DNA from: Methylocystis sp. H62
Lineage (GTDB): Bacteria; Pseudomonadota; Alphaproteobacteria; Rhizobiales; Beijerinckiaceae
NCBI RefSeq assembly: GCF_015709515.1
Contig: NZ_JADNQZ010000058.1
Span: forward strand, 186,001 to 250,000
DNA length: 64,000 nucleotides
Reading direction: 5' to 3'
Below, one piece after another: positions 1-64,000 of this stretch; position 1 is the first letter of the stretch, and each line of letters begins with the position of its first letter. The position numbers were made by a program, and so were the translations under genes. The notes under the pieces were generated by a model that worked only from the letters and a program-made list of their open reading frames with translations, did not search any database and was not told the origin of the DNA.

Positions 1-2
1 CG

Positions 3-1082
3 CGCGGAACGACGGCCTCTTTCCTCGATCGGCTGACGCTTGATCCCACCCAGGTCGAGGCGATCGCCCGTGGACTGGAGGAGATCGCCGATCTGCCGGA
101 CCCCGTCGGCCGCGTTCTGGCGAGTTTCGATCGCCCGAATGGCCTGAAGATCGAGCGCGTCTCGACGCCGCTTGGCGTCATCGGCGTGATCTATGAAAGC
201 CGGCCCAATGTCACCGCCGACGCCGGCGGCCTGTGTCTGAAGGCCGGCAACGCCGCGATCCTGCGCGGCGGCTCCGAGAGCTTGCGCTCGTCGGCCGCCA
301 TTCACGCCTGCCTCGTCGCGGGGCTGACAGCCGCAGAGCTTCCCGAAGCGGCGATCTCGCTTGTCGCGACGGCGGATCGCGCCGCCGTTGGCGCGATGCT
401 CGCGGGCCTCGACGGCAATATTGACGTGATCGTGCCGCGCGGCGGCAAGAGTCTTGTCGCCCGCGTGCAGCATGAGGCGCGCGTGCCGGTTTTCGCGCAT
501 CTTGAAGGCATCGTGCATGTCTTCGTGCATAGGGACGCCGATCTCGACATGGCGAGGCGCGTGCTGCTGAACGCCAAGATGCGGCGCACCGGCATCTGCG
601 GCGCGGCGGAGACGCTGCTCGTCGACAGGGCCTGCGCCGCGACCCACCTTCAGCCGCTCGTCGCGACGCTGATCGATTCAGGCTGTGAAGTGCGCGGCGA
701 CGCAGCGACCCAAGCCGCCGACGCGCGGGTGAAGCCGGCGCGCGAAGACGACTGGCGCGCCGAATATCTCGACGCCATCATCGCGGCGCGCGTGGTCGAT
801 GGATTAGAGGGCGCGATCGACCACATCGAGACCTATGGCTCGCATCACACCGATTGCATCATCACGCGCGACGCTGGCGCCGCGGCGCGCTTCATGAATG
901 AAGTCGACTCGGCGATCGTGCTGCACAACGCCTCGACGCAATTCGCCGACGGCGGCGAATTCGGTTTTGGCGCCGAGATCGGCATCGCCACGGGCCGCAT
1001 GCATGCGCGCGGACCCGTCGGCGTCGAGCAGCTGACCTCGTTCAAATACCGCGTCTATGGCGACGGCCAGGTGCGGGGGTGA
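3..1082 (+). CDS. proA: gamma-glutamyl phosphate reductase, 5' partial
   Basis: ProA reduces gamma-glutamyl phosphate to glutamate-5-semialdehyde with NADPH, the second step of cytosolic proline synthesis. The reading frame is open from the window edge, so the start and an estimated 60-70 N-terminal residues are missing. Visible family features are the [10 protein letters not shown] segment near residue 65, the GGKSLV stretch, the [13 protein letters not shown] region that holds the catalytic cysteine, and the C-terminal [15 protein letters not shown] block typical of ProA. The next intact cytosolic enzyme gene is nadD, and proA-nadD is a common order in Hyphomicrobiales (usually followed by rsfS-rlmH, absent here). 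A higA-type antitoxin and a broken higB separate the two. Identification is secure. Confidence 0.96.
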
Positions 1083-1219
1083 GTGGCGAAGCCAAATCTG
1101 AAGAGTGACTCTCCCGCGAGTGTGGGTCTTGAGGCGCTGAAAGGCGGCTCGGTCAGCATTTGATCAGAATTAATGACCAATGGCGCATTTGTTTTGTCTG
1201 GAGCGACTACCATGACTGA
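1083..1219 (+). pseudogene. higB toxin relic, frameshifted and truncated
   Basis: Reading directly after the proA stop gives a segment ending GLEALKG in one frame (about 1083-1145). The next frame, from about 1151, continues GQHLIRINDQWRICFVW, then SDYHD and a stop at 1217-1219. Together these match the C-terminal half of HigB/RelE-type toxins, whose hallmark is an EALKGDR-GQ-IRINDQWRICF run followed by a DVEIVDYH end. The N-terminal half is missing, a frameshift lies near 1145-1151, and the stretch between W and DYH is shortened. The terminal codons overlap the higA start, as in intact higBA pairs. A working toxin is very unlikely. The match is from memory of the family, not a search. Confidence 0.68.
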
Positions 1220-1505
1220 GCTGTTGCCCAACCCGACCCCGGGCGAAATTCTTGCCGAGGAATTTTTGAAGCCCATGGGACTGAGTCAGAATGCGCTCGC
1301 GCGCGCGATTCGCGTGCCGCCCCGTCGCATCAATGAGATCGTTCTCGGCAGGCGCGCGATCACCGCCGACACGGATTTGCGCCTGGCGCGATATTTCGGG
1401 GTTTCGGAAGGCTTCTTTCTTGGGCTGCAGGCGGACTATGACCTTATGGCCAGGCGCCGGCAGATCGGCTCCGAGCTCAGCGCGATTGAGCCGCGCGCCG
1501 CCTGA
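1212..1505 (+). CDS. higA: HigA-family antitoxin (Xre-type HTH), orphan
   Basis: This 97-residue DNA-binding protein has the HigA layout: NPTPGEIL near the N-terminus, a helix-turn-helix covering about residues 24-60 (LSQNALARAIRVPPRRINEIVLGRRAI), then TDLRLARYFG and FFLGLQADYDL. Antitoxins of this family bind a HigB ribonuclease and repress their own operon. The start chosen is ATG 1212, which overlaps the end of the higB relic in the arrangement usual for higBA; an upstream in-frame ATG at 1173 would add 13 residues unlike the family. With the toxin gene broken, the protein may survive as a repressor or as an anti-addiction antitoxin. That role is inference. Confidence 0.88.
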   Translation: MTELLPNPTPGEILAEEFLKPMGLSQNALARAIRVPPRRINEIVLGRRAITADTDLRLARYFGVSEGFFLGLQADYDLMARRRQIGSELSAIEPRAA

Positions 1506-1522
1506 GAAGCTTGATCTAACCC

Positions 1523-2155
1523 ATGCTTGCACCGCATATCGGCTCGATGGCTTCCGCCCCCGTCCGTCTCCCGCCTCACGCCCCCGGCATGCGCATCGGC
1601 CTCTTCGGTGGGTCGTTCGATCCGCCGCATGAAGGCCATGCGCTGGTCTCGCGCCTCGCGTTGACGCGTCTTCGGCTCGATCGGCTGTGGTGGATCGTCT
1701 CGCCCGGCAATCCGCTTAAGGACGCGCGCCAACTGCCGTCAATCGACGTGCGAATAGCGGCCGCAAAAAAAATTCTGCCCGATCCGCGGGTCGCCTTCAC
1801 CGGATTCGAGGCTGAGATCGGCGCGCGCTACACATGCGACACGCTCGAATTTCTGCACGCGCATTGTCCGGGCGTGCGTTTCGTCTGGATCATGGGCGCG
1901 GATAATCTTTTGCAGTTTCATCGCTGGCGGCGATGGAAGGATATTGCGCAAAGCATGCCCATCGCCGTCATCGACCGGCCGGGCGCGACGCTCAAAGCCG
2001 CCAACGCCAAGGCGGCGGTCTATTTCAAGAGCGCGAGAGTTCCCGAGAGCGAGGCCGCTGTGCTCGCTGTGACGCCGCCGCCAGCGATCGTCTATTTGCA
2101 CGGGCCAAGAATCGAGCGCTCTTCGACCGAGTTGCGCGCCGGAGCGCGTTCATAA
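1523..2155 (+). CDS. nadD: nicotinate-nucleotide adenylyltransferase
   Basis: NadD adenylates nicotinate mononucleotide to deamido-NAD in cytosolic NAD synthesis. The nucleotidyltransferase motif GGSFDPPHEGH lies near the N-terminus (residues 28-38 if ATG 1523 is used), with the adenylate-binding ERSSTELRAG element at the C-terminus (ISSTxIR-like). Length of 210 residues fits the family with a short N-terminal extension, as seen in related Hyphomicrobiales. ATG 1547 or ATG 1589 (just before the motif) are alternative starts, and no ribosome-binding site clearly decides between them. A strong hairpin overlaps the stop codon. The usual downstream rsfS and rlmH genes are not here. Confidence 0.95.
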   Translation: MLAPHIGSMASAPVRLPPHAPGMRIGLFGGSFDPPHEGHALVSRLALTRLRLDRLWWIVSPGNPLKDARQLPSIDVRIAAAKKILPDPRVAFTGFEAEIGARYTCDTLEFLHAHCPGVRFVWIMGADNLLQFHRWRRWKDIAQSMPIAVIDRPGATLKAANAKAAVYFKSARVPESEAAVLAVTPPPAIVYLHGPRIERSSTELRAGARS

Positions 2156-2175
2156 ACGCGCTCCGGTTTCTTGAT
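2141..2175 (+). terminator. rho-independent terminator overlapping the nadD stop
   Basis: A perfect 10-bp stem (GGAGCGCGTT / AACGCGCTCC, 2141-2150 and 2155-2164) with a 4-base loop is followed by GGTTTCTT. The nadD stop codon TAA (2153-2155) lies in the loop and the first stem base, so the terminator is built into the gene end. Confidence 0.72.
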
Positions 2176-2226
2176 TCGATGCATTTTCGGACGCGCCGGC
2201 TTCGCCTTCGGCGGAAAACGCTCCCG

Positions 2227-2547
2227 CTATTTGCGCTCGAAGAGCGGCAATATCCACCGCTTATAGGCCCAGAAGCTCAGAGGAATGCCGACGAAGATCG
2301 CGACCCACATCAGCGCCGAATTGTCCGTGCCGTGCTCGTAAAAACTGCCGCCCTCTGTGACCGACTGCGTATAGGGATTGCGCACGAAGAGCGTGATGGC
2401 GAATGAGCCGATGACGATCAGCGCGGTCGCGATGTAAAGGCTGCGCGGAATTTTGAACTGCGGCCCCAGCGGCTGCGCCGGCCTTTCGGGCATTGTCGGC
2501 GGGGTTTCCTGCGGCGGCGTGCCCTCGTCGTGGGGTTCTTCGGTCAT
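2227..2547 (-). CDS. small membrane protein with proline-rich N-terminus
   Basis: This 106-residue protein has an acidic, proline-rich N-terminal region (about residues 1-30), then two hydrophobic segments: SLYIATALIVIGSFAITLFV at about 36-55 and a second around 78-98 ending in a basic RWILPLFERK tail. It is probably an inner-membrane protein with a cytosolic N-terminus. The start at 2547 is preceded by GGAGAG at good spacing; an extended frame beginning at 2580 lacks that support. It lies convergent to nadD and 45 bases downstream of rimO on the same strand, so it may share the rimO transcript. I do not recognise the family. Confidence 0.72.
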   Translation of the reverse strand: MTEEPHDEGTPPQETPPTMPERPAQPLGPQFKIPRSLYIATALIVIGSFAITLFVRNPYTQSVTEGGSFYEHGTDNSALMWVAIFVGIPLSFWAYKRWILPLFERK

Positions 2548-2592
2548 GGGGTTTCTCTCCGATAATCGTCCTTGGCCCAATATAGGGCTGCT

Positions 2593-3942
2593 CTAGGTCG
2601 CCGCGCCATAGACGTCATAGGCCTCCGAGCGTTCAATTTTCGCCGTGATGATGTCGCCTGCGCGCAGCGGGCGCCGCGATGCGACAAAGGCTGCGCCGTC
2701 GATCTGCGGCGCGTCGGCCTTGGTGCGGCCCTTCGCGAGCGCGCCCGAGGGTCCGCCGCCCGGCTCGTCGATGATGACGGAAAGGCGCTTGCCGATCTTG
2801 CGCTTCATCAGCCGCGCGCTGATCGCGTGCTGTTTCTCCATGAAGCGCTTCCAGCGCGTCTCCTTCACGTCGTCGGGGACGGCAGGCAGGCCAAGCGCCT
2901 CGGCCGGCGCACCGGCGACAGGTTCATATTTGAAGGCGCCGGCGCGGTCGATCTCGGCCTCCTCCAGCCAATCGAGAAGATATTCGAAATCCGCGTCAGT
3001 CTCGCCGGGAAAGCCGACAATGAACGTCGATCGCAACGCGAGCTCCGGACACACGTCGCGCCATGCGAGAATGCGCGCCAGGGTCTTTTCATCATTTGCC
3101 GGGCGTTTCATGGCCTTCAGCACATTCGGCGCGGCATGCTGAAAAGGGATGTCGAGATAGGGAAGGATCTTCCCTTCCGCCATTAAGGCGATGACCTCGT
3201 CGACATGAGGATAGGGATAGACGTAATGCAGGCGCACCCAAAGGCCGAGATCGCCAAGTTCGCGCGCCAGATCGAGAAAGCGCGCGCGCACGCTACGGTC
3301 GCCCAACATGCTCTCGGCGTAGCGAATGTCGCGGCCGTAGGCGCTCGTGTCCTGTGAAATGACGAGCAGCTCCTTGACGCCGGCGCGCGCGAGCTTTTCC
3401 GCTTCGCGCAGCACATCGGCGGCCGGCCGCGAGACGAGGGGCCCGCGCAGATGCGGGATGATGCAGAAGGAGCAGCTGTTGTCGCAGCCTTCGGAGATTT
3501 TAAGATAGGCGTAATGTCGCGGCGTGAGCTTCACGCCCTGTTCGGGAAGAAGGTCGACAAAGGGGTCGTGGGCCGGCGCGGCGGCGCGATGCACCGCATC
3601 GACGACGCTCTCATATTGCTGTGGGCCGGTGATCGCCAGCACTTGCGGGAAGCGTTCGGCGATCGCTTCGGGCTCGGCGCCCATGCAGCCGGTGACGATC
3701 ACCTTGCCGTTTTCGTTCAGCGCGGCGCCGATCGCTTCGAGCGACTCCGCCTTGGCGCTGTCGAGGAAGCCGCATGTGTTGACGATGACGACGTCGGCCC
3801 CGGCGTGGGTGCGAGTCAGCTCGTAGCCTTCGGCGCGCAGCCGCGTGATGATCCGTTCGCTATCGACGAGGGCCTTCGGACAGCCGAGCGAGACGAAGGA
3901 GACGCGCGGGGCGGCGCTCGGCGGCCTCTGTTGTTCCTGCAT
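2593..3942 (-). CDS. rimO: ribosomal protein S12 methylthiotransferase
   Basis: RimO is a radical-SAM enzyme that adds a methylthio group to the conserved aspartate of ribosomal protein S12. The N-terminal UPF0004 domain carries the auxiliary-cluster cysteines in [17 protein letters not shown] and TGCMG. The radical-SAM motif is CDNSCSFC (C-x3-C-x2-C), and a TRAM domain ends the protein. [12 protein letters not shown] is the RimO rather than MiaB signature. The start is set at ATG 3942 (449 residues); an upstream GTG/TTG-type start at 3957 adds five residues. It is transcribed away from the tiny ORF at 3991-4056. Confidence 0.96.
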
Positions 3943-3990
3943 GGCGCCCCTTGCCACGCGGCGGCGGACTTTGCAATCGCGGGCTCGGCG

Positions 3991-4056
3991 TTACGCCGTC
4001 AGCGCGCCAATGAGAGCGAAGAGCGCGGCGGCGGCAAAGATGATAGCGTGGACCAT
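3991..4056 (-). CDS. possible 21-residue membrane peptide
   Basis: The frame reads MVHAIIFAAAALFALIGALTA and stops. It is almost wholly a single hydrophobic helix with one N-terminal histidine. A GGAG Shine-Dalgarno element lies about 8-9 bases before the ATG. It sits 48 bases upstream of rimO on the same strand, in a 350-base space with no larger gene. The combination of a proper ribosome-binding site and a clean transmembrane helix is what supports it; chance hydrophobicity in GCC/GCG-rich DNA is the main alternative. Function is unknown. Confidence 0.4.
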   Translation of the reverse strand: MVHAIIFAAAALFALIGALTA

Positions 4057-4294
4057 AAACGCAACTCCGACGAGCACTGAATTGGTCTAGTTGCGCCCGC
4101 TTTAAGAAAGCGTTGACGGCCTCGTTTTGGGACAGTCTTTCGGCGCAGGCGCAAAAAAGCCAATAAGTCGGTGACGATGATGGCCCTCGCCGGAGTCAAA
4201 AAAGAAAAATTTGCGCTCGGCCTGAGCCGCTCTTAATGAATAGCGCCACGCTCACGAGCTTCAGCCACGCCGTCTCAGAAGGAAGCGCCACGTC

Positions 4295-5278
4295 TTGACG
4301 AATTCCATTGTTCTCGGAACCGGGTCTTATGCGCCCCAGCGCGTCATCTCCAATGCCGACCTCGAGAAAATCGTCAGGACGAACAATGAGTGGATCGTCA
4401 GCCGCACCGGCATCGAAGAGCGCCGAGTGGCCGCGGATCATGAGGCCACATCCGATCTGGCGGCGGCCGCCGGGCGCGAGGCGCTGCAGTTCGCTGGCGT
4501 AAAGCCAGACGACGTTGACATGATCATCGTGTGCACGGTGACAGGCGACACGCCGACGCCGTCCTGCGCGTCATTTGTTCAGGCGCAGCTCGGCGCGAGA
4601 AACGCCTTCGCCTTTGACGTCGGCGCCGCCTGCGCTGGTTCGCTTTACGGTCTTTCCATCGCCGACCAATTTATCAGAAGCGGCAAGGTCAAGCGCGCGC
4701 TGGTGATCGGCGCCGAGACCCTCAGTCGCTTCGTCGATTGGACAAATCGCGAGACCTGCGTGCTGTTTGGCGACGCCGCCGGCGCGATTTTGCTGGGCGC
4801 CAGCGAAGAGGAAGGGCGCGGCCTGCTCGCCGCCAGCCTGCGCACCGATGGCTCGATGACGGGCATTCTCGGCATCTATGGCGGCGGCAGTCGCCGCCCG
4901 CCATCAGCTGAAATGCTCGAAGACAAGGCCGGCAAAATCAAGATGCGTGGGCGCGAGGTCTATAAGGTGGCGACGCGGCTGTTGCCTGAAGTGGTCGGCG
5001 ACACGCTCGAAGCCGCCGGTCTGACCGCAGCCGACGTCGATCACGTGATCGCCCACCAGGCCAATAAGCGCATCATCGAGTCGGCAATGCAGAATCTCGG
5101 CGTTCCGTTCGAGAAATGCTGGATCAACATTGACCGCTACGGCAATACGTCGAGCGCCTCGATGCCGATCACGCTCGATGAGGCGAATCGCGCCGGAAAG
5201 CTGAAAAAGGGCGACGTCATCGCGATGATGGCGATCGGCGCGGGAATGACCTGGGGCGGCGCAGTTCTGCGCTGGTAG
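4295..5278 (+). CDS. fabH: beta-ketoacyl-ACP synthase III
   Basis: FabH condenses acetyl-CoA with malonyl-ACP to start fatty acid synthesis. The 327-residue protein has the full catalytic triad: Cys113 in DVGAACAGSLYG, His254 in VIAHQANKRI and Asn284 in YGNTSSAS. The end is GAGMTWGGAVLRW, as in housekeeping FabH. The start is TTG 4295, supported by GGAAG about 10 bases upstream and by the MTNSIVLGTGSYAP N-terminus. It stands alone here rather than in the common plsX-fabH-ihfA cluster, so it may be a second copy or simply a relocated gene. Only the rest of the genome could tell. Confidence 0.95.
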   Translation: MTNSIVLGTGSYAPQRVISNADLEKIVRTNNEWIVSRTGIEERRVAADHEATSDLAAAAGREALQFAGVKPDDVDMIIVCTVTGDTPTPSCASFVQAQLGARNAFAFDVGAACAGSLYGLSIADQFIRSGKVKRALVIGAETLSRFVDWTNRETCVLFGDAAGAILLGASEEEGRGLLAASLRTDGSMTGILGIYGGGSRRPPSAEMLEDKAGKIKMRGREVYKVATRLLPEVVGDTLEAAGLTAADVDHVIAHQANKRIIESAMQNLGVPFEKCWINIDRYGNTSSASMPITLDEANRAGKLKKGDVIAMMAIGAGMTWGGAVLRW

Positions 5279-5363
5279 GCGTTACCTTTCGCAGCCGTCC
5301 ACACTCCAAGCTCCGCTGACGTCACGCAGGCTTGACCCGCGCTTTTTTCCTCCTTGCCCAATA

Positions 5364-5393
5364 AGTCTACTGATGCTAGTGATTTTATAGACT
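5364..5393 (+). promoter_or_regulatory. candidate operator upstream of the sulfate operon
   Basis: An AT-rich island in the otherwise GC-rich gap before sbp holds AGTCTA (5364-5369) and its reverse complement TAGACT (5388-5393), 18 bases apart. The right part, CTAGTGATTTTATAGAC at 5376-5392, matches CTACTAAATCGATAGAC upstream of the porin (10187-10203) at 12 of 17 positions. It lies about 20 bases before the sbp ATG. A sulfur-responsive regulator is an inference; the binding protein is unknown. Confidence 0.45.
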
Positions 5394-5411
5394 GTTGGAG
5401 AGGCGTCACCC

Positions 5412-6449
5412 ATGAGCGAGAAATTGCAGAAAAGTCTGGGACTTGGAATTTTGGGGGGCTTGGTTGCCCTCACGGTGCTGGCGAGCGCGCATTCTCAAGC
5501 GGGCCAGACGTTCCTGAACGTCTCCTATGACCCGACGCGCGAACTCTATAAGGCGATCAACCCCGCTTTCGCGGCGGACTGGAAAGCCCGGACGGGCGAA
5601 ACGATCGAAATTCAGGCGTCGCATGGCGGCTCCGGCGCGCAGGCGCGCGCGGTGATCGAGGGGCTGAACGCCGATGTCGTGACGCTGGCGCTCGCCGCCG
5701 ACATTGACGCCATCGCCAGCAAGAGCGGCAAGATTCCGGTCGATTGGCAAAAGCGCCGACCGAATAACTCGTCGCCTTATACGTCGACGATCGTGTTTCT
5801 CGTCCGCAAGGGCAATCCGAAAGCCGTCAAGGATTGGGACGATCTGGCGAAGCCCGGCGTCGCCGTCATCACGCCCAACCCGAAGACGTCCGGGGGCGCG
5901 CGCTGGAATTATCTTGCGGCCTGGGGCTATGGGCTGAAGAAATTCGGCGGCGACGAAGCCAAGACCCAAGATTTCGTCAAGGCGATCTACAAGAACGCCC
6001 CGGTCATGGACACTGGCGCGCGAGGCTCGACGATCACTTTCGCCCAGCGCGGCATCGGCGACGTGCTCCTCGCATGGGAGAACGAAGCCTTCCTTGCGCT
6101 GAAGGAATTCGGCGCGGACAAGTTCGAGATCGTGACGCCGCCGCAGTCCATTCTGGCGGAGCCGCCGGTCGCCGTCGTCGACGCCAACGCCGACGCCAAA
6201 GGCAACAGGCAGCTCGCGGAAGCCTATCTCGACTTTCTCTATTCGCCGGCGGCGCAGGCGATCATCGCACGCAATTTCTATCGTCCCGTTCATCCCGAAT
6301 ATGCGGCGAAGGACGACGTAAAGAAATTCGCCAAGATCGAATTCATCACCGTCGATAAAAGTTTCGGCGGTTGGGCGGCGGCGCAAAAGAAGCATTTCGC
6401 CGACGGCGGCATTTTCGACGACATTCAGAAACAAGAGCTGACAAGGTGA
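5412..6449 (+). CDS. sbp: periplasmic sulfate-binding protein
   Basis: This is the substrate-binding component of a sulfate/thiosulfate ABC importer. Residues 1 to about 30 form a Sec signal peptide ([20 protein letters not shown] core, cleavage near SQAGQ). The mature part begins with [13 protein letters not shown] and contains [33 protein letters not shown] and [17 protein letters not shown], all signature segments of the Sbp/CysP family. Length of 345 residues is typical. It is the first gene of a coupled operon: its TGA overlaps the GTG of cysT. The inverted repeat just upstream is a plausible control site. Confidence 0.96.
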
Positions 6450-7309
6450 CCTCCCCGAGCCTTGTCGGCAAAAACGCTCGGCGCTTCACGGCGCCGAGCG
6501 TCATTCCAGGCTTCGGCCTGACGTTCGGCTATACGCTGATCTATCTCGGCCTGATCGTCCTCTTTCCGCTCGCCACGCTCATCTGGCAGTCATCGGGACT
6601 GGGATTTTCCGGCCTCTATGCGATCGCCTCGGAGCCGCGCGTCGCCGCGTCCCTGCGCACGACGTTCTTCATCTCCTTCGCGGCCGCGGTCGTCGATCTT
6701 TTCTTTGGCCTCATCGTCGCCTGGGTGCTCACAAGATACGATTTTCCCGGCCGTCGACTGCTCGACGCATTCGTCGATCTGCCGTTCGCGCTGCCGACCG
6801 CCGTCGCCGGCATTTCGCTTGCGGCGCTCTATTCACCCAATGGCTGGTTTGGCGCGCCGCTCGCTGACTACGACATCAAGGTCGCTTACACGCGCTGGGG
6901 CATTCTGGTCGCGCTCATCTTCATCGGACTGCCGTTCGTCGTGCGCACGGTGCAGCCGATTATTTCCGAACTCGAAGCGGAACTAGAGGAGGCCTCCGCC
7001 ACTCTCGGCGCGGGCAGGCTGCAAACCGTCATCCGCGTGATGCTGCCGCCCCTGGCGCCGGCGCTGCTTACCGGCTTCGCGCTCGCCTTCGCCAGAGCCA
7101 TTGGCGAATATGGCTCGGTGATCTTCATCGCCGGCAATATCGCTTACGTTTCCGAGATCGCGCCGCTGCTCATCGTCGTAAAGCTTGAGCAATATGACGT
7201 CCCGGGCGCGACCGGAATCGCGACGATCATGCTGGCGATCTCTTTCGCCGCGCTGCTTCTCATCAATCTGGTCCAGGCATGGAGCCGCAGGAGATTCGGC
7301 CATGTCTGA
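6446..7309 (+). CDS. cysT: sulfate ABC transporter permease CysT
   Basis: CysT is one of the two inner-membrane permeases of the sulfate importer. The start is the GTG at 6446-6448, inside the end of sbp; the frame is open further upstream but that part reads as a basic shadow of sbp. The 287-residue product has about six hydrophobic helices, the [24 protein letters not shown] segment and the EAL-type loop ([21 protein letters not shown]) that docks on the ATPase. It ends by overlapping the cysW start by 8 bases. Family membership is clear; thiosulfate transport cannot be excluded. Confidence 0.95.
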
Positions 7310-8192
7310 GATCGCGATCACGTCCAGCGGCCGCGGTCGCGGCGTCAAATTCCGGCCGGTCACGCACGACTCGTCGTTCGCGCGCTATACGCTTATTGCG
7401 ACCGCGGTGCTGTTTCTCGCCATCTTCCTTTTTGCGCCGCTGGCGATCGTCTTCGTCGAAGCCTTCAGCAAAGGGATCGGACCTTTTCTGACCGCGTTCG
7501 GCGATCCCGACGCGCGCGCCGCGATCCGCCTGACGCTGCTCGTCGCGGCGATCAGCGTGCCGGCGAATCTTGTGTTCGGACTCGCGGCGTCCTGGTCGAT
7601 CGCGAAATTTTCCTTTCCCGGCAAGAGCGTTCTCATCACGCTGATCGATCTTCCGTTCTCCGTCTCGCCGGTCGTCGCCGGCCTCGTCTATGTGCTGGTG
7701 TTCGGGGGCCAGGGCCTCTTCGGTCCTTGGCTCGCCGCTCACGGCGTGCAGATCATCTTTGCCGTGCCCGGCATCGTGCTGGCGACCATCTTCGTCACCT
7801 TTCCTTTCGTTGCGCGCGAACTCATTCCGCTGATGGAGGAGCAGGGCAAGATCGAAGAGGAAGCGGCGCTCACGCTCGGCGCCTCCGGCTTCAAGACTTT
7901 TCTGACCGTGACGCTGCCCAACATTAAATGGGGCCTGCTGTACGGCGTGCTGCTGTGTAACGCCCGCGCCATGGGAGAGTTCGGCGCCGTTTCGGTCGTA
8001 TCGGGCCACATACGAGGCCTGACCAATACAATTCCGCTTCAGGTGGAGATACTCTACAATGAGTACAATAATGTCGCCGCTTTCGCGCTCGCGGTCCTTC
8101 TTGCAGGCTTGGCGCTTGTCACACTCGGGCTCAAGACGTTCCTCGAATGGCGCCATGCTGACGCGCTCTCCGGACGCGCTCGCCGCCACTGA
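7302..8192 (+). CDS. cysW: sulfate ABC transporter permease CysW
   Basis: CysW is the second permease of the CysTW heterodimer. The start chosen is ATG 7302 (MSEIAITSS), which overlaps the end of cysT; a longer open frame from 7185 is shadow coding. The 296-residue protein has roughly six transmembrane helices, the [24 protein letters not shown] segment and the ATPase-coupling loop [39 protein letters not shown]-like sequence (here NARAMGEFG) is characteristic of CysW. The cysA ATG lies 38 bases before its stop, so the two are translationally coupled. Confidence 0.95.
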
Positions 8193-9285
8193 GGGAAGTA
8201 AGCGCGGAACTTCCATTCGCATCGAGGGAGTCGAGCAGGATTTCGGCGCCTTTCCGGCCTTGCGTGACGTCAGCCTCGACATTCAGCCTGGCGAACTCGT
8301 CGCACTGCTTGGACCCTCGGGCTCCGGCAAGACGACGCTGCTGCGGGTGATCGCGGGCCTCAATTCTCCCGATCGCGGCCGCATCCTCTTCGACGGCGAG
8401 AACGCGACCAATCTGCCCGTGCAGGACCGCCATGTCGGCATGGTGTTTCAGAACTATGCGCTCTTCAAACATATGACCGTCGCCGACAATATCGCCTACG
8501 GTCTGAGAGTTCGTCCCAGACGCACGCGTCCCTCGCGGGCGGCGATCAAGGCGCGCGTCACGGAGCTTCTGCAGTTCGTGCAGCTTGACGGACTTGGCGG
8601 CCGCTTTCCGGCGCAGCTCTCCGGCGGCCAGCGTCAGCGCGTCGCGCTCGCGCGCGCGCTCGCCATCGAGCCGCGCGTGTTGCTTCTAGACGAACCGTTT
8701 GGCGCGCTTGACGCGCGCGTGCGCAAGGATTTGCGCCGCTGGCTGCGCGACATCCATAAGCAAACGGGATTGACGACGGTCTTCGTCACGCATGATCAGG
8801 ATGAAGCGATGGAGCTTGCCGATCGCGTCGTCGTGCTCAATGAAGGCCGCATCGAACAGATAGGCACGCCTGAAGAACTTTACGATCGTCCGGCTTCGCC
8901 GTTCGTCATTTCGTTCGTTGGCGAAGCCGTCGCGTTGCCTGTCACCATCTCCGACGGCCATGTGACGTTCGGCGGCCGCGAATTGCACATCGACACCCAC
9001 GGCTTGCGCAGCGGACCGGCGAGAGTCTTCTTCCGCCCGGCCGATATCGCCGTCGCAGCTGAAGGGAGCGGCGATCTTGAAGGTCGCGTCGAGAGCCTGC
9101 GACGCACGCCTGCCGGCGTTCGCGCCACGATCGCCATCGACGGCTACGATCAAACGCTCGAAATCGACTCGCCGCTCGACCGTTCGGCTTCGCTCGGCGG
9201 CCGCGTTCCGCTCTCGCTGGCGAAAGCCCGCATCTTTCCGGCGGACGAGAACGGCGACTATTTCAACGCCGGAGACGGGATTTGA
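8155..9285 (+). CDS. cysA: sulfate ABC transporter ATPase CysA
   Basis: CysA hydrolyses ATP to power sulfate import on the cytosolic face. Motifs in order: Walker [10 protein letters not shown] near residue 55, Q-loop VFQNYALF, signature [15 protein letters not shown], Walker [13 protein letters not shown] and switch histidine [12 protein letters not shown]-terminal TOBE-type domain follows, starting around [10 protein letters not shown]. The start at ATG 8155 gives 376 residues, within the usual range of 330-380. It overlaps cysW by 38 bases and the following methyltransferase by 4. Confidence 0.96.
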
Positions 9286-10094
9286 GCCCCGCGCTTGCTG
9301 ACGGGATCGATGAAAGACGCGCGACAAACGACTGGAATTCGGCGCTCTATCTGAAATTCGAAGCGGAGCGCACGCGCGCCGCCCGCGACCTGCTTGCGCA
9401 CGTGCCTTACTGCGACACGCGAGCGGTTTATGACCTTGGATGCGGACCCGGAAACAGCACTCGGCTCCTCGCGATGAGCTTTCCCGACGCTGACATCATC
9501 GGAATCGACAAATCCGACAATATGCTATCGGTCGCTCGCGCGTGCACGCCGACGGCGACGTTTATCAAAGAGGACATCGCGCACTGGCGCCCGTCGGAGC
9601 CGGCCGATCTCATCTTCGCCAATGCGGCGCTGCATTTCCTTCCCGATCATCGCGGGTTGATGACAAGGCTTTTGAGTTATTTACGGCCCGGCGGACGTCT
9701 TGCGGTCCAGATGCCGAACAATACGCATGAGCTTTCGCACGCGGCGATGCGCATGGTCGCGGCGGATGGCCCCTGGGCGCCGCGTCTGCTGCCGATCGCC
9801 AAGTCGATCATGGTGCTCGGCCCGCTCGAGGAATATTACAATCTGCTCGCGCCGCTCTGCAGCACGATCGACATTTGGCAGACGGTCTATGTCCATCCGC
9901 TCGACGGCCCTGACGGCGTGGTCGAGTGGTTCGAAGGATCTGGCCTGCGTCCCTTCCTCGACTTGCTCGATGAACATGAGCGCGCAGAGTTTCTCACGCG
10001 CTACAGAGAGAGGCTCGCGCAGGCCTATCCGCGGCAACCGGACGGCAAAGTCCTTCTGCGGTATCCGCGCCTCTTCTTCGCCCTGCAGAAATAG
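9282..10094 (+). CDS. tam: trans-aconitate 2-methyltransferase-like SAM enzyme
   Basis: Tam methylates trans-aconitate, a spontaneous by-product of the citric acid cycle, using SAM in the cytosol. The 270-residue protein has the class I methyltransferase motif [13 protein letters not shown], motif [24 protein letters not shown] and [14 protein letters not shown]. Its front end ([22 protein letters not shown]) matches the W-x-x-x-Y-x-x-F-x-x-x-R pattern of Tam. The start is TTG 9282, within the cysA stop (4-base overlap), so it is cotranslated with sulfate uptake. A link through SAM/sulfur demand is possible but speculative; another small-molecule substrate is the main alternative. Confidence 0.82.
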
Positions 10095-10186
10095 GGCGGC
10101 GGATTAGGTCTCTGGTCGCTATAGCGGCGCCCAAACTTTCAAACTGTGACATTACCGCAACGCTTTCGCTCGATGTGCAGAGTGGT

Positions 10187-10203
10187 CTACTAAATCGATA
10201 GAC
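10187..10203 (+). promoter_or_regulatory. 17-bp motif shared with the sulfate operon promoter
   Basis: CTACTAAATCGATAGAC, with GTCTA and TAGAC as short inverted arms, matches the site before sbp at 12 of 17 bases. It sits about 300 bases before the porin start, in a 410-base gap (10095-10504) that otherwise holds only the palindrome at 10422-10448. Shared control of porin and sulfate import is inferred from the similarity alone. Confidence 0.4.
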
Positions 10204-10421
10204 AAAAAGCCAAGGTTTCGCTTTACTGCCTCTTGCGGCGTGGACGGAAAATGGTCGCAGAAGGGCAACCTCTGCGACCCAGAGAGAGAGCTGGAATGTC
10301 AAAGCGAAAATTAAACGGGCGGGCTGCATCGTTGCGTTTTCTGTGGCTATTTCACAACAGCGCAAGTCGAAAATCGAGTTGATTAAAACATGAGCTTAAC
10401 AGATCGACCGTAACGGCATAT

Positions 10422-10448
10422 CCGATATGTATACGGTTTACATATCGG
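10422..10448 (+). promoter_or_regulatory. perfect 8-bp inverted repeat before the porin gene
   Basis: CCGATATG (10422-10429) and CATATCGG (10441-10448) are exact reverse complements separated by 11 bases, placing their centres about two helical turns apart, as for a dimeric repressor. It lies 57 bases upstream of the porin ATG at 10505, where an operator or a 5'-UTR hairpin would act. Confidence 0.5.
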
Positions 10449-10504
10449 TCCGTCGATCAAAGCGCCAACCGGAGTCCAGGTTAAGCGATACGGGACACAA
10501 GTCG

Positions 10505-13054
10505 ATGTCGATACGCAAAAACAGCAAGAAGTTAAGATTAGCCGCGTTTGGCGCCGTTGTCGGCGCCGCCCTTAGCGTCCCCGAAATTGCGGGCGCCGAA
10601 GACAAAGCACCCTCGAAGGAAATTGCGGGAAATGGGGGGCAGTCGGATGACGGCGCAAAAGCGGCCGCGCCGGAAAAAAAGTCAGTGAAGACGAAGACCG
10701 ATGGCAAGGGTGTCGCTGCTGGTCCCGGGGCGCCACCGGCGCCGCTGGTGAAGAAAAGCTACTATGTGCCGACGCGCGGCTATCGTTTGGAGCCGCAGCC
10801 CGACATTCCGCCTTATGTGCGCAATCTGGCTAAGACCTACAAGGAATTCGAAGGCGTCGACTGGCTGAACGTCGGCCTCGATTCGCGCGTGCGTTTTGAA
10901 TATCGCAAGGACGACTATCGGCCGTGGACGAACACGACGACCAATCCGCCGACGTCGCAGCGCAAGTATTTTCCCAATTCGCTTTGGCTGTCGCGCACGC
11001 GGGCGTATCTCGGCGTGCAGAACATTCTCGATCCCTTTCGATTCGTCGTCGAATTTCAGGACTCGCGCGCCTACAACAGCATCTATGAATATCAAGGCCA
11101 GGAGATCAATCAGACGGAGCTCATTTCCGGCTATGGCGAACTTTTTTTCAAGGACGCCTTCGGCAAGGACGATCTCGGCAACGATCGGCCTCTAACGCTT
11201 CGCGCTGGGCGCTTTCACCTCGAACTGCTCGACCGCCGTCTGATCGCCGAGAATGAGTTCCGCAACACGACCAACAATTTTGACGGCTTCCGGATCAAAA
11301 TCGGCAAGAAGGATAATGACTGGGACATTGACAGTTTCCTGATGCGGCCGGTCATTCGCTATCCATATCAATTCGACCGACCTGATTGGCAGAACTGGAT
11401 CTATGGCAGCGTGTTCAGCATCCGGCGCTGGTCGGAATATGCGACGATCCAGCCCTATTTTTTGGGCCGCAAGCAATATGGAGATCCGCTCAACATCTCG
11501 AACGCGCTGAAGCTTCATCGCGACACTTATGCGCCTGGCCTGCGCGTCTACGGCGTGATCAAAGACTTTGATTACGACTTCGACATCAACAAGCAGTTTG
11601 GCGAAACCGGCGAGTTCCGTCAGTTCAGGAATGTCCAAAACGCCGTGCAGACGACGGTGCAGCATGACGCGATCGCCTATGCATTTGAGGCTGGCTACAC
11701 ATTTTCAGATCATCCGTGGAAACCGCGGATCAGCGCCAACTACGCCTATGGCTCAGGCAATAAGAGTCCCTTCGACAGCGCCAATCAGACCTTCGATATC
11801 TTCTATGGCTTCAACCAGCCATTCTCACGCAACGACTATATCGCCTGGAATAATATCAAAGCGCCCAAGGCCCGCTTAGAATTTTCGCCTTTCAAGGATC
11901 TCCGGATCGATACGGCGTTCAGCGCCTACTGGCTGGCGAGCGCGGCGGCGGCCTGGGATCGCGCCAATCTTTTTGCGCCGCTTGGCAACAGAGGCACGTT
12001 CATCGGCACGGAATATGATCTGCGTATCCGCTACAAACTGAATCAGTTCATCAATCTGACCGCGAGCTACGCGCGCTTCTGGCCGGGCTCCTTCACCTCG
12101 AGCTTCGCGCCGGCGGTCGCGCTGCAGCCGTACTTCCCGCAATCTTTCTCCGGACAGACCACGACCACGAATGGCCTGACCGGGCGGCCGACCGACTTCT
12201 TCTATCTGGAAGTCTCCGCCAACGCCTTTGGCGACGGCAATCCGATCACCAAGCCGCCGGCCGCGGATTTTATCGCTCTCTTCTCGCCTGGGGGGCCTCC
12301 GCCGCCGCCTGCGCCGCCGCCAAGCTGGTCCGACGTTTACGTCGGCCTCAATGGCGGCGGGGCGTGGTCGAGCCCGCGGTCGTTGGTGCAGCCCTGGCCC
12401 TTCGGCGCCGCCGCCGCAAGTCCAGCCGTGGCTGTCAGCGCGACGCCGATTGATCAGACGAACCATCTCGCCGGCTTCATCGGCGGTTTCCAGATTGGCG
12501 CCAATTGGAGGTTCGCCGACAGCTTCTTCGCCGGCGCAGAAGCGGATCTGCACGGCGTTTCGGGCAACACCGACACGCGGTGGCAAGCGACTCTCGCGCA
12601 GGGGGGCGGCAATAGTTTCGCCACCTATGCGCAGCGCACCGCGACGCTCAACTATCTTGGAACGATCCGCGGCCGACTTGGCTACCTCGTCACGCCGACG
12701 CTGGCCGTTTACGGCACGGGCGGCATGGCCTATGGCGGCGTAACTTCGAACGCCGCGATCTTCACCCGCCGCATCGGCGGGACGAACCAGACGCTCGTCA
12801 ATCCGGTCTATCAGGATAGCTTGATCGGCTGGACGGCGGGCGGCGGCGCTGAATGGATGTTCACGCCCGAGTGGAGCGTCAAGGTCGATTATCTTCGCTA
12901 CGATCTCGGCGCCGCCCAAGGGTTCAACTATGCGGCGCAGACGAACGGCTTTTACGCTTACGGCGCATCGAGCTCGACGCGCTTCAATGGCAACCTGATC
13001 CATGCCGGCGTCAACCGCCACTTCGATCTCATCAGCCTCGTAGAAGCAAAATAG
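10505..13054 (+). CDS. outer-membrane porin: alginate-export-like barrel fused to an Omp25-like barrel
   Basis: This 849-residue protein begins with a Sec signal peptide (basic SIRKNSKKLR, hydrophobic LAAFGAVVGAALSV, cleavage near IAGAE), then a charged low-complexity stretch. Residues from about 110 to 590 (VDWLNVGLDSRVRFEYRKDD onward) are rich in alternating aromatic beta-strands and resemble the alginate_exp family of porins. A proline linker (PPPPPAPPPS) near residue 600 leads to a second barrel with the WSDVYVGLNGGG and FIGGFQIGANWRF segments typical of Omp25/OmpA-like proteins. The chain ends with NRHF plus nine extra residues. Start at ATG 10505 puts the signal peptide at the N-terminus; the upstream ATG 10427 lies in the palindrome. 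Substrate is unknown. Confidence 0.82.
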   Translation: MSIRKNSKKLRLAAFGAVVGAALSVPEIAGAEDKAPSKEIAGNGGQSDDGAKAAAPEKKSVKTKTDGKGVAAGPGAPPAPLVKKSYYVPTRGYRLEPQPDIPPYVRNLAKTYKEFEGVDWLNVGLDSRVRFEYRKDDYRPWTNTTTNPPTSQRKYFPNSLWLSRTRAYLGVQNILDPFRFVVEFQDSRAYNSIYEYQGQEINQTELISGYGELFFKDAFGKDDLGNDRPLTLRAGRFHLELLDRRLIAENEFRNTTNNFDGFRIKIGKKDNDWDIDSFLMRPVIRYPYQFDRPDWQNWIYGSVFSIRRWSEYATIQPYFLGRKQYGDPLNISNALKLHRDTYAPGLRVYGVIKDFDYDFDINKQFGETGEFRQFRNVQNAVQTTVQHDAIAYAFEAGYTFSDHPWKPRISANYAYGSGNKSPFDSANQTFDIFYGFNQPFSRNDYIAWNNIKAPKARLEFSPFKDLRIDTAFSAYWLASAAAAWDRANLFAPLGNRGTFIGTEYDLRIRYKLNQFINLTASYARFWPGSFTSSFAPAVALQPYFPQSFSGQTTTTNGLTGRPTDFFYLEVSANAFGDGNPITKPPAADFIALFSPGGPPPPPAPPPSWSDVYVGLNGGGAWSSPRSLVQPWPFGAAAASPAVAVSATPIDQTNHLAGFIGGFQIGANWRFADSFFAGAEADLHGVSGNTDTRWQATLAQGGGNSFATYAQRTATLNYLGTIRGRLGYLVTPTLAVYGTGGMAYGGVTSNAAIFTRRIGGTNQTLVNPVYQDSLIGWTAGGGAEWMFTPEWSVKVDYLRYDLGAAQGFNYAAQTNGFYAYGASSSTRFNGNLIHAGVNRHFDLISLVEAK

Positions 13055-13070
13055 GCTCAAGCTGGAGTAC

Positions 13071-13096
13071 GACGCTGCGTCAGTTAAGGCAGCGTC
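13071..13096 (+). terminator. stem-loop after the porin gene
   Basis: GACGCTGC (13071-13078) pairs perfectly with GCAGCGTC (13089-13096) around a 10-base loop, 17 bases after the porin stop. No U-tract follows, so it may be a factor-dependent terminator or an mRNA 3'-end stabiliser. Confidence 0.4.
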
Positions 13097-13223
13097 AGCT
13101 CAGCTCTGTCGCGCGCTCCCGAGGGCGCTTCAGTCGCGCTCTCGCCTTCTCGACGGGCAGGCTCGCCCCGCGTCCAAAAATGAAAATCGCTCCCGCGCTC
13201 TCGAGCGCACGAGCTGTGCATTT

Positions 13224-13241
13224 TGTTCCTTTCTAGGAACA
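13224..13241 (+). promoter_or_regulatory. palindromic candidate operator of the hydrogenase cluster
   Basis: TGTTCCT (13224-13230) and AGGAACA (13235-13241) form a perfect 7-bp inverted repeat with a 4-base TTCT spacer. It is the most symmetrical element in the 351-base gap (13055-13405) before the hydrogenase genes, 165 bases upstream of the first ATG. No regulator gene is adjacent, and I cannot name the binding protein. Confidence 0.48.
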
Positions 13242-13405
13242 TTTCTCAAGTTCCAGAGTTTTCCTTCGGCCGTGACAGGCCTGTACGCCGCCGCTACGCG
13301 TCGGCCATGGTTGCGTTGTTCGCAGCCAAAAGAAGCGAAAGCTGAGCAGGTTCGCCTCGGTTTGAAACTTTCCGTCGCCACGTCTTTTGGTGAAAGGATT
13401 GACCG

Positions 13406-14491
13406 ATGGCTCCAGACCCCAATCCAGCTCCCAAAGGAAAAGAGCAGCCTCCATCCACAATCGAAGAGCTTGACGTGCTCTGGCTTACGGCGGGACTGAG
13501 TTGCGACGGCGACTCGGTCTCAATCACCGCCGCGAGCGAACCGAGCATAGAAGACGTCATCCTCGGAGCCATCCCCGGCCTGCCTAAAGTGCGCTTGCAC
13601 AATGCAGTGCTCTCCTATGAGGTCGGCGATGATTTCATGCAGGCTTTCCATAAAGGCGCGCGGGGCGAACTCGAAAACTTCGTCCTTGTGGTTGAAGGCT
13701 CCATCCCAAACGAGAAGCTGAGCGGCGAAGGGTATTGGGCCGCGATCGGCACCGATGCGGCGACCGGAGAGCCAATCAAGACCACCGAATGGATCGACCG
13801 GTTGGCTCCCAAGGCGCTCGCTGTCATCGGCGCCGGAACCTGCGCCGCATATGGCGGCATTCATGCAATGAAGGGCAATCCTACGGGCTGCATGGGCCTT
13901 CAGGACTATCTTGGCGCCGAGTGGAAATCCAAGGCCGGTCTGCCAATCGTCAATGTTCCGGGCTGTCCTGTGCAGCCCGACAATTTCATGGAGACATTTC
14001 TCTACCTGCTTCGCCAGCTCGCCGGTCTGGCGCCGATGATTCCCGTCGACAGACTCGGCCGCCCGCGCTGGCTGTTTGGTCCCACCGTTCATGAGGGCTG
14101 TGATCGCGCCGCTTATTACGAAGAGGCCGATTTCGCGGAAGAATACGGCTCGCGCAAATGTCTGGTGAAGATCGGCTGCTGGGGCCCGGTCGTTCAATGC
14201 AACGTGCCCAAGCGCGGTTGGATCGCGGGTCTTGGAGGGTGCCCCAATGTCGGCGGCATCTGCATCGGCTGCACCATGCCGGGCTTTCCCGACAAGTTCA
14301 TGCCGTTCATGGACGAACCGCCCGGCGCCCGCATTTCATCGGTTCTGATTAAGCCTTACGGCGTGCTGATCCGCAATCTGCGCAAAATCACCAATCACAC
14401 GCTCAACAAGGAGCCGAAGTGGCGCAACAGGGAGCCGACCTACACCACCGGCTACGATCCTGATCGTCCAAACAAAACTCATCCACTCTAA
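13406..14491 (+). CDS. hhyS: group 1h-type [NiFe] hydrogenase small subunit
   Basis: The small subunit carries the FeS relay that takes electrons from the NiFe centre. Near residue 30, GLSCDGDSVSI replaces the usual C-x-G-C with C33-D-G-D36; substitution of one proximal-cluster cysteine by aspartate is a known feature of the actinobacterial-type (group 1h, formerly 5) enzymes. Further ligands are in IGAGTCAAYGG, VPGCPVQPDN, HEGCDRA (histidine of the distal cluster), SRKCLVKIGCWGPVVQC and GGCPNVGGICIGCTMPGFPD. There is no Tat signal peptide or C-terminal membrane helix, so the enzyme should face the cytosol. At 361 residues it is of normal size. It heads a cluster running to hypB. Confidence 0.93.
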   Translation: MAPDPNPAPKGKEQPPSTIEELDVLWLTAGLSCDGDSVSITAASEPSIEDVILGAIPGLPKVRLHNAVLSYEVGDDFMQAFHKGARGELENFVLVVEGSIPNEKLSGEGYWAAIGTDAATGEPIKTTEWIDRLAPKALAVIGAGTCAAYGGIHAMKGNPTGCMGLQDYLGAEWKSKAGLPIVNVPGCPVQPDNFMETFLYLLRQLAGLAPMIPVDRLGRPRWLFGPTVHEGCDRAAYYEEADFAEEYGSRKCLVKIGCWGPVVQCNVPKRGWIAGLGGCPNVGGICIGCTMPGFPDKFMPFMDEPPGARISSVLIKPYGVLIRNLRKITNHTLNKEPKWRNREPTYTTGYDPDRPNKTHPL

Positions 14492-14508
14492 AGTAGAGGA
14501 CTGCGATC

Positions 14509-16329
14509 ATGGTCGACTTGGCAACCCGTCCTGCCGCGCCTCCGAGCGCCAATAAAGCGTCGCCCAATCTCGTCGAAATGGATTGGGATCCAATTACCCG
14601 AATCGTCGGCAGTCTCGGAATTTTCACCAAGATCGATTTCGAGAACCGGCAGGTCGCCGAATGCCACAGCACATCGTCGATCTTTCGCGGCTACAGCATT
14701 TTCATGAAGGGCAAAGATCCCCGCGATTCCCACTTCATCACCAGCCGTATTTGCGGAATCTGCGGCGACAATCACGCGACGTGCTCGGTCTATGCGCAGA
14801 ATATGGCCTATGGCATCAAGCCGCCGCCGCTCGCCGATTGGATCATCAATCTCGGCGAAGCAGCGGAATATATGTTCGACCACAACATCTTTCAGGACAA
14901 TCTGGTCGGCGTCGATTTCTGCGAGCAGATGGTCAAGGAAACCAATCCAAGCGTTTGGGTCAAGGCGCAACGCACGCCCGCTCGAAACTCGGACGCTCAT
15001 GGCTATCGAACGATCGCCGACATCATGACCGCGCTCAATCCATTTTCCGGCGAATTCTACCGCGAGACATTGATTGTAAGCCGCTACACGCGCGAGATGT
15101 TCAGCCTGATGGAGGGGCGCCATGTGCATCCCTCCACTCTTTATCCCGGCGGAGTCGGCACTGTCCCGTCGAACCAGCTTTTCACCGAATATCTGACGCG
15201 ACTCGTGCGCTACGCCGAGTTCATGAAAAAATGCGTGCCGCTGCACGATGATCTGTTCGACTTCTTTTATGAAGCGCTGCCGGGTTACGAGGAGGTTGGA
15301 CGTCGACGAATACTGCTCGGGTGCTGGGGCGCGTTTCAGGACCCCAACAACTGCGACTACACTTATAAGCATATGACCGACTGGGGCCGGAAGATGTTCG
15401 TCACCCCGGGCGTTGTCGTCGACGGCAAGCTTGTCACGACCGATCTCGTCGACATCAATCTGCAGATCCGCATCCTGCGCGGTCAGTCCTATTACGAGGA
15501 CTGGGACAATTGCGAAACCTTCGTCAAGACGGACCCGCTGGGCAATCCGGTCGATCAGAAACATCCGTGGAATCAGACGACCATTCCGCGGCCGCAGAAG
15601 CGCGATTTCGACAAGAACTATTCCTGGGTGATGTGTCCGCGCTGGCTCGACAAGAGCAGCGGAGATCATCTGCCGCTCGACACCGGTGGAGGCGCCTTCG
15701 CGCGACTGTTCTCGACGGCTCTGGCAGGACTGGTCGACATGAACGGCTATGTCAAAGCCACGGGCGACAGCGTGAAGATCAATCTCCCCAAGACGGCGCT
15801 CAAGCCTGCAGTCGAGTTTGAATGGAAGGTGCCAAAGTGGAGCAACGCGATCGAACGCGATCGGGCGCGAACCTATTTTCAAGCCTACTGCGCCGCTGCG
15901 GCGTACTATTTCCTGGAGCAGGCCTTCACAGAGATTCAGGCGGGCCGCACCAAGACGTTTACGCCATTCGAAGTGCCCGATGAGGCGATCGGCTGCGGCT
16001 TCCATGAGGCGGTGCGCGGCGTGCTCTCGCACCATCTCGTAATAAAAGACAAGAAGATCGCCAATTATCATCCCTATCCGCCGACGCCGTGGAACGCGAC
16101 GCCGCGAGACGATTTCGGAACGCCGGGACCCTACGAGGACGCGGTTCAGAACACGCCGATCTTCGAAGAGAATGGTCCGGACAAGTTCAAGGGCATCGAC
16201 ATCATGCGCGCGGTGCGCAGTTTCGATCCCTGTCTGCCATGCGGCGTGCACATGTATGTTGGCGGCGGCAAGACCGTTAAGACCACGCATTCGCCCATGT
16301 TCGGCGCGTCGCGAAAGCAGCAGCCATGA
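14509..16329 (+). CDS. hhyL: group 1h-type [NiFe] hydrogenase large subunit
   Basis: The large subunit holds the NiFe(CN)2CO active site that oxidises H2. The four cysteine ligands are in the L1 motif SRICGICGDNHATC (C82, C85) and the L2 motif FDPCLPCGVHMY (C575, C578). His581 marks the expected cleavage site; 25 residues follow it and should be removed by the endopeptidase encoded at 19484. The DPCLPCGVH form, the 606-residue length and the gene neighbourhood all point to the high-affinity group 1h class. A 17-base gap separates it from hhyS, and its stop overlaps the next gene. Group assignment should be confirmed by phylogeny. Confidence 0.94.
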   Translation: MVDLATRPAAPPSANKASPNLVEMDWDPITRIVGSLGIFTKIDFENRQVAECHSTSSIFRGYSIFMKGKDPRDSHFITSRICGICGDNHATCSVYAQNMAYGIKPPPLADWIINLGEAAEYMFDHNIFQDNLVGVDFCEQMVKETNPSVWVKAQRTPARNSDAHGYRTIADIMTALNPFSGEFYRETLIVSRYTREMFSLMEGRHVHPSTLYPGGVGTVPSNQLFTEYLTRLVRYAEFMKKCVPLHDDLFDFFYEALPGYEEVGRRRILLGCWGAFQDPNNCDYTYKHMTDWGRKMFVTPGVVVDGKLVTTDLVDINLQIRILRGQSYYEDWDNCETFVKTDPLGNPVDQKHPWNQTTIPRPQKRDFDKNYSWVMCPRWLDKSSGDHLPLDTGGGAFARLFSTALAGLVDMNGYVKATGDSVKINLPKTALKPAVEFEWKVPKWSNAIERDRARTYFQAYCAAAAYYFLEQAFTEIQAGRTKTFTPFEVPDEAIGCGFHEAVRGVLSHHLVIKDKKIANYHPYPPTPWNATPRDDFGTPGPYEDAVQNTPIFEENGPDKFKGIDIMRAVRSFDPCLPCGVHMYVGGGKTVKTTHSPMFGASRKQQP

Positions 16330-16847
16330 GTGGAGAGGCGCGCGAGACGGAGACGCTGGAGCAGTCGCTCGCACGATTGGAAAAGCTGATGGCGACGCTC
16401 GAGAGCATCGCCGACGCGACGGGGCGGGAGGCGGCGCGTGAGTTGCTCGCGCTCGTGCTCGATTTGCACGCCCGTTCGCTCGCGCGAGTCACCACAATCA
16501 TTGCAGCATCGGATGATGGGGCCGCCATGCTCGAGAAGATCGTCGAGGATCGGGACCTCCGGGCGATATTGCTCCTCCACGGGCTACATCCGCACAGCGT
16601 TGAGCGTCGTCTACAGGATGTCATCGCGCGCATGCAGCCGCAGTGGAGGGCGCGCGGCCTCCACGTGAGCCTCATGAGCGCGAGTGAAGCCTTTGCAATG
16701 GTTCAGCTGCAAAGGAATGGCGTTGCTGAGCCTACCGACCAGTTGCGGCTGGAGATCGAGAATGCTCTCACCGACGCGGCGCCCGACCTCGACGATATTT
16801 TGATCGAAATGGACATGACAGCCCTTTACGCGGAGACCGCCGCCTAG
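16326..16847 (+). CDS. NifU-C-like hydrogenase accessory protein lacking cysteines
   Basis: The 173-residue product is mostly helical at the N-terminus (residues 5-55), followed by a segment (about 75-140) with the spacing of a NifU/Nfu C-terminal domain, including HPHSVERRLQDVIARM. A NifU-family protein is a regular member of group 1h hydrogenase operons. Here the whole sequence has no cysteine, so it cannot coordinate an FeS cluster through the canonical CxxC. It overlaps hhyL by 4 bases, implying coupled translation. The Nfu assignment rests mainly on position and weak pattern; a scaffold or partner-binding role is inferred. Confidence 0.62.
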   Translation: MSGEARETETLEQSLARLEKLMATLESIADATGREAARELLALVLDLHARSLARVTTIIAASDDGAAMLEKIVEDRDLRAILLLHGLHPHSVERRLQDVIARMQPQWRARGLHVSLMSASEAFAMVQLQRNGVAEPTDQLRLEIENALTDAAPDLDDILIEMDMTALYAETAA

Positions 16848-16868
16848 AACATAAAGAGGCGCGAGAGC

Positions 16869-17492
16869 ATGGAAAGAATAGAATCGGGGAATTGGGCGTC
16901 GCGACTGCGGCGCTTCGTGAGCGCGACGGAAGAAGAGCATTGCGAATTCTGCTCGAAGGCCATCGCTTCCCGGCATGCGCATTTGGTGGAGCGCGCGACG
17001 CGAAAATTCTTTTGCGCTTGTCCCCAATGTGCATTCCTCTTGGACGGGGGTGAGCGTTTTGCCGCCTTGCGGGCACGCGCTGATGCGCTCCACGATTTCG
17101 ATCTGAGCGACGACGAATGGCAGGGCTTTCGTATTCCGATTGATCTTGCCTTCGTGTTCCGCAGCACGCCGACGCAAGGCGCCATCGCGATCTATCCAGG
17201 TCCGGCTGGAGCGATCGAGTCGCCTTTTGCCGCCGATGCCTGGTCGCGCCTGATCGCGGCCAATCCGACGCTGGCCAACCTGGATCCGGATGTTGAGGCG
17301 TTGCTTGTCAATCGAATGAATGGCGCGCGGGAATATTATCTCGTGTCGATTGATCGCTGCTATGCGCTCGTCGGGCTGATCCGAAGGCATTGGCGGGGAT
17401 TGTCGGGCGGCGCAGAGGTCTGGGAGACTGTTCGCGACTATTTTACGAACCTGCAAGACGACGTCGAATCGAAGGACAGGGTTCATGGTTGA
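16869..17492 (+). CDS. DUF5947-like hydrogenase-linked protein with Cys motif
   Basis: The 207-residue protein starts with a probable metal site: C25-x2-C28 then C49-x-C51-x2-C54, resembling a zinc ribbon or rubredoxin-like knuckle. The remainder (from about residue 75, DDEWQGFRIPIDLAFVF) is a soluble alpha/beta domain ending in a WETVRDYF helix. Its place after a NifU-like gene and before a DUF6084-like gene matches the accessory block of group 1h hydrogenase operons, where DUF5947 proteins are found. It has no signal peptide. Function is not established; electron transfer or maturation are options. It overlaps the next gene by 8 bases. Confidence 0.68.
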   Translation: MERIESGNWASRLRRFVSATEEEHCEFCSKAIASRHAHLVERATRKFFCACPQCAFLLDGGERFAALRARADALHDFDLSDDEWQGFRIPIDLAFVFRSTPTQGAIAIYPGPAGAIESPFAADAWSRLIAANPTLANLDPDVEALLVNRMNGAREYYLVSIDRCYALVGLIRRHWRGLSGGAEVWETVRDYFTNLQDDVESKDRVHG

Positions 17493-18132
17493 TCTCGACT
17501 TTCGTATCGACGACGTCAAAGTCGAGAAATATTCGGCGGCGCCGCTGCTGCTGTTTGCGTTGCATGTCGTAAACAAGACGCCTGACCTGCCCATTCTCAA
17601 CGTGATGTTGAATTGCCAGATTCGCATCGAGCCTGCGCGGCGGCGCTATGAGGGCGATGAGCACGATCGGCTTTCCGATCTTTTTGGTCACCCGTCGCGC
17701 TGGGGCGAGACGATGCGGAGTTTCCTTTGGACGCACGCGAGCGTTTCCGTTCCCGCCGTCGACGCTGAGCGCACAGTCGATCTGCCGGCGCCTTGCAGCT
17801 ATGACTTCAACATTGCAGCGACCAAATATTTTCATGGTTTGGAGCAGGGCGACGTTCCGCTCAACTTTCTGTTCAGCGGCTCTATTTTCTACCGCGACAG
17901 CGAAGGCAGGTTGCAGATCGAGCAAGTCGCCTGGAGCAAGGAATGCGCGTATCGCCTGCCCTTAAGCGTCTGGCGCGCGATGATGGAGCATTACTATCCG
18001 CAGAGCATGTGGCTCTGCCTGCATCGCGACGCTTTTGAGGAGCTGGACCGTTACCGGCGCCGGCAAGGACTTCCAACATTTGAGCGCGCCTTGCAGGCGC
18101 TACTCGAAGCGAGCGCGGCGGAGGCGACATGA
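17485..18132 (+). CDS. DUF6084-like hydrogenase-linked protein
   Basis: This 215-residue soluble protein begins VDLDFRIDDVKVEKYSAAPLLLFALHV, a beta-rich N-terminal domain, and has AACPYDFNIAATKYFHGL-like sequence (here PCSYDFNIAATKYF) around residues 105-125 and a PLSVWRAMMEHYYP segment near 155. These are the conserved blocks I associate with DUF6084, a family seen almost only beside high-affinity hydrogenases. No cofactor motif is visible. It overlaps its neighbours by 8 and 4 bases, so it is made in step with them. Its role is unknown. Confidence 0.68.
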   Translation: MVDLDFRIDDVKVEKYSAAPLLLFALHVVNKTPDLPILNVMLNCQIRIEPARRRYEGDEHDRLSDLFGHPSRWGETMRSFLWTHASVSVPAVDAERTVDLPAPCSYDFNIAATKYFHGLEQGDVPLNFLFSGSIFYRDSEGRLQIEQVAWSKECAYRLPLSVWRAMMEHYYPQSMWLCLHRDAFEELDRYRRRQGLPTFERALQALLEASAAEAT

Positions 18133-19487
18133 AACTCGACTCCATCAGAGCGATCGCCAACGCCGTTCTTTACGAGGGCTACATCCTTTATCCCTATCGG
18201 CCATCGTCAATAAAAAATCGTCAGCGCTGGACGTTCGGCGGGGTCTTTCCGAAGGCGTTCGATCAGCAAGGCGACGCCTCGCGCATGGGGACGCAGGTGC
18301 TCTTGCGGGGCGGAGAGCAGGCGGCGTTCAACGTCCATTTTCGTTTCCTGCAGGTCATGACGCGCGAAGTCGGACAGCTGACGACGCCGACGCGAGAGCT
18401 TCCGGTAGAGGGCGAGCCGGCGCTGACGCGCGTTTCGAGCTTCAATGTCGACGGTCAAGAGTTGCTGGCCTGGGAGGAGGCGATCGAACGGGAGATCGCC
18501 ATAGGGCCGCTACGGCCCGCCGATATTCGAGGCGCCGCCAGCGTGACGCCATTCTGCATTAAAGGCGCGCGCGAATTCGAGCCAGTCCGAGATCGGAGCG
18601 GTCGCATCGTCGCCGCTCTCATTCGCACGTCGTACAAAATCCAGGGCGTCGTCGAAGCGAAGGCGGAGAAGCTCGCGCCTGATTTGTGGAAGCTGACGAT
18701 CGGAATCGAGAACGTCACGCCGCTTTCGGGCGCGGTTCGTGAGGAACGCGCAGCCGCCCAACTTCGCGCTTTCGCCTCGACGCATGCGATCCTCACCGTT
18801 GAAGATGGCGCATTCATTTCGTTGCTAGATCCTCCCGACGATCTGCGTGAGGCTGCCGGGGAGTGCCGGAATGTCGGCGCCTTTCCGGTGCTGGTGGGGG
18901 GAGAAGACAACAGCGCTATGCTCGCGTCGCCGATCATCCTCTATGATCATCCGGCGATCGCGCCCGAAAGTCCCGGCGACCTCTTCGACGGCACTGAGAT
19001 CGACGAAATCCTGACGCTTCGTATCCTCGCGATGACCGACGCCGAGAAACGCGAGATGGCGTCCGTCGACGCCCGTGCGCGCGCGCTTCTGGAACGCACG
19101 CATGCTCTGACCGCCGAGGACATGGCGCGGCTGCATGGCGTCATGCGCAATCACCCCTCTCAGGCCAGCCAAATTGAACCGCCGCCGATGGGCGGGGACC
19201 ATGAGAAGCCTCGCCTCGTCTCGCTGCTCGAGAGCGGACGCAGTCTATGCGTCGGCGCCCGCGTGCGACTGCGCCCCAAATCGGGCGGCGACATCATGGA
19301 TATCGCGCTCAAAGACAAGATCGCCGTCGTCGAGGCGATTGAGCGCGATTTCGAGGACCGGATCCATGTCGCGGTGACGTTGATTGACGATCCGGGCCGG
19401 GATCTCGGCGCGGCGGGCTTTCCCGGACATCGGTTCTTTTTCAGTCAGGAGGAAATCGAGCCGATCGTTGCGGGAGAGGGGCCATGA
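18129..19487 (+). CDS. conserved group 1h hydrogenase-linked protein, function unknown
   Basis: The 452-residue cytosolic protein starts with ANAVLYEGYILYPYRPSSIKN and continues FGGVFPK and MGTQVLLRGG. Three low-sequence-complexity alpha/beta regions follow, with an ERTHALTAEDMARLHGVMR helix near residue 330 and a small beta domain at the end (ARVRLRPKSGGDIMDIALKDKIAVVEAIERD). Cysteines are few and form no cluster motif. I recall long proteins with this beginning at the same position in actinobacterial high-affinity hydrogenase operons, but not a domain name. Four-base ATGA-type overlaps on both sides tie it to the maturation genes. A chaperone or assembly role is a guess. Confidence 0.65.
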   Translation: MKLDSIRAIANAVLYEGYILYPYRPSSIKNRQRWTFGGVFPKAFDQQGDASRMGTQVLLRGGEQAAFNVHFRFLQVMTREVGQLTTPTRELPVEGEPALTRVSSFNVDGQELLAWEEAIEREIAIGPLRPADIRGAASVTPFCIKGAREFEPVRDRSGRIVAALIRTSYKIQGVVEAKAEKLAPDLWKLTIGIENVTPLSGAVREERAAAQLRAFASTHAILTVEDGAFISLLDPPDDLREAAGECRNVGAFPVLVGGEDNSAMLASPIILYDHPAIAPESPGDLFDGTEIDEILTLRILAMTDAEKREMASVDARARALLERTHALTAEDMARLHGVMRNHPSQASQIEPPPMGGDHEKPRLVSLLESGRSLCVGARVRLRPKSGGDIMDIALKDKIAVVEAIERDFEDRIHVAVTLIDDPGRDLGAAGFPGHRFFFSQEEIEPIVAGEGP

Positions 19488-19972
19488 CCTCGATCCTTGT
19501 CGCCTGCGTCGGCAACATCTTTAGCGGCGATGACGCTTTCGGAGTCGAGGTGGCGCGCCGGCTCGCACGGGTCGCGCTCCCGGACGGGGTAAGAGTCATC
19601 GATTTCGGCATTCGCGGAATCGATCTCACTTATGCGCTGATGGATGGCTACGACGCCGTGATTCTCGTCGATGCGGCGCAGCGGGGGGAAGCGCCGGGCG
19701 TCGTCTCGGTCGTGGAGCCGGATCCGGTTGAGATAGAGAATCCGGCACGGGAGGATCTGTCTCTGTCGCCGCATGAGCTTGATCCCGCGAAAGTTCTTCG
19801 TCTGGCGTCGGCGCTTGGCGGAAATTGCCGCCGCGTCCTGCTGGTCGCCTGCGAGCCGTTGACCTTCGGCGGCGACGAAGGCGTCATGGAGCTGAGCGCG
19901 CCTGTCGCGGCGGCGGTCGGCGTCGCTGCGGAGACCGTCGAAGAGCTGATTGAGGAGATGATGGCGGCGTAA
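19484..19972 (+). CDS. hydrogenase maturation endopeptidase
   Basis: This 162-residue protease of the HyaD/HupD family trims the C-terminal tail of the large subunit after nickel insertion. The nickel-sensing acid residues are in CVGNIFSGDDAFGVEV (GNxxxxDD), followed by IRGIDLTYALMDGYDAVILVDA, where the second aspartate and LVDA strand are typical, and LSPHELDPAKVL carries the conserved histidine. The expected target is the 25-residue tail of HhyL. It overlaps the preceding gene by 4 bases and sits just before the small peptide gene and hypF. Confidence 0.93.
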   Translation: MTSILVACVGNIFSGDDAFGVEVARRLARVALPDGVRVIDFGIRGIDLTYALMDGYDAVILVDAAQRGEAPGVVSVVEPDPVEIENPAREDLSLSPHELDPAKVLRLASALGGNCRRVLLVACEPLTFGGDEGVMELSAPVAAAVGVAAETVEELIEEMMAA

Positions 19973-20021
19973 CATAACGCGATCGCGCTAGCGCCGCGCA
20001 TCCGGTAAATGGAGAAATGTC

Positions 20022-20129
20022 ATGAGCGGATGGGAGATTACAGGTATCGTCCTGGGGCTTATCATCCTCGGACTGCTGATCATGAATGCGAAGGACCTCT
20101 GGCGCTATATCAAGATCAGCAACATGTGA
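20022..20129 (+). CDS. 35-residue single-helix membrane peptide (DUF6893-like)
   Basis: The product begins MSGWEITGIVLGL, has one hydrophobic helix (about residues 7-21) and ends with a basic DLWRYIKISNM tail, giving a probable N-out/C-in inner-membrane peptide. GGAGAA lies 6 bases before the ATG. It is placed between the endopeptidase and hypF, in a different frame from the open stretch upstream of hypF, and would be missed by a length cut-off. Very short proteins of this kind (I recall the label DUF6893) occur beside group 1h hydrogenases. It might anchor the otherwise soluble hydrogenase or its electron acceptor at the membrane; that is a hypothesis. Confidence 0.72.
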   Translation: MSGWEITGIVLGLIILGLLIMNAKDLWRYIKISNM

Positions 20130-20143
20130 GGCCGACAGCGATC

Positions 20144-22543
20144 ATGAGTTTTGCGGCGGTAGAGCCATCGCAGGCGCTTGAATTTCGGGTGCGCGGGCGT
20201 GTGCAGGGGGTCGGCTTTCGCCCGACCGTCTGGCGCATGGCGCGCGAACTAGGGCTTGCCGGCGAGGTTCTCAACGACGGCGAGGGCGTATTGGTGCGCG
20301 TCAGCGGCGACCCGTCGCGCGTCGCTGCCCTGCTTCGACGAATCGAACGAGACCCGCCGCCGCTCGCGCATATCGACAGCATCGAAAGGCTGCGCTACAG
20401 CGGCCAACTGCCACAGGAATTCCGTATCGCCGAAAGCATCGGCGGACCCGCACGCACCCAGGTCGCGCCGGATGCGGCGCTCTGCGGCGCATGCGCGGCG
20501 GAGCTGCGGGATCCAAACGAACGCCGCTATCGCTATCCGTTCACGAATTGCACCCATTGCGGACCGCGCCTCAGCATCGTGACGGCCATTCCCTACGACC
20601 GCGCGACGACCACGATGGCGCCATTCGAGCTGTGTGCGCCCTGTGCGGCGGAATATCGCAATCCGATCGATCGCCGTTTTCACGCTGAAGCGGTGGCCTG
20701 CCCGTCCTGCGGGCCGACTGCGTCGCTCGTTGCATTGGGCCAAGCGGAAGCGCCGCGCGACGGCGGCGCCGATGCGGTCGAAATTGCAGCGCGTCTTATC
20801 GCGCAAGGCGAGATCATCGCGGTCAAGGGACTTGGCGGCTATCATCTCGCATGTGACGCGGCCAATCCCGAGGCCGTCTCGCGCCTGCGGGAATTGAAGC
20901 GTCGTGACGCAAAGCCCTTCGCGCTGATGGCGCGCGATCTTGCCGTTATCCGTCGCTACTGCGCAATCGACGCCGTCGAGGAGCGCGCGCTCAAAAGCGT
21001 TGAGGCGCCGATTGTGCTGCTACGCGCAACAGGTACGGAGCGCCTGCCCGAGGCTGTCGCGCCTGGACTTGCCACGCTCGGCTTTATGCTGCCGACGACG
21101 CCGCTGCATTTGCTGTTGATGGAGCGGTTCGAACATCCGCTCGTGATGACGAGCGGCAATATCTCGGACGAGCCCGCCGTCATCGATGACGCGGAGGCGT
21201 GCCGACAGCTTGCCGAAATCGCCTCCTTCGCATTGATGCATAATCGCGCCATCGCCAATCGTGTTGACGACTCGGTCGTGCGGGTTATGAGCGGGCGGCC
21301 GAGGGTTCTCCGCCGCGCCCGCGGCTACGCGCCCGCGCCGCTGCGGTTGCCGAACGGCTTCGAGAATGCGCCAGACCTGCTCGCGATGGGCGGAGAGTTG
21401 AAGGCGACCTTCTGCCTGGTCAAGGACGGTCAGGCGATCCTGTCGCAGCATCAGGGCGATCTCGAGAATGCGGCGACGTTGGACGATTATAAAAAGAATC
21501 GGGCGCTCTATCAGAGCCTGTTCGATCACGCGCCGTCAGCGATCGTCATCGATCGGCACCCCGAATATCTGTCGTCGAAACTCGGACGCGCGGAGGCCGA
21601 CACACGGGCCTTGCCGCTGATTGACGTTCAACACCATCACGCCCATGTCGCCGCCTGCCTTGCTGAGAACGGCCGACCGCTCCAAGCGCCGCCGGCGCTC
21701 GGGATCGTGCTCGACGGATTGGGCTTTGGCGACGATGGCGCGATATGGGGCGGAGAATTCCTGCTCGCCGACTATCTTGGCTATGAGCGGCTGGCGCGGT
21801 TGAAGCCGGTCGCCATGCCCGGCGGCGCACAGGCGGTGCGCGAACCGTGGCGAAACCTTTATGCGCATCTTAAGGCGGCGGGGGAATTCGATTCGACGCG
21901 CTGTGCGTCCAGCGACTGGGGCGCTTTGGACGGCAAACCGCTTGCGACGATCGACCGGATGATCGCCCAAGGCCTCAATTCGCCATTAGCCTCCTCTTGC
22001 GGACGGCTGTTCGATGCGGTCGCCGCCGCGATCGGCGTCTGCGCCGACCGTCAGGCCTATGAAGGCGAAGCCGGGGCGCGACTGGAGGCGCTCGCGGCCG
22101 CGGCGCCAAACGAGGCGCGCGGCTATGCGCTGAGGATTTCCGCGTCCGCGCTCATCGACATCGATGCGGCGCCGATGTGGCGCGCAATTCTCGAAGACCT
22201 CCGGCAGGGCAATTCGGCGCAAACCATTGCGCGCCGTTTTCACCTCGGTCTGGCGCAGGCGATCACTGAAGTCGCCGTGCGGCTGGCGGCTGCGCGACGC
22301 TTCGAAACGGTGGCGCTGTCGGGCGGCTGCTTCCAGAACCGCCTGCTTTTCGAACGCGTTTACGACGGTTTGTGCGAGGCTGGCTTCACGGTGCTCACAC
22401 ATGCTGACGCGCCCGCCAATGATGGCGGGCTCTCGCTGGGTCAGGCCGCCATCGGCGCCGCACATCTGATGAGAACCGACATGACAAGAGATGGAAAGGA
22501 CGGCGCATGTGCCTCGGCATCCCCGGCTGCATCGTTAGCATAG
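20144..22543 (+). CDS. hypF: carbamoyltransferase HypF
   Basis: HypF makes the cyanide ligands of the NiFe site by transferring a carbamoyl group from carbamoyl phosphate to HypE. Domains in order: acylphosphatase (residues about 8-95, GRVQGVGFRPTVW), two zinc knuckles of the form C-x2-C-x18-C-x2-C (starting CGAC and CAPC), a YrdC-like domain (around VKGLGGYHLACDA) and a Kae1-like C-terminal domain with the HHHAH metal site. ATG 20144 gives 799 residues, a normal length; the frame is open back to 20009 but that part overlaps the 35-residue peptide gene. It overlaps hypC by 37 bases. Confidence 0.96.
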   Translation: MSFAAVEPSQALEFRVRGRVQGVGFRPTVWRMARELGLAGEVLNDGEGVLVRVSGDPSRVAALLRRIERDPPPLAHIDSIERLRYSGQLPQEFRIAESIGGPARTQVAPDAALCGACAAELRDPNERRYRYPFTNCTHCGPRLSIVTAIPYDRATTTMAPFELCAPCAAEYRNPIDRRFHAEAVACPSCGPTASLVALGQAEAPRDGGADAVEIAARLIAQGEIIAVKGLGGYHLACDAANPEAVSRLRELKRRDAKPFALMARDLAVIRRYCAIDAVEERALKSVEAPIVLLRATGTERLPEAVAPGLATLGFMLPTTPLHLLLMERFEHPLVMTSGNISDEPAVIDDAEACRQLAEIASFALMHNRAIANRVDDSVVRVMSGRPRVLRRARGYAPAPLRLPNGFENAPDLLAMGGELKATFCLVKDGQAILSQHQGDLENAATLDDYKKNRALYQSLFDHAPSAIVIDRHPEYLSSKLGRAEADTRALPLIDVQHHHAHVAACLAENGRPLQAPPALGIVLDGLGFGDDGAIWGGEFLLADYLGYERLARLKPVAMPGGAQAVREPWRNLYAHLKAAGEFDSTRCASSDWGALDGKPLATIDRMIAQGLNSPLASSCGRLFDAVAAAIGVCADRQAYEGEAGARLEALAAAAPNEARGYALRISASALIDIDAAPMWRAILEDLRQGNSAQTIARRFHLGLAQAITEVAVRLAAARRFETVALSGGCFQNRLLFERVYDGLCEAGFTVLTHADAPANDGGLSLGQAAIGAAHLMRTDMTRDGKDGACASASPAASLA

Positions 22544-22803
22544 ACAATGCCGACGATCTCGTCGCGACCGTCGACGTGAGCGGGGTGCGCCGGCAGATCA
22601 ACATCAGCTGCATCGTGGATGAAGCCCATCCTGTGGAGTCCTGCGTCGGCGACTGGGTGCTCGTCCATGTCGGTTTCGCGATGAGCAGGATCAACGCGGC
22701 GGAGGCGGCGGAGACACTCAGATTGCTGCAAGAGCTTGGCGAACTCCAAGCCGAACTTGAGACTATGCAAACGCTCACCGACGCAGTCGCGGCGGAGGAA
22801 TAG
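22507..22803 (+). CDS. hypC: hydrogenase assembly chaperone HypC
   Basis: HypC carries the Fe(CN)2CO unit with HypD and passes it to the large subunit. The essential N-terminal cysteine is present in MCLGIPG, followed by the small beta-barrel (VDVSGVRRQINISCI, GDWVLVHVGFAMSRI). The 98-residue length is normal, with an acidic helical tail. The start codon lies inside hypF, so the two are translationally coupled. Confidence 0.95.
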   Translation: MCLGIPGCIVSIDNADDLVATVDVSGVRRQINISCIVDEAHPVESCVGDWVLVHVGFAMSRINAAEAAETLRLLQELGELQAELETMQTLTDAVAAEE

Positions 22804-22808
22804 GGATC

Positions 22809-23501
22809 GTGACCAGCAAGAGCGCATTGGAGGTGCTTTATCCGTTCCTGCATGGCAAGGAGCAGGATCCCGCCGCCGTCGATGCTGGGTTGCTACACTC
22901 TATTGAAGAGAAAGCGCGCGAGTCGCGCGAGACCAGCGTGAGGTTCTTCGCCGAGCAGGCGCCGGTGCTGCTCGACGCGGCGAAGGCGCTTGCCGCCGTA
23001 TATCGACGCGGCGGCCGGATGTTCACCATGGGCAATGGCGGCTCGAGTTGCGACGCCTCGCATGTGGCGGTCGAGTTCCTCCATCCGATCACCGCCGGGC
23101 GGCCGGCGCTTGCAGCCATAAATCTTACCGCAGACGTTGCGATGACGTCCGCCGTGGGCAATGACGTGGGCTTCGAGCATATTTTCGTGCGCCAGCTGAT
23201 CGCTCATGGTCGGGCGGGAGACGGGCTTGTCGGCCTCTCGACCAGCGGCAATTCGGCGAATCTGATCGCCGCCTTCGCCAAGGCGAAGGAGATGGGACTG
23301 ACGACGATCGGTCTTAGCGGCGGCGACGGGGGCAAGATGGCCTCCGCGCACGTCTGCGATCACTGCCTTGTCGTGCCGACGACGTCTGTCCACCGCATCC
23401 AGGAGTGTCACGTCGCCGCCTATCACATACTGTGGGACCTCGTTCACACGCTGCTCGCCGACGATCGCGGCTCGGCCATAAGCAAGGACGTCGCGGCATG
23501 A
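22809..23501 (+). CDS. SIS-domain protein (GmhA-like) of the hydrogenase cluster
   Basis: The 230-residue product has the sugar-isomerase fold of phosphoheptose isomerases: MGNGGSSCDASHVAVEFLHP near residue 75, then LSTSGNSANLIAAFAKAKEMG (SIS phosphosugar loop) near 138. GmhA-like proteins are a known oddity of group 1h hydrogenase clusters, where a heptose pathway makes no sense. The start is GTG 22809, five bases after hypC, and the stop overlaps hypD by 4 bases. That tight packing between two core hyp genes argues for a job in maturation. Its ligand there is not known. Confidence 0.85.
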   Translation: MTSKSALEVLYPFLHGKEQDPAAVDAGLLHSIEEKARESRETSVRFFAEQAPVLLDAAKALAAVYRRGGRMFTMGNGGSSCDASHVAVEFLHPITAGRPALAAINLTADVAMTSAVGNDVGFEHIFVRQLIAHGRAGDGLVGLSTSGNSANLIAAFAKAKEMGLTTIGLSGGDGGKMASAHVCDHCLVVPTTSVHRIQECHVAAYHILWDLVHTLLADDRGSAISKDVAA

Positions 23502-24643
23502 GATATGTCGACGAATTTCGTGATCGGGCGAAGGCCGATGTTCTGGTCAAAGAGATCGAGCGGCTGCTTGCTCACACGGGGCGCGACCAGGATCGGCCGC
23601 TGCAGATCATGGAAGTCTGCGGCGGGCACACGCATACGATTTTCCGCTACGGCGTTGAAGGCATGCTGCCGAAATCCATCGAACTGGTGCATGGGCCCGG
23701 CTGTCCCGTTTGCGTGCTGCCGATGGGACGCGTCGACGATTGCGTCGCCATCGCCGAGCATCCAGAGGTGATTTTCACCACGTTCGGCGACGCTATGCGC
23801 GTGCCGGGCTCACGCAGGAGCCTGTTGCAGGCGAAGGCTGACGGCTGTGACGTGCGCATGGTCTATTCGCCGATGGACGCGCTGGCGCTCGCGCGCCAGA
23901 ATCGTGATCGCGAGGTCGTCTTCTTCGGCATCGGCTTCGAGACGACCATGCCGTCGACGGCGTTGACGGTGCTGCAGGCGGAACGTGAAGGGATCAAGAA
24001 TTTTTCGATCTTCTGCAATCACATCACCATCGTTCCAACGATCAAAGCGATTCTCGATAGTCCGGACCTGCGCCTCGACGGATTTCTCGGACCTGGCCAT
24101 GTTTCCATGGTGATCGGCGACGCGCCCTATGAATTTATCGCGCGTTACTACAAGAAGCCGATGGTGATCGCAGGGTTCGAGCCTCTCGACATTTTACAGT
24201 CGATCTGGATGTTGCTGAGGCAAATCGACGAGGGACGCTGCGAGATCGAAAATCAATATGCGCGCGTCGCGCCAGCAGGGGGCAACGCCGTTGCGCTGCA
24301 GGCGGTTGCGCAGGTCTATGAACTGCGCGAATTCTTTGAGTGGCGCGGGCTCGGCTCGATCGATCACTCTGGCGTCAAAGTGCGCGACGCCTATGCGGGC
24401 TTTGACGCCGAGCGAAAGTTTGCCGTGCCCAATGCAAGGATCGCCGATCCCAAATCCTGCCAGTGTGGTGAGGTGCTCAAAGGAGTCATCAAGCCTTGGC
24501 AGTGCAAAGTGTTCGGTCGCGCCTGCTCGCCGGAGACGCCGCTCGGCGCGCTGATGGTGTCGTCCGAGGGCGCTTGCGCGGCATACTACCAGTACGGCGG
24601 CATAAAGCGGGGACGCGACGAAACGGAGGCGAGCGTCGCATGA
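23498..24643 (+). CDS. hypD: hydrogenase maturation factor HypD
   Basis: HypD, a [4Fe-4S] protein, is the platform on which Fe(CN)2CO is built together with HypC. Diagnostic segments are MEVCGGHTHTIFRYG, VHGPGCPVCVLPMG, FGIGFETTMP and the cluster-binding region near the end (CQCGEVLKGVIKPWQCKVFGRACSP). ATG 23498 (381 residues) overlaps the SIS gene stop by 4 bases; the frame is open upstream to 23405 as shadow only. It is coupled to hypE by the same kind of overlap. Confidence 0.96.
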   Translation: MRYVDEFRDRAKADVLVKEIERLLAHTGRDQDRPLQIMEVCGGHTHTIFRYGVEGMLPKSIELVHGPGCPVCVLPMGRVDDCVAIAEHPEVIFTTFGDAMRVPGSRRSLLQAKADGCDVRMVYSPMDALALARQNRDREVVFFGIGFETTMPSTALTVLQAEREGIKNFSIFCNHITIVPTIKAILDSPDLRLDGFLGPGHVSMVIGDAPYEFIARYYKKPMVIAGFEPLDILQSIWMLLRQIDEGRCEIENQYARVAPAGGNAVALQAVAQVYELREFFEWRGLGSIDHSGVKVRDAYAGFDAERKFAVPNARIADPKSCQCGEVLKGVIKPWQCKVFGRACSPETPLGALMVSSEGACAAYYQYGGIKRGRDETEASVA

Positions 24644-25707
24644 ACATGGTCTCCTTCCCACCCCGGCGTTCGCGCGGCACGGTGCATGTGCCGACCGTCA
24701 CGCTTGCGCATGGCGGCGGCGGCAAGGCGATGAAGGATTTGATCGACGACGTGTTCGTCGAAGCCTTCGACAACCCACTGCTGGCGCCGCTCGATGATCA
24801 GGCGCGGATTGATCTTCTGGACCTCGCCCAATATGGCGACCGGCTGGCCTTCACGACCGACTCATTCGTCGTCGACCCATTGGTGTTTCCCGGCGGCGAC
24901 ATCGGCAAGCTTGCGGTCTGCGGCACGGTGAACGATCTCGCCGTTGGCGGCGCGCTCCCGCTCTATCTTTCCTGCGCTGTCATCATCGAAGAGGGCGTCT
25001 CGATCGATTTTCTGCGGCAGATCGCAAGGTCCATGGCGGCGACGGCGCAGGAGGCCGGTGTGAAGATCGTCACCGGCGACACCAAGGTCGTGAACAAAGG
25101 CGCCTGCGACCAGATGTTCATCACCACGACCGGCGTTGGCGTCGTCGCCGCAGGCGTCGAGCTTGGCGCGCATCGCGCAAGGCTGGGCGATGCGGTGCTC
25201 GTCAACGGGCTGCTCGGCGATCACGGCGCGGCAATTCTTGGGGCGCGCGGTGATATGGCGTTGCAGTCGCCGATCGAGAGCGACTGCGCCCCGCTGCAGG
25301 GCCTTGTCGCAAGCCTGCTCAATGCGGCGCCGAATACGCGGTTCATGCGCGATCCGACGCGCGGCGGCGTCGCGACCGTTCTCAATGAAATCGCCGAAGC
25401 CGCACAGGTCGCCATCGAAATCGACGAGGCCGTCACGCCGCTGCGCGATGAGGTGCGCGGCTTTTGTGAAATTCTCGGCCTCGATCCGCTCTATCTCGCC
25501 AATGAGGGGAAGATCGTCGCAATTGTCCCGCCCGACGAGGCCGAGCAGGCGCTCGAGGCCATGCGGGCGCATCCGCTGGGCCGACAGGCGGCCGTCATCG
25601 GTAGCGTCGTCGCGGGCGAGTCGGGTCGCGTCACCATGCGCACGATTTTCGGCGGCCGGCGCATCGTCGACATGCTGGTCGGCGAGCAACTACCGCGCAT
25701 CTGCTAA
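24640..25707 (+). CDS. hypE: hydrogenase maturation protein HypE
   Basis: HypE dehydrates the carbamoyl thioester on its C-terminal cysteine to a thiocyanate, using ATP. The AIRS/PurM fold is visible from LAHGGGGKAMKDLI through DPTRGGVATVLNEIAE, and the protein ends PRIC, giving the required terminal cysteine. The start at ATG 24640 overlaps hypD by 4 bases and yields 355 residues; an apparent N-terminal extension back to 24496 is shadow. A Shine-Dalgarno AAAGGAG for hypA follows its stop. Confidence 0.96.
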   Translation: MNMVSFPPRRSRGTVHVPTVTLAHGGGGKAMKDLIDDVFVEAFDNPLLAPLDDQARIDLLDLAQYGDRLAFTTDSFVVDPLVFPGGDIGKLAVCGTVNDLAVGGALPLYLSCAVIIEEGVSIDFLRQIARSMAATAQEAGVKIVTGDTKVVNKGACDQMFITTTGVGVVAAGVELGAHRARLGDAVLVNGLLGDHGAAILGARGDMALQSPIESDCAPLQGLVASLLNAAPNTRFMRDPTRGGVATVLNEIAEAAQVAIEIDEAVTPLRDEVRGFCEILGLDPLYLANEGKIVAIVPPDEAEQALEAMRAHPLGRQAAVIGSVVAGESGRVTMRTIFGGRRIVDMLVGEQLPRIC

Positions 25708-25717
25708 AGGAGCCGAC

Positions 25718-26056
25718 GTGCACGAACTCTCGATCGTTTGCAGCATTGTCGAACTGGCGTCGCAGGCCGCGCAAGGGCGTAGCGTGCGCCGCGTGATAAT
25801 CGAGATCGGCAAATTGTCGGGCGTCGAGCCGGACGCTGTGGCTTTCTGCTTTCCGGAAGTCGCCCTAGGGACGCCGGTTGAAGACGCGACGCTGGACATC
25901 CGCGAAGTCGACGCCGAGGCGCGCTGTGATGTTTGCGGCGCTGAGTTTCCCACGCCCGACATGCTGTCGGCGTGTCCTTGCGGCTCTCGCCAGTTTCAGC
26001 GCCTGCGCGGCGAAGAGCTGAACATCAAAAGCATCGAAGTCGAGGAGGCTGCATAA
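25718..26056 (+). CDS. hypA: nickel-delivery protein HypA
   Basis: HypA hands nickel to the large subunit with HypB. The start is GTG 25718, 6 bases after AAAGGAG, giving the invariant MHELS nickel-binding N-terminus. The zinc site is C-x2-C (RCDVCG) paired with C-x-C (ACPCGS). Length of 112 residues is typical. The frame is open far upstream through hypE, but everything before 25718 is shadow. The stop TAA overlaps the hypB ATG by one base. Confidence 0.94.
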
Positions 26057-26994
26057 TGTGCACGAGCTGCGGCTGCCAGGGGCAGGGGACCACGATGACC
26101 AATCTGCAGACCGGCGCGCGCGCGGACATCGCGGCGCCCGAGCATGATTTGCTCGGCGAGGCCCATTCGCATGGGGAGCATGGCCACGGTCATCTTCATG
26201 GCGAACATCAACATGCTCATGATCATCATCACGGGCACGAGCAGGGTCATGCGCACGGGCATGATCACAGCCACGTGCATGCGCATGATCACAGCGATCA
26301 CGATCAGGCACACGAGGAGACCCACCGCCGCCTCGAACTTGAAACGCGCATTCTCGCGAAGAACGACGCGATCGCCGCTAAATGTCGGGCATGGCTTGCG
26401 GGTCGCGAGATCGTTGCGCTCAATCTCGTCAGTTCGCCCGGCGCGGGAAAGACGACGCTGCTCGAGCGCGCCATCGCGGATCTTTCGGGCGCGCTGCCGC
26501 TGTTCGTCATCGAAGGCGATCAGGCGACGTCGAATGATGGCGAGCGCATTCGCGCGGCGGGCGCGCCGGTGGTTCAGGTCAATACCGGAACCGGGTGCCA
26601 TCTCGATGCGGAGATGATCGCGCGCGCGCTTTCCGAACTCAAGCCGAGCGTCGGCTCGCTCCTGTTGATCGAGAACGTCGGCAATCTCGTCTGTCCGGCG
26701 CTGTTCGATCTCGGCGAACACGCCAAGGCGGTCATCTTTTCGACGACCGAAGGCGAAGACAAGCCGCTCAAATATCCGCATATGTTCAGCGCCGCGAAGC
26801 TCGTCATCTTCAACAAGATCGATCTTCTGCCGCATCTCGATTTCTCGATGGAGCGGGCGCGAGAGAATATTCTCCGCGTCAATCCGGATGTTGAGATCGT
26901 CGAAGTCTCCGCCAAGACCGGCGCGGGCATGCAGCAGCTCTACGACTGGATTCGCGCGCAGCGTACGGCGGTGAAGGAACAGGCGCTTGTGTAA
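26056..26994 (+). CDS. hypB: GTPase HypB with histidine-rich nickel store
   Basis: HypB uses GTP to drive nickel insertion. It begins MCTSCGC, the high-affinity nickel site of some HypB proteins, then has an extreme histidine-rich tract with 24 histidines between residues 37 and 90, usually taken as nickel storage. The GTPase domain follows: [14 protein letters not shown] (Walker A), [29 protein letters not shown] and FNKIDLLPH (NKxD). ATG 26056 overlaps hypA, giving 312 residues. It is the last gene of the hydrogenase cluster and faces the next operon tail to tail. Confidence 0.96.
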
Positions 26995-27041
26995 AGACAG
27001 CGGTAAAGGAGTTCTTCCTAAATCGCTGCTTCTTTCACGTC
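26995..27041. terminator. possible bidirectional terminator between convergent operons
   Basis: Between hypB and the convergent transglutaminase gene, AAAGACAGCGG...AAAGGA and TTCCT...CGCTGCTTCTTT form an imperfect hairpin with A-rich and T-rich flanks on opposite sides. It overlaps the last codons of the minus-strand gene. Mismatches make it only a candidate. Confidence 0.33.
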
Positions 27042-27899
27042 GACGCTGACATCCAAATCTTGATCGCCGGCGCCGATGATCACGCCGTCAATCGGCGAAA
27101 CATCCGCATAGTCGCGGCCGATGGCGATGGCGATATGGTCGTTGCCAACGACGATAGCGTTCGTCGGATCAAGGTCGAAGAAGCCAAATTCCGGCCCGCA
27201 CCAAACAGACACCCACGCATGGGTTGAATCGGCGCCTTCCAGCCGCGGCTGGCCTGGCGCTGCGTAGGTTCGAAGATAGCCGCTGACATAGGACGCCGCC
27301 AGGCCAAGCCCGCGTAAAGCCGCGATCATGATATGCGCAAAATCCTGGCAGACGCCGCGACGGCGTTCGAACGCCTGCGCGATCGGCGTCGCAATATGCG
27401 TCGCATCCGGGTCATAGGCGAAGTCGGCATGGATGCGCTGCGTCAGTTCAATGGCGCCTTCGAGGATCGGCCGCCCGGGCGAAAAGCTTTCGCGTGCATA
27501 ATGCGTCGCTGCGTCGAACAGCGGCGCAAAGCGGCTTGCGTAAATGTAATGGGCGGGAGAGGAGGCCGCGAGCGAGTCGGACGCGTAGGCGGCGTTCCTC
27601 ACGATTTCCCAAGCCGGCGTCAGCGCCGGCGCAGGCGGCGGCGCTCGTTCGACTGCGACGCGCGCCGTAAGAGCGATCTGCAGCCTCGTGTGGGGCTTGA
27701 GGATGCGCGCTTCGCAAATTCGGTTCCCTTGAAAGTCAATCCTTTCATTGATGAATTCGGCCGACGGCGAGAGTTCGATGTGGCTGGACAGCAGTGTCTG
27801 GCCGCGATCATTGCGCGGGATCAGGCGCATGGCGCAGCGCGCCGAGGCGACCGGCGCGTCATATTTGTAGATCGTGCGATGGGCGATATCGTAGATCAC
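27018..27899 (-). CDS. transglutaminase-like peptidase family protein
   Basis: The 293-residue protein has the bacterial transglutaminase N-terminal beta domain ([17 protein letters not shown]) and a papain-fold core with catalytic triad Cys184 (RRGVCQDFAHIM), His227 (DSTHAWVSVW) and Asp242/244 (FFDLDP). There is no signal peptide. Bacterial members of this family are thought to cleave or form amide bonds rather than crosslink proteins. It is the last gene of a three-gene operon and overlaps the ATP-grasp gene by 4 bases, so it likely acts on the same product. Substrate unknown. Confidence 0.88.
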   Translation of the reverse strand: MIYDIAHRTIYKYDAPVASARCAMRLIPRNDRGQTLLSSHIELSPSAEFINERIDFQGNRICEARILKPHTRLQIALTARVAVERAPPPAPALTPAWEIVRNAAYASDSLAASSPAHYIYASRFAPLFDAATHYARESFSPGRPILEGAIELTQRIHADFAYDPDATHIATPIAQAFERRRGVCQDFAHIMIAALRGLGLAASYVSGYLRTYAAPGQPRLEGADSTHAWVSVWCGPEFGFFDLDPTNAIVVGNDHIAIAIGRDYADVSPIDGVIIGAGDQDLDVSVDVKEAAI

Positions 27900-30409
27900 G
27901 CGATCCGCGACGGCTGAGAATTTGCGGCGCCATCGGCGCCATGCGTGAAGTAGCGCTCGGCGATTTTATCGGCGAGAGTCATCAGACGTTGCTCAAACCC
28001 AAGAATGATCGCGGCGTCCAGGCGGCGCGCATCCTCCGACTCGAGCTCGGCGCGCAGCTTGACGGAGAGTCGCCGCGGCGGCTCCATGACTCCATCGTCG
28101 CGCAAATTTGGCAGCGCCGCGAGATGTTCGTCGATGCGCATCGCCTGGAAGAGGACGGATCGCGGATTGAACGGATCGAGCATGGCCATGTCGAGGACCG
28201 GCGCCAGTGCGGCGCCGGCGATGTAGCGGGAGCGATAGGTGATCTGCGAATCGAGCAGATCGAGCAGAGCGTCCAGCGTCTCGACCGTCGCGTCGTCGCC
28301 GGCGAACTGTCGGGCGAAGCGGCACGTCCCGACGGCGCGTTCGATTCTCCGCCCAAGATCGATAAAACTCCAGCCGGCGACGCGGTTGAAATTTTCGTCG
28401 ATCAGTCCGGACAACGCCGCCAGCGTATGAAGCGATCGCTCCACAATTTCCAGCGCCTCGGGCTCGGTTATCGCGGCGGCGCCGGCGCGCGTCAGACGCG
28501 TTTCGATGCGTCCGATGAGCTGCCAGACATCTTGGGACAAGCGCTCGCGCACGATCGACGCCGCGCGTCTCGCATTGCGTACGACCGACAACGCGGAACC
28601 GTAATCGTCGGCGCCGGCTGCCGCGGACCATGCAATCTCAGTCGGGTCCATGTCCGGCGCGTCTTCGGGCGCAGCGCCCCAGGCGATCAGCAGTCGCGCA
28701 AGCCGTTCGATCGACTGGCGCCCTTGCAGATCGATGTGCTGAAGTTCGCCCAGCCGCGCCCCGAGCGACCGCACGACGCGCAACGTCGCTTCGGCGCGCT
28801 CGAGATAGCGTCCCATCCAGAAAAGATTATCGGCGGCGCGGCTCGGCAGGTTGCCGAGCGCGCGCACGATCGGCGGATCCTCGTCGGACGGCAGCAGAGT
28901 CGACCATTCGATCGGATGGCTCGTCAACACCCAGACGTCGCTCGATCGCGCGCCGGCGTCCATCGACACGGCGCGCGCATTAAGCCGGTTGGAGACTCGG
29001 CAGAATCCGCCGGGCATCACCTTCCAACCGTCAGCTGTCGCGGCGGCGAACACGCGCAAGGCGAAAGGTCTCGGCGTCAGCCTGCCGTCGGACCAAGCGG
29101 GCGTCGTGGAGAGCTTGACCTGTTCCTGAGCGACATAGTCGACGCCGCGCTGATTTATGGCGTCGATCAGACGCGCGCGCGCCTCGCTGGAGAGCGCGTG
29201 ACCGAGCGCCTCACGACATTCGCCAAATCCCGGGAGCCTGTCGCTGAACGCCCCGCTGATCGCATAGTCGCTCAAGGCACTGACAACCTGGTCGCGTTCG
29301 CTTTCGCGTCCGCACCACCACGTCGCGACATTGGGAAGTTTGAGACTCTCGCCGAGCACGCGTTCAGACAGCTCCGGCAGAAAGCTCAACAGCGCGCGCG
29401 ATTCGATAAGACCGGCGCCGGGCATATTCGCGACGACAACGGCGCCGCGACGGATGGCCTCGAACATCCCGGCGACGCCCAGACGCGATGCGGCGTTCTG
29501 CTCCAGCGGGTCGCACCAGTCAGCGTCGACGCGACGCCAAATCGCATCGGCGCGCTTCAAGCCGGCGATGGTGCGCACATGCAGCTTGCCATCGCTCATC
29601 ACGAGATCTTCGCCTTCGACCAGCGTAAGGCCGAGATAGCGGGCGAGATTGACCTGCTCGGAATAGGTCTCGCTCCAAGGGCCAGGCGTCAGCAGGCAGA
29701 TGCGCGGATCAACGCGCTGCGCCGCGCCGGAGATGCTCGCACGGAATTCTCGGAAAAACGGCGCGAGGCGCTCGACGTTCATGTCTCGATAGAGACTTGG
29801 CAGCGCGCGCGACAGGATCATCCGATTTTCTAAGGCGTAACCAGCTCCCGAAGGCGCCTGCGCGCGATCGCCGAGCACCCGCCAGGCGCCATCGGGCCCG
29901 CGCCCGATATCGGCGGCGTAAAAGCGAAGCCAGCGTCCGCCGGGCGGCGCGACTCCGCACATCGGTCGAATGAAGTCAGGCGATCCCGTGATGGCTGCGG
30001 CCGGCAGGGCGCCCTCAGCGACAAGCCGCGCCTTGCCGTAAACGTCATGCAGGATCTGATCGAGAAGTTCGGCGCGCTGTGCAACGCCAGTCGCAATATC
30101 GCGCCATTCTGATTCCGGGATCAGAAGCGGCAAACGCCCTAACGGCCAACTGCGCTCCTTGGTTTCTCCGTGGACCCGGTAGGAAATTCCCATGTCGTCG
30201 ATGCGGCGGCCGGCCGCGGCGAAGCGTTGCTCAAGGCCGATATCGCCGAATGCGGCGAGCGATTCGAGGAATTGGAGCCAGTGCGCACGCGGACATCCAT
30301 CTGGGTCGAGAAGCTCATCCGGCGCGTCGCGCATCGGCGCATATTGCGCGATCCAGGCGGCAACGCGCTGCGACGCCTTGTCCGTTTCAATGGGCCGCTC
30401 AGCGGACAA
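27896..30409 (-). CDS. circularly permuted ATP-grasp plus alpha-E domain protein
   Basis: This 837-residue fusion has an N-terminal circularly permuted ATP-grasp module (about 60-500; landmarks [51 protein letters not shown]) and a C-terminal alpha-E domain starting near residue 515 with [18 protein letters not shown]. In many genomes the two are separate adjacent genes; here they are one chain. ATP-grasp enzymes join a carboxylate to an amine at the cost of ATP, and the alpha-E helix bundle has no known activity. It overlaps the DUF2126 gene by 11 bases and the small transglutaminase by 4. Published genome surveys predict an amide-bond-forming role; no substrate is established. Confidence 0.86.
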
Positions 30410-33400
30410 TGCTCCTCCGAAGATCCAGCGTCAGCGGAAACTCTTGGCCTGGCTCCTCGCGCGGCGGATCGGCAGGCCCGGGCGTGTGCCCATGATCCTG
30501 AAATCGCGCCAAGCGCCGCGCTTCGGCTTCGTTACTGTTGACGGGGAAGGCGTCGTAATTGCGGCCCCCAGGGTGCGTCGCGTGATATACGCAGCCGCCC
30601 AGTGAACGCCTGCTCCAGCCGTCGATGACGTCGAAGGTCAAGGGCGCATGGACCGGCAGCGTCGGATGCAGGCCTGACGGCGGCTGCCAGGCCTTGAAGC
30701 GCACGCCCGCCACCGCCTCGCCGGGGACGCCGGTGTTGGTCATCGGCACGCGGCGTCCGTTGCAGGCGATGACGTGCCGGCCGGGAACGAGGCCCTTGGC
30801 CTTGACCTGCAACCGCTCGAGCGACGAGTCGACGTAGCGCACCGTGGCGCCATTCGCGCCTTCCTCGCCCATCACATGCCAGGGTTCGAGCGCGCCGCGG
30901 ATCTCCAGATGAACGCCGCCGTGCTCGACGCTTCCGGCGAGCGGGAAGCGGAACTCGCGCTGCGCCTCGAACCATTCCTCTTCGAAGTCGTAGCCGGCGC
31001 GGCGCAGATCATCGATCACGCCGAGAAAGTCCTGCCAGACGAAATGCGGCAGCATGAATTTGTCGTGCAGCGCCGTTCCCCAGCGCACCAGATCGCCGTG
31101 CTGCGGCTCCCGCCAGAACCATGCGACGAGCGCGCGCAGCAACAGCTGCTGCGCGAGACTCATGCGGGCGTCCGGCGGCATTTCGAAGGCGCGGAATTCG
31201 ACGAGCCCGAGACGCCCCGTCGGTCCGTCGGGCGAATAGAGCTTGTCGATGCAGATTTCGGCGCGATGGGTGTTGCCGCCGACATCGACCAGCAGATTGC
31301 GGAACAACCGATCGACGAGCCACGGCGGCACATAGCCTTCGCCGGGAGACGGCACCTGCGCCAGGGCGATCTCCAGCTCATACAGCGAGTCGTGGCGCGC
31401 CTCGTCGACGCGCGGCGACTGGCTGGTGGGGCCGATGAACAGGCCGGAGAACAGATAGGATAAGGAGGGATGCCGCTGCCAATAGAGCACCAGACTCTTC
31501 AACAGATCGGGGCGGCGCAGGAAGGGCGAGTCGGCCGCCGTTTTGCCCCCAAGCACGACATGATTGCCGCCGCCCGAGCCGATCTGTCGGCCGTCGATCA
31601 TGAATTTGGCGGTCGTCAACCGCGCCTGCCGCGCGTCCTCATAGAGCGCGGTCGTCGTTTCGACGGCCTCCCGCCATGTGGCGGCCGGGTGAACATTGAC
31701 CTCGATGACGCCGGGATCAGGCGTCACCTTGATCACTTCGAGGCGGGGGTCGTCGGGCGGCGGATAGCCTTCGATGTAGAGCGGCAGCCCGGTCGCCTTG
31801 GCGCTCTCTTCCACCGCCTCGAGCAGTTCGAGATAATCCTCGAGCGTTTCGACCGGCGGCATGAACACGCAGAGATTGCCGTCTCGTGGTTCTATGGTGA
31901 AAGCGGTGCGCACGGCCCCTTCGACAATGGACTGTTCATGTACGTCCTGGCGCGCGGGACCCCCGGGCGTCGCCCCGCCGGCCTGAATGCGGCGAAAATG
32001 GCCGGGTTCGGGCAGCGGCTCGCGGGGCGCGAAGGGATCCTGCGGATAGATGAACGGATATTCGCTTTCGGGGAGCTTGGGCAAGGATGCGACCGGGAGC
32101 CGCAGTCCGATAGGCGAATCGCCCGGCGCCAAGAACAGTTTTCCGCGGCGCAGCGTCCACTTCTCCGAGGTCCAGCGCGACTGTGACTCGGCGCGCGCAT
32201 TCCAGCGCTGAATTGGTAGAACGAAGCCGGTCGGCTTGCTCAGGCCGCGTTCGAACACCCGCATCATGCGCGAGCGCTCCTCCGCGTCGTCGATCTTGGG
32301 ATCGGAGGGATCGACATTGATCGGGAGGACGCTCTCCTTGACCATCCAATGCGCAGGATCTTCGTAAGCCGGCAAGGCATGTTCGGCGCCCACCCCGAGA
32401 CGCTCGGCAAGATCGTGCACAAAGACTTCCGCTGCTGCCGTGGTCGCGCCTTTCGGCTCGGCGATATCGGCGATCAGTTGCGGCTGCGACCAAATCGGTT
32501 TGCCGTCCCGGCGCCAGTAAAGCCCGAAGGCCCAGCGCGGCAGGCTTTCGCCGGGATACCATTTGCCCTGGCCGTAATGCAGAAACCCGTTTGGCGCAAA
32601 GCGTTCGCGCAGCATGCGAATAAGGTCGTCGGCCCGCTCTCGCTTGGTGGGGCCGGTCGCCGCCGTGTTCCATTCTGGGGACTCGAAGTCGTCGATCGAG
32701 ACGAACGTCGGCTCGCCGCCCATGGTGAGGCGAACGTCGAGCGCTTTTAGGTCCGCGTCGACGCTTTCGCCCAGGGCGTCAAGCCGGCTCCATGCGTCAT
32801 CTGAAAAGGGCGCGGTGATGCGCGGCGCCTCATTGATGCGATCGACGCGCATCTCGAAACCGAACTCGACTTGGGCAGGCTCTACGAGCCCCGACAGAGG
32901 CGCGGCGGAACGATAGTGCGGCGCGCTGCATAGCGGCAGATGACCTTCGCCACAAAACAGTCCCGACGTCGCGTCGAGACCGATCCAACCAGCGCCGGGC
33001 AGAAAAACTTCCGCCCAAGCGTGCAGATCGGTGAAGTCGTGATCGGTTCCCTTCGGGCCTTCAATCGGATCGACATCGGCCTTTAACTGGATGAGGTAGC
33101 CGGAGACGAAACGTGCGGCGAGACCGAGCTTGCGCAAGATCTGAACGAGAAGCCAAGCGGAATCGCGGCACGAACCCGATCCCAGCGCGAGAGTCTCTTC
33201 CGGCGCCTGCACGCCAGGCTCCATCCGGATGACGTAGCGAATGTCGCGGTGCAGCCGCGCGTTGAGTTCGACGAGAAAATCAATTGTCCGCATTTTTTGC
33301 CGCGGAAGGCTTCGGACGAAGTCTTCCGTCAGAGGCCCGACGTCGTCGGGTTCAAGATAGGCGGCAAGCTCAATTTTCTGTTCGTCCGGATAAGCGAACG

Positions 33401-33707
33401 GGAATTCTTCCGCATAAGGCTCGATGAAGAAATCGAACGGATTATAGACGGCGAGATCCGCCAGCAGATCGACCTCAATCTTGAATTCGCTCGCGCTATC
33501 GGGGAACACCAGACGCGCCAGCCAATTCCCGTGCGGGTCCTGCTGCCAGTTTATGAAATATTCCGAAGGCGCGATCTTGAGCGAATAGCTCAAGATTTTC
33601 GTGCGGCAATGCGGAGCCGGCCGCAGACGGACGATCTGCGGACCTAGCGCGACCGGGCGGTCATATTTGTAGTGGGTGATGTGGTGAAGAGCGATCTGGA
33701 TCGACAC
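30399..33707 (-). CDS. transglutaminase plus DUF2126 (putative amidoligase) fusion
   Basis: First gene of the operon, 1102 residues. Residues 1 to about 280 form a transglutaminase module ([17 protein letters not shown] start; Cys180 in [10 protein letters not shown], His229 in DLHAWAEVF, Asp245 in GLDATSG). The remaining 800 residues match DUF2126, regarded as a glutamine-synthetase-fold carboxylate-amine ligase; landmarks are [59 protein letters not shown] and [22 protein letters not shown]. The protein therefore holds both a predicted peptidase/transferase and a predicted ligase. It is cytosolic by sequence. Confidence 0.88.
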
Positions 33708-33807
33708 GTTAATCAGCGTCTCGTTTCAGCGCCATTCTCTCAAGAACTGGCGCAGGGCGACTGGGGGAGTTAGCGGGGCCGCGCCGCGCAGTGTCAATCT
33801 GAAGAGC

Positions 33808-33826
33808 CGCCAAAATGGCGGCTTTG
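33808..33826. other. hairpin in the divergent promoter region
   Basis: AGCCGCCA (33808-33815) and TGGCGGCT (33819-33826) form a perfect 8-bp stem around AAA in the 293-base gap between the divergent DUF2126 and metallopeptidase genes. It could be an operator for both directions or a leader hairpin. Nothing else structured is apparent in the gap. Confidence 0.42.
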
Positions 33827-34000
33827 TCCGAAATTGCGGCAATTAGCCTAGCAGGTGAATACGGGCTGCGCATTCAATTGGCGCCGGTATAGGATGCTCC
33901 GGAAGACCGAGTTCCCGAGCGACCGCCGCTCTGTCGTGACCAGGAACATTCCGCCCAGCAGCGCAGTTAAGGCCGCACGCGCGGTTCGGAAAGATCCTCC

Positions 34001-35083
34001 ATGAAAGCCTTTCGATGCCAGGTTTGCCGCCAGAGCATACTTTTTGAGAACACCAAATGCGAAAGTTGCGGGCACACGCTCGGCTATTTGCCGAAGCATG
34101 GCGAGATGACCGCAGTCGAACCCGTCGGTAACGGATGGCGCGCGCACGCTGACGGCGCTCGCGAATATCGCTTCTGCAAGAACTGGGAGCTGCACGGATG
34201 TAATTGGATGGTCGAAAAGGGCGGTCCCTCGGAGTATTGCTTCGCCTGCCAGCATAATCGAACCGTGCCTGATTTGTCGGACGACAAGCGCCACGCCGCG
34301 TGGCGGAAAATCGAAGCCGCTAAACGGAGGCTCTTTTACAGCCTGATCAGACTGAATCTTCCTGCGCCAACGGCGTCCGAGAACGACGGCGAGCCGCTCG
34401 TCTTTGATTTCTTGGCTGAGGAGGCGTCGCAACGGCCGGTGCTGACCGGCCATGACTCCGGACTGATTACGATCGCTTTGAAGGAAGCGGACGACCCCGT
34501 CCGGGAAAAAATGCGCGATGAGATGGGTGAGCCCTATCGTACGTTGCTCGGACATTTCAGGCATGAGATCGGCCATTATTATTGGGATCGCATCGTGCCG
34601 CACTCGCAATATCTTCGGCCGTTTCGTGAACTCTTTGGGGACGAGCGGGAAGACTATGCCGCCGCCCTAAAGAGACATTATGAGGAAGGGCCTCCAGGCG
34701 ACTGGCGACAAAAGCACATAAGCGCATACGCCTCTTGTCATGCATGGGAAGATTTTGCGGAAACCTTCGCGCATTATCTCCATATCGTCGACACGCTCGA
34801 AACCGGTCGTAGCGCGGGGCTCGTGGTGCGGCGGGACGACGGTTCTTCGGCGCGGGTCGAATTTGATCCCTACGGCTATCCCGACATCAATGAGATGGTC
34901 GATAGTTGGCTGGATATTTCGTTCGCGTTGAACAACATCAACCGATCTATGGGTCAGCCCGATATCTATCCCTTCGTGATTTCCTCGGTCGTGAAAGAAA
35001 AGCTGAGCTTTGTCCAAAACCTTCTCATGGATCACGCCCAGCGCCACGTCGCCGTCGCCGCGCCGCGCGCCGCGTGTTGCTAA
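34001..35083 (+). CDS. putative zinc-binding metallopeptidase with N-terminal zinc ribbon
   Basis: The 360-residue protein opens with a zinc ribbon (C6QVC9 and C20ESC23) and further cysteines in FCKNWELHGCNW and YCFACQ, then a metallopeptidase domain with HEIGHYYWD (HExGH zinc motif) near residue 190 and a downstream ESSPSSDWAEDFAET-like element, here CHAWEDFAETFAHYLH. I associate it with the zinc-ribbon_6 / Peptidase_Mx type (DUF2248). It is divergent from the transglutaminase-ATP-grasp operon, and genes of this type are commonly found near that system, so it may cleave the same product. There is no signal peptide. Confidence 0.85.
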   Translation: MKAFRCQVCRQSILFENTKCESCGHTLGYLPKHGEMTAVEPVGNGWRAHADGAREYRFCKNWELHGCNWMVEKGGPSEYCFACQHNRTVPDLSDDKRHAAWRKIEAAKRRLFYSLIRLNLPAPTASENDGEPLVFDFLAEEASQRPVLTGHDSGLITIALKEADDPVREKMRDEMGEPYRTLLGHFRHEIGHYYWDRIVPHSQYLRPFRELFGDEREDYAAALKRHYEEGPPGDWRQKHISAYASCHAWEDFAETFAHYLHIVDTLETGRSAGLVVRRDDGSSARVEFDPYGYPDINEMVDSWLDISFALNNINRSMGQPDIYPFVISSVVKEKLSFVQNLLMDHAQRHVAVAAPRAACC

Positions 35084-35287
35084 TCCATCCATTCGCGGCG
35101 CCAGGCCGGCTCGCAGGCGAAGCGCTCTTGAGCTTTGACGAAGCTGCAAGGGTCCAAAGACGATAGATCGGTTTGACGATGCGCCGCGCTCCTGCGATCA
35201 AGGCGGAAGGCGTGAGCCCTCGATGCGCGCCTGTGCGTTCAGGCGTAGGCTCGCGCTCCAGCGCCCGACCAGTCTTTGGGGAATCGG

Positions 35288-36421
35288 ATGATTGTTTCGT
35301 CGGCTTCGGATTATCGAAAGGTCGCACAGCGCAAGCTGCCGCGCTTCCTCTTTGATTATATCGATGGCGGGGCGAACGCCGAAGACACCCTGCAGGCCAA
35401 TGTCGCTGATTTGAGAGCGGTGAACCTCAGACAGCGCGTGTTGAAGAACGTTACCGGCCTCAGTCTCGCGACGGAATGGTTCGGTCAGCCTTCCGAGCTT
35501 CCCGTGATCCTGGCGCCTGTCGGGCTGAGCGGGATGTTTGCTCGTCGGGGTGAGGTCCAGGCGGCCAATGCTGCGGCGAAGAAGGGCATTCCGTACGTGC
35601 TGTCGACGCTCTCGGTCTGTTCGCTCGAAGAAGTCGCGTCGCAATGCGCCGCAGGAACCCTCTGGTTCCAGCTCTACGTGCTCAAAGACCGCGGATTCAT
35701 GCAGTCGATGCTGGAGCGGGCCCAGCGCGCAGGCATAAACAAACTTGTCTTCACGGTAGACCTTCCCGTGCATGGATCGCGCTACCGCGACGCCCATTCC
35801 GGTCTGTCAGGGCCCATCGCCAGACCGCGGCGCTTTCTTCAGGCGATCGCGAAACCGGGCTGGTCCTTTGACGTGGGGATCAGGGGCCGACCGCACGATC
35901 TCGGCAACATCTCAAAATATCTCGGCAAGGCGACCGGACTGCAGGATTACATCGGCTGGCTTGGAAAAAACATTGATCCATCGATCAGCTGGTCGGACCT
36001 CGAATGGATCCGCGAGTTCTGGAAGGGGCCTTTGATCCTCAAGGGCATATTGGATCCCGAGGATGCACGGGACGCCGTGCGGTTTGGAGCGAATGGAATC
36101 ATCGTTTCCAATCACGGCGGACGACAGCTCGACGGCGCGCTCTCAACGGTCAAAGCCTTGCCGCCGATCGTCGACGCCGTCGGAAGCGATCTCGAAGTAT
36201 TTGCCGATTCGGGCGTGCGGTCCGGACTGGACGTGGTGCGCATGCTGGCGCTCGGCGCAAAGGGCGTCCTGCTTGGCCGCGCCGCCGCATATGCGTTGGC
36301 GGCGGCTGGACAGGAGGGCGTCGAGAATATGCTCGAGATCTTCGCCAAAGAAATGCGCGTGGCGATGACTTTGACGGGCGTCACTTCGATTGCGCAGATT
36401 GATCGGCGCATTCTTGCGTAA
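35288..36421 (+). CDS. lldD: FMN-dependent L-lactate dehydrogenase
   Basis: LldD oxidises L-lactate to pyruvate and feeds the respiratory chain at the inner membrane. The 377-residue protein covers the alpha-hydroxy-acid oxidase barrel: [21 protein letters not shown] start, [35 protein letters not shown], catalytic His276 in [11 protein letters not shown] and the FMN phosphate loop [22 protein letters not shown] 35288 follows GGGGAATCGG; an in-frame TTG four codons upstream is less likely. Other 2-hydroxy acids (glycolate, mandelate) are possible substrates, though the sequence reads as LldD. It runs tail to tail with the carbonic anhydrase, 6 bases apart. Confidence 0.88.
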
Positions 36422-36427
36422 TTAGCT

Positions 36428-37195
36428 TCACGCAAAAAGATCCACACGACCGTCGCCGAGCCGGTAAATTCCGCTCGCGATTTTGAAGCGCTTTTCATTG
36501 AAAGCGGCGCTGAGCAAAGGCGTTGCGGTCTTCAACGTCTCAACACATAGCCGCGCGTTTTCCATCGTCGCGTTTTCCAACGGATCGCCTGGTCGGCCGG
36601 CGACGGCTTTGACCGCCGGCGCCAGAGCAGCGACGAGCGAGGGAAGGTGGCCAGGCAAAGTCGTATGATCCTGTATCGAGGAAATCGCCGATTTAACCGC
36701 GCCGCAGGCTTCGTGACAGAGCACCAGAATCACAGGCGTCTTCAGCACCTCCACCGCATATTCCAAGCTCGCGATATTGTCCGGGTTCGCGAAGTTGCCG
36801 GCGACGCGAACGACGAAGAGATCTCCGCGCGAACTGTCAAAGGCGTATTCCGGCGCAATCCGGGAATCGGCACAGCTGAGAACCGCGGCGTAGGGATTTT
36901 GTCCGCCGACGAGGGCCTCGCGCTCGGCGAAGAAGTCGTGCCGTCTTGCGATACCCTTCTGATATCGCCTGTTGCCCTCCAGCAGCCGCGCCAACGCGTC
37001 GTCCGGACTCATCACATTCTCAGGCTTGGGCGGCGCGCTACTCGGCTTGGCTTGTTTCGACTTGGATTTTCGGCCCTGGGCGCTCGCGCTTCCAACGACC
37101 GTCAGCGCGCCCGCCGTGGCGGCGCCGAACACAAAGGCTCTGCGGAGCATTTTGCTTCCATGAACAATATCGGTAAAGCCACACGCCTGACACAT
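36428..37195 (-). CDS. beta-carbonic anhydrase with Tat-like signal peptide
   Basis: This zinc enzyme interconverts CO2 and bicarbonate. Zinc ligands are Cys108 (SCADSR), His161 and Cys164 (CHEACG), with the Asp110-Arg112 dyad. The N-terminus is MCQACGFTDIVHGSK followed by a twin-arginine-like LRRAFVFGAATAGAL stretch and ASAQG, implying export to the periplasm. A strong GGAGGATC 7 bases before ATG 37195 fixes this start, although the frame is open to 37333. Periplasmic beta-class enzymes are less common than alpha-class ones. The unusual pre-signal segment with two cysteines and a histidine is discussed in the findings. Confidence 0.9.
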   Translation of the reverse strand: MCQACGFTDIVHGSKMLRRAFVFGAATAGALTVVGSASAQGRKSKSKQAKPSSAPPKPENVMSPDDALARLLEGNRRYQKGIARRHDFFAEREALVGGQNPYAAVLSCADSRIAPEYAFDSSRGDLFVVRVAGNFANPDNIASLEYAVEVLKTPVILVLCHEACGAVKSAISSIQDHTTLPGHLPSLVAALAPAVKAVAGRPGDPLENATMENARLCVETLKTATPLLSAAFNEKRFKIASGIYRLGDGRVDLFA

Positions 37196-37513
37196 ACGCG
37201 ATCCTCCGAGAGAGAAAACAACGCTCTGCACAGGCATAGCGCCACATCGATCGATATTGAAAGCGCCCACTCGAGCTCGGCCTTTTACCGCGGTCAAAGA
37301 TTGCTTTGCCTTCAACGCTGACAAGAGCGCCATGCGAATAGCTGCCGCCGCCGAAGACGGATGGCGGGCCGATTGAGCAGGATCCGATGTGTCTTATTTA
37401 CCATAAATTTTACAAATCGCCTCTTGCGGGCCCGCCCGGGAGCGTCGCTCACATTATGGCCGCAACCTAAGTCGACGCTAACCACGTCCGCTATGGACGA
37501 GTGGAGGCGTAAC
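37196..37513. other. intergenic region, no feature recognised
   Basis: This 318-base divergent gap between the carbonic anhydrase and NepR-like genes should hold promoters for both. It includes an AT-rich patch near 37390-37420. I looked for a GGAAC-N17-CGTT type stress promoter on the plus strand and did not find a convincing one. Confidence 0.5.
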
Positions 37514-37720
37514 ATGCGTCGGTCCCCTATGCGTGACCGAAAGGTCGGCGATGAAATCGGCGAATTGCTACGGCAAACGTACGACGACGTTCTTCGCGAG
37601 CCGCTTCCCGATCGATTACGTGATCTGTTGGAGGGGCTGGAAACGGACAGGCCGTTCTTTTTAGCGGAAGCGCGAGCGCGCGAAGACAGCGACGCCGCTA
37701 ACACTCTCATAGAGCGTTGA
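37514..37720 (+). CDS. NepR-like anti-sigma factor
   Basis: NepR proteins bind and hold the general stress sigma factor EcfG until phosphorylated PhyR displaces them. This 68-residue protein has the two-helix pattern: IGELLRQTYDDVLREPLPDRLRDLLEGLE matches the conserved L-x-x-x-Y-D-D-V-x-x-E-P-x-P-D-R core. ATG 37514 follows GGAGG at 7-base spacing; an upstream ATG 37493 lacks a ribosome-binding site. The usual neighbours ecfG and phyR are absent, so it may be an additional paralogue. Assignment rests on the core motif. Confidence 0.75.
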   Translation: MRRSPMRDRKVGDEIGELLRQTYDDVLREPLPDRLRDLLEGLETDRPFFLAEARAREDSDAANTLIER

Positions 37721-37837
37721 CGTCGTCGGCGCGTGGGTCGTCGATCACGGGCTCAAGTCATGTCAGGAGACCGTCGCCATTGCGCGAACTTGCCTCGGTA
37801 TCATTGCAATTGCACGCGAAAAATATAGGAGGACAAC

Positions 37838-38122
37838 ATGTCGAGAAGAATTTTGACCGTCAGTATATGCGTCGCTGGCGCTTTGATTTCGGCCGCCGCG
37901 TTCGCACAAACAACGCCGGCTGGCCCGGACTGCGCCGCCCAGGCGACGGAAAAGAAGCTGCACGGCGCAGCGCAGAAAAGTTTTATGAGAAAGTGCGACA
38001 GAGACGCCGCTGCGAGCGCCTGCGATGTGGCTGCAACTGAAAAGAAACTATCAGGCGCAGCTCGGACGAGCTTCACGAAGAAGTGTGTCAGGGACGCTGC
38101 GGCGAAGCCCAGCGTCCACTGA
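37838..38122 (+). CDS. exported PsiF-repeat protein
   Basis: The 94-residue protein has a signal peptide (MSRRILTVSICVAGALISAAAFAQ, cleavage after AFA) and two tandem copies of the pattern C-x2-x-A-T-E-K-K-L-x-G-A-A-x-x-S-F-x-x-K-C, the PsiF repeat, at about residues 32-53 and 62-83. Each copy has two cysteines, likely paired in the periplasm. PsiF was named as phosphate-starvation-inducible in E. coli, but its function is unknown. AGGAGG lies 7 bases before the ATG. It is convergent with aqpZ. Confidence 0.82.
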   Translation: MSRRILTVSICVAGALISAAAFAQTTPAGPDCAAQATEKKLHGAAQKSFMRKCDRDAAASACDVAATEKKLSGAARTSFTKKCVRDAAAKPSVH

Positions 38123-38155
38123 TTGCGTATAAATCAGGAGGTCGCTTCGTGTCGC

Positions 38156-38857
38156 TCAGTCATCAGCAAGGGCAAAGCGATGAATGAGTCCCCCGATGAC
38201 GGCGCCGACAAGCGGCGCGACCCAGAATAGCCAGAGTTGTTCGAGGGCCCAGCCGCCGACGAAGAGCGCCTGGCTTGTCGAGCGCGCAGGATTCACCGAA
38301 GCGTTGGTGATGGGGATGTCGACCAGATGGATCAGCGTCAGCGCCAATCCGATGGCGATTGGCGCGAAGGCGACCGGCGCGCGACCTTCCGTCGTTCCCA
38401 GAATGACAAGCAGGAAAAACGCCGTCAGCACGATTTCCGCAAGAAGGCCAGACTGCCATGTGTATCCAGCGGGGGAATGTTCGTCATAACCGTTGGCGGC
38501 AAAGCCGTTGGCGAGCGAAAAATCAATGTTGCCCTGAGCGATCTTGAGCAGCACGAACGCCGCAAATGTCGCGCCGAGAAGCTGCACTATCCAGAAGGGT
38601 CCGACGTCCTTCCAGGAGAAGCGGCCGGCCGTCGCGACGCCGAGCGTCACCGCCGGGTTGAAATGGCCGCCAGATACGGGGCCGAAGGCGTAAGCGCCCG
38701 TCAGCACCGTGAGTCCGAAGGCGAGCGCCACGCCGAGAAAGCCGATGCCGAGCTGGGGAAAGCCGGCGGAAATCACCGCGCTGCCGCAGCCGCCGAACAC
38801 GAGCCAAAAAGTCCCAAGAAATTCAGCGAGAAGCCTGCGTGGAAGAGAATGCCGCAT
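38156..38857 (-). CDS. aqpZ: aquaporin Z
   Basis: AqpZ conducts water through the inner membrane. The 233-residue protein has six hydrophobic helices and both half-helix motifs, HFNPAVT (first NPA) and SVNPARS (second NPA). The selectivity arginine follows the second motif and the histidine sits in LTLIHLVDI, as in water-specific channels. The start reads [28 protein letters not shown], typical of AqpZ. It stands alone between a PsiF-like gene and a DUF5996 gene. Confidence 0.95.
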
Positions 38858-39033
38858 TTAAGATCTCCATCGGTCGGGGGACGAATGAATTCGTGAATCG
38901 AAGGAAAGCTTAGCGCAAAGCCATGGTTTGATCGAGTGCCGACATGCCGCGGCAAGGTCAGCGAGGACCGGCTCGGGGTCCTAGATCCGAGTGTGAAAAA
39001 AACAGAATGTCGCACGCGGATCGGTAGAACACC

Positions 39034-40002
39034 TTATCCGCGAATGGGACGCGGGACGCCGACATGTCCTAATGGACATTCGAGCGCCACGCGGTCCCAT
39101 CCGCCGGCGTCGGCGGCAGCGTCATATGTGCTTTGCAAAAAGCGCAGCAGTGTCGCATCTGGATGTTCGGCGTTTCGCACGATGTCGTAGGGCAGGATGA
39201 ATTCCTTGAGATCCTGGCTAAAAAATGCGTCGTCGGGTTCAACCTTAGCGCGATCGAATCCAGGCGGCGCGGGATAGGCGTAGGAATAGAAAGCGGGAAA
39301 GTCGATCGAGCCGCCGCCAGGCCAAAAGCCCGCGCTGCTCACCTCATGCGAGTAAGCTTCGCGCACAACAACGTCCGCAAGATTTGGAACGCCCCCGGGA
39401 TGGCGCGGCGCACGGCGACCAGAAAACCTGGTCACCGCCAAATCAAAACTGCCCCAAAAAAAATGCACAGGGCTGACCTTGCCGACGAAGCCCGTGCGAA
39501 AGGTTTTGAAGACGCGATCAGCTTGCACAAGCAATCTCCAAAAGCAGTTTGCATAGACAGGATCGTAGTCGGCATGAATCCGGTCCGCGGTGAAGGGAAG
39601 CGCATCTGATATCTCGTTGGGATGTTCGTTGATGCGCACAAAAATCCCCAACTCTTCGAGCCTGCTGAAAAGATGCGCGTAAAAGTCGGCGACAGTCTGA
39701 GATCGGAGCTGCATTTGGCGTTCGTCGCCATCGCTCGTGGTTATGCGAAGCACGTGATCTATAAAATCGAAATCAATCTGAAAGACGCTTGCGCCATATG
39801 CGATTGGCGACGTGGTGAGGCCACGCGTCGTCACATAAAGCGCAACGTGCCAGGAGTGGTTTTGCCAGGGAGTCAGCGACAACCGGATCTTGCCGACGAT
39901 CTGAGTCCAGAGATGCAGAGTCGTATAGGTCTCTCGCCAAGCCAAGTAAGGCAACGCTGGCCAAGCGTTTCGCTCTGCTTCGCTCACCTTGGTCGCAGTC
40001 AT
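39034..40002 (-). CDS. DUF5996 family protein
   Basis: This 322-residue soluble protein has the features I associate with DUF5996: WPALPYLAWRETYTTLHLWTQIVGKIRL at the start, PWQNHSWHVALYVTTRGLTTSPI, a HFFWGSFDLAVTRFSGRRAP block near residue 185 and a C-terminal EFILPYDIVRNAEHPDATLLRFLQSTY. The many histidines and tryptophans suggest a ligand or metal pocket, but no enzymatic motif is recognised. It lies 30 bases downstream of egtD on the same strand, so it may be part of the ergothioneine transcript. Function unknown. Confidence 0.78.
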   Translation of the reverse strand: MTATKVSEAERNAWPALPYLAWRETYTTLHLWTQIVGKIRLSLTPWQNHSWHVALYVTTRGLTTSPIAYGASVFQIDFDFIDHVLRITTSDGDERQMQLRSQTVADFYAHLFSRLEELGIFVRINEHPNEISDALPFTADRIHADYDPVYANCFWRLLVQADRVFKTFRTGFVGKVSPVHFFWGSFDLAVTRFSGRRAPRHPGGVPNLADVVVREAYSHEVSSAGFWPGGGSIDFPAFYSYAYPAPPGFDRAKVEPDDAFFSQDLKEFILPYDIVRNAEHPDATLLRFLQSTYDAAADAGGWDRVALECPLGHVGVPRPIRG

Positions 40003-40032
40003 TTAACGCGTCCCGGCTGCGTCGCCCTCCGC

Positions 40033-40995
40033 TCAAGGCGCGACCAATTTATGTACGCTGAACAAGCTTAGGTCATCTTTCCATACGCGCAGAGGGGTCC
40101 ACCCCGCCGCCTGCGTGATCAGATGGAACTCCTCGATCGTGTATTTGTAAGCGCTTTCGGTGTGAATCGTCTCCGCTTCCCGGAAGCGAATTTTTCTTCC
40201 CGCCACCCAGACGTCCTGATCCTTCAAACTGACGAGATGCATCTCAATGCGTCCTTCGAAGGGCTCGTAGGTCGCCGCATGGCGAAAAGCTTGAAGATCG
40301 AACGTCGCATCGAGTTCACGATTGATGCGCGCAAGGAGATTGAGATTGAAGGCGGCGGTGACGCCATTTGCGTCATCGTAAGCCGCAACAAGCTGGCGAA
40401 CGTCTTTTTTCAGATCGACGCCGATGATCAGCTTTCCGCGCGGCGAAAGCGTCTCTCGCATCGCGCGTAGCAACTGCGTCGCCTCCGCAGGGACGAAATT
40501 GCCGATCGTCGATCCAGGGAAAAATCCCAGCTTAGGCCGTGGCGCCAATTCGGGAGGAAGCTCGATCGGATGCGAAAAATCGGCCAGTAGCAGCTGAATA
40601 TTGAGCCCGGAAAATCGCGCCGTCAGCCGCTCTCGGGCATCTCTGAGAGCGCTTTCCGAAATATCGATCGGCACATAAGCGTGTAGTCGCCGCATATGTC
40701 CCAGCAGGATTTCCGTCTTGATGCTCGAACCGGAGCCGAACTCGACGAGAACCGTCTCTCCGACCGCTCCCTCGATCATCTGCATCGCATTGGCTGTGAG
40801 AATCCCAACTTCGACTCTCGTGGGATAGTACTCGGGCTGCCGCGTAATGTCTTCGAAGAGCGCGCTGCCTGCGGCGTCATACAGGAAGCGACAGGGAAGA
40901 CTCTTCTTCGGCCGGGACAGGCCCTCCAGGACGCTAACGGCGAAGTCGTCCGCTTGCCGCACGAGCGGCGCTGAGCGTTCCGAGGCCTTCGACAT
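40033..40995 (-). CDS. egtD: L-histidine N-alpha-methyltransferase (ergothioneine)
   Basis: EgtD trimethylates histidine to hercynine with SAM, the first step of ergothioneine synthesis. The 320-residue protein has LPCRFLYDAAGSALFEDITRQPEYYPTR, the SAM-binding VEFGSGSSIKTEILL, YVPIDISESAL, FFPGSTIGNF and the C-terminal ETIHTESAYKYTIEEF block of EgtD. ATG 40995 overlaps the egtB stop by one base, so the pair is translationally coupled; upstream open frame to 41211 is shadow. Hercynine then goes to EgtB. Confidence 0.94.
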   Translation of the reverse strand: MSKASERSAPLVRQADDFAVSVLEGLSRPKKSLPCRFLYDAAGSALFEDITRQPEYYPTRVEVGILTANAMQMIEGAVGETVLVEFGSGSSIKTEILLGHMRRLHAYVPIDISESALRDARERLTARFSGLNIQLLLADFSHPIELPPELAPRPKLGFFPGSTIGNFVPAEATQLLRAMRETLSPRGKLIIGVDLKKDVRQLVAAYDDANGVTAAFNLNLLARINRELDATFDLQAFRHAATYEPFEGRIEMHLVSLKDQDVWVAGRKIRFREAETIHTESAYKYTIEEFHLITQAAGWTPLRVWKDDLSLFSVHKLVAP

Positions 40996-42296
40996 CAGGC
41001 AACCTCCGAAGCGAGGCGCAGGCCTAAAAACTGCCAACGCTGATGGGGATAAAAGAAATTGCGATAGCTCGGGCGGATGTGACCTTGCGGGGTCACACAG
41101 GAGCCGCCGCGCAACACATGCTGACCAACCATGAACTTGCCGTTGTATTCTCCGAGCGCTCCCTCGGGGGCGCGATAGCCCGGATAGGGCAGATAGGCGC
41201 TCTGGGTCCATTCCCAGACATCGCCGAACATCTGACGCGGCGACCCATTGGGTTCGGCTTCAGCCGGCAACGGGCGCAATGCAGCCCCCCTTTGAAGAAA
41301 GTTTCCCTTGTTGGGCGCTGTGGCCGCGGCGACCTCCCATTCGAATTCGGTCGGCAATCGCTTGCCAGACCATCGCGCAAAAGCATCGGCTTCGTAGTAG
41401 CTCACATGCGCAACCGGCGCGTCGAGGCTTAGCGGCTGCGATCCTTCGAGCGACAACTCAAACCACTCTTCGTCACGAAACTCCCAATAGAGTGGCGCAT
41501 GCCAGTTTTCGCGCATGATCGCGGCCCAGCCATCGGACAGCCATAGGGTCGCGGTCTCGTAGCCGCCGTCGTCGACGAATGCCAACCACTCCCGGTTTGT
41601 GACCAGGCGGTCAGCAAGCCGAAACGGGCGCAGGAGCACATCATGGCGGGGGCCCTCATTGTCCCAAGCAAAACCCTTTCCCTGGTGACCGATCGGATAG
41701 ACGCCGCCGGCAAAATCGATCCAGCGTAGCGGTTCGCTTGGCGCGGGAACGGAGCGTGGCTGCGGCGGGCGGTAGGCTGGCTTTAGGGGATTCGCAGCGA
41801 AAAGGGAGAGGATGTCTGTGAGCATCAGCTCCTGATGTTGCTGCTCGTGATTGATCCCAACCTCGAGCGTATGAATCAACGCTGGCGGCGCCTCGGTTTG
41901 ATCAGCAAGGAGCTGCGTCAACGCCAAGTCCACATGCTGCCGATAGGCGAGAACGCGATCGAGCGACGGCCTAGTGAGAAGTCCGCGCTTCGGCCTCGGC
42001 TGCCGAGCGCCAAGGTGCTCATAATACGAGTTGAAGCAATAGTTGAACGCCTCATCGAATAGCGAATAGTCTGTTAGATACGGCGTCAAGACAAAGGTCT
42101 CAAAAAACCAGGTCGTATGAGCGAGATGCCATTTGATGGGGCTGGCGTCCTCCATCGCTTGGACGACCATGTCTTCGGCGCTGAGCGGAGCCGCAAGTTC
42201 GATCGAAAGCCTGCGGGTTTCAAAAAGACGATCGCTCAAGGCGTTGGAGGCGCTCGCCGAAAACGGCGAATCCGGAACCAAGGCTAATCCACCCAT
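40995..42296 (-). CDS. egtB: ergothioneine biosynthesis sulfoxide synthase
   Basis: EgtB is a non-haem iron oxygenase that joins hercynine to a thiol donor as a sulfoxide. The N-terminal DinB-like helical domain supplies iron histidines in IKWHLAHTTWFFE and NHEQQHQELM, and the C-terminal FGE-sulfatase-type domain includes WIDFAGGVYPIGH, YYEADAFARWSGKRLPTEFEWEVAA and VLRGGSCVTP-x-x-HIRPSYRNFF. ATG 42296 is preceded by GGAGAG, giving 433 residues. No egtA, egtC or egtE is next to the pair, so the thiol donor cannot be read from context. Confidence 0.94.
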   Translation of the reverse strand: MGGLALVPDSPFSASASNALSDRLFETRRLSIELAAPLSAEDMVVQAMEDASPIKWHLAHTTWFFETFVLTPYLTDYSLFDEAFNYCFNSYYEHLGARQPRPKRGLLTRPSLDRVLAYRQHVDLALTQLLADQTEAPPALIHTLEVGINHEQQHQELMLTDILSLFAANPLKPAYRPPQPRSVPAPSEPLRWIDFAGGVYPIGHQGKGFAWDNEGPRHDVLLRPFRLADRLVTNREWLAFVDDGGYETATLWLSDGWAAIMRENWHAPLYWEFRDEEWFELSLEGSQPLSLDAPVAHVSYYEADAFARWSGKRLPTEFEWEVAAATAPNKGNFLQRGAALRPLPAEAEPNGSPRQMFGDVWEWTQSAYLPYPGYRAPEGALGEYNGKFMVGQHVLRGGSCVTPQGHIRPSYRNFFYPHQRWQFLGLRLASEVA

Positions 42297-42404
42297 CAAG
42301 ATCTCTCCAAGAAGCAAGCCGAACCCGAGCGGCATGCCCGGACAAGGTGAGCATATAGGGCGAGGCGATCAATCTAAGGTCCGTGCAGGGATTGATCCCG
42401 CTGA

Positions 42405-43121
42405 TCAGTCATCGAGTTCAGGATAGTGACGAAATATACCTTGCTCGTTGAATTTCACCCTGCGATCGCTATCGAGGTATGCGCGAATGCGCGGGCGTTG
42501 TGCGACCATCATGCAAAGGGCGGACACGCGCGGCGACTTGGCGAGGATGGGTTTTGTTGTGTCGGGAAACGCATAGAGCAAGCCTTCGACGGTTTGGAAT
42601 AGGGAGAGATCGACGTAGCTTAAGGTATCGCCGACGAGGTGCGCGTCGCCGTCGGGATTGCGGGCGAGGATCGTTTCGAACCAATCGAGATATTTTTGTA
42701 TCCTTTCCTCGCGGAACCACTTCGCTCTGCGTGAGGCCTCGGGTTTCTGCTCCTCGTAGTACAAATCGCCGCCCAACGGGTGATGGGTGTCGTGAGCCTC
42801 GCCGACCAGGTCAGCGATCGTCAACTGAATTTGGTGAACCCAAAGTCTGCGCGCCGCGTCGCTCGGAGCGAGATCGTGACGATCTCCGAGATAAAGCAAT
42901 ATTGCGGCGGTCTGTCCGATGACCACCTGTCCGTCTTTCAAGAACGGCGGTGCGAATGACGGATGGGCGAGGTCGGTTCGCTCGAGAAAAGCCACAAGCG
43001 TCGCCTCGGCGTTTGGCTCACGCGCCATATCAATGTAGCTGGCGCCGGCCTCTTCCAGCACGAGCCTCACGAACTCTCCACGTCCCTGAATGCCGGGCCA
43101 ATAATAGAGCTCATAGGGCAT
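42405..43121 (-). CDS. glutathione S-transferase family protein
   Basis: The 238-residue protein begins with a thioredoxin-like N-domain (MPYELYYWPGIQGRGEFVRLVLEEAGASY), with Tyr at position 6-7 as in sigma/mu-like enzymes and the glutathione-binding GQTAAILLYLGDRHDLAP near residue 70. The helical C-domain includes DTLSYVDLSLFQTVEGL. It would conjugate or exchange glutathione in the cytosol. It lies about 110 bases upstream of egtB on the same strand, and the adjacent redox-related genes suggest a stress role. Exact substrate is unknown. Confidence 0.88.
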   Translation of the reverse strand: MPYELYYWPGIQGRGEFVRLVLEEAGASYIDMAREPNAEATLVAFLERTDLAHPSFAPPFLKDGQVVIGQTAAILLYLGDRHDLAPSDAARRLWVHQIQLTIADLVGEAHDTHHPLGGDLYYEEQKPEASRRAKWFREERIQKYLDWFETILARNPDGDAHLVGDTLSYVDLSLFQTVEGLLYAFPDTTKPILAKSPRVSALCMMVAQRPRIRAYLDSDRRVKFNEQGIFRHYPELDD

Positions 43122-43308
43122 GACTGAGCCTGCAGTTTCTGCGGCGCTGGAAGTATCCAGCGCGGGAGGTCGTCTCGAACGTCAATCGCTTGATGGCCGC
43201 TTATGCTGCAACATATTCCCTGAGCCGCACACATCAAGGTGGCGCCGCTCTTTGATGTGCATGGAAGCCCCAACGCAGTCGCGCGGGTTCTCGCGGCCGG
43301 AGGGCGCG

Positions 43309-43737
43309 ATGGATCGAAGCCACCAGCCAGGTCAAGCCGATTTTAGAACGATTCTGCCGGAAGACATCGACTGGAAACCCTTTCCCGGCTTTCCTCCCCA
43401 GGCGCGACTGGCCGTGCTTGTTGGAGATCCCGCACAAGCAGGGCCTTACTTGATAAGGGTCAGGGTGCCTTCGGGCGTGAAACTCATGCCGCATAGACAT
43501 CCTGAAGACCGAGTCTACACGGTCATGTCAGGCGTTTTCTATATCGGCCTCGGCGATCGATTTGACGGCGAAAAGGTCAACGCCTATCCACCAGGCAGCG
43601 TCATCATTCTGCCCGGCGATACGGCGCATTTTCATTGGGCAAAGTCTGGCGAGTATGTCACGCAGGTGACGGCCATGGGTCCATTGGGACTCGAATATAT
43701 GGACGCGAACGACGATCCAAGAAGCAAACTTCGCTGA
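43309..43737 (+). CDS. single-domain cupin protein
   Basis: The 142-residue product has one cupin barrel: motif 1 RHPEDRVYTVMSGVFYIGLG (with metal-ligand histidines in PHRHPEDR) near residue 58 and motif 2 PGSVIILPGDTAHFHW near residue 90. It begins DRSHQPGQADFRTILPEDIDWKPFPGFP, a front end common among small ChrR-like cupins. ATG 43309 is preceded by GGAGGGCGCG; the frame is open to 43120 but without family-like sequence. A metal-dependent dioxygenase or isomerase activity is possible, and none can be assigned. Confidence 0.82.
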   Translation: MDRSHQPGQADFRTILPEDIDWKPFPGFPPQARLAVLVGDPAQAGPYLIRVRVPSGVKLMPHRHPEDRVYTVMSGVFYIGLGDRFDGEKVNAYPPGSVIILPGDTAHFHWAKSGEYVTQVTAMGPLGLEYMDANDDPRSKLR

Positions 43738-43779
43738 ACGCCTTGGGGACCGAGTAGCGCCAGCGGGCGCAAAAGCCCT

Positions 43780-44388
43780 TTAAGGACTCGCGATTTTCCA
43801 TCGCAAACGCGCAGCTTCCAAATCAGTGGGCACATCAATGTCGATATGGGCGCCTTCATCAAGGACGAGCGCCTGCTTTTGAGAATCCTCGCAGTTCTGC
43901 AGCAAATGCTTGGCGCCCGGCGACCCAGAGAGCGACGCCAGCGAGGCGAAGAATCGCCGGGGCCACAAAACCGGGTTACGCTGCTCACCCTTTGACGTCG
44001 TTGGATAGGTGATCAAAGCGCCCCGGCTTTCAATAAAATCGGCCGTCAGGTCTTTGATCAGATCCGATGTCAAAAAAGGCAGATCGCCCGGCACCACAAA
44101 CGCCCCTTGAACTTGCTGGCCGAGCGCCATGACGCCGACGGCGATCGACGATCCCATGCCGCTTTCCCAGTTCAGATTATGTGCAAATCGAAGCGGCAAG
44201 CCTTCGAGAGCGTTTTCGATCCGCGGGTGATCGCAGCCGGTAACGACGACAACTTCAACGCCGCTGCAGACGATTGCTTCGGCCACCCTGCGGATGAGCG
44301 GCTTCCCGCCAAGGTCGCAGAGAAGCTTGTTGCTCTCCCCAAACCGCTTCGAGGCTCCAGCAGCCAAAAGCACAGCTGCAATGTTCAC
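43780..44388 (-). CDS. MocA/MobA-like molybdenum cofactor nucleotidyltransferase
   Basis: The 202-residue protein has the nucleotidyltransferase start AAVLLAAGASKRFGESNKLL, a VVVTGCDHPRIENAL segment, VPGDLPFLTSDLI (metal-binding aspartate) and KGEQRNPVLWPRRFFASL near 140. This matches MocA, which makes molybdopterin cytosine dinucleotide from CTP. It is the last gene of the molybdenum hydroxylase operon, overlapping xdhC by 4 bases. Its substrate is therefore probably the cofactor of the enzyme encoded upstream, which belongs to a type that usually uses the cytosine form. Confidence 0.87.
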   Translation of the reverse strand: MNIAAVLLAAGASKRFGESNKLLCDLGGKPLIRRVAEAIVCSGVEVVVVTGCDHPRIENALEGLPLRFAHNLNWESGMGSSIAVGVMALGQQVQGAFVVPGDLPFLTSDLIKDLTADFIESRGALITYPTTSKGEQRNPVLWPRRFFASLASLSGSPGAKHLLQNCEDSQKQALVLDEGAHIDIDVPTDLEAARLRWKIASP

Positions 44389-45401
44389 CCTTGCCTCGTT
44401 GCGCGCGCGACCTTGACAATTTCAGCGAGAATCGAGACGGCGATCTCAGCTGGTCCCTTCGCGCCAATCGGCAGTCCGACCGGGGCGCTGATGCGCGCCA
44501 GCTCCGTATCGTTGAAGCCTGCGGCGACGAGGCGTTGCAGGCGCTTCGCGTGTGTCCGCGTCGAGCCCAGGGCGCCAATATACAGACAGTGCGAGCGCAG
44601 CGCCTCGGTGAGCGCTTCATCGTCAATGGCGGCTGCGTGGGTCAGAGCGACCACTGCGGTCCTTGGGTCGAGCCCCAAGGACTTCAGCGAGATTTCAGGC
44701 CAGTCGGTGAGACTTTTGAGATCGCCGAGGCGGTCGGCGCTGGCAAATGCGGCGCGCGGGTCGACGACGACGACGTCATAGCCAATGCGGTTCGCGAGAT
44801 CAGCGAGGACTTGGCCGACATGCGTCGCGCCGATAATGACCACGCGAACTGGCGGGGTGAGCGCGTGCAAGAAGACCGGCGCATCGCCGAGAGAGAGAAG
44901 CCGACTTTCACCCGAAACGAGGCATTGGTCGATCTCAGTCGGCATCGGTTCCCCGGCGTCGAATAGGCGCCGCTCGCCGGTCGCAAGCGTCGTGAGCACG
45001 GCAAGCGACGTCCGCGCGCGGCGTGCTGAAAATACTCTGTCGAGAAAAGCTGAATCTCGCTCACGCCGCAGCGGCTCGACATAGATGCTGATAGCGCCGC
45101 CGCAGGGCAGGCCGGCCTTCCACGCCCGTTCCTCTCCGACTCCGAACTCCAGCAGTCTCGCCTTGTCGCGCGCCAGAACGTCCGCCGCTTCGGTAATCAC
45201 GTCCGCTTCGACGCAACCGCCGGAGACAGAGCCCTCGAATTGTCCGCCTGGACCGATGGCCATTTGGCCGCCGACCGGCACGGGCGACGAACCCCAGGTG
45301 GAGACGACGGTCGCCAACGCCGCCTCTCCGAATTCCTGCAGCCGGCTGCGGGCGCTCGTCAGCGCGTCTCTTGCCCGGCCATGGTCTGGGACATAATTCA
45401 T
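44385..45401 (-). CDS. xdhC: XdhC-family molybdenum enzyme maturation factor
   Basis: XdhC proteins bind molybdenum cofactor, promote its sulfuration and insert it in xanthine-dehydrogenase-type enzymes. Both conserved halves are present: the XdhC_CoxI N-domain (ATVVSTWGSSPVPVGGQMAI, SGGCVEADVI, GLPCGGAISIYVEP) and the Rossmann C-domain (PVRVVIIGATHVGQVLADLANRIGYDVVVVDPR, YIGALGSTRTHAKR, PVGLPIGAKGPAEIAVSILAEI). The 338-residue length is normal. It lies directly between the molybdenum subunit gene (no gap) and the MocA-like gene. Confidence 0.93.
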   Translation of the reverse strand: MNYVPDHGRARDALTSARSRLQEFGEAALATVVSTWGSSPVPVGGQMAIGPGGQFEGSVSGGCVEADVITEAADVLARDKARLLEFGVGEERAWKAGLPCGGAISIYVEPLRRERDSAFLDRVFSARRARTSLAVLTTLATGERRLFDAGEPMPTEIDQCLVSGESRLLSLGDAPVFLHALTPPVRVVIIGATHVGQVLADLANRIGYDVVVVDPRAAFASADRLGDLKSLTDWPEISLKSLGLDPRTAVVALTHAAAIDDEALTEALRSHCLYIGALGSTRTHAKRLQRLVAAGFNDTELARISAPVGLPIGAKGPAEIAVSILAEIVKVARATRQG

Positions 45402-47660
45402 TTACGCCGCGTGGTTGCTCGTGGGCTGCCTCAACTCGAGCAGCTTATCGATGGTGATCGGAAGATCGCGGACGCGCACGCCGGTGGCGTGAAAGACTGC
45501 ATTGGCGATCGCGGCGGCCGTGCCGACGATGCCGATTTCGCCGACGCCCTTCACGCCGAGCGGGTTTAGCCGATGCTCCTGCTCGTCGACAAAAATAACG
45601 TCGATGGCGTGGACGTCGGCATGCACCGGCACGTGGTATTCCGCGAGATTGTGATTCATGAACCGACCGTATCGATGGTCGATCACCGTCTCTTCGTGAA
45701 GCGCCATGCCGATGCCGCCGACGACGGCGCCAAGGATCTGACTGCGTGCTGTTTTAGGATTCAAAATGCGCCCCGCCGCGACCGCGCTGACGACGCGCGC
45801 GACGCGCAGCATGCCAAGCTCCTCATCGAGCCGCACCTCGGCGAACACCGCCGAATGCGCGTAATGCGAATATTCTTCCAAGGCGCGCTCATCTGGCGCC
45901 GCCGACACTTCCGACCTGATGGGTTCCTTGAGACCCATCACTACTTCCGACAGCGGCATGGCGCGAGAGGGATCGCTCGTCATTCGGATTTGACCGTCGA
46001 CTATCGTCACATCCGCAACGTCGACGCCCTGGAGTGGTGAGCTATTGATCGCGCTTGCGTGCTTGAGAAGTTCTTTGCGTATGCCTTTACATGCCTCCAC
46101 CACCGCTGAGCCGGCGGAGGCGGCCGTCCAGGATCCGCCTTCGACAGGAGCGCTCGGCAAATCGGAATCGCCAATTTTGACAATGACTTTGTCGAGCGGA
46201 AGGCCGAGCATTTCAGCGCCAATCTGGGCCAGAATCGTGTAGGTCCCGGTGCCAATGTCGGCCGTGGCGCAGGCGATTTCCAATGTCCCGTCAGGCGCGA
46301 GAATCGCCCTGGCGCTCGTCGGCACAAAAAACGCTGACCAAATCCCCGTCGCCATGCCGTAGCCGATCAGTTCGCGTCCCTCTCGCATCGAACGCGGCTC
46401 GGGCCGACGCTTGGACCAGCCGAAGCGCTCGGCGCCCTGCAGATAGCAGTCCTTCAACGCCTTGCTCGAAATAGGCCTGTTTTTGTTCTGATCCCTCTCG
46501 GAATAATTCTTGAGGCGAAGTTCTAATGGATCGACGCCAACCGCATAGCTGAGTTCGTCCATAGCGCTTTCAAGCGCATACATGCCGACAGCGCCGCCGG
46601 GCGCCCGCATGTCACAAGGCGTGAAGAGATCGAGCCGTGCAAGCCTCGACGTGACCGTCGAGTGATCGCATGAATAAAGCGCGCCAGACCAAACGACGGT
46701 GGGCTCCTGGTAGTCTTCAAAGCGAGACGTATTGGCGATCGCATCATGCTTCACGGCCACCAATCGTCCATCGTTCTCGGCTCCCAGCGTTAGCGTCTGG
46801 AGTGTTTGCGGACGATAGCCAAGCGTGAACATCTGCTGGCGCGTCAGCGTGACCCTGACCGATCGCTTGAGGCCAATGGCGGCGAGCGCCGCCATGAACA
46901 GCTGATAATTTGGCCTAAGACCGGCTCCGAAGGCGCCACCGACATAGGGAGACAAGACCCGCACTTTGTCCTTGGCCAGGCCGAATACGCTACACAAATA
47001 TTCCTGGCAATTGGGCGCGCCCTGCGTTTTATCATAGACCGTGAGGCGGCCGTCGTTCCAAACCGCCGTGCTCCCGAAGGTTTCCATCGGGTTATGGTGC
47101 TCGACCGGCGTGCGATATTCTGTTCGAATACGCGTGGGCGATCGCGACAAGGCGCTGTCGACATCTCCGCGGGCGGGCGGATCCCAATCCGGCGCTCGCT
47201 TCTCCGGCGGCTCAAAAGCTTGGTCGATCTGCGTATCGAGATCGGTGACCGCCTCTTCAGTTTCATATCTTATATCGACAAGACTCGCGGCAAAGCGCGC
47301 AATTTCGAGCTCCTCCGCAACAACGAGCGCCACGGGTTGCCCCGAGAACAGAATCTCGCCGTCGTAAAGCGGGCGGAAGGGCGATCCCGGCGCGGCGACT
47401 TGATCCGTATATTTTTCATGCGAAGAGGGGAGGGAGGGCCTGTTGTCGTGGGCGAACACTTCGATCACACCGGGCACAGCGAGCGCCGCGCTTCGGTCTA
47501 TGCTTATAATTCGGCCTTTGGCGACCACGCTTGAGACCACAACGCCATAGGCGAGGCCGGGCGCGCTAAATTCAGCGGCGTATTTCGCCCGCCCCGTGAC
47601 CTTTGCCGGACCGTCAATTCGCGAGACCGGCTTTCCGATGCTGTTTGTTCCGACAGACAT
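45402..47660 (-). CDS. molybdenum hydroxylase, Mo-cofactor (large) subunit
   Basis: This 752-residue subunit binds the molybdopterin of a xanthine-oxidase-family enzyme. The a/b hammerhead domain begins KPVSRIDGPAKVTGRAKYAAEF, and the molybdenum-binding part includes YVGGAFGAGLRPN, DMRAPGGAVGMYALESAMDEL and the catalytic base Glu708 in KGVGEIGIVG. Sequence and three-subunit layout resemble PaoC/YagR-type aldehyde oxidoreductases more than xanthine dehydrogenase. No export signal is seen on this or the 2Fe-2S subunit, so the complex is probably cytosolic. Substrate not determined; an aldehyde is the best guess. Confidence 0.9.
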   Translation of the reverse strand: MSVGTNSIGKPVSRIDGPAKVTGRAKYAAEFSAPGLAYGVVVSSVVAKGRIISIDRSAALAVPGVIEVFAHDNRPSLPSSHEKYTDQVAAPGSPFRPLYDGEILFSGQPVALVVAEELEIARFAASLVDIRYETEEAVTDLDTQIDQAFEPPEKRAPDWDPPARGDVDSALSRSPTRIRTEYRTPVEHHNPMETFGSTAVWNDGRLTVYDKTQGAPNCQEYLCSVFGLAKDKVRVLSPYVGGAFGAGLRPNYQLFMAALAAIGLKRSVRVTLTRQQMFTLGYRPQTLQTLTLGAENDGRLVAVKHDAIANTSRFEDYQEPTVVWSGALYSCDHSTVTSRLARLDLFTPCDMRAPGGAVGMYALESAMDELSYAVGVDPLELRLKNYSERDQNKNRPISSKALKDCYLQGAERFGWSKRRPEPRSMREGRELIGYGMATGIWSAFFVPTSARAILAPDGTLEIACATADIGTGTYTILAQIGAEMLGLPLDKVIVKIGDSDLPSAPVEGGSWTAASAGSAVVEACKGIRKELLKHASAINSSPLQGVDVADVTIVDGQIRMTSDPSRAMPLSEVVMGLKEPIRSEVSAAPDERALEEYSHYAHSAVFAEVRLDEELGMLRVARVVSAVAAGRILNPKTARSQILGAVVGGIGMALHEETVIDHRYGRFMNHNLAEYHVPVHADVHAIDVIFVDEQEHRLNPLGVKGVGEIGIVGTAAAIANAVFHATGVRVRDLPITIDKLLELRQPTSNHAA

Positions 47661-47669
47661 AGCGCGGAC

Positions 47670-48686
47670 CTAAACGATCACTTTCACGGATTGGGACTGC
47701 GGCGTTCCGGCGGCCGCCTGCTCAAGGGCGCGGACGATCGCCCGCCGCGCAAGTTCGATTTTGAAGCGATTATGGGCAAAACCGATAGCGCCCTGCAAGA
47801 TGATATCGGCTGCGCTGGAGAATGCTTTTCGATCAGCTAGCTCGCCCACGAGACTCTGCTCGGCGGCAGGAACGCGCCACGGCTTGTGGGCGACGCCGCC
47901 CAATGCGACGCGAGCGCAGGTAATCGCCCCTTCTTCAATCTTCAGAGCAGCAGCGACCGAAACAAGTGCGAAAGCGTAGGACAACCGATCGCGAATCTTC
48001 AGATAGCTGTAATGACGAGCAAACTTTTCGGATGGCAATTCGACCGCCGTTATGATCTCGTCACGAGCAAGATTTGTGTCGATTTCGGGCGTGTCGCCCG
48101 GCAAACGGTGAAAATCGGTGGAGTTGATGGCGCGATCGCCTTTCGCGCTGGAGACATGGACAACGGCGTCAAGCGCAGAGAGCGCGACGCACATATCCGA
48201 GGGGTGAACGGCGATACAGGATTTGCTCCAACCCAATATCGCATTCATGCGGTTAAAGCCTTCTGCTGCCCCGCAGCCCGACCCTGGACTTCGCTTATTG
48301 CAGGGAGTCGCGGTGTCGTAAAAATAGAGACAACGCGTTCGCTGTAATAAATTGCCGCCGGTCGAGGCCATGTTGCGCAGTTGAGGCGAGGCTCCCGCAA
48401 GAATGGCGCTCGAGAGAAGGGGATAACGCTGTGTGATGCGTTCGTCGTAAGCAAGATCGCTGTTGGGTACAAGAGCGCCGATCTTCAGGCCCCCTGTTTG
48501 CGTCTCATGAATTTCGTTAAGCGGCAGCCCTGTGATGTCGATTAAGCGCGTCGGTTGTTCGACGTCCTCCTTCATCAGATCGATGAGATTGGTGCCGCCC
48601 GCAATGAACTTCGCAGCCTGATGTTTCGTAATCTGGCTAAGAGCGTCGCCGACGTCGTTCGCCCGGACATAATCAAAATCGATCAT
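47670..48686 (-). CDS. molybdenum hydroxylase, FAD-binding (medium) subunit
   Basis: This 338-residue subunit carries FAD between the 2Fe-2S clusters and the electron acceptor. FAD-binding segments are AKFIAGGTNLIDLMKEDVEQPTRLIDIT and SPQLRNMASTGGNLLQRTRCLYFYD. C-terminal CO-dehydrogenase flavoprotein features follow (SYLKIRDRLSYAFALVSVAAAL). The RCLYFYD-x-x-x-x-CNKRSPGSGC insert, with a possible extra FeS site, is typical of PaoB/YagS-type subunits. ATG 48686 overlaps the 2Fe-2S gene by 4 bases. Confidence 0.91.
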   Translation of the reverse strand: MIDFDYVRANDVGDALSQITKHQAAKFIAGGTNLIDLMKEDVEQPTRLIDITGLPLNEIHETQTGGLKIGALVPNSDLAYDERITQRYPLLSSAILAGASPQLRNMASTGGNLLQRTRCLYFYDTATPCNKRSPGSGCGAAEGFNRMNAILGWSKSCIAVHPSDMCVALSALDAVVHVSSAKGDRAINSTDFHRLPGDTPEIDTNLARDEIITAVELPSEKFARHYSYLKIRDRLSYAFALVSVAAALKIEEGAITCARVALGGVAHKPWRVPAAEQSLVGELADRKAFSSAADIILQGAIGFAHNRFKIELARRAIVRALEQAAAGTPQSQSVKVIV

Positions 48687-49204
48687 GTCTGCGCTCCTTG
48701 CATGACCGCCTCGATCGCCGCCAGAATGTTGGGATAGCAGCCGCAGCGACAAATATTGCCGCTCATCAATTCTCTGATTTCATCACTCGTTTTCGCGCGG
48801 CCCTCGGCGATCAGTCCCACCGCCGAGCAGATCTGTCCGGGCGTGCAGTAGCCGCATTGAAAGCCGTCATGCGCAATGAAGGCGGTCTGAAGCTGATGCA
48901 GCTCGCCATTTTGCGCCAATCCCTCAATGGTGGTGATCTTGGCGCCGTCCTTCATGACGGCGAGCGTGAGACATGAAAGCACGCGTCGTCCGTTGATCAG
49001 CACCGTGCACGCGCCGCATTGGCCGTGGTCGCAACCCTTCTTGGTTCCGGTGAGGTCTAGATTTTCACGAAGGGCGTCGAGGAGGGTGGTCCACGGCCGC
49101 AGGAACACGCGGTGTTCCACGCCATTGACGTGCAAGTTCACCTCGAGCTTCGGCGGCAAGCTTCGCTCAGGAGGGTGCGATGTCGCCTGTGGTCTTCCCT
49201 GCAT
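48683..49204 (-). CDS. molybdenum hydroxylase, 2Fe-2S (small) subunit
   Basis: The 173-residue subunit has two [2Fe-2S] domains: a plant-ferredoxin type (KKGCDHGQCGACTVLINGRR and VLSC) and a helical type (GFQCGYCTPGQIC, NICRCGCYPNI). Electrons from the molybdenum site reach FAD through these. The N-terminus (MQGRPQATSHPPERSLPP) is not a Tat signal, unlike the periplasmic PaoA. It is the first gene of the operon 2Fe-2S, FAD, Mo subunit, XdhC, MocA-like. Confidence 0.93.
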   Translation of the reverse strand: MQGRPQATSHPPERSLPPKLEVNLHVNGVEHRVFLRPWTTLLDALRENLDLTGTKKGCDHGQCGACTVLINGRRVLSCLTLAVMKDGAKITTIEGLAQNGELHQLQTAFIAHDGFQCGYCTPGQICSAVGLIAEGRAKTSDEIRELMSGNICRCGCYPNILAAIEAVMQGAQT

Positions 49205-49323
49205 GGCTGATCCAAGAACGCGGAACTAGAACCGCCAGCATTAGGATTGGTTCCCTTGCAGCTTCAGGAGAGCATCGCAAATCAGATCGAGCGGAGAAGA
49301 GCACGATGGCTCGAAATGCTAGG

Positions 49324-49683
49324 TCATTTCTGTTCGACGCACGCGCCGTTGATCGACACCGTCATCTCGTGGGAGGCGGCGTTAACGGCATATAATTCCA
49401 CAGCGCCGTTGGAACGGTTGATGTTGCCCCCCTGATTCTTCTTATTTTTGAAGACGTAATAGGCGTCATTCTTTCGAATGAGGGAAAAATTGCCATCAAG
49501 GGCGCTGACGTTAGTCAGCTTCACCGCAGCGCCTTTGATCTCAATGGAAAATGGCGCGGACTGGCTTGCGTCGCTCTGCTGAGCCGAGACTTCGCATTGA
49601 TATGTCACCGGCGCATCTTCAGCGAAGGCCCAACCCGCGCAAAGCAAAGATATGATCGTCGCAACGCAGAGTCTTAATTTCAT
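49324..49683 (-). CDS. small exported hypothetical protein
   Basis: The 119-residue protein has a clear signal peptide (MKLRLCVATIISLLCAGWAFA) and a mature part beginning EDAPVTYQCEVSAQQ. Two cysteines (YQCEV and GACVEQK at the very end) could pair. The mature sequence looks beta-rich with a KKNQGGNINRSNGAVELYAVNA stretch. AAGGAAC precedes ATG 49683; the longer frame from 49818 is not needed. I do not recognise the family. It is 119 bases upstream of, and antiparallel in context to, nothing obviously related. Confidence 0.75.
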   Translation of the reverse strand: MKLRLCVATIISLLCAGWAFAEDAPVTYQCEVSAQQSDASQSAPFSIEIKGAAVKLTNVSALDGNFSLIRKNDAYYVFKNKKNQGGNINRSNGAVELYAVNAASHEMTVSINGACVEQK

Positions 49684-50109
<426 letters not shown>

Positions 50110-50351
50110 TTTTATTCGGACGCCTCTTGGGGGAGGCCGGACGGCTTGACGTCGTCGCGCGCTGTATAGTTCAGCCGCGCGTCGCCTGCAAGCCCGCTCA
50201 ACAAGCCCGCTCAAAGAGGGTCGCCGCTCCGCCGTGGCCGGACCATCGAGGGGCGATCAAGAGCCGTCACGGTAACGGCTGCACGATGCGCGGCCCTTCG
50301 CGGGCAGATTGTCATGACGCGAACGCGCGCGCTCAGGTGAAGACAGAACTC

Positions 50352-50726
50352 TCAGCGCTTCTCTGCGAGAAAGGAATTCACGGTTTCCAAGAATTTGGCC
50401 ACGGAAATCGGTTTCGACAAATAGGCTTCGCAGCCGCCCTGCAGGATCTTTTCCTCGTCGCCCTTCATCGCGAAGGCGGTGATCGCGATGACGGGAATGG
50501 CGCGCAGATCGTCGTCCTCCTTGAGAATGCGAGTGACTTCCAGACCGCTGATCTCGGGCAACTGGATATCCATCAGGATCAGATCCGGCCGATGGCTGCG
50601 CGCTAGGGATATCGCCTCGAAGCCGCTCTTTGTTTGCAGCGTCGCATGGCCGTTCGCTTCCAAGAGATCATTAAAGAGCTTCATATTGAGCTCGTTATCC
50701 TCGACGATGAGGATGGTCTTGGTCAT
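50352..50726 (-). CDS. divK: single-domain response regulator DivK
   Basis: DivK is a CheY-like receiver that signals cell polarity and cell-cycle state through DivJ/PleC-type kinases to CtrA. The 124-residue protein reads [18 protein letters not shown], with phosphoacceptor Asp53 in [16 protein letters not shown], Thr/Ser switch in [12 protein letters not shown] and Lys in YLSKPIS. Length and the [12 protein letters not shown] helix are typical of DivK. ATG 50726 is chosen over an in-frame upstream start at 50765. The frequent partner pleD is not adjacent. The 242 bases between it and the tRNA hold nothing recognised. Confidence 0.9.
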
Positions 50727-50965
50727 TTCCCTTCGGCCCGTGTTTCCGTGTGCGATCGATCTCACCTAGCATAGGCGGATTAATGAAAAGCGCCAGAAAT
50801 CCGCGCATTTCTAACGGTTGCGCGATCGGACCATGCTTGCGGGCAATTCGAGGCTCCTCTAAACGGTTCAAACCATAGGGCGCGGCCCGGAGCTGGGTCC
50901 ATCGCCGCTTAGGCGAAGAGCTGCAGGTTCAGCAGCGCTCTCGCTCGCGTTGGAGGCGCGAGTCC

Positions 50966-52459
50966 ATGACGCTTCTCATGCCGAAGCCCGAGCCGGCGAT
51001 TATGTCGCGGCGCAATGAACTCATTGCGCGCCTCGGGGCCATGCTGCCGCCCGAAAGCCTGATCGTCGACGAGGTCGCACGTCGCGCCTACGAATGTGAC
51101 GCCTTCACCATGTATCGGGCGCTCCCGCTGGTCGTCACGCTGCCGGAGAGCGTCGAACAGGTGCGCGCGATCATGGCGCTCGCCGCCGAGATGAACGTCA
51201 AGGTCGTGCCCCGCGGCGCTGGCACGTCGCTGTCTGGCGGTTCGATGCCGCTCGAAGACGGCATTCTTCTCGGGATGTCCAAGTTCAATCGCATTCTCGA
51301 AATCGACTATGAAAACCGCTGCGCGCGCGTGCAGCCGGGCGTGCAGAACCTGGCGATCTCGAAAGCCGTCGAAGCGCAGGGCTTCTATTACGCGCCGGAT
51401 CCGTCGTCGCAGATCGCCTGTTCGATCGGCGGCAATGTCGCCGAGAATTCCGGCGGCGTTCACTGCCTGAAATACGGCCTGACGACCAACAATATCCTCG
51501 GACTCGACGTCGTGCTGATGGGCGGCGACCTCATCCGGCTCGGCGGCAAGCATCTCGACAGCGAGGGATATGACCTTATCGGCCTGATGACCGGCTCCGA
51601 AGGCTTGCTTGGCGTCGTCACCGAGGTGACGGTGCGTCTGCTCCAGAAGCCGCCCATGGCGCGGGGACTGCTGCTCGGCTTTGCGAGCGTCGCGGCGGGG
51701 GCGCGCTGCGTCGGCGCGATCATTGCGCGCGGCGTCATCCCCGCGGGGCTCGAAATGATGGACAAGGCGACAATTCATGCGGTCGAGCGCTTTCAGCCCT
51801 GCGGCTATCCGCTGGACGTCGAGGCGCTCCTCATCGTCGAACTCGACGGGCCGCAGGCCGAAGTCGATCATCTTGTCGGCGTCGTGCAGGATATCGCGCG
51901 CGAGGAAGGGGCGACCACGATACGGGCGTCGACCAGCGAGGCCGAGCGGCTGCAGTTCTGGGCCGGTCGCAAGAACGCCTTTCCGGCGGTGAGCTGCATC
52001 GCGCCCGACTATCTTTGCATGGACGGCACGATCCCGCGGGCGCGGCTGCCGGAAGCGCTCGCCGGCATGGATCGGCTCGCCAAAGAGCAGGGGCTGAGCG
52101 TCGCCAACGTCTTTCATGCCGGCGACGGCAATCTCCACCCGCTCATTCTCTACGACGCGTCGAAAGAGGGCGACATTGAGCGCGCGGAAAAGCTCGGTTT
52201 CGACATTTTGCGCCTGTGCGTCTCGCTCGGCGGCGTTCTCACTGGCGAACATGGCGTCGGCGTCGAGAAGCGCGACCTCATGGGCGAGATGTTCACCGAG
52301 GTGGATCTCGCGCAGCAGATGCGGCTCAAATGCGCCTTTGATCCGGAGGGCCGGCTGAATCCGGGCAAGGTGTTTCCGACGCTGCATCGCTGCGCTGAAC
52401 TCGGGATGATGCATGTCTCGGGCGGTAAAATGCCCTTTCCCAACCTGCCGAGATTTTAG
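50966..52459 (+). CDS. glcD: glycolate oxidase FAD subunit GlcD
   Basis: GlcD is the FAD-linked catalytic subunit of glycolate dehydrogenase, turning glycolate to glyoxylate. The 497-residue protein shows the FAD-binding PVVVPRGAGTSLSGGSMP-like segment (here VVPRGAGTSLSGGSMP), GGNVAENSGGVHCLKYGLT and the C-terminal NVFHAGDGNLHPLILYD and GGVLTGEHGVGVEKRDLM blocks. It may start at ATG 50966 or at a methionine 12 codons later. It is followed by glcE after 2 bases. Glyoxylate links this operon to photorespiratory-type salvage or the serine cycle. Confidence 0.95.
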   Translation: MTLLMPKPEPAIMSRRNELIARLGAMLPPESLIVDEVARRAYECDAFTMYRALPLVVTLPESVEQVRAIMALAAEMNVKVVPRGAGTSLSGGSMPLEDGILLGMSKFNRILEIDYENRCARVQPGVQNLAISKAVEAQGFYYAPDPSSQIACSIGGNVAENSGGVHCLKYGLTTNNILGLDVVLMGGDLIRLGGKHLDSEGYDLIGLMTGSEGLLGVVTEVTVRLLQKPPMARGLLLGFASVAAGARCVGAIIARGVIPAGLEMMDKATIHAVERFQPCGYPLDVEALLIVELDGPQAEVDHLVGVVQDIAREEGATTIRASTSEAERLQFWAGRKNAFPAVSCIAPDYLCMDGTIPRARLPEALAGMDRLAKEQGLSVANVFHAGDGNLHPLILYDASKEGDIERAEKLGFDILRLCVSLGGVLTGEHGVGVEKRDLMGEMFTEVDLAQQMRLKCAFDPEGRLNPGKVFPTLHRCAELGMMHVSGGKMPFPNLPRF

Positions 52460-52461
52460 CA

Positions 52462-53676
52462 ATGCAGTCCGCTTGCGCGACGCTCGACATCCGCGACGAG
52501 GCGGACGCGGTCGACGCCATTAGCGCGGCGAAGGCGAAAGGCGACTGCTGCGCGATCGTCGGCGGCGGCTCCAAGTCGGGGCTCGGCCGCTTCGCGCCGC
52601 AAGCGCAGGCGCTCTCCACGGCCGCGCTGACGGGCGTGACGCTCTATGAACCCGATGAACTCGTGCTCTCGGCGCGCGCCGGCGTTCCTCTGAGCGAGAT
52701 CGAAGCGCTGCTCGATCAGCATGGACAGCAGCTCGCCTTCGAGCCCATGGATTACGGACGGCTGTTTGGCGCAGAAGCGGGCGGCGCCACCATCGGCGGC
52801 GTCATCGCGGTGAACGCTGCGGGCCCGCGGCGCATCAAAGCCGGCGCGGCGCGCGATCATCTGCTCGGGTTCCGCTGCATCACCGGCCGCGGCGAACTGG
52901 TGAAATCCGGCGGCCGCGTCATGAAGAACGTCACCGGCTATGACCTGTCGAAGCTCGTCTGCGGCTCTTACGGCACGCTGGCGCTTCTGACGGAGCTGAC
53001 GCTCAAGGTGCTCCCGAAGCCGCAGACCGAATGCACGTTGCTGGCGATCGGCGCGGATGAGGCGGAGAGCCTCGCGCTGCTACGCCGAGCCACCGCGACG
53101 CCTTGCGAGCCTTCGGCGCTCGCGATGCTGCCAGCAGGCGCGGCTTTGGCGCTGGACGCCGATGCGGCCGCGATACGCCTCGAGGGTCCCGCCATTTCGG
53201 TGACGGCGCGCCGCGACGATCTCGTCGCGCGACTGGCGAGCGGCGGTCTCCGATTTGAGACGCTCGATGAACACGACTCCGCGGCGTTGTGGCGAGGTTT
53301 GCGGGACGCCGCGCCCGTCGCCGCCAAGGTCGGCCAAATCTGGCGCATTTCCGTTGCGCCGAGTGAAGGTTTCGCGGTCGTCGAGCGCATCCGCCGCACG
53401 GGCGCGCCCGTGCTCGCGCATTTCTACGACTGGGCCGGCGGACTGATCTGGCTGCGCCTCGAGGCCGCGCCCGACGCGCATGCCGCCGTCGTGCGCCGCG
53501 CGGTGGACGCCTGCGGCGGCCATGCGACGCTGATCCGCGCGAGCGCAGAGATTCGCGCGACAGTCGACGTCTTCCATCCGCAACCGGCCGCGCTTGCGGC
53601 GCTGACGCGCCGCGTCAAGGCAAGCTTCGATCCGGCGCATATTTTGGAGCGCGGCCGCATGCGCGCGGAGTTTTAA
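52462..53676 (+). CDS. glcE: glycolate oxidase FAD-binding subunit GlcE
   Basis: GlcE is the second FAD-domain subunit of the GlcDEF complex. The 404-residue protein has the family blocks GGGSKSGLGRFAPQA, AGVPLSEIEALLDQHGQQLAFEPMD, TIGGVIAVNAAGPRRIKAGAARDHLLGFR and SGGRVMKNVTGYDLSKLVCGSYGTLALLTELTLKVLP. The C-terminal region is shorter than in GlcD. It sits two bases after glcD and 6 bases before glcF, so all three are cotranscribed. Confidence 0.94.
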   Translation: MQSACATLDIRDEADAVDAISAAKAKGDCCAIVGGGSKSGLGRFAPQAQALSTAALTGVTLYEPDELVLSARAGVPLSEIEALLDQHGQQLAFEPMDYGRLFGAEAGGATIGGVIAVNAAGPRRIKAGAARDHLLGFRCITGRGELVKSGGRVMKNVTGYDLSKLVCGSYGTLALLTELTLKVLPKPQTECTLLAIGADEAESLALLRRATATPCEPSALAMLPAGAALALDADAAAIRLEGPAISVTARRDDLVARLASGGLRFETLDEHDSAALWRGLRDAAPVAAKVGQIWRISVAPSEGFAVVERIRRTGAPVLAHFYDWAGGLIWLRLEAAPDAHAAVVRRAVDACGGHATLIRASAEIRATVDVFHPQPAALAALTRRVKASFDPAHILERGRMRAEF

Positions 53677-53682
53677 GAGACG

Positions 53683-54969
53683 ATGCAGACGTTCTTCTCG
53701 CTGCAGGCGCTCGCCGATCCCGACGTGGCGGAGACGGAGCAGATTTTGCGCGCCTGCGTGCATTGCGGATTCTGCAACGCGACATGCCCGACCTATCTTC
53801 TCACCGGCGACGAACTCGATAGCCCGCGCGGCCGCATCTATCTCATTAAGGAGATGTTCGAGAAGGAGCGGCCGGCTGACGCGCGCACGGCCCTTCATAT
53901 CGATCGTTGTCTGTCATGCCTCTCCTGCATGACCACCTGTCCTTCGGGCGTGCATTTCATGCATCTTGTCGATCACGCCCGGGCGCATATCGAACAAACA
54001 TATGCGCGACCCTTCAAGGAGCGCGCCATGCGCGCGGCGCTCGCTTTCGTCTTGCCGCGTCCTTTTCTCGCGCGCCCGCTGTTTCGCGTCGCGGCGGCGC
54101 TGCGCCCCTTGGCGCGCTTGCTGCCGCGCCGACTCGCGGCGCCGTTCGCCCTGGCGCCGTCCAGCCTTCCGCCTGTTTCCAGCGTCGACGCCCCGCAGGT
54201 CTTCGCCGCGCAAGGCGCGCGCAAGATGCGCGTTGCGCTGCTCAATGGCTGCGTTCAGACGGTCATCGACACATCGATCAACGAGGCGACGATACGGCTC
54301 CTGACGCGTCACGGCGTCGAGGTCGTCGTCGCGAAGGGCGCCGGCTGCTGTGGGGCGCTGCCGCATCATCTGGGAAAGGTGGACGACTCGCTACGCTATG
54401 CGCGCGCGAACATCGACGCCTGGTGGCGCGAAATCGACTCTGGCGGACTCGATCATATTGTCGTCAACGCGTCGGGCTGCGGCACGAGCGTGAAGGACTA
54501 TGGCCATATGTTCCGCAACGATCCGACTCTCGCGGACAGGGCTGCGCGCATCTCGGCGATGACGAAAGATGTGACGGAGCTGATGACTGAGATTGGCTTT
54601 GCGCTGTCGGTCGACGCGCCGAAACTTCGGGTCGCCTACCATTCCGCCTGCTCTCTGCAGCATGGGCAGAAGGTATCGCAAGAGCCGATCGCGCTGCTGG
54701 CCGCCGCGGGCTTTAATGTCGTCTCCGTTCCGGAGGGTCACATCTGCTGCGGTTCGGCGGGAACCTATAATGTGCTGCAGCCGAAGCTGGCCGATGAGCT
54801 GCGGTCGCGAAAAGTCGCAAATATCGAGAGCGTCGCGCCGGACATTGTCGCGGCGGGCAACATCGGCTGCATCGTGCAGATCAGGTCGGGAACGCCCGTC
54901 CCAGTCGTCCACACAGTGGAATTGCTCGACTGGGCGAGCGGGGGGCCGAAGCCTACGATGCTCGGCTAG
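53683..54969 (+). CDS. glcF: glycolate oxidase iron-sulfur subunit GlcF
   Basis: GlcF passes electrons from glycolate to the membrane quinone pool. Two [4Fe-4S] motifs are at the N-terminus, [12 protein letters not shown] and [12 protein letters not shown], followed by two CCG domains ([10 protein letters not shown] and [16 protein letters not shown]). The 428-residue length is typical. Its stop TAG shares the CTAG palindrome 54966-54969 with the stop of convergent trpS, so no terminator separates the two genes. Confidence 0.95.
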
Positions 54970-56000
54970 CGCAAAAACCCCACGATATCCTTCACCGCAT
55001 TCATGTTCTCGCGGGCGATGGCGCGGGCGCGTTCGGCGCCGTCGCGCAGCACGCCGTCGACATAGCTCTCATCCTCGCGAATGCGGCGCATTTTGTCGGT
55101 GATCGGCGCGAGCTTGGCGACGGCGAGATCGACAAGCGCGCTCTTGAAGCTTGAGAAATTGGCGCCGCCGAATTCGCCGAGCACATCGGCTTTGCTGCGG
55201 CCCGAAAGCGCCGCGAAGATGCCGACGAGATTGTAGGCCTCGGGGCGCCCTTCGAGGCCCTTTTCCTCGGAAGGTAGCGCGTCGGGATCGGTCTTCGCCT
55301 TCCTCACCTTCTGCGCGATCTGGTCGGCGTCGTCCGAGAGATTGATGCGCGAATAATCCGAGGCGTCGGACTTCGACATTTTCTTCGTGCCGTCGCGCAG
55401 GCTCATCACCCGCGTCGCGGGGCCGGAGATCAGCGGCTCGGGCAGGGGGAAAAAGGCCTCGCCAAAGCCGTTGCGCGCGATCGATTCCGAGAAGTCGTTG
55501 TTGAATTTTTGCGCGATGTCGCGCGCGAGTTCGAGATGCTGCTTCTGGTCGTCGCCGACCGGCACATGCGTCGCGCGATAGATCAAAATATCGGCGGCCA
55601 TCAGCACCGGATAGTCTAGCAGGCCCATTGAGGCGTTCTCGCGATCCTTGCCGGCCTTGTCCTTGAACTGCGTCATGCGGTTGAGCCAGCCGATGCGCGC
55701 GACGCAATTCAACACCCAGGCGAGCTCGGCGTGCTCCGGCACCTGGCTCTGGTTGAAGACGATGTTCTCTTTGGGGTCGATGCCGCAGGCGATGAAGGCG
55801 GCGGCGATTTCGCGCGTGTTCGCCTTCAGCGCGATCGGATCCTGCGGCACCGTGATCGCGTGCAGGTCGACGACGCAATAGATGCAGTCGAAGTTCTTCT
55901 GCAGCTCGACGAATTTGACGATCGCGCCGAGATAGTTGCCGAGATGCAGATTGCCGGTGGACTGCACGCCCGAGAAGACGCGCTGAGGAAATGGGGACAT
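54966..56000 (-). CDS. trpS: tryptophanyl-tRNA synthetase
   Basis: TrpS charges tRNA-Trp. Class I motifs are [12 protein letters not shown] (HIGH equivalent) and KKMSKSD (KMSKS). The tryptophan-binding part includes [38 protein letters not shown] 56000 gives 344 residues and starts [16 protein letters not shown]; the frame is open to 56111 as shadow. It lies downstream of hslU on the same strand, separated by a palindromic repeat. Confidence 0.96.
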
Positions 56001-56095
56001 GTGATTGGCCAAGGTTTTGGGTTTGGCCGGTCTTATGGCGAGAAGCGGGGGCTGAGGCAAGCGTGCTGTTTGCGAATAGAATTTGTCAAATGCCC

Positions 56096-56196
56096 CAGCC
56101 CCCCATCTCACTTCTCCCGCAAGCGGGGAGAAGTGGCGTTAGGCGTTGCGCTGAAGACCCCTCTCCCCGCTTGCGGGGAGAGGTACGGTGAGGGGC
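56096..56196. repeat. imperfect palindromic intergenic element (copy 1)
   Basis: About 100 bases between hslU and trpS form nested inverted repeats: inner hairpins 56111-56133 (CTTCTCCC-GC-AA-GC-GGGGAGAAG) and 56161-56182 (CTCTCCCCGC-TTGCGGGGAGAG), with outer arms AGCCCC... and ...GTGAGGGGCT that pair imperfectly. It resembles the REP/BIME-type elements common between genes of Hyphomicrobiales and may act as a terminator or mRNA processing site for hslU. Confidence 0.75.
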
Positions 56197-56224
56197 TTGT
56201 GCGATGAGCGCTGGCTAAATTGCG

Positions 56225-57529
56225 TTACAAAATAAACCGGCTCAAATCCCTGTTTCTGGCCAGATCGCCGATGTGCTCCTCGACATAGGCGCCGTCGATC
56301 ACGATACTGTCGCCTGCGCGGTCGGACGCCGAGAAGCTGATGTCGTCGAGCACGCGCTCCATCACCGTTTGCAGACGCCGCGCGCCGATGTTCTCGACCG
56401 AGGTGTTCACCTGCACGGCGACCTTGGCGATCGCGTCGACGGCGGATGGCGAAAATTCGAGCGTCAGGCCCTCGGTGCCCAATAGCGCCGAATACTGCTT
56501 CGTCAGGCAGGCTTCGGTTTCGGTGAGAATGCGGCGGAAGTCGTCTTCGTTGAGCGAAGCGAGTTCGACGCGAATCGGCAAGCGTCCCTGCAGTTCCGGC
56601 AGAAGGTCGGAGGGCTTCGCCACATGGAAGGCGCCGGAGGCGATGAACAGGACATGGTCGGTCTTCACCGTTCCATGTTTCGTCGCGACCGTCGTGCCTT
56701 CGATCAGCGGCAGTAGGTCACGCTGCACGCCTTCGCGCGAAACATCGGCGCCGCCGCGTCCTTCGCGCGCGCAGATCTTATCCATCTCGTCGATGAAAAC
56801 GATGCCGTTGTTTTCGACCTCGTGGATCGCCTCGCGGACGCTCGCTTCCTGATCGATCAGCTTGTCGCTCTCTTCGGCGATCAGAGGTCCCTGCGCCTCT
56901 TTGACCGAGAGTTTGCGCGGTTTGCCGCGCTGCATCGCCTTGCCGAAAATATCGCCGAGCGAAAAGGCGGAGACGCTGGCGCCGGGCATGTTCGGCAGTT
57001 CGAACATCGGCATCGAGGAGCCCGACTGCGTCAGCTCGACTTCGATTTCCTTGTCGTCGAGTTCGCCCGCGCGCAGGCGGCGGCGAAACGTTTCACGCGT
57101 GCCGGGCGACGCGGCGGGCCCCACCAGCGCATCGAGCGTGCGCTCTTCGGCCGCTTGCTGCGCGCGCGCCTGCACGTCCTTGCGGCGGCGCTCCTTGACC
57201 ATCAGGATGGCGACCTCGACCAGATCGCGCACGATCTGTTCGACGTCGCGGCCGACATAGCCGACCTCGGTGAATTTCGTCGCTTCGACTTTGATGAAGG
57301 GCGCATTGGCGAGACGCGCCAGACGCCGGGCGATTTCGGTCTTGCCGCAGCCCGTCGGGCCGATCATCAGGATGTTCTTGGGCAGCACCTCTTCGCGCAT
57401 CTGGCCTTCGAGCTGCAGTCGCCGCCAGCGGTTGCGCAGCGCGATGGCGACGGCGCGCTTGGCGTCGCTTTGTCCAACGATGTAGCGATCAAGTTCGGAA
57501 ACGATCTCGCGCGGCGAGAAGTCGGCCAT
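56225..57529 (-). CDS. hslU: HslUV protease ATPase subunit HslU
   Basis: HslU unfolds proteins and feeds them to the HslV peptidase. The 434-residue AAA+ protein has Walker [16 protein letters not shown] near residue 56, the I-domain insert, Walker [14 protein letters not shown] near 250, sensor-type [29 protein letters not shown] and the C-terminal tail ending RDLSRFIL that docks into HslV. It is 69 bases downstream of hslV on the same strand. In many genomes this operon is stress-induced; no heat-shock promoter was read here. Confidence 0.96.
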
Positions 57530-57598
57530 GGGAAGTTCCTTCGGAACGGCATTAGGCAGTCGGCAGTCGTATCATCCCACTGCCGAACACCGACTGCC

Positions 57599-58162
57599 CT
57601 AAATCTTCTCCACCACCACATTCTGGTTGGTGTAGACGCAAATCTCGGAGGCGATCACCATCGCGCGGCGGGCGATGGTTTCGGCGTCGAGGGACGAATC
57701 GAGCAGGGCGCGACCGGCGGCGAGCGCGTAGTTTCCGCCCGAGCCGATCGCGGCCACCGCGCCCTCGCCGGTGCCTTCCGGCTCAAGCACGTCGCCGGAG
57801 CCGGTGAGCACGAGGCCGACGCTCTTGTCGGCGACGAGCATCATCGCCTCCAGGCGCCGCAGATAGCGGTCCATGCGCCAGTCCTTGGCGAGTTCGACGC
57901 AGGCGCGCATCAACTGTCCGGGATATTGCTCGAGCTTCGATTCAAGCCGTTCGAAGAGCGTGAAGGCGTCGGCGGTCGCGCCGGCGAAACCGGCGATCAC
58001 GTCGCCCTTGCCCAAACGGCGCACTTTCTTGGCGTTGCCCTTCATGATCGTCTGGCCGAGGCTGACCTGGCCGTCGCCGGCGATCACCGTTTCTCCGGCT
58101 TTCTTGACGAGGATGATCGTCGTCGCGTGCATGGCCGCAAAGCGGTGTTTTTCGCTATCCAT
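57599..58162 (-). CDS. hslV: HslUV protease peptidase subunit HslV
   Basis: HslV is the threonine peptidase of the bacterial proteasome-like complex. The sequence reads [36 protein letters not shown]; the family's catalytic Thr is exposed after removal of the leader up to HA, and [14 protein letters not shown] is the conserved helix. The start at 58162 gives 187 residues; a TTG much further upstream (58279) extends the frame without family-like sequence. It is divergently placed from the histidine operon, a common Hyphomicrobiales arrangement. Confidence 0.95.
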
Positions 58163-58282
58163 TCGCCTCATCCAGCCAGAGATGTGGAGCCGATGTAAGG
58201 TTTGGCGGCGATTTGAGCAAGGGCGGAGCGGCGAGGGGGCAGCCGCGCTATTCGCCAGTCGGGCTCGGATTTGATGCAAGAC

Positions 58283-58966
58283 TCACTCGCGCGGCGCCCC
58301 GGCGAGCGGCGCGGGAAAATCCAGGACTTCACGCGTATAGGTCTCATGCACCTCGGAGAGAGGACGTTGATCGCGCGCATAGACGACGGCCGTGTGCTCG
58401 AAGAGGTCGTGCGGAATGGAGAGCGCGCCGCTGGCCTTTTCAGGCGCGGCCGTCGGGGCCGAGAGCTCCCAGCCCTCGGGCAAGGGCGACCAGCGCATCT
58501 TCATGTCTATGGTGCGACGGAACGGCTGCAGCGGTGCGATGGCCTTGCCGAAGGGCGTTTCCGTCGTCTCCAGCGTGCGGTTCATTTCGTCGGAAAGCCG
58601 CCCAGGCACGTACCAATTGTCGGCCTCGGAGAGCACGTGATCGCCGCAGGCGAGCTGCACGCGCCGGTAGTTCACCGGCTCCGCGTCGCTGACGTCGAGC
58701 CGCCGGCGCGTCTCCGCGCTCGGCTGCTGCTCGATTCCAGCGACGCGGCGGGCGACGATCTTGGGCTCCGCGGACATTTTGTGATCGGCGCACCATTTCT
58801 CGAGCGTCGCCGTCGCGCTGCGGCTTGCGAGCAGGGAGGCGTTGAGCGTTTGCATGAGCGCCAGCGCTTCGATGCGCGGCACGAAGCCGTCCCGCCATGG
58901 CTCGCCGGCGGCCGGAACCGATATCAATGCCGCTAGGGGGAGCGCGAAACCGAGCCCAAGTCGCAT
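58283..58966 (-). CDS. exported protein with UbiC/UTRA-like fold, function unknown
   Basis: The 227-residue product has a signal peptide (MRLGLGFALPLAALISVPAAG) and then a domain resembling chorismate lyase (UbiC) and the UTRA ligand domain: YRRVQLACGDHVLSEADNWYVPGRLSDEMNRTLETTETPFGKAI followed by LFEHTAVVYARDQRPLSEVHETYTREVLDF. UbiC is cytosolic and acts in ubiquinone synthesis, so an exported relative more likely binds a ligand than lyses chorismate. ATG 58966 places the signal peptide at the N-terminus. The similarity is by pattern only. It lies 120 bases beyond hslV on the same strand. Confidence 0.68.
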   Translation of the reverse strand: MRLGLGFALPLAALISVPAAGEPWRDGFVPRIEALALMQTLNASLLASRSATATLEKWCADHKMSAEPKIVARRVAGIEQQPSAETRRRLDVSDAEPVNYRRVQLACGDHVLSEADNWYVPGRLSDEMNRTLETTETPFGKAIAPLQPFRRTIDMKMRWSPLPEGWELSAPTAAPEKASGALSIPHDLFEHTAVVYARDQRPLSEVHETYTREVLDFPAPLAGAPRE

Positions 58967-59360
58967 GTTATAAGTCTCCTTGCGCTCTTGCGGAGCGGCA
59001 GATTCTCGCCACGACTTCACGATCTATTCGTCCCCAACGGCCGAAGTCGCCGCCGGTGCGGCATTTAGCGTGTTCTTGATCCTTTGTCGCGAAGCTACAA
59101 GCGCCTATCGGCATCCGACTAATTGCCGTGGTTGCGCTTGGGTGAGGAATCAGCGCGAACATATGGACCATTCTCTTCTTTGGTTAGACCGATTTGGTTT
59201 AGGCCGATTTGCCGACAAACAAGAGTGAGTTGGCGCGCATCTCGCTTCTCCTTGACGCCCAAGCGGTTCGGGTGGCGAATCCAGGGCGGAGTTGCTACAA
59301 GCTGGCCGCTTGCGGCCAAAGTCGCCGGAAGCGCCGGCAGGGCCCAAGAAAAGGTTGGAA
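58967..59360. other. divergent promoter region, no gene recognised
   Basis: This 394-base gap between the exported protein gene and hisB must hold the promoter of the histidine operon. Short frames here do not resemble a protein family. I found no histidine-rich leader peptide of the his-attenuator kind. Confidence 0.5.
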
Positions 59361-59957
59361 ATGCGCAGCGCGACGATCGAGCGCAACACCAAGGAAACCA
59401 AAATCTCGGTCACCGTCGACCTCGACGGGGACGGCCGCTCGGATATATCGACCGGCGTGGGGTTTTTCGATCATATGCTCGACCAGATCGCTCGTCATGC
59501 GCCGCTGGATCTTGCCGTGCGCGCTGCGGGCGATCTGCATATCGATGGCCATCACACGGTCGAGGACGTCGGCATCGCCGTGGGCCAGGCGGTGGATCGC
59601 GCGCTTGGAGACCGCAAGGGCATTTCCCGCTATGGCGACGCGCATGTGCCGCTCGACGAGGCCCTGACCCGCGTCGTCGTGGACGTTTCGGGGCGGCCCT
59701 TTCTCGTCTACGAGGTCGCCTTTCCGGCGCAGCGGATCGGCGGCTTTGACACCGAGCTGATGCGCGAATTCTTCCAGGCCTTTGCGGTTCACGCCCGCGT
59801 CGGGCTGCACATCGAATGTCTGCGCGGCGTCAACAGCCACCATATCGCCGAGAGCGCCTTCAAAGGCTTCGCGCGCGCCTTCGGCAAGGCGGTGGCGATC
59901 GATCCGCGCCGCACGCAGGGGGAAGCGCCTTCCACCAAGGGAACGCTCACCGCCTGA
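59361..59957 (+). CDS. hisB: imidazoleglycerol-phosphate dehydratase
   Basis: HisB dehydrates imidazoleglycerol phosphate in histidine synthesis. The 198-residue single-function form has its metal histidine clusters in [33 protein letters not shown] and [21 protein letters not shown] 59361 ([13 protein letters not shown]) follows AAGGTTGGAA; the upstream open frame from 59292 is not needed. It opens the hisB-DUF2628-hisH-hisA-hisF-hisE-coaA run. Confidence 0.96.
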
Positions 59958-59991
59958 AAAAAGGCGGGTGACGCCGACGAGGGGACGGCCG

Positions 59992-60417
59992 ATGGCGATA
60001 TTCACTATTTATTTTCCGCGGATGGCGCCGGGCCAGCTTCCCGCGCCGGACAAGATCGTCTTCTTGCGCGACGGGTTTTCCTGGCCGGCCTTTATTTTCG
60101 GTCCGTTCTGGCTTGCGTGGCGGCGCGCCTGGCTGGTCGCGGTCCTCTGGACGCTTCTTCTCGTCGCCTTGGCGCTTATCGCCTGGCAGCTGCGGGTGTC
60201 GCGCGACGCGATGTCCTGGCTGACGCTCGGACTCGCTGTCTGGCTCGGTTTCGAGGGGGAACGGCTCGTCGGCTGGAATTTGGCGCGTCGCGGCTACGTC
60301 GAGCAGGATCTCGTCATCGGCGATGACCTCGACGAGGCGGAGGCGGCCTACTTCCACCGCCATCGCCTTTCTGAGCCGACCGTGAAAGACGATGTCGCTG
60401 GGGGACTTGCTCCTTGA
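59992..60417 (+). CDS. DUF2628 membrane protein
   Basis: The 141-residue protein begins [13 protein letters not shown] and has [29 protein letters not shown], the DUF2628 hallmark, followed by two or three hydrophobic helices (about residues 35-95). It would sit in the inner membrane. The gene lies between hisB and hisH and overlaps hisH by 4 bases; that placement is conserved in many Hyphomicrobiales, although no role in histidine synthesis has been shown. Function unknown. Confidence 0.86.
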
Positions 60418-61064
60418 CGACCGCGATCATCGACTATGGGTCGGGCAATCTGCATTCCGCCTTGAAAGCCTTTGAGCGCGCCGCCCGCGAGTCGCAGGCG
60501 CAAGGCGACATCTGCGTCACCAGCGACCCCGACGTCGTTCGCGCCGCCGAGCGCGTCGTGCTGCCGGGCGTTGGCGCTTTCGCCGATTGTCGCCGCGGCC
60601 TGATGGCGATCAAAGGTCTTTACGCCGCCCTGCAAGAGGCGGTCATCGACCGTGGCCGGCCGTTCTTAGGGATTTGCGTCGGCATGCAGCTTATGGGCGC
60701 GCGCGGTCTTGAACATGGCGAAACGCCGGGCCTCGGCTGGGTTCCGGGCGACGTCGCGGCGATCGCGCCTGCCGACCCGTCGCTCAAAATCCCGCATATG
60801 GGTTGGAATACGCTGACGCTGAGCCGGGAACATCCGCTCTTTGCCGGCGTGCCGACGGGAGAGCGTGGCTTGCACGCCTATTTCGTGCACTCGTTCCAGC
60901 TGGCGCCGACGTCGCCGGAGCACGTTCTGGCGACCACCGACTATGGCGCGCCGCTCACCGCGGCCGTGGCGCGCGACAATCTCGTCGGCGTGCAGTTTCA
61001 TCCCGAAAAAAGCCAGAGGCTGGGCCTAGCGTTGATCGGCAATTTCCTGAGGTGGCGTCCGTGA
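60414..61064 (+). CDS. hisH: imidazole glycerol phosphate synthase, glutaminase subunit
   Basis: HisH hydrolyses glutamine and channels ammonia to HisF. The class I amidotransferase triad is present: Cys in [13 protein letters not shown], His and Glu in [13 protein letters not shown]. It starts [20 protein letters not shown], with a TTG start at 60414 inside the DUF2628 stop. The 216-residue length is normal. Its stop overlaps the hisA GTG by 4 bases. Confidence 0.95.
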
Positions 61065-61804
61065 TTCTGTTTCCCGCAATCGATTTGAAGGAAGGTCAGT
61101 GCGTGCGCCTCGCGCAGGGCGATATGGACCGCGCGACCGTGTTCAATGACGATCCCGCCGAGCAGGCGCGCGCTTTCCAGCGAGTCGGTTTCGAATATCT
61201 GCATGTCGTCGATCTCGACGGCGCCTTCGCGGGGGCGCCGCGCAACGCCCAGGCGGTCGAATCCATTCTCGCCGCACTGACGATTCCCGTGCAGCTCGGC
61301 GGCGGCATTCGCGACATGCGCACGCTGTCGCGCTGGTTGGAAAAAGGCGTTGCGCGCGTCATCATCGGCACGGCGGCCGTCAAAGACCCGTCTTTCGTGC
61401 GCGAGGCGGCGCGCCTTCACCCGGGCCGCGTCGCCGTAGGGGTCGACGCCAAGAACGGTTTTGTCGCCGTCGACGGCTGGGCGCGCGCCACGCGCATGTC
61501 GGCGCTCGATCTCGGCAAGAGCTTCGAAGACGCGGGCGTGAGCGCCATCATCTACACCGACATCTCGCGCGACGGCGTTTTGACCGGCCTCAACATCGAG
61601 GCGACCCTGGCGCTCGCCGACGCCTTGACGATTCCCGTCATCGCCTCCGGCGGCCTCGCGTCGCTCGCCGACGTGGAGCGGCTGCTGCAGCCCGATTGCC
61701 GCAAGCTCGCCGGCGCGATCACCGGACGGGCGCTCTATGACGGGCGGCTCGATCCGGGGCAGGCGTTGGCGATGATCCGCGCGCGGGCGGCGGAGGACGC
61801 TTAG
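61061..61804 (+). CDS. hisA: ProFAR isomerase HisA
   Basis: HisA carries out the Amadori rearrangement of ProFAR. The 247-residue TIM barrel reads [27 protein letters not shown] (catalytic Asp in AIDL), [12 protein letters not shown], and [14 protein letters not shown] (second catalytic Asp) before [13 protein letters not shown]. The start is GTG 61061, overlapping hisH; the frame is open to 60803 as shadow. Its last base is shared with the hisF GTG. Confidence 0.95.
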
Positions 61805-62580
61805 TGCTGAAGGCGCGCGTCATTCCCTGCTTGGACGTGAAAGGCGGACGCGTCGTCAAAGGCGTCAATTTCGTCGATCTGCGCGACGCCGGCGATCCGG
61901 TCGAATGCGCCATCGCCTATGACGCCGCCGGCGCCGACGAACTCTGCTTTCTCGACATCACCGCAAGCCATGAAGACCGTGGCATTCTGCTCGACGTCGT
62001 GCAGCGCACCGCGGAAGCCTGCTTCATGCCGCTGACCGTGGGCGGCGGCGTGCGCACGCTGGACGACATTCGCAATCTGCTGCTCGCCGGCGCCGACAAG
62101 GTCTCGATCAATTCCGCCGCCGTCGCCAATCCCGGCTTCGTTCGCGAAGCGTCGGAAAAATTCGGCGCGCAATGCATCGTCGTGGCTATTGACGCCAAGC
62201 GCGCTGCCGAGGGACGCTGGGAAATCTTCACCCACGGCGGGCGCCGCGCAACGGGGATCGACGCAGTGGAATTTGCGCGGGAGGTCAGCGAACGCGGCGC
62301 AGGCGAAATCCTGCTCACCTCGATGGATCGCGACGGCACGAAAAGCGGCTTCGACATCGCGCTGACGCGCGCCGTCGCCGACGCCGTGCAGGTGCCGGTC
62401 ATCGCTTCGGGCGGCGTTGGAACGCTCGACCATCTCGTCGCCGGCGTCAAAGAAGGCCATGCGAGCGCCGTGCTCGCCGCTTCTATTTTCCATTTCGGCG
62501 AATATTCGATCCCGCAGGCGAAGCTGCACATGGCGGCGGCGGGGCTGCCGATGCGCCTCGACGGCCTGGAGGCGATGTGA
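61804..62580 (+). CDS. hisF: imidazole glycerol phosphate synthase, cyclase subunit
   Basis: HisF uses ammonia from HisH to form imidazoleglycerol phosphate and AICAR. The 258-residue barrel has [30 protein letters not shown] and [19 protein letters not shown], with the two catalytic aspartates in CLDV and SMDRDG. It starts at GTG 61804. A palindromic repeat of about 145 bases separates it from hisE, the only sizeable break in the operon. Confidence 0.96.
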
Positions 62581-62609
62581 TGATGGCAAAATCCAGTTGC
62601 AGCGCGGGG

Positions 62610-62755
62610 GCGATGACCCCCTCCCTGTCCCTCCCCCGCTTCGCTTCGCTCGCGGGAGAGGGGACGCTAACGATCGGCGTTAGCGAAATCCCGATGAAGC
62701 GCGGAATCTGCTCCCTCTCCCGCGCAGCGGGGGAGGGTTGGGGAGGGGGGCTGTC
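62610..62755. repeat. imperfect palindromic intergenic element (copy 2)
   Basis: Outer arms CCCTCCCTGTCCCTCCCCCGC and GCGGGGGAGGGTTGGGGAGGG (62615-62639 and 62727-62750) pair imperfectly. In the centre CGCTAACG (62665-62672) and CGTTAGCG (62678-62685) make a perfect 8-bp hairpin. Layout and GC-rich CCCTCTCCC arms match the hslU-trpS element, so both are probably one family. It ends a few bases before the hisE start, whose purine-rich ribosome-binding stretch it seems to supply. Confidence 0.74.
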
Positions 62756-63079
62756 TTGAGTTTCACGCTCGACGATCTCGCCGCGCTCATCAAAGCACGG
62801 CGCAATGACAGCGCCTCGACCTCCTATACGAAGACCCTGCTCGACGCCGGAATGCCGCGCATCGCCAAGAAATTCGGCGAAGAGGCGGTCGAAACGGTGA
62901 TCGCAGCGATGGAGAGCGACCGAAGCGCGCTCGTCAACGAGGCCGCGGACACGTTCTATCATCTTCTGGTCATGCTCGAAGCGCGGGACATTTCGCTCGG
63001 CGACGTGTTGCACGAACTGGAGCGGCGCACGAAACAGTCCGGGCTTGCGGAGAAAGCCGCGCGTGGAGCAAAGGAATGA
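62756..63079 (+). CDS. hisE: phosphoribosyl-ATP pyrophosphohydrolase
   Basis: HisE splits phosphoribosyl-ATP to PR-AMP and pyrophosphate. The 107-residue helical protein has [30 protein letters not shown] and [19 protein letters not shown], with the metal-binding glutamates and aspartate of the MazG-like fold. The start is taken as TTG 62756 (MSFTLDDL), with GGGAGGGGGG just upstream; a TTG at 62738 lies within the repeat. The stop overlaps coaA by 4 bases. Confidence 0.92.
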
Positions 63080-64000
63080 CGGTGGCGGAGCTCGTCCCCA
63101 ACAACGAGGCTCTTTCCCCCTACCGGCATTTTACGCGCGCCGAATGGGCGTCGCTGCGCGCCGATACGCCGCTGACGCTGACGCTCGATGATCTCGTCCG
63201 ATTGAAGTCCCTCAACGATCCGATCTCGCTCGAGGAAGTCATCGAAATCTATCTGCCGCTGTCGCGCCTGCTCGCGCTATACGTCGCGGCGACGCAGGGC
63301 CTCTTCAAGGCGACGCAGCGCTTTCTCGGCGCCGAGGACGGCAAGGTTCCTTACATTATCGGGGTCGCGGGCTCCGTCGCCGTGGGGAAGTCCACGACGG
63401 CGCGCGTATTGCGCGCTCTGCTGTCGCGCTGGCCGAATACGCCGAAAGTGGAGCTCATCACCACCGACGGATTTCTGTTGCCCAACAGGATCCTTGAAGC
63501 CGAAAAGCTGATGGACAAGAAGGGCTTTCCGGAAAGCTACGACAACAAGTCGCTGCTGCGATTTCTTTCCGACGTGAAGGCGGGACGGCGCAACGTCTGC
63601 GCGCCGGTCTATTCGCACATGACCTATGACGTCGTCGAGGGCGAAGCGAGCTGCGTCGATCGTCCCGACATTCTCATCGTCGAAGGCGTCAACGTCTTGC
63701 TTGCGCCGCGCATGCGCGACGGCCGCGAAATTCCCTTCGTCTCCGACTTCTTCGATTTCTCGGTCTATCTCGATGCGCCCGAAGGCGTGCTGGAGCGATG
63801 GTATGTGGAGCGCTTCCGGCGCCTTCAGCAGACCGCGTTCCGCGATCCGAAATCCTACTTCCGCGTCTATGCCGATCTCGATGCAGAGGAGACGACGCGC
63901 GTCGCAAAAGACATATGGACGCGCATCAATCTCGAGAATCTGCGCCAGAACATCGCCCCGACCCGCCCGCGCGCGAGTTTGATCCTCACCAAGGACGCCG
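63076..64000 (+). CDS. coaA: type I pantothenate kinase, 3' partial
   Basis: CoaA phosphorylates pantothenate, the first and regulated step of coenzyme A synthesis. The frame runs from ATG 63076 to the window edge (308 codons) without a stop. Visible features are [15 protein letters not shown], the P-loop [47 protein letters not shown] and VEGVNVLL, then the [14 protein letters not shown] and [13 protein letters not shown] end region. The family is about 315-325 residues, so only a few codons are missing. It is coupled to hisE by ATGA. Confidence 0.95.

Follow-up and report, generated by a model that had tools for sequence, protein, structure and literature searches.

A Methylocystis transglutaminase-DUF2126 operon with a degraded fused ATP-grasp and a recurrent metallopeptidase neighbour, a possible accessory module of a predicted amide-ligation system

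A three-gene operon in the stretch of Methylocystis sp. H62 DNA that we analysed (64,000 nucleotides, hereafter the window) is conserved as a set across relatives. It encodes a DUF2126 protein with a predicted glutamine-synthetase (GS)-like fold, two transglutaminase domains with intact catalytic triads, and a fused ATP-grasp from which ATP- and metal-site residues have been lost. An intact core operon and an Anbu gene are present elsewhere in the genome (4.54 Mb in 59 contigs), and a metallopeptidase gene, divergent from the operon, is recurrently linked to its relatives. We tentatively propose, with slightly less than even confidence, that the operon serves the bacterial ATP-grasp/alpha-E/transglutaminase/Anbu amide-ligation system as an accessory module, working in the manner set out below.

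Pfam confirmed the four genes at 27018-35083, with the domains that a preliminary description of this DNA had given them and with its arrangement of an operon and a divergent peptidase gene; every named domain scored an E-value of 2.2e-15 or better. The first gene of the operon, on the minus strand, encodes a transglutaminase fused to DUF2126, a predicted GS-like amidoligase (30399-33707; 1102 residues). It is followed on the same strand by a fusion of a circularly permuted ATP-grasp (CP_ATPgrasp_2) with Alpha-E (27896-30409; 837 residues) and by a stand-alone transglutaminase-like protein (27018-27899; 293 residues; Bact_transglu_N, 8.9e-22; Transglut_core, 8.6e-16). The coding sequences overlap by 11 and 4 bp, which fits a translationally coupled operon. 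Across a divergent intergenic region of 293 bp (33708-34000, assigned no strand) lies the plus-strand gene for a predicted zinc metallopeptidase of 360 residues, with Zn_ribbon_DZR_6 (2.6e-30) and Peptidase_Mx (1.3e-104) domains (34001-35083; Peptidase_Mx is abbreviated Mx below). The four-gene set is flanked by an lldD-type L-lactate dehydrogenase gene and, on the other side, by hydrogenase genes (HypB-type, HypD, HypE-type and HypF). No transporter was recognised next to the operon, and aquaporin Z (38156-38857) was the closest transport gene seen.

The DUF2126 domain scored 1336 bits in Pfam, and its predicted structure has a glutamine-synthetase fold, the model matching both glutamine synthetases and GmaS. 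Identity to these enzymes was 6-14% in the matched rows, and DUF2126 differs from them by a strand-rich C-terminal part, seen in the model, and by the fused transglutaminase domain. Many E, N, H and R columns were invariant in 20/20 and 28/28 DUF2126 sequences, an invariance assessed within the family. The transglutaminase domain of the fusion retained its Cys-His-Asp triad in 20/20 sequences. Likewise, Cys184, His227 and Asp244 are present in the stand-alone transglutaminase, a relative of PDB entry 3isr (1.4e-7), and among distinct aligned sequences the triad was kept at 89/89 (C), 89/89 (H) and 88/89 (D). Degraded catalytic residues, which the preliminary description had counted against its reading, were found in one enzyme, the fused ATP-grasp, both transglutaminases keeping their triads.

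The product of 27896-30409, in which Pfam and a structure model both place circularly permuted ATP-grasp and alpha-E domains, lacks the E-x-N pair, the ATP-site lysine and the Gly-rich loop. The E-x-N pair (E182 and N184 in the paralogue on contig C55), which we take to be metal-binding, was present in 0/92 distinct fused ATP-grasps and in 19/19 stand-alone relatives. The ATP-site lysine, K390, was kept in 4/92 of the fused and 19/19 of the stand-alone proteins; G396, G397, Y398 and G399 (the GGYG loop) were likewise found in 19/19 stand-alone proteins, and the lysine together with both first glycines of the loop in none of the 92 fused ones. At or beside the lost site, the fused ATP-grasps conserve Asp183 (85/92), Arg184 (86/92) and Gln186 (68/92), so that the pocket looks selected. 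Profile alignment to three E. coli paralogues, on the side of GspS, aligned only the metal-site stretch and was weak (E 0.065, probability 0.85%); this stretch coincides with D318, E330 and N332 of GspS, presumably its metal site, and lysine 390 pairs with GspS lysine 533 only in a low-confidence extension of the alignment. Judged by this weak profile match to a characterised enzyme and by presumed residue roles, the fused ATP-grasp seems to have lost its catalytic residues. It thereby differs from glutathionylspermidine synthetase and from YgiC/YjfC of E. coli K-12, which have the metal- and ATP-site residues and carry no alpha-E. The loss leaves DUF2126 as the only ligase candidate in the operon without a seen defect. 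The fused ATP-grasp is probably a non-catalytic subunit, and a negative assay on it would not count against the pathway.

Co-occurrence of the genes in related genomes, on which the preliminary description had also relied, was borne out for the three-gene operon and in part only for the peptidase. Of 190 genomes sampled at class level, 29 had DUF2126, 70 alpha-E and 15 Peptidase_Mx, the last with 11 strong matches (best E below 1e-70). The order transglutaminase-DUF2126, ATP-grasp-alpha-E, transglutaminase recurred in most of 28 relatives' neighbourhoods. Relatives of Methylobacterium or Methylorubrum also have the set (L132, L138 and L157). Among 80 named loci, the best of at least 593 that a DUF2126 alignment matched, the fused ATP-grasp gene lies downstream of DUF2126 in 72, and both it and the transglutaminase gene in 69. 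Two of the remaining eight (L147 and L180) end at contig ends within 0.6 kb; the other six do not, and they lack the fused ATP-grasp although at least about 3.4 kb of sequence follows DUF2126. In the three loci with the ATP-grasp but without the transglutaminase, the sequence beyond DUF2126 amounts to at most about 3.1 kb. The closest named loci among the matches listed, at 73-76% identity, were those of two Beijerinckiaceae metagenome-assembled genomes and a Methylocapsa. Clustering of the 1,210 predicted genes of the 80 loci returned shadow ORFs alongside the core genes and Mx, and further clusters that resemble, by names assigned by eye, transporter ATPases, aldehyde dehydrogenase, LysR regulators and glycogen genes; in four loci, genes intervene between DUF2126 and the fused ATP-grasp, with no common theme by eye.

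In a phylum-level sample of 398 genomes, alpha-E was present in 120/120 DUF2126 genomes, a co-occurrence that is trivial in part, because an alpha-E usually comes with the operon itself. Alpha-E of the stand-alone type (at least 240 bits, counted by eye) was found in 27/29 DUF2126 genomes of the class survey, the exceptions, G099 and G127, being 84% and 74% complete. This makes the operon look like an accessory to a core operon. Such a core operon is present on contig C55 of the host genome, separate from the window, and encodes an ATP-grasp (508 residues), an alpha-E protein (317 residues) and a transglutaminase (306 residues); its ATP-grasp is intact, with E-x-N, lysine and GGYG kept. No Anbu gene adjoins the C55 operon or lies in the window operon, and within the window PF00227 matches a single, HslV-like gene. 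Absence of Anbu from the host, suggested when the PF00227 profile found only HslV, was rejected on finding an Anbu gene on contig C49 with a protein query (E 2.2e-125). PF00227 in fact misses Anbu, giving one match each in G359 and G459 though their loci L215 and L217 hold Anbu. The same-genus genome G360 also carries the three-gene operon, a core operon and, at a third place, Anbu.

The surroundings of these genes yielded two further observations. On contig C49 (L232 6645-9667) the host's Anbu gene is remote from the ATP-grasp operons, with a FemAB-like gene (PF04339) on one side and a Sua5 gene on the other; no FemAB match was obtained in the 7-kb stretch around the Anbu gene of G360 (L211). 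In the window, genes for an HslU-like AAA ATPase and an HslV-like proteasome-family protein, which is not Anbu, lie on the minus strand at 56225-58279, about 21 kb past the metallopeptidase gene.

Peptidase_Mx is a predicted zincin metallopeptidase and a candidate peptidase of the system. The family, then named DUF2248, was predicted to be a zincin in the excerpted text of PMC3650047, where its best fold match by FFAS, as for MtfA, was of M34 type. The window protein has HExxH at 188-192, Tyr243 and Glu250; the motif is intact in it and in 9/10 aligned Mx sequences, and Y243 and E250 in 10/10. In the 398-genome sample, 69 genomes had a strong Mx match (best E below 1e-60; G373, G389 and G458, with weak or fragmentary matches, were left out). 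Alpha-E was present in 67/69 of these versus 145/329 others (Fisher 1e-18) and DUF2126 in 55/69 versus 65/329 (Fisher 3e-21), with p-values that ignore phylogeny and genome size.

Physical linkage is less exposed to both. Mx is no more than 8 kb away from DUF2126 or alpha-E, with a largest gap of 5.6 kb, in at least 23/69 genomes from 13/21 families, a lower bound taken from the alpha-E positions listed, with partner positions picked by eye; no such linkage was seen in the other 46/69. From genome length alone, linkage would be expected in less than 1% by an arithmetic estimate. Mx is divergent from DUF2126, as in the window, in G211, G271, G491 and G523, for example; convergent, after the operon, in G397 and G554; beside Anbu and the core operon in G278, G359 and G459; upstream of the core operon and co-directional with it in G439; convergent with alpha-E in G231 and G484; and directly after the core operon in G167 (L113). 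It adjoins Anbu in three loci (L214, L215 and L217). Among the 80 best of at least 593 named loci, Mx was found in nine, 4/8 without the fused ATP-grasp versus 5/72 with it (p 0.004, two of the eight ending at contig ends). G360 has the three-gene operon but no Mx match, and we conclude that Mx is a genuine but optional partner.

Could Mx then stand in for Anbu? We saw no sign of such a replacement: a second PF00227 match, taken as Anbu and undercounting it, was found by eye in 21/40 Mx-carrying genomes (of 67) versus 24/40 Mx-lacking alpha-E genomes, both sets hand-chosen. One more Mx-lacking genome gave a single weak match. Some loci depart from the usual pattern. In L179, L183 and L185, as in L147, which ends at a contig end, DUF2126 and Mx are neighbours and no fused ATP-grasp gene was seen adjoining; DUF2126 and Peptidase_Mx without the fused ATP-grasp are possibly a minimal pair. 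The Mx of Aurantimonas marianensis, beside a DUF2126 gene (L147 8721-9896), has HVVGH instead of HExxH, so that either the copy is inactive or the sequence is in error. Six genomes of one genus (G217, G287, G334, G504, G531 and G549) carry, besides a full Mx, a second open frame of 355-526 residues that matches only about profile positions 82-167 and possibly belongs to another HExxH family.

The set can be compared with known systems. Iyer, Abhiman, Burroughs and Aravind (2009, Mol Biosyst 5:1636) reportedly predicted a peptide-tagging system from conserved neighbourhoods in which GS-like ligases and circularly permuted ATP-grasps occur with an alpha-helical domain and an NTN-hydrolase. Three of these features are present in the window (GS-like ligase, circularly permuted ATP-grasp and alpha-E), and an adjoining NTN-hydrolase (Anbu) is absent. 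The two sets have in common ATP-grasp, GS-like ligase, alpha-E, transglutaminase and peptidase; in the window set, however, the ATP-grasp forms one protein with alpha-E and has no catalytic residues left, Anbu is on another contig, and Peptidase_Mx adjoins. We file the DUF2126 branch, in which the ATP-grasp is degraded and a metallopeptidase recurs, as a variant, set apart from the 2009 system as far as the reported outline of the latter goes. That comparative genomics had already noted such neighbourhoods, as the preliminary description said, holds for this prediction, which is cited in the excerpted texts of PMC6376114 and PMC5666114.

The Anbu operon of Pseudomonas and Yersinia, as described in excerpts of PMC5666114 and PMC6376114, shares the ATP-grasp, alpha-E and transglutaminase families with the window operon, which differs by an added DUF2126 and by an ATP-grasp that has lost E-x-N, lysine and Gly loop; the C55 operon is of the Anbu-operon type without Anbu next door. 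The biochemistry in these excerpts is mainly on Anbu. The ATP-grasp of the Y. bercovieri Anbu operon released phosphate from ATP, and Anbu showed no peptidase activity (PMC6376114, in excerpt). Excerpts of PMC5666114 state that Anbu binds proteasome inhibitors and judge a role in peptide synthesis less likely than one in protein degradation; on standard substrates Anbu was inactive (PMC6376114, PMC5666114, same excerpts). The Rim and Rlo systems (RimK/RimB, RloABC; excerpts of PMC12239564) resemble the window set in combining an ATP-grasp with a protease in one operon, and Rlo also has a transglutaminase fold. They use, in the same excerpts, a RimK-like ATP-grasp and a retropepsin, and the membrane transglutaminase of Rlo is inactive; the window set has CP_ATPgrasp and Peptidase_Mx (Pfam) instead, and its transglutaminases keep the triad.

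Related operons of other genera respond to nitrogen limitation or to NtrC. In Burkholderia cenocepacia, I35_5080-5083 (DUF404/407, DUF403, transglutaminase-like and large transglutaminase-like proteins) were 6- to 9-fold down in an ntrC mutant and were among the targets common to NtrC and sigma-54 (PMC5491218, in excerpt); we infer that the large transglutaminase-like protein is a transglutaminase-DUF2126. Pseudomonas putida PP_2686-2688 were 11- to 37-fold up under nitrogen limitation in three strains (PMC7801951, in excerpt), and PP_2685 and PP_2688 were up on nitrate versus ammonium (PMC8050072, in excerpt). In marine metagenomes, abundance of DUF403/404/407 and Bact_transglu_N was associated with urea metabolism domains (PMC3597751, in excerpt). 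Sigma-54/NtrC control of the window operon itself found no support: 33708-34000 holds no sigma-54-like site with up to 2 mismatches, and no enrichment was found before DUF2126 (1/79 with at most 1 mismatch versus 13/964 control genes). A one-mismatch site precedes 2/16 core operons, the host's own included, too few to claim.

For the Methylocystis operon we infer a reaction, an order of steps and a nitrogen role as follows. DUF2126 would be the one working ATP-dependent ligase of the operon, forming an amide, of glutamyl type or another, at a peptide or protein carboxylate. The fused ATP-grasp-alpha-E would act as a non-catalytic subunit that binds a substrate or partner made by the core operon, and the two transglutaminase domains may transfer or hydrolyse the amide. 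Peptidase_Mx would trim or remove the product, a role that Anbu may share, and by analogy with Pseudomonas and Burkholderia the pathway might serve nitrogen-short cells. A more specific version, which we offer as doubtful, makes the ATP-grasp-alpha-E a pseudo-ligase whose pocket takes the core-operon product and presents it to DUF2126, with Mx as an eraser parallel to Anbu, in a two-stage writing and erasing of isopeptides during nitrogen shortage.

Other explanations can be weighed against this accessory module. The preliminary description named two ligase folds; for both to work in building a peptide or tag, the fused ATP-grasp would have to be active and to bind metal and ATP through other residues. 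The E-x-N pair is lost in 92/92 distinct fused ATP-grasps and the lysine in 88/92, the lysine with two loop glycines is kept in 0/92, and the aligned GspS positions, at weak scores, are presumably the metal and ATP site; we consider this reading quite unlikely. Nitrogen salvage by breakdown of isopeptides or amidated peptides, with the transglutaminases as amidases, Mx and Anbu as peptidases and DUF2126 in activation or repair, seems rather unlikely. It would suit the way in which nitrogen limitation or NtrC controls related operons of other genera (excerpts of PMC7801951, PMC8050072 and PMC5491218) and the three predicted transfer or hydrolysis domains at the locus, set against one ligase candidate without a seen defect; yet a conserved GS-like ligase costs ATP and is not needed for salvage alone, and neither a regulatory site before the window operon nor a transporter beside it was recognised.

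Tagging of proteins for degradation, in a ubiquitin- or pupylation-like cycle in which proteins are marked by the ligases and then degraded, or freed of the tag, by Anbu or Mx, is what Iyer et al. 2009 reportedly predicted (as cited in excerpts of PMC6376114 and PMC5666114), and the adjacency of Mx and Anbu in L214, L215 and L217 is expected for two proteases of one pathway. No tag gene was recognised, however, by a search that was not systematic, Anbu is inactive on standard substrates in those same excerpts, and we find such a cycle improbable. That Mx is an unrelated neighbour, its association reflecting large genomes with many accessory genes, would agree with the 46/69 Mx genomes in which no linkage was seen and with a co-occurrence test uncorrected for phylogeny or genome size. 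Linkage in at least 23/69 genomes and 13/21 families, in several arrangements and greatly exceeding the less than 1% that genome length predicts, makes this highly improbable.

The preferred reading, an accessory amide-ligation module, keeps the essence of the preliminary description: an amide-bond system of transglutaminase, GS-like and ATP-grasp folds with a peptidase, kept largely as a unit and with no established substrate found. It goes beyond that description in the core operon on C55, the Anbu gene on C49 and the published nitrogen or NtrC responses of related operons. We know of no substrate, product or activity of any of the four proteins. No published experimental work on DUF2126, or on Peptidase_Mx with this operon, was found in the search listings; alpha-E, the marker of the system, is widespread (212/398 sampled genomes of the phylum), yet we found no known substrate for the system.

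Minor features of the window include a GC-rich inverted repeat with an AT-rich loop, a stem-loop sequence at 33806-33822 in the divergent intergenic region. It had no Rfam match and could be a leader stem-loop or a terminator-like element. Genes for NiFe hydrogenase small and large subunits, HypF, HypD, HypE-type and HypB-type proteins occupy 13406-26994 on the plus strand, and a gene matching Alginate_exp (10427-13054) lies just before this cluster.
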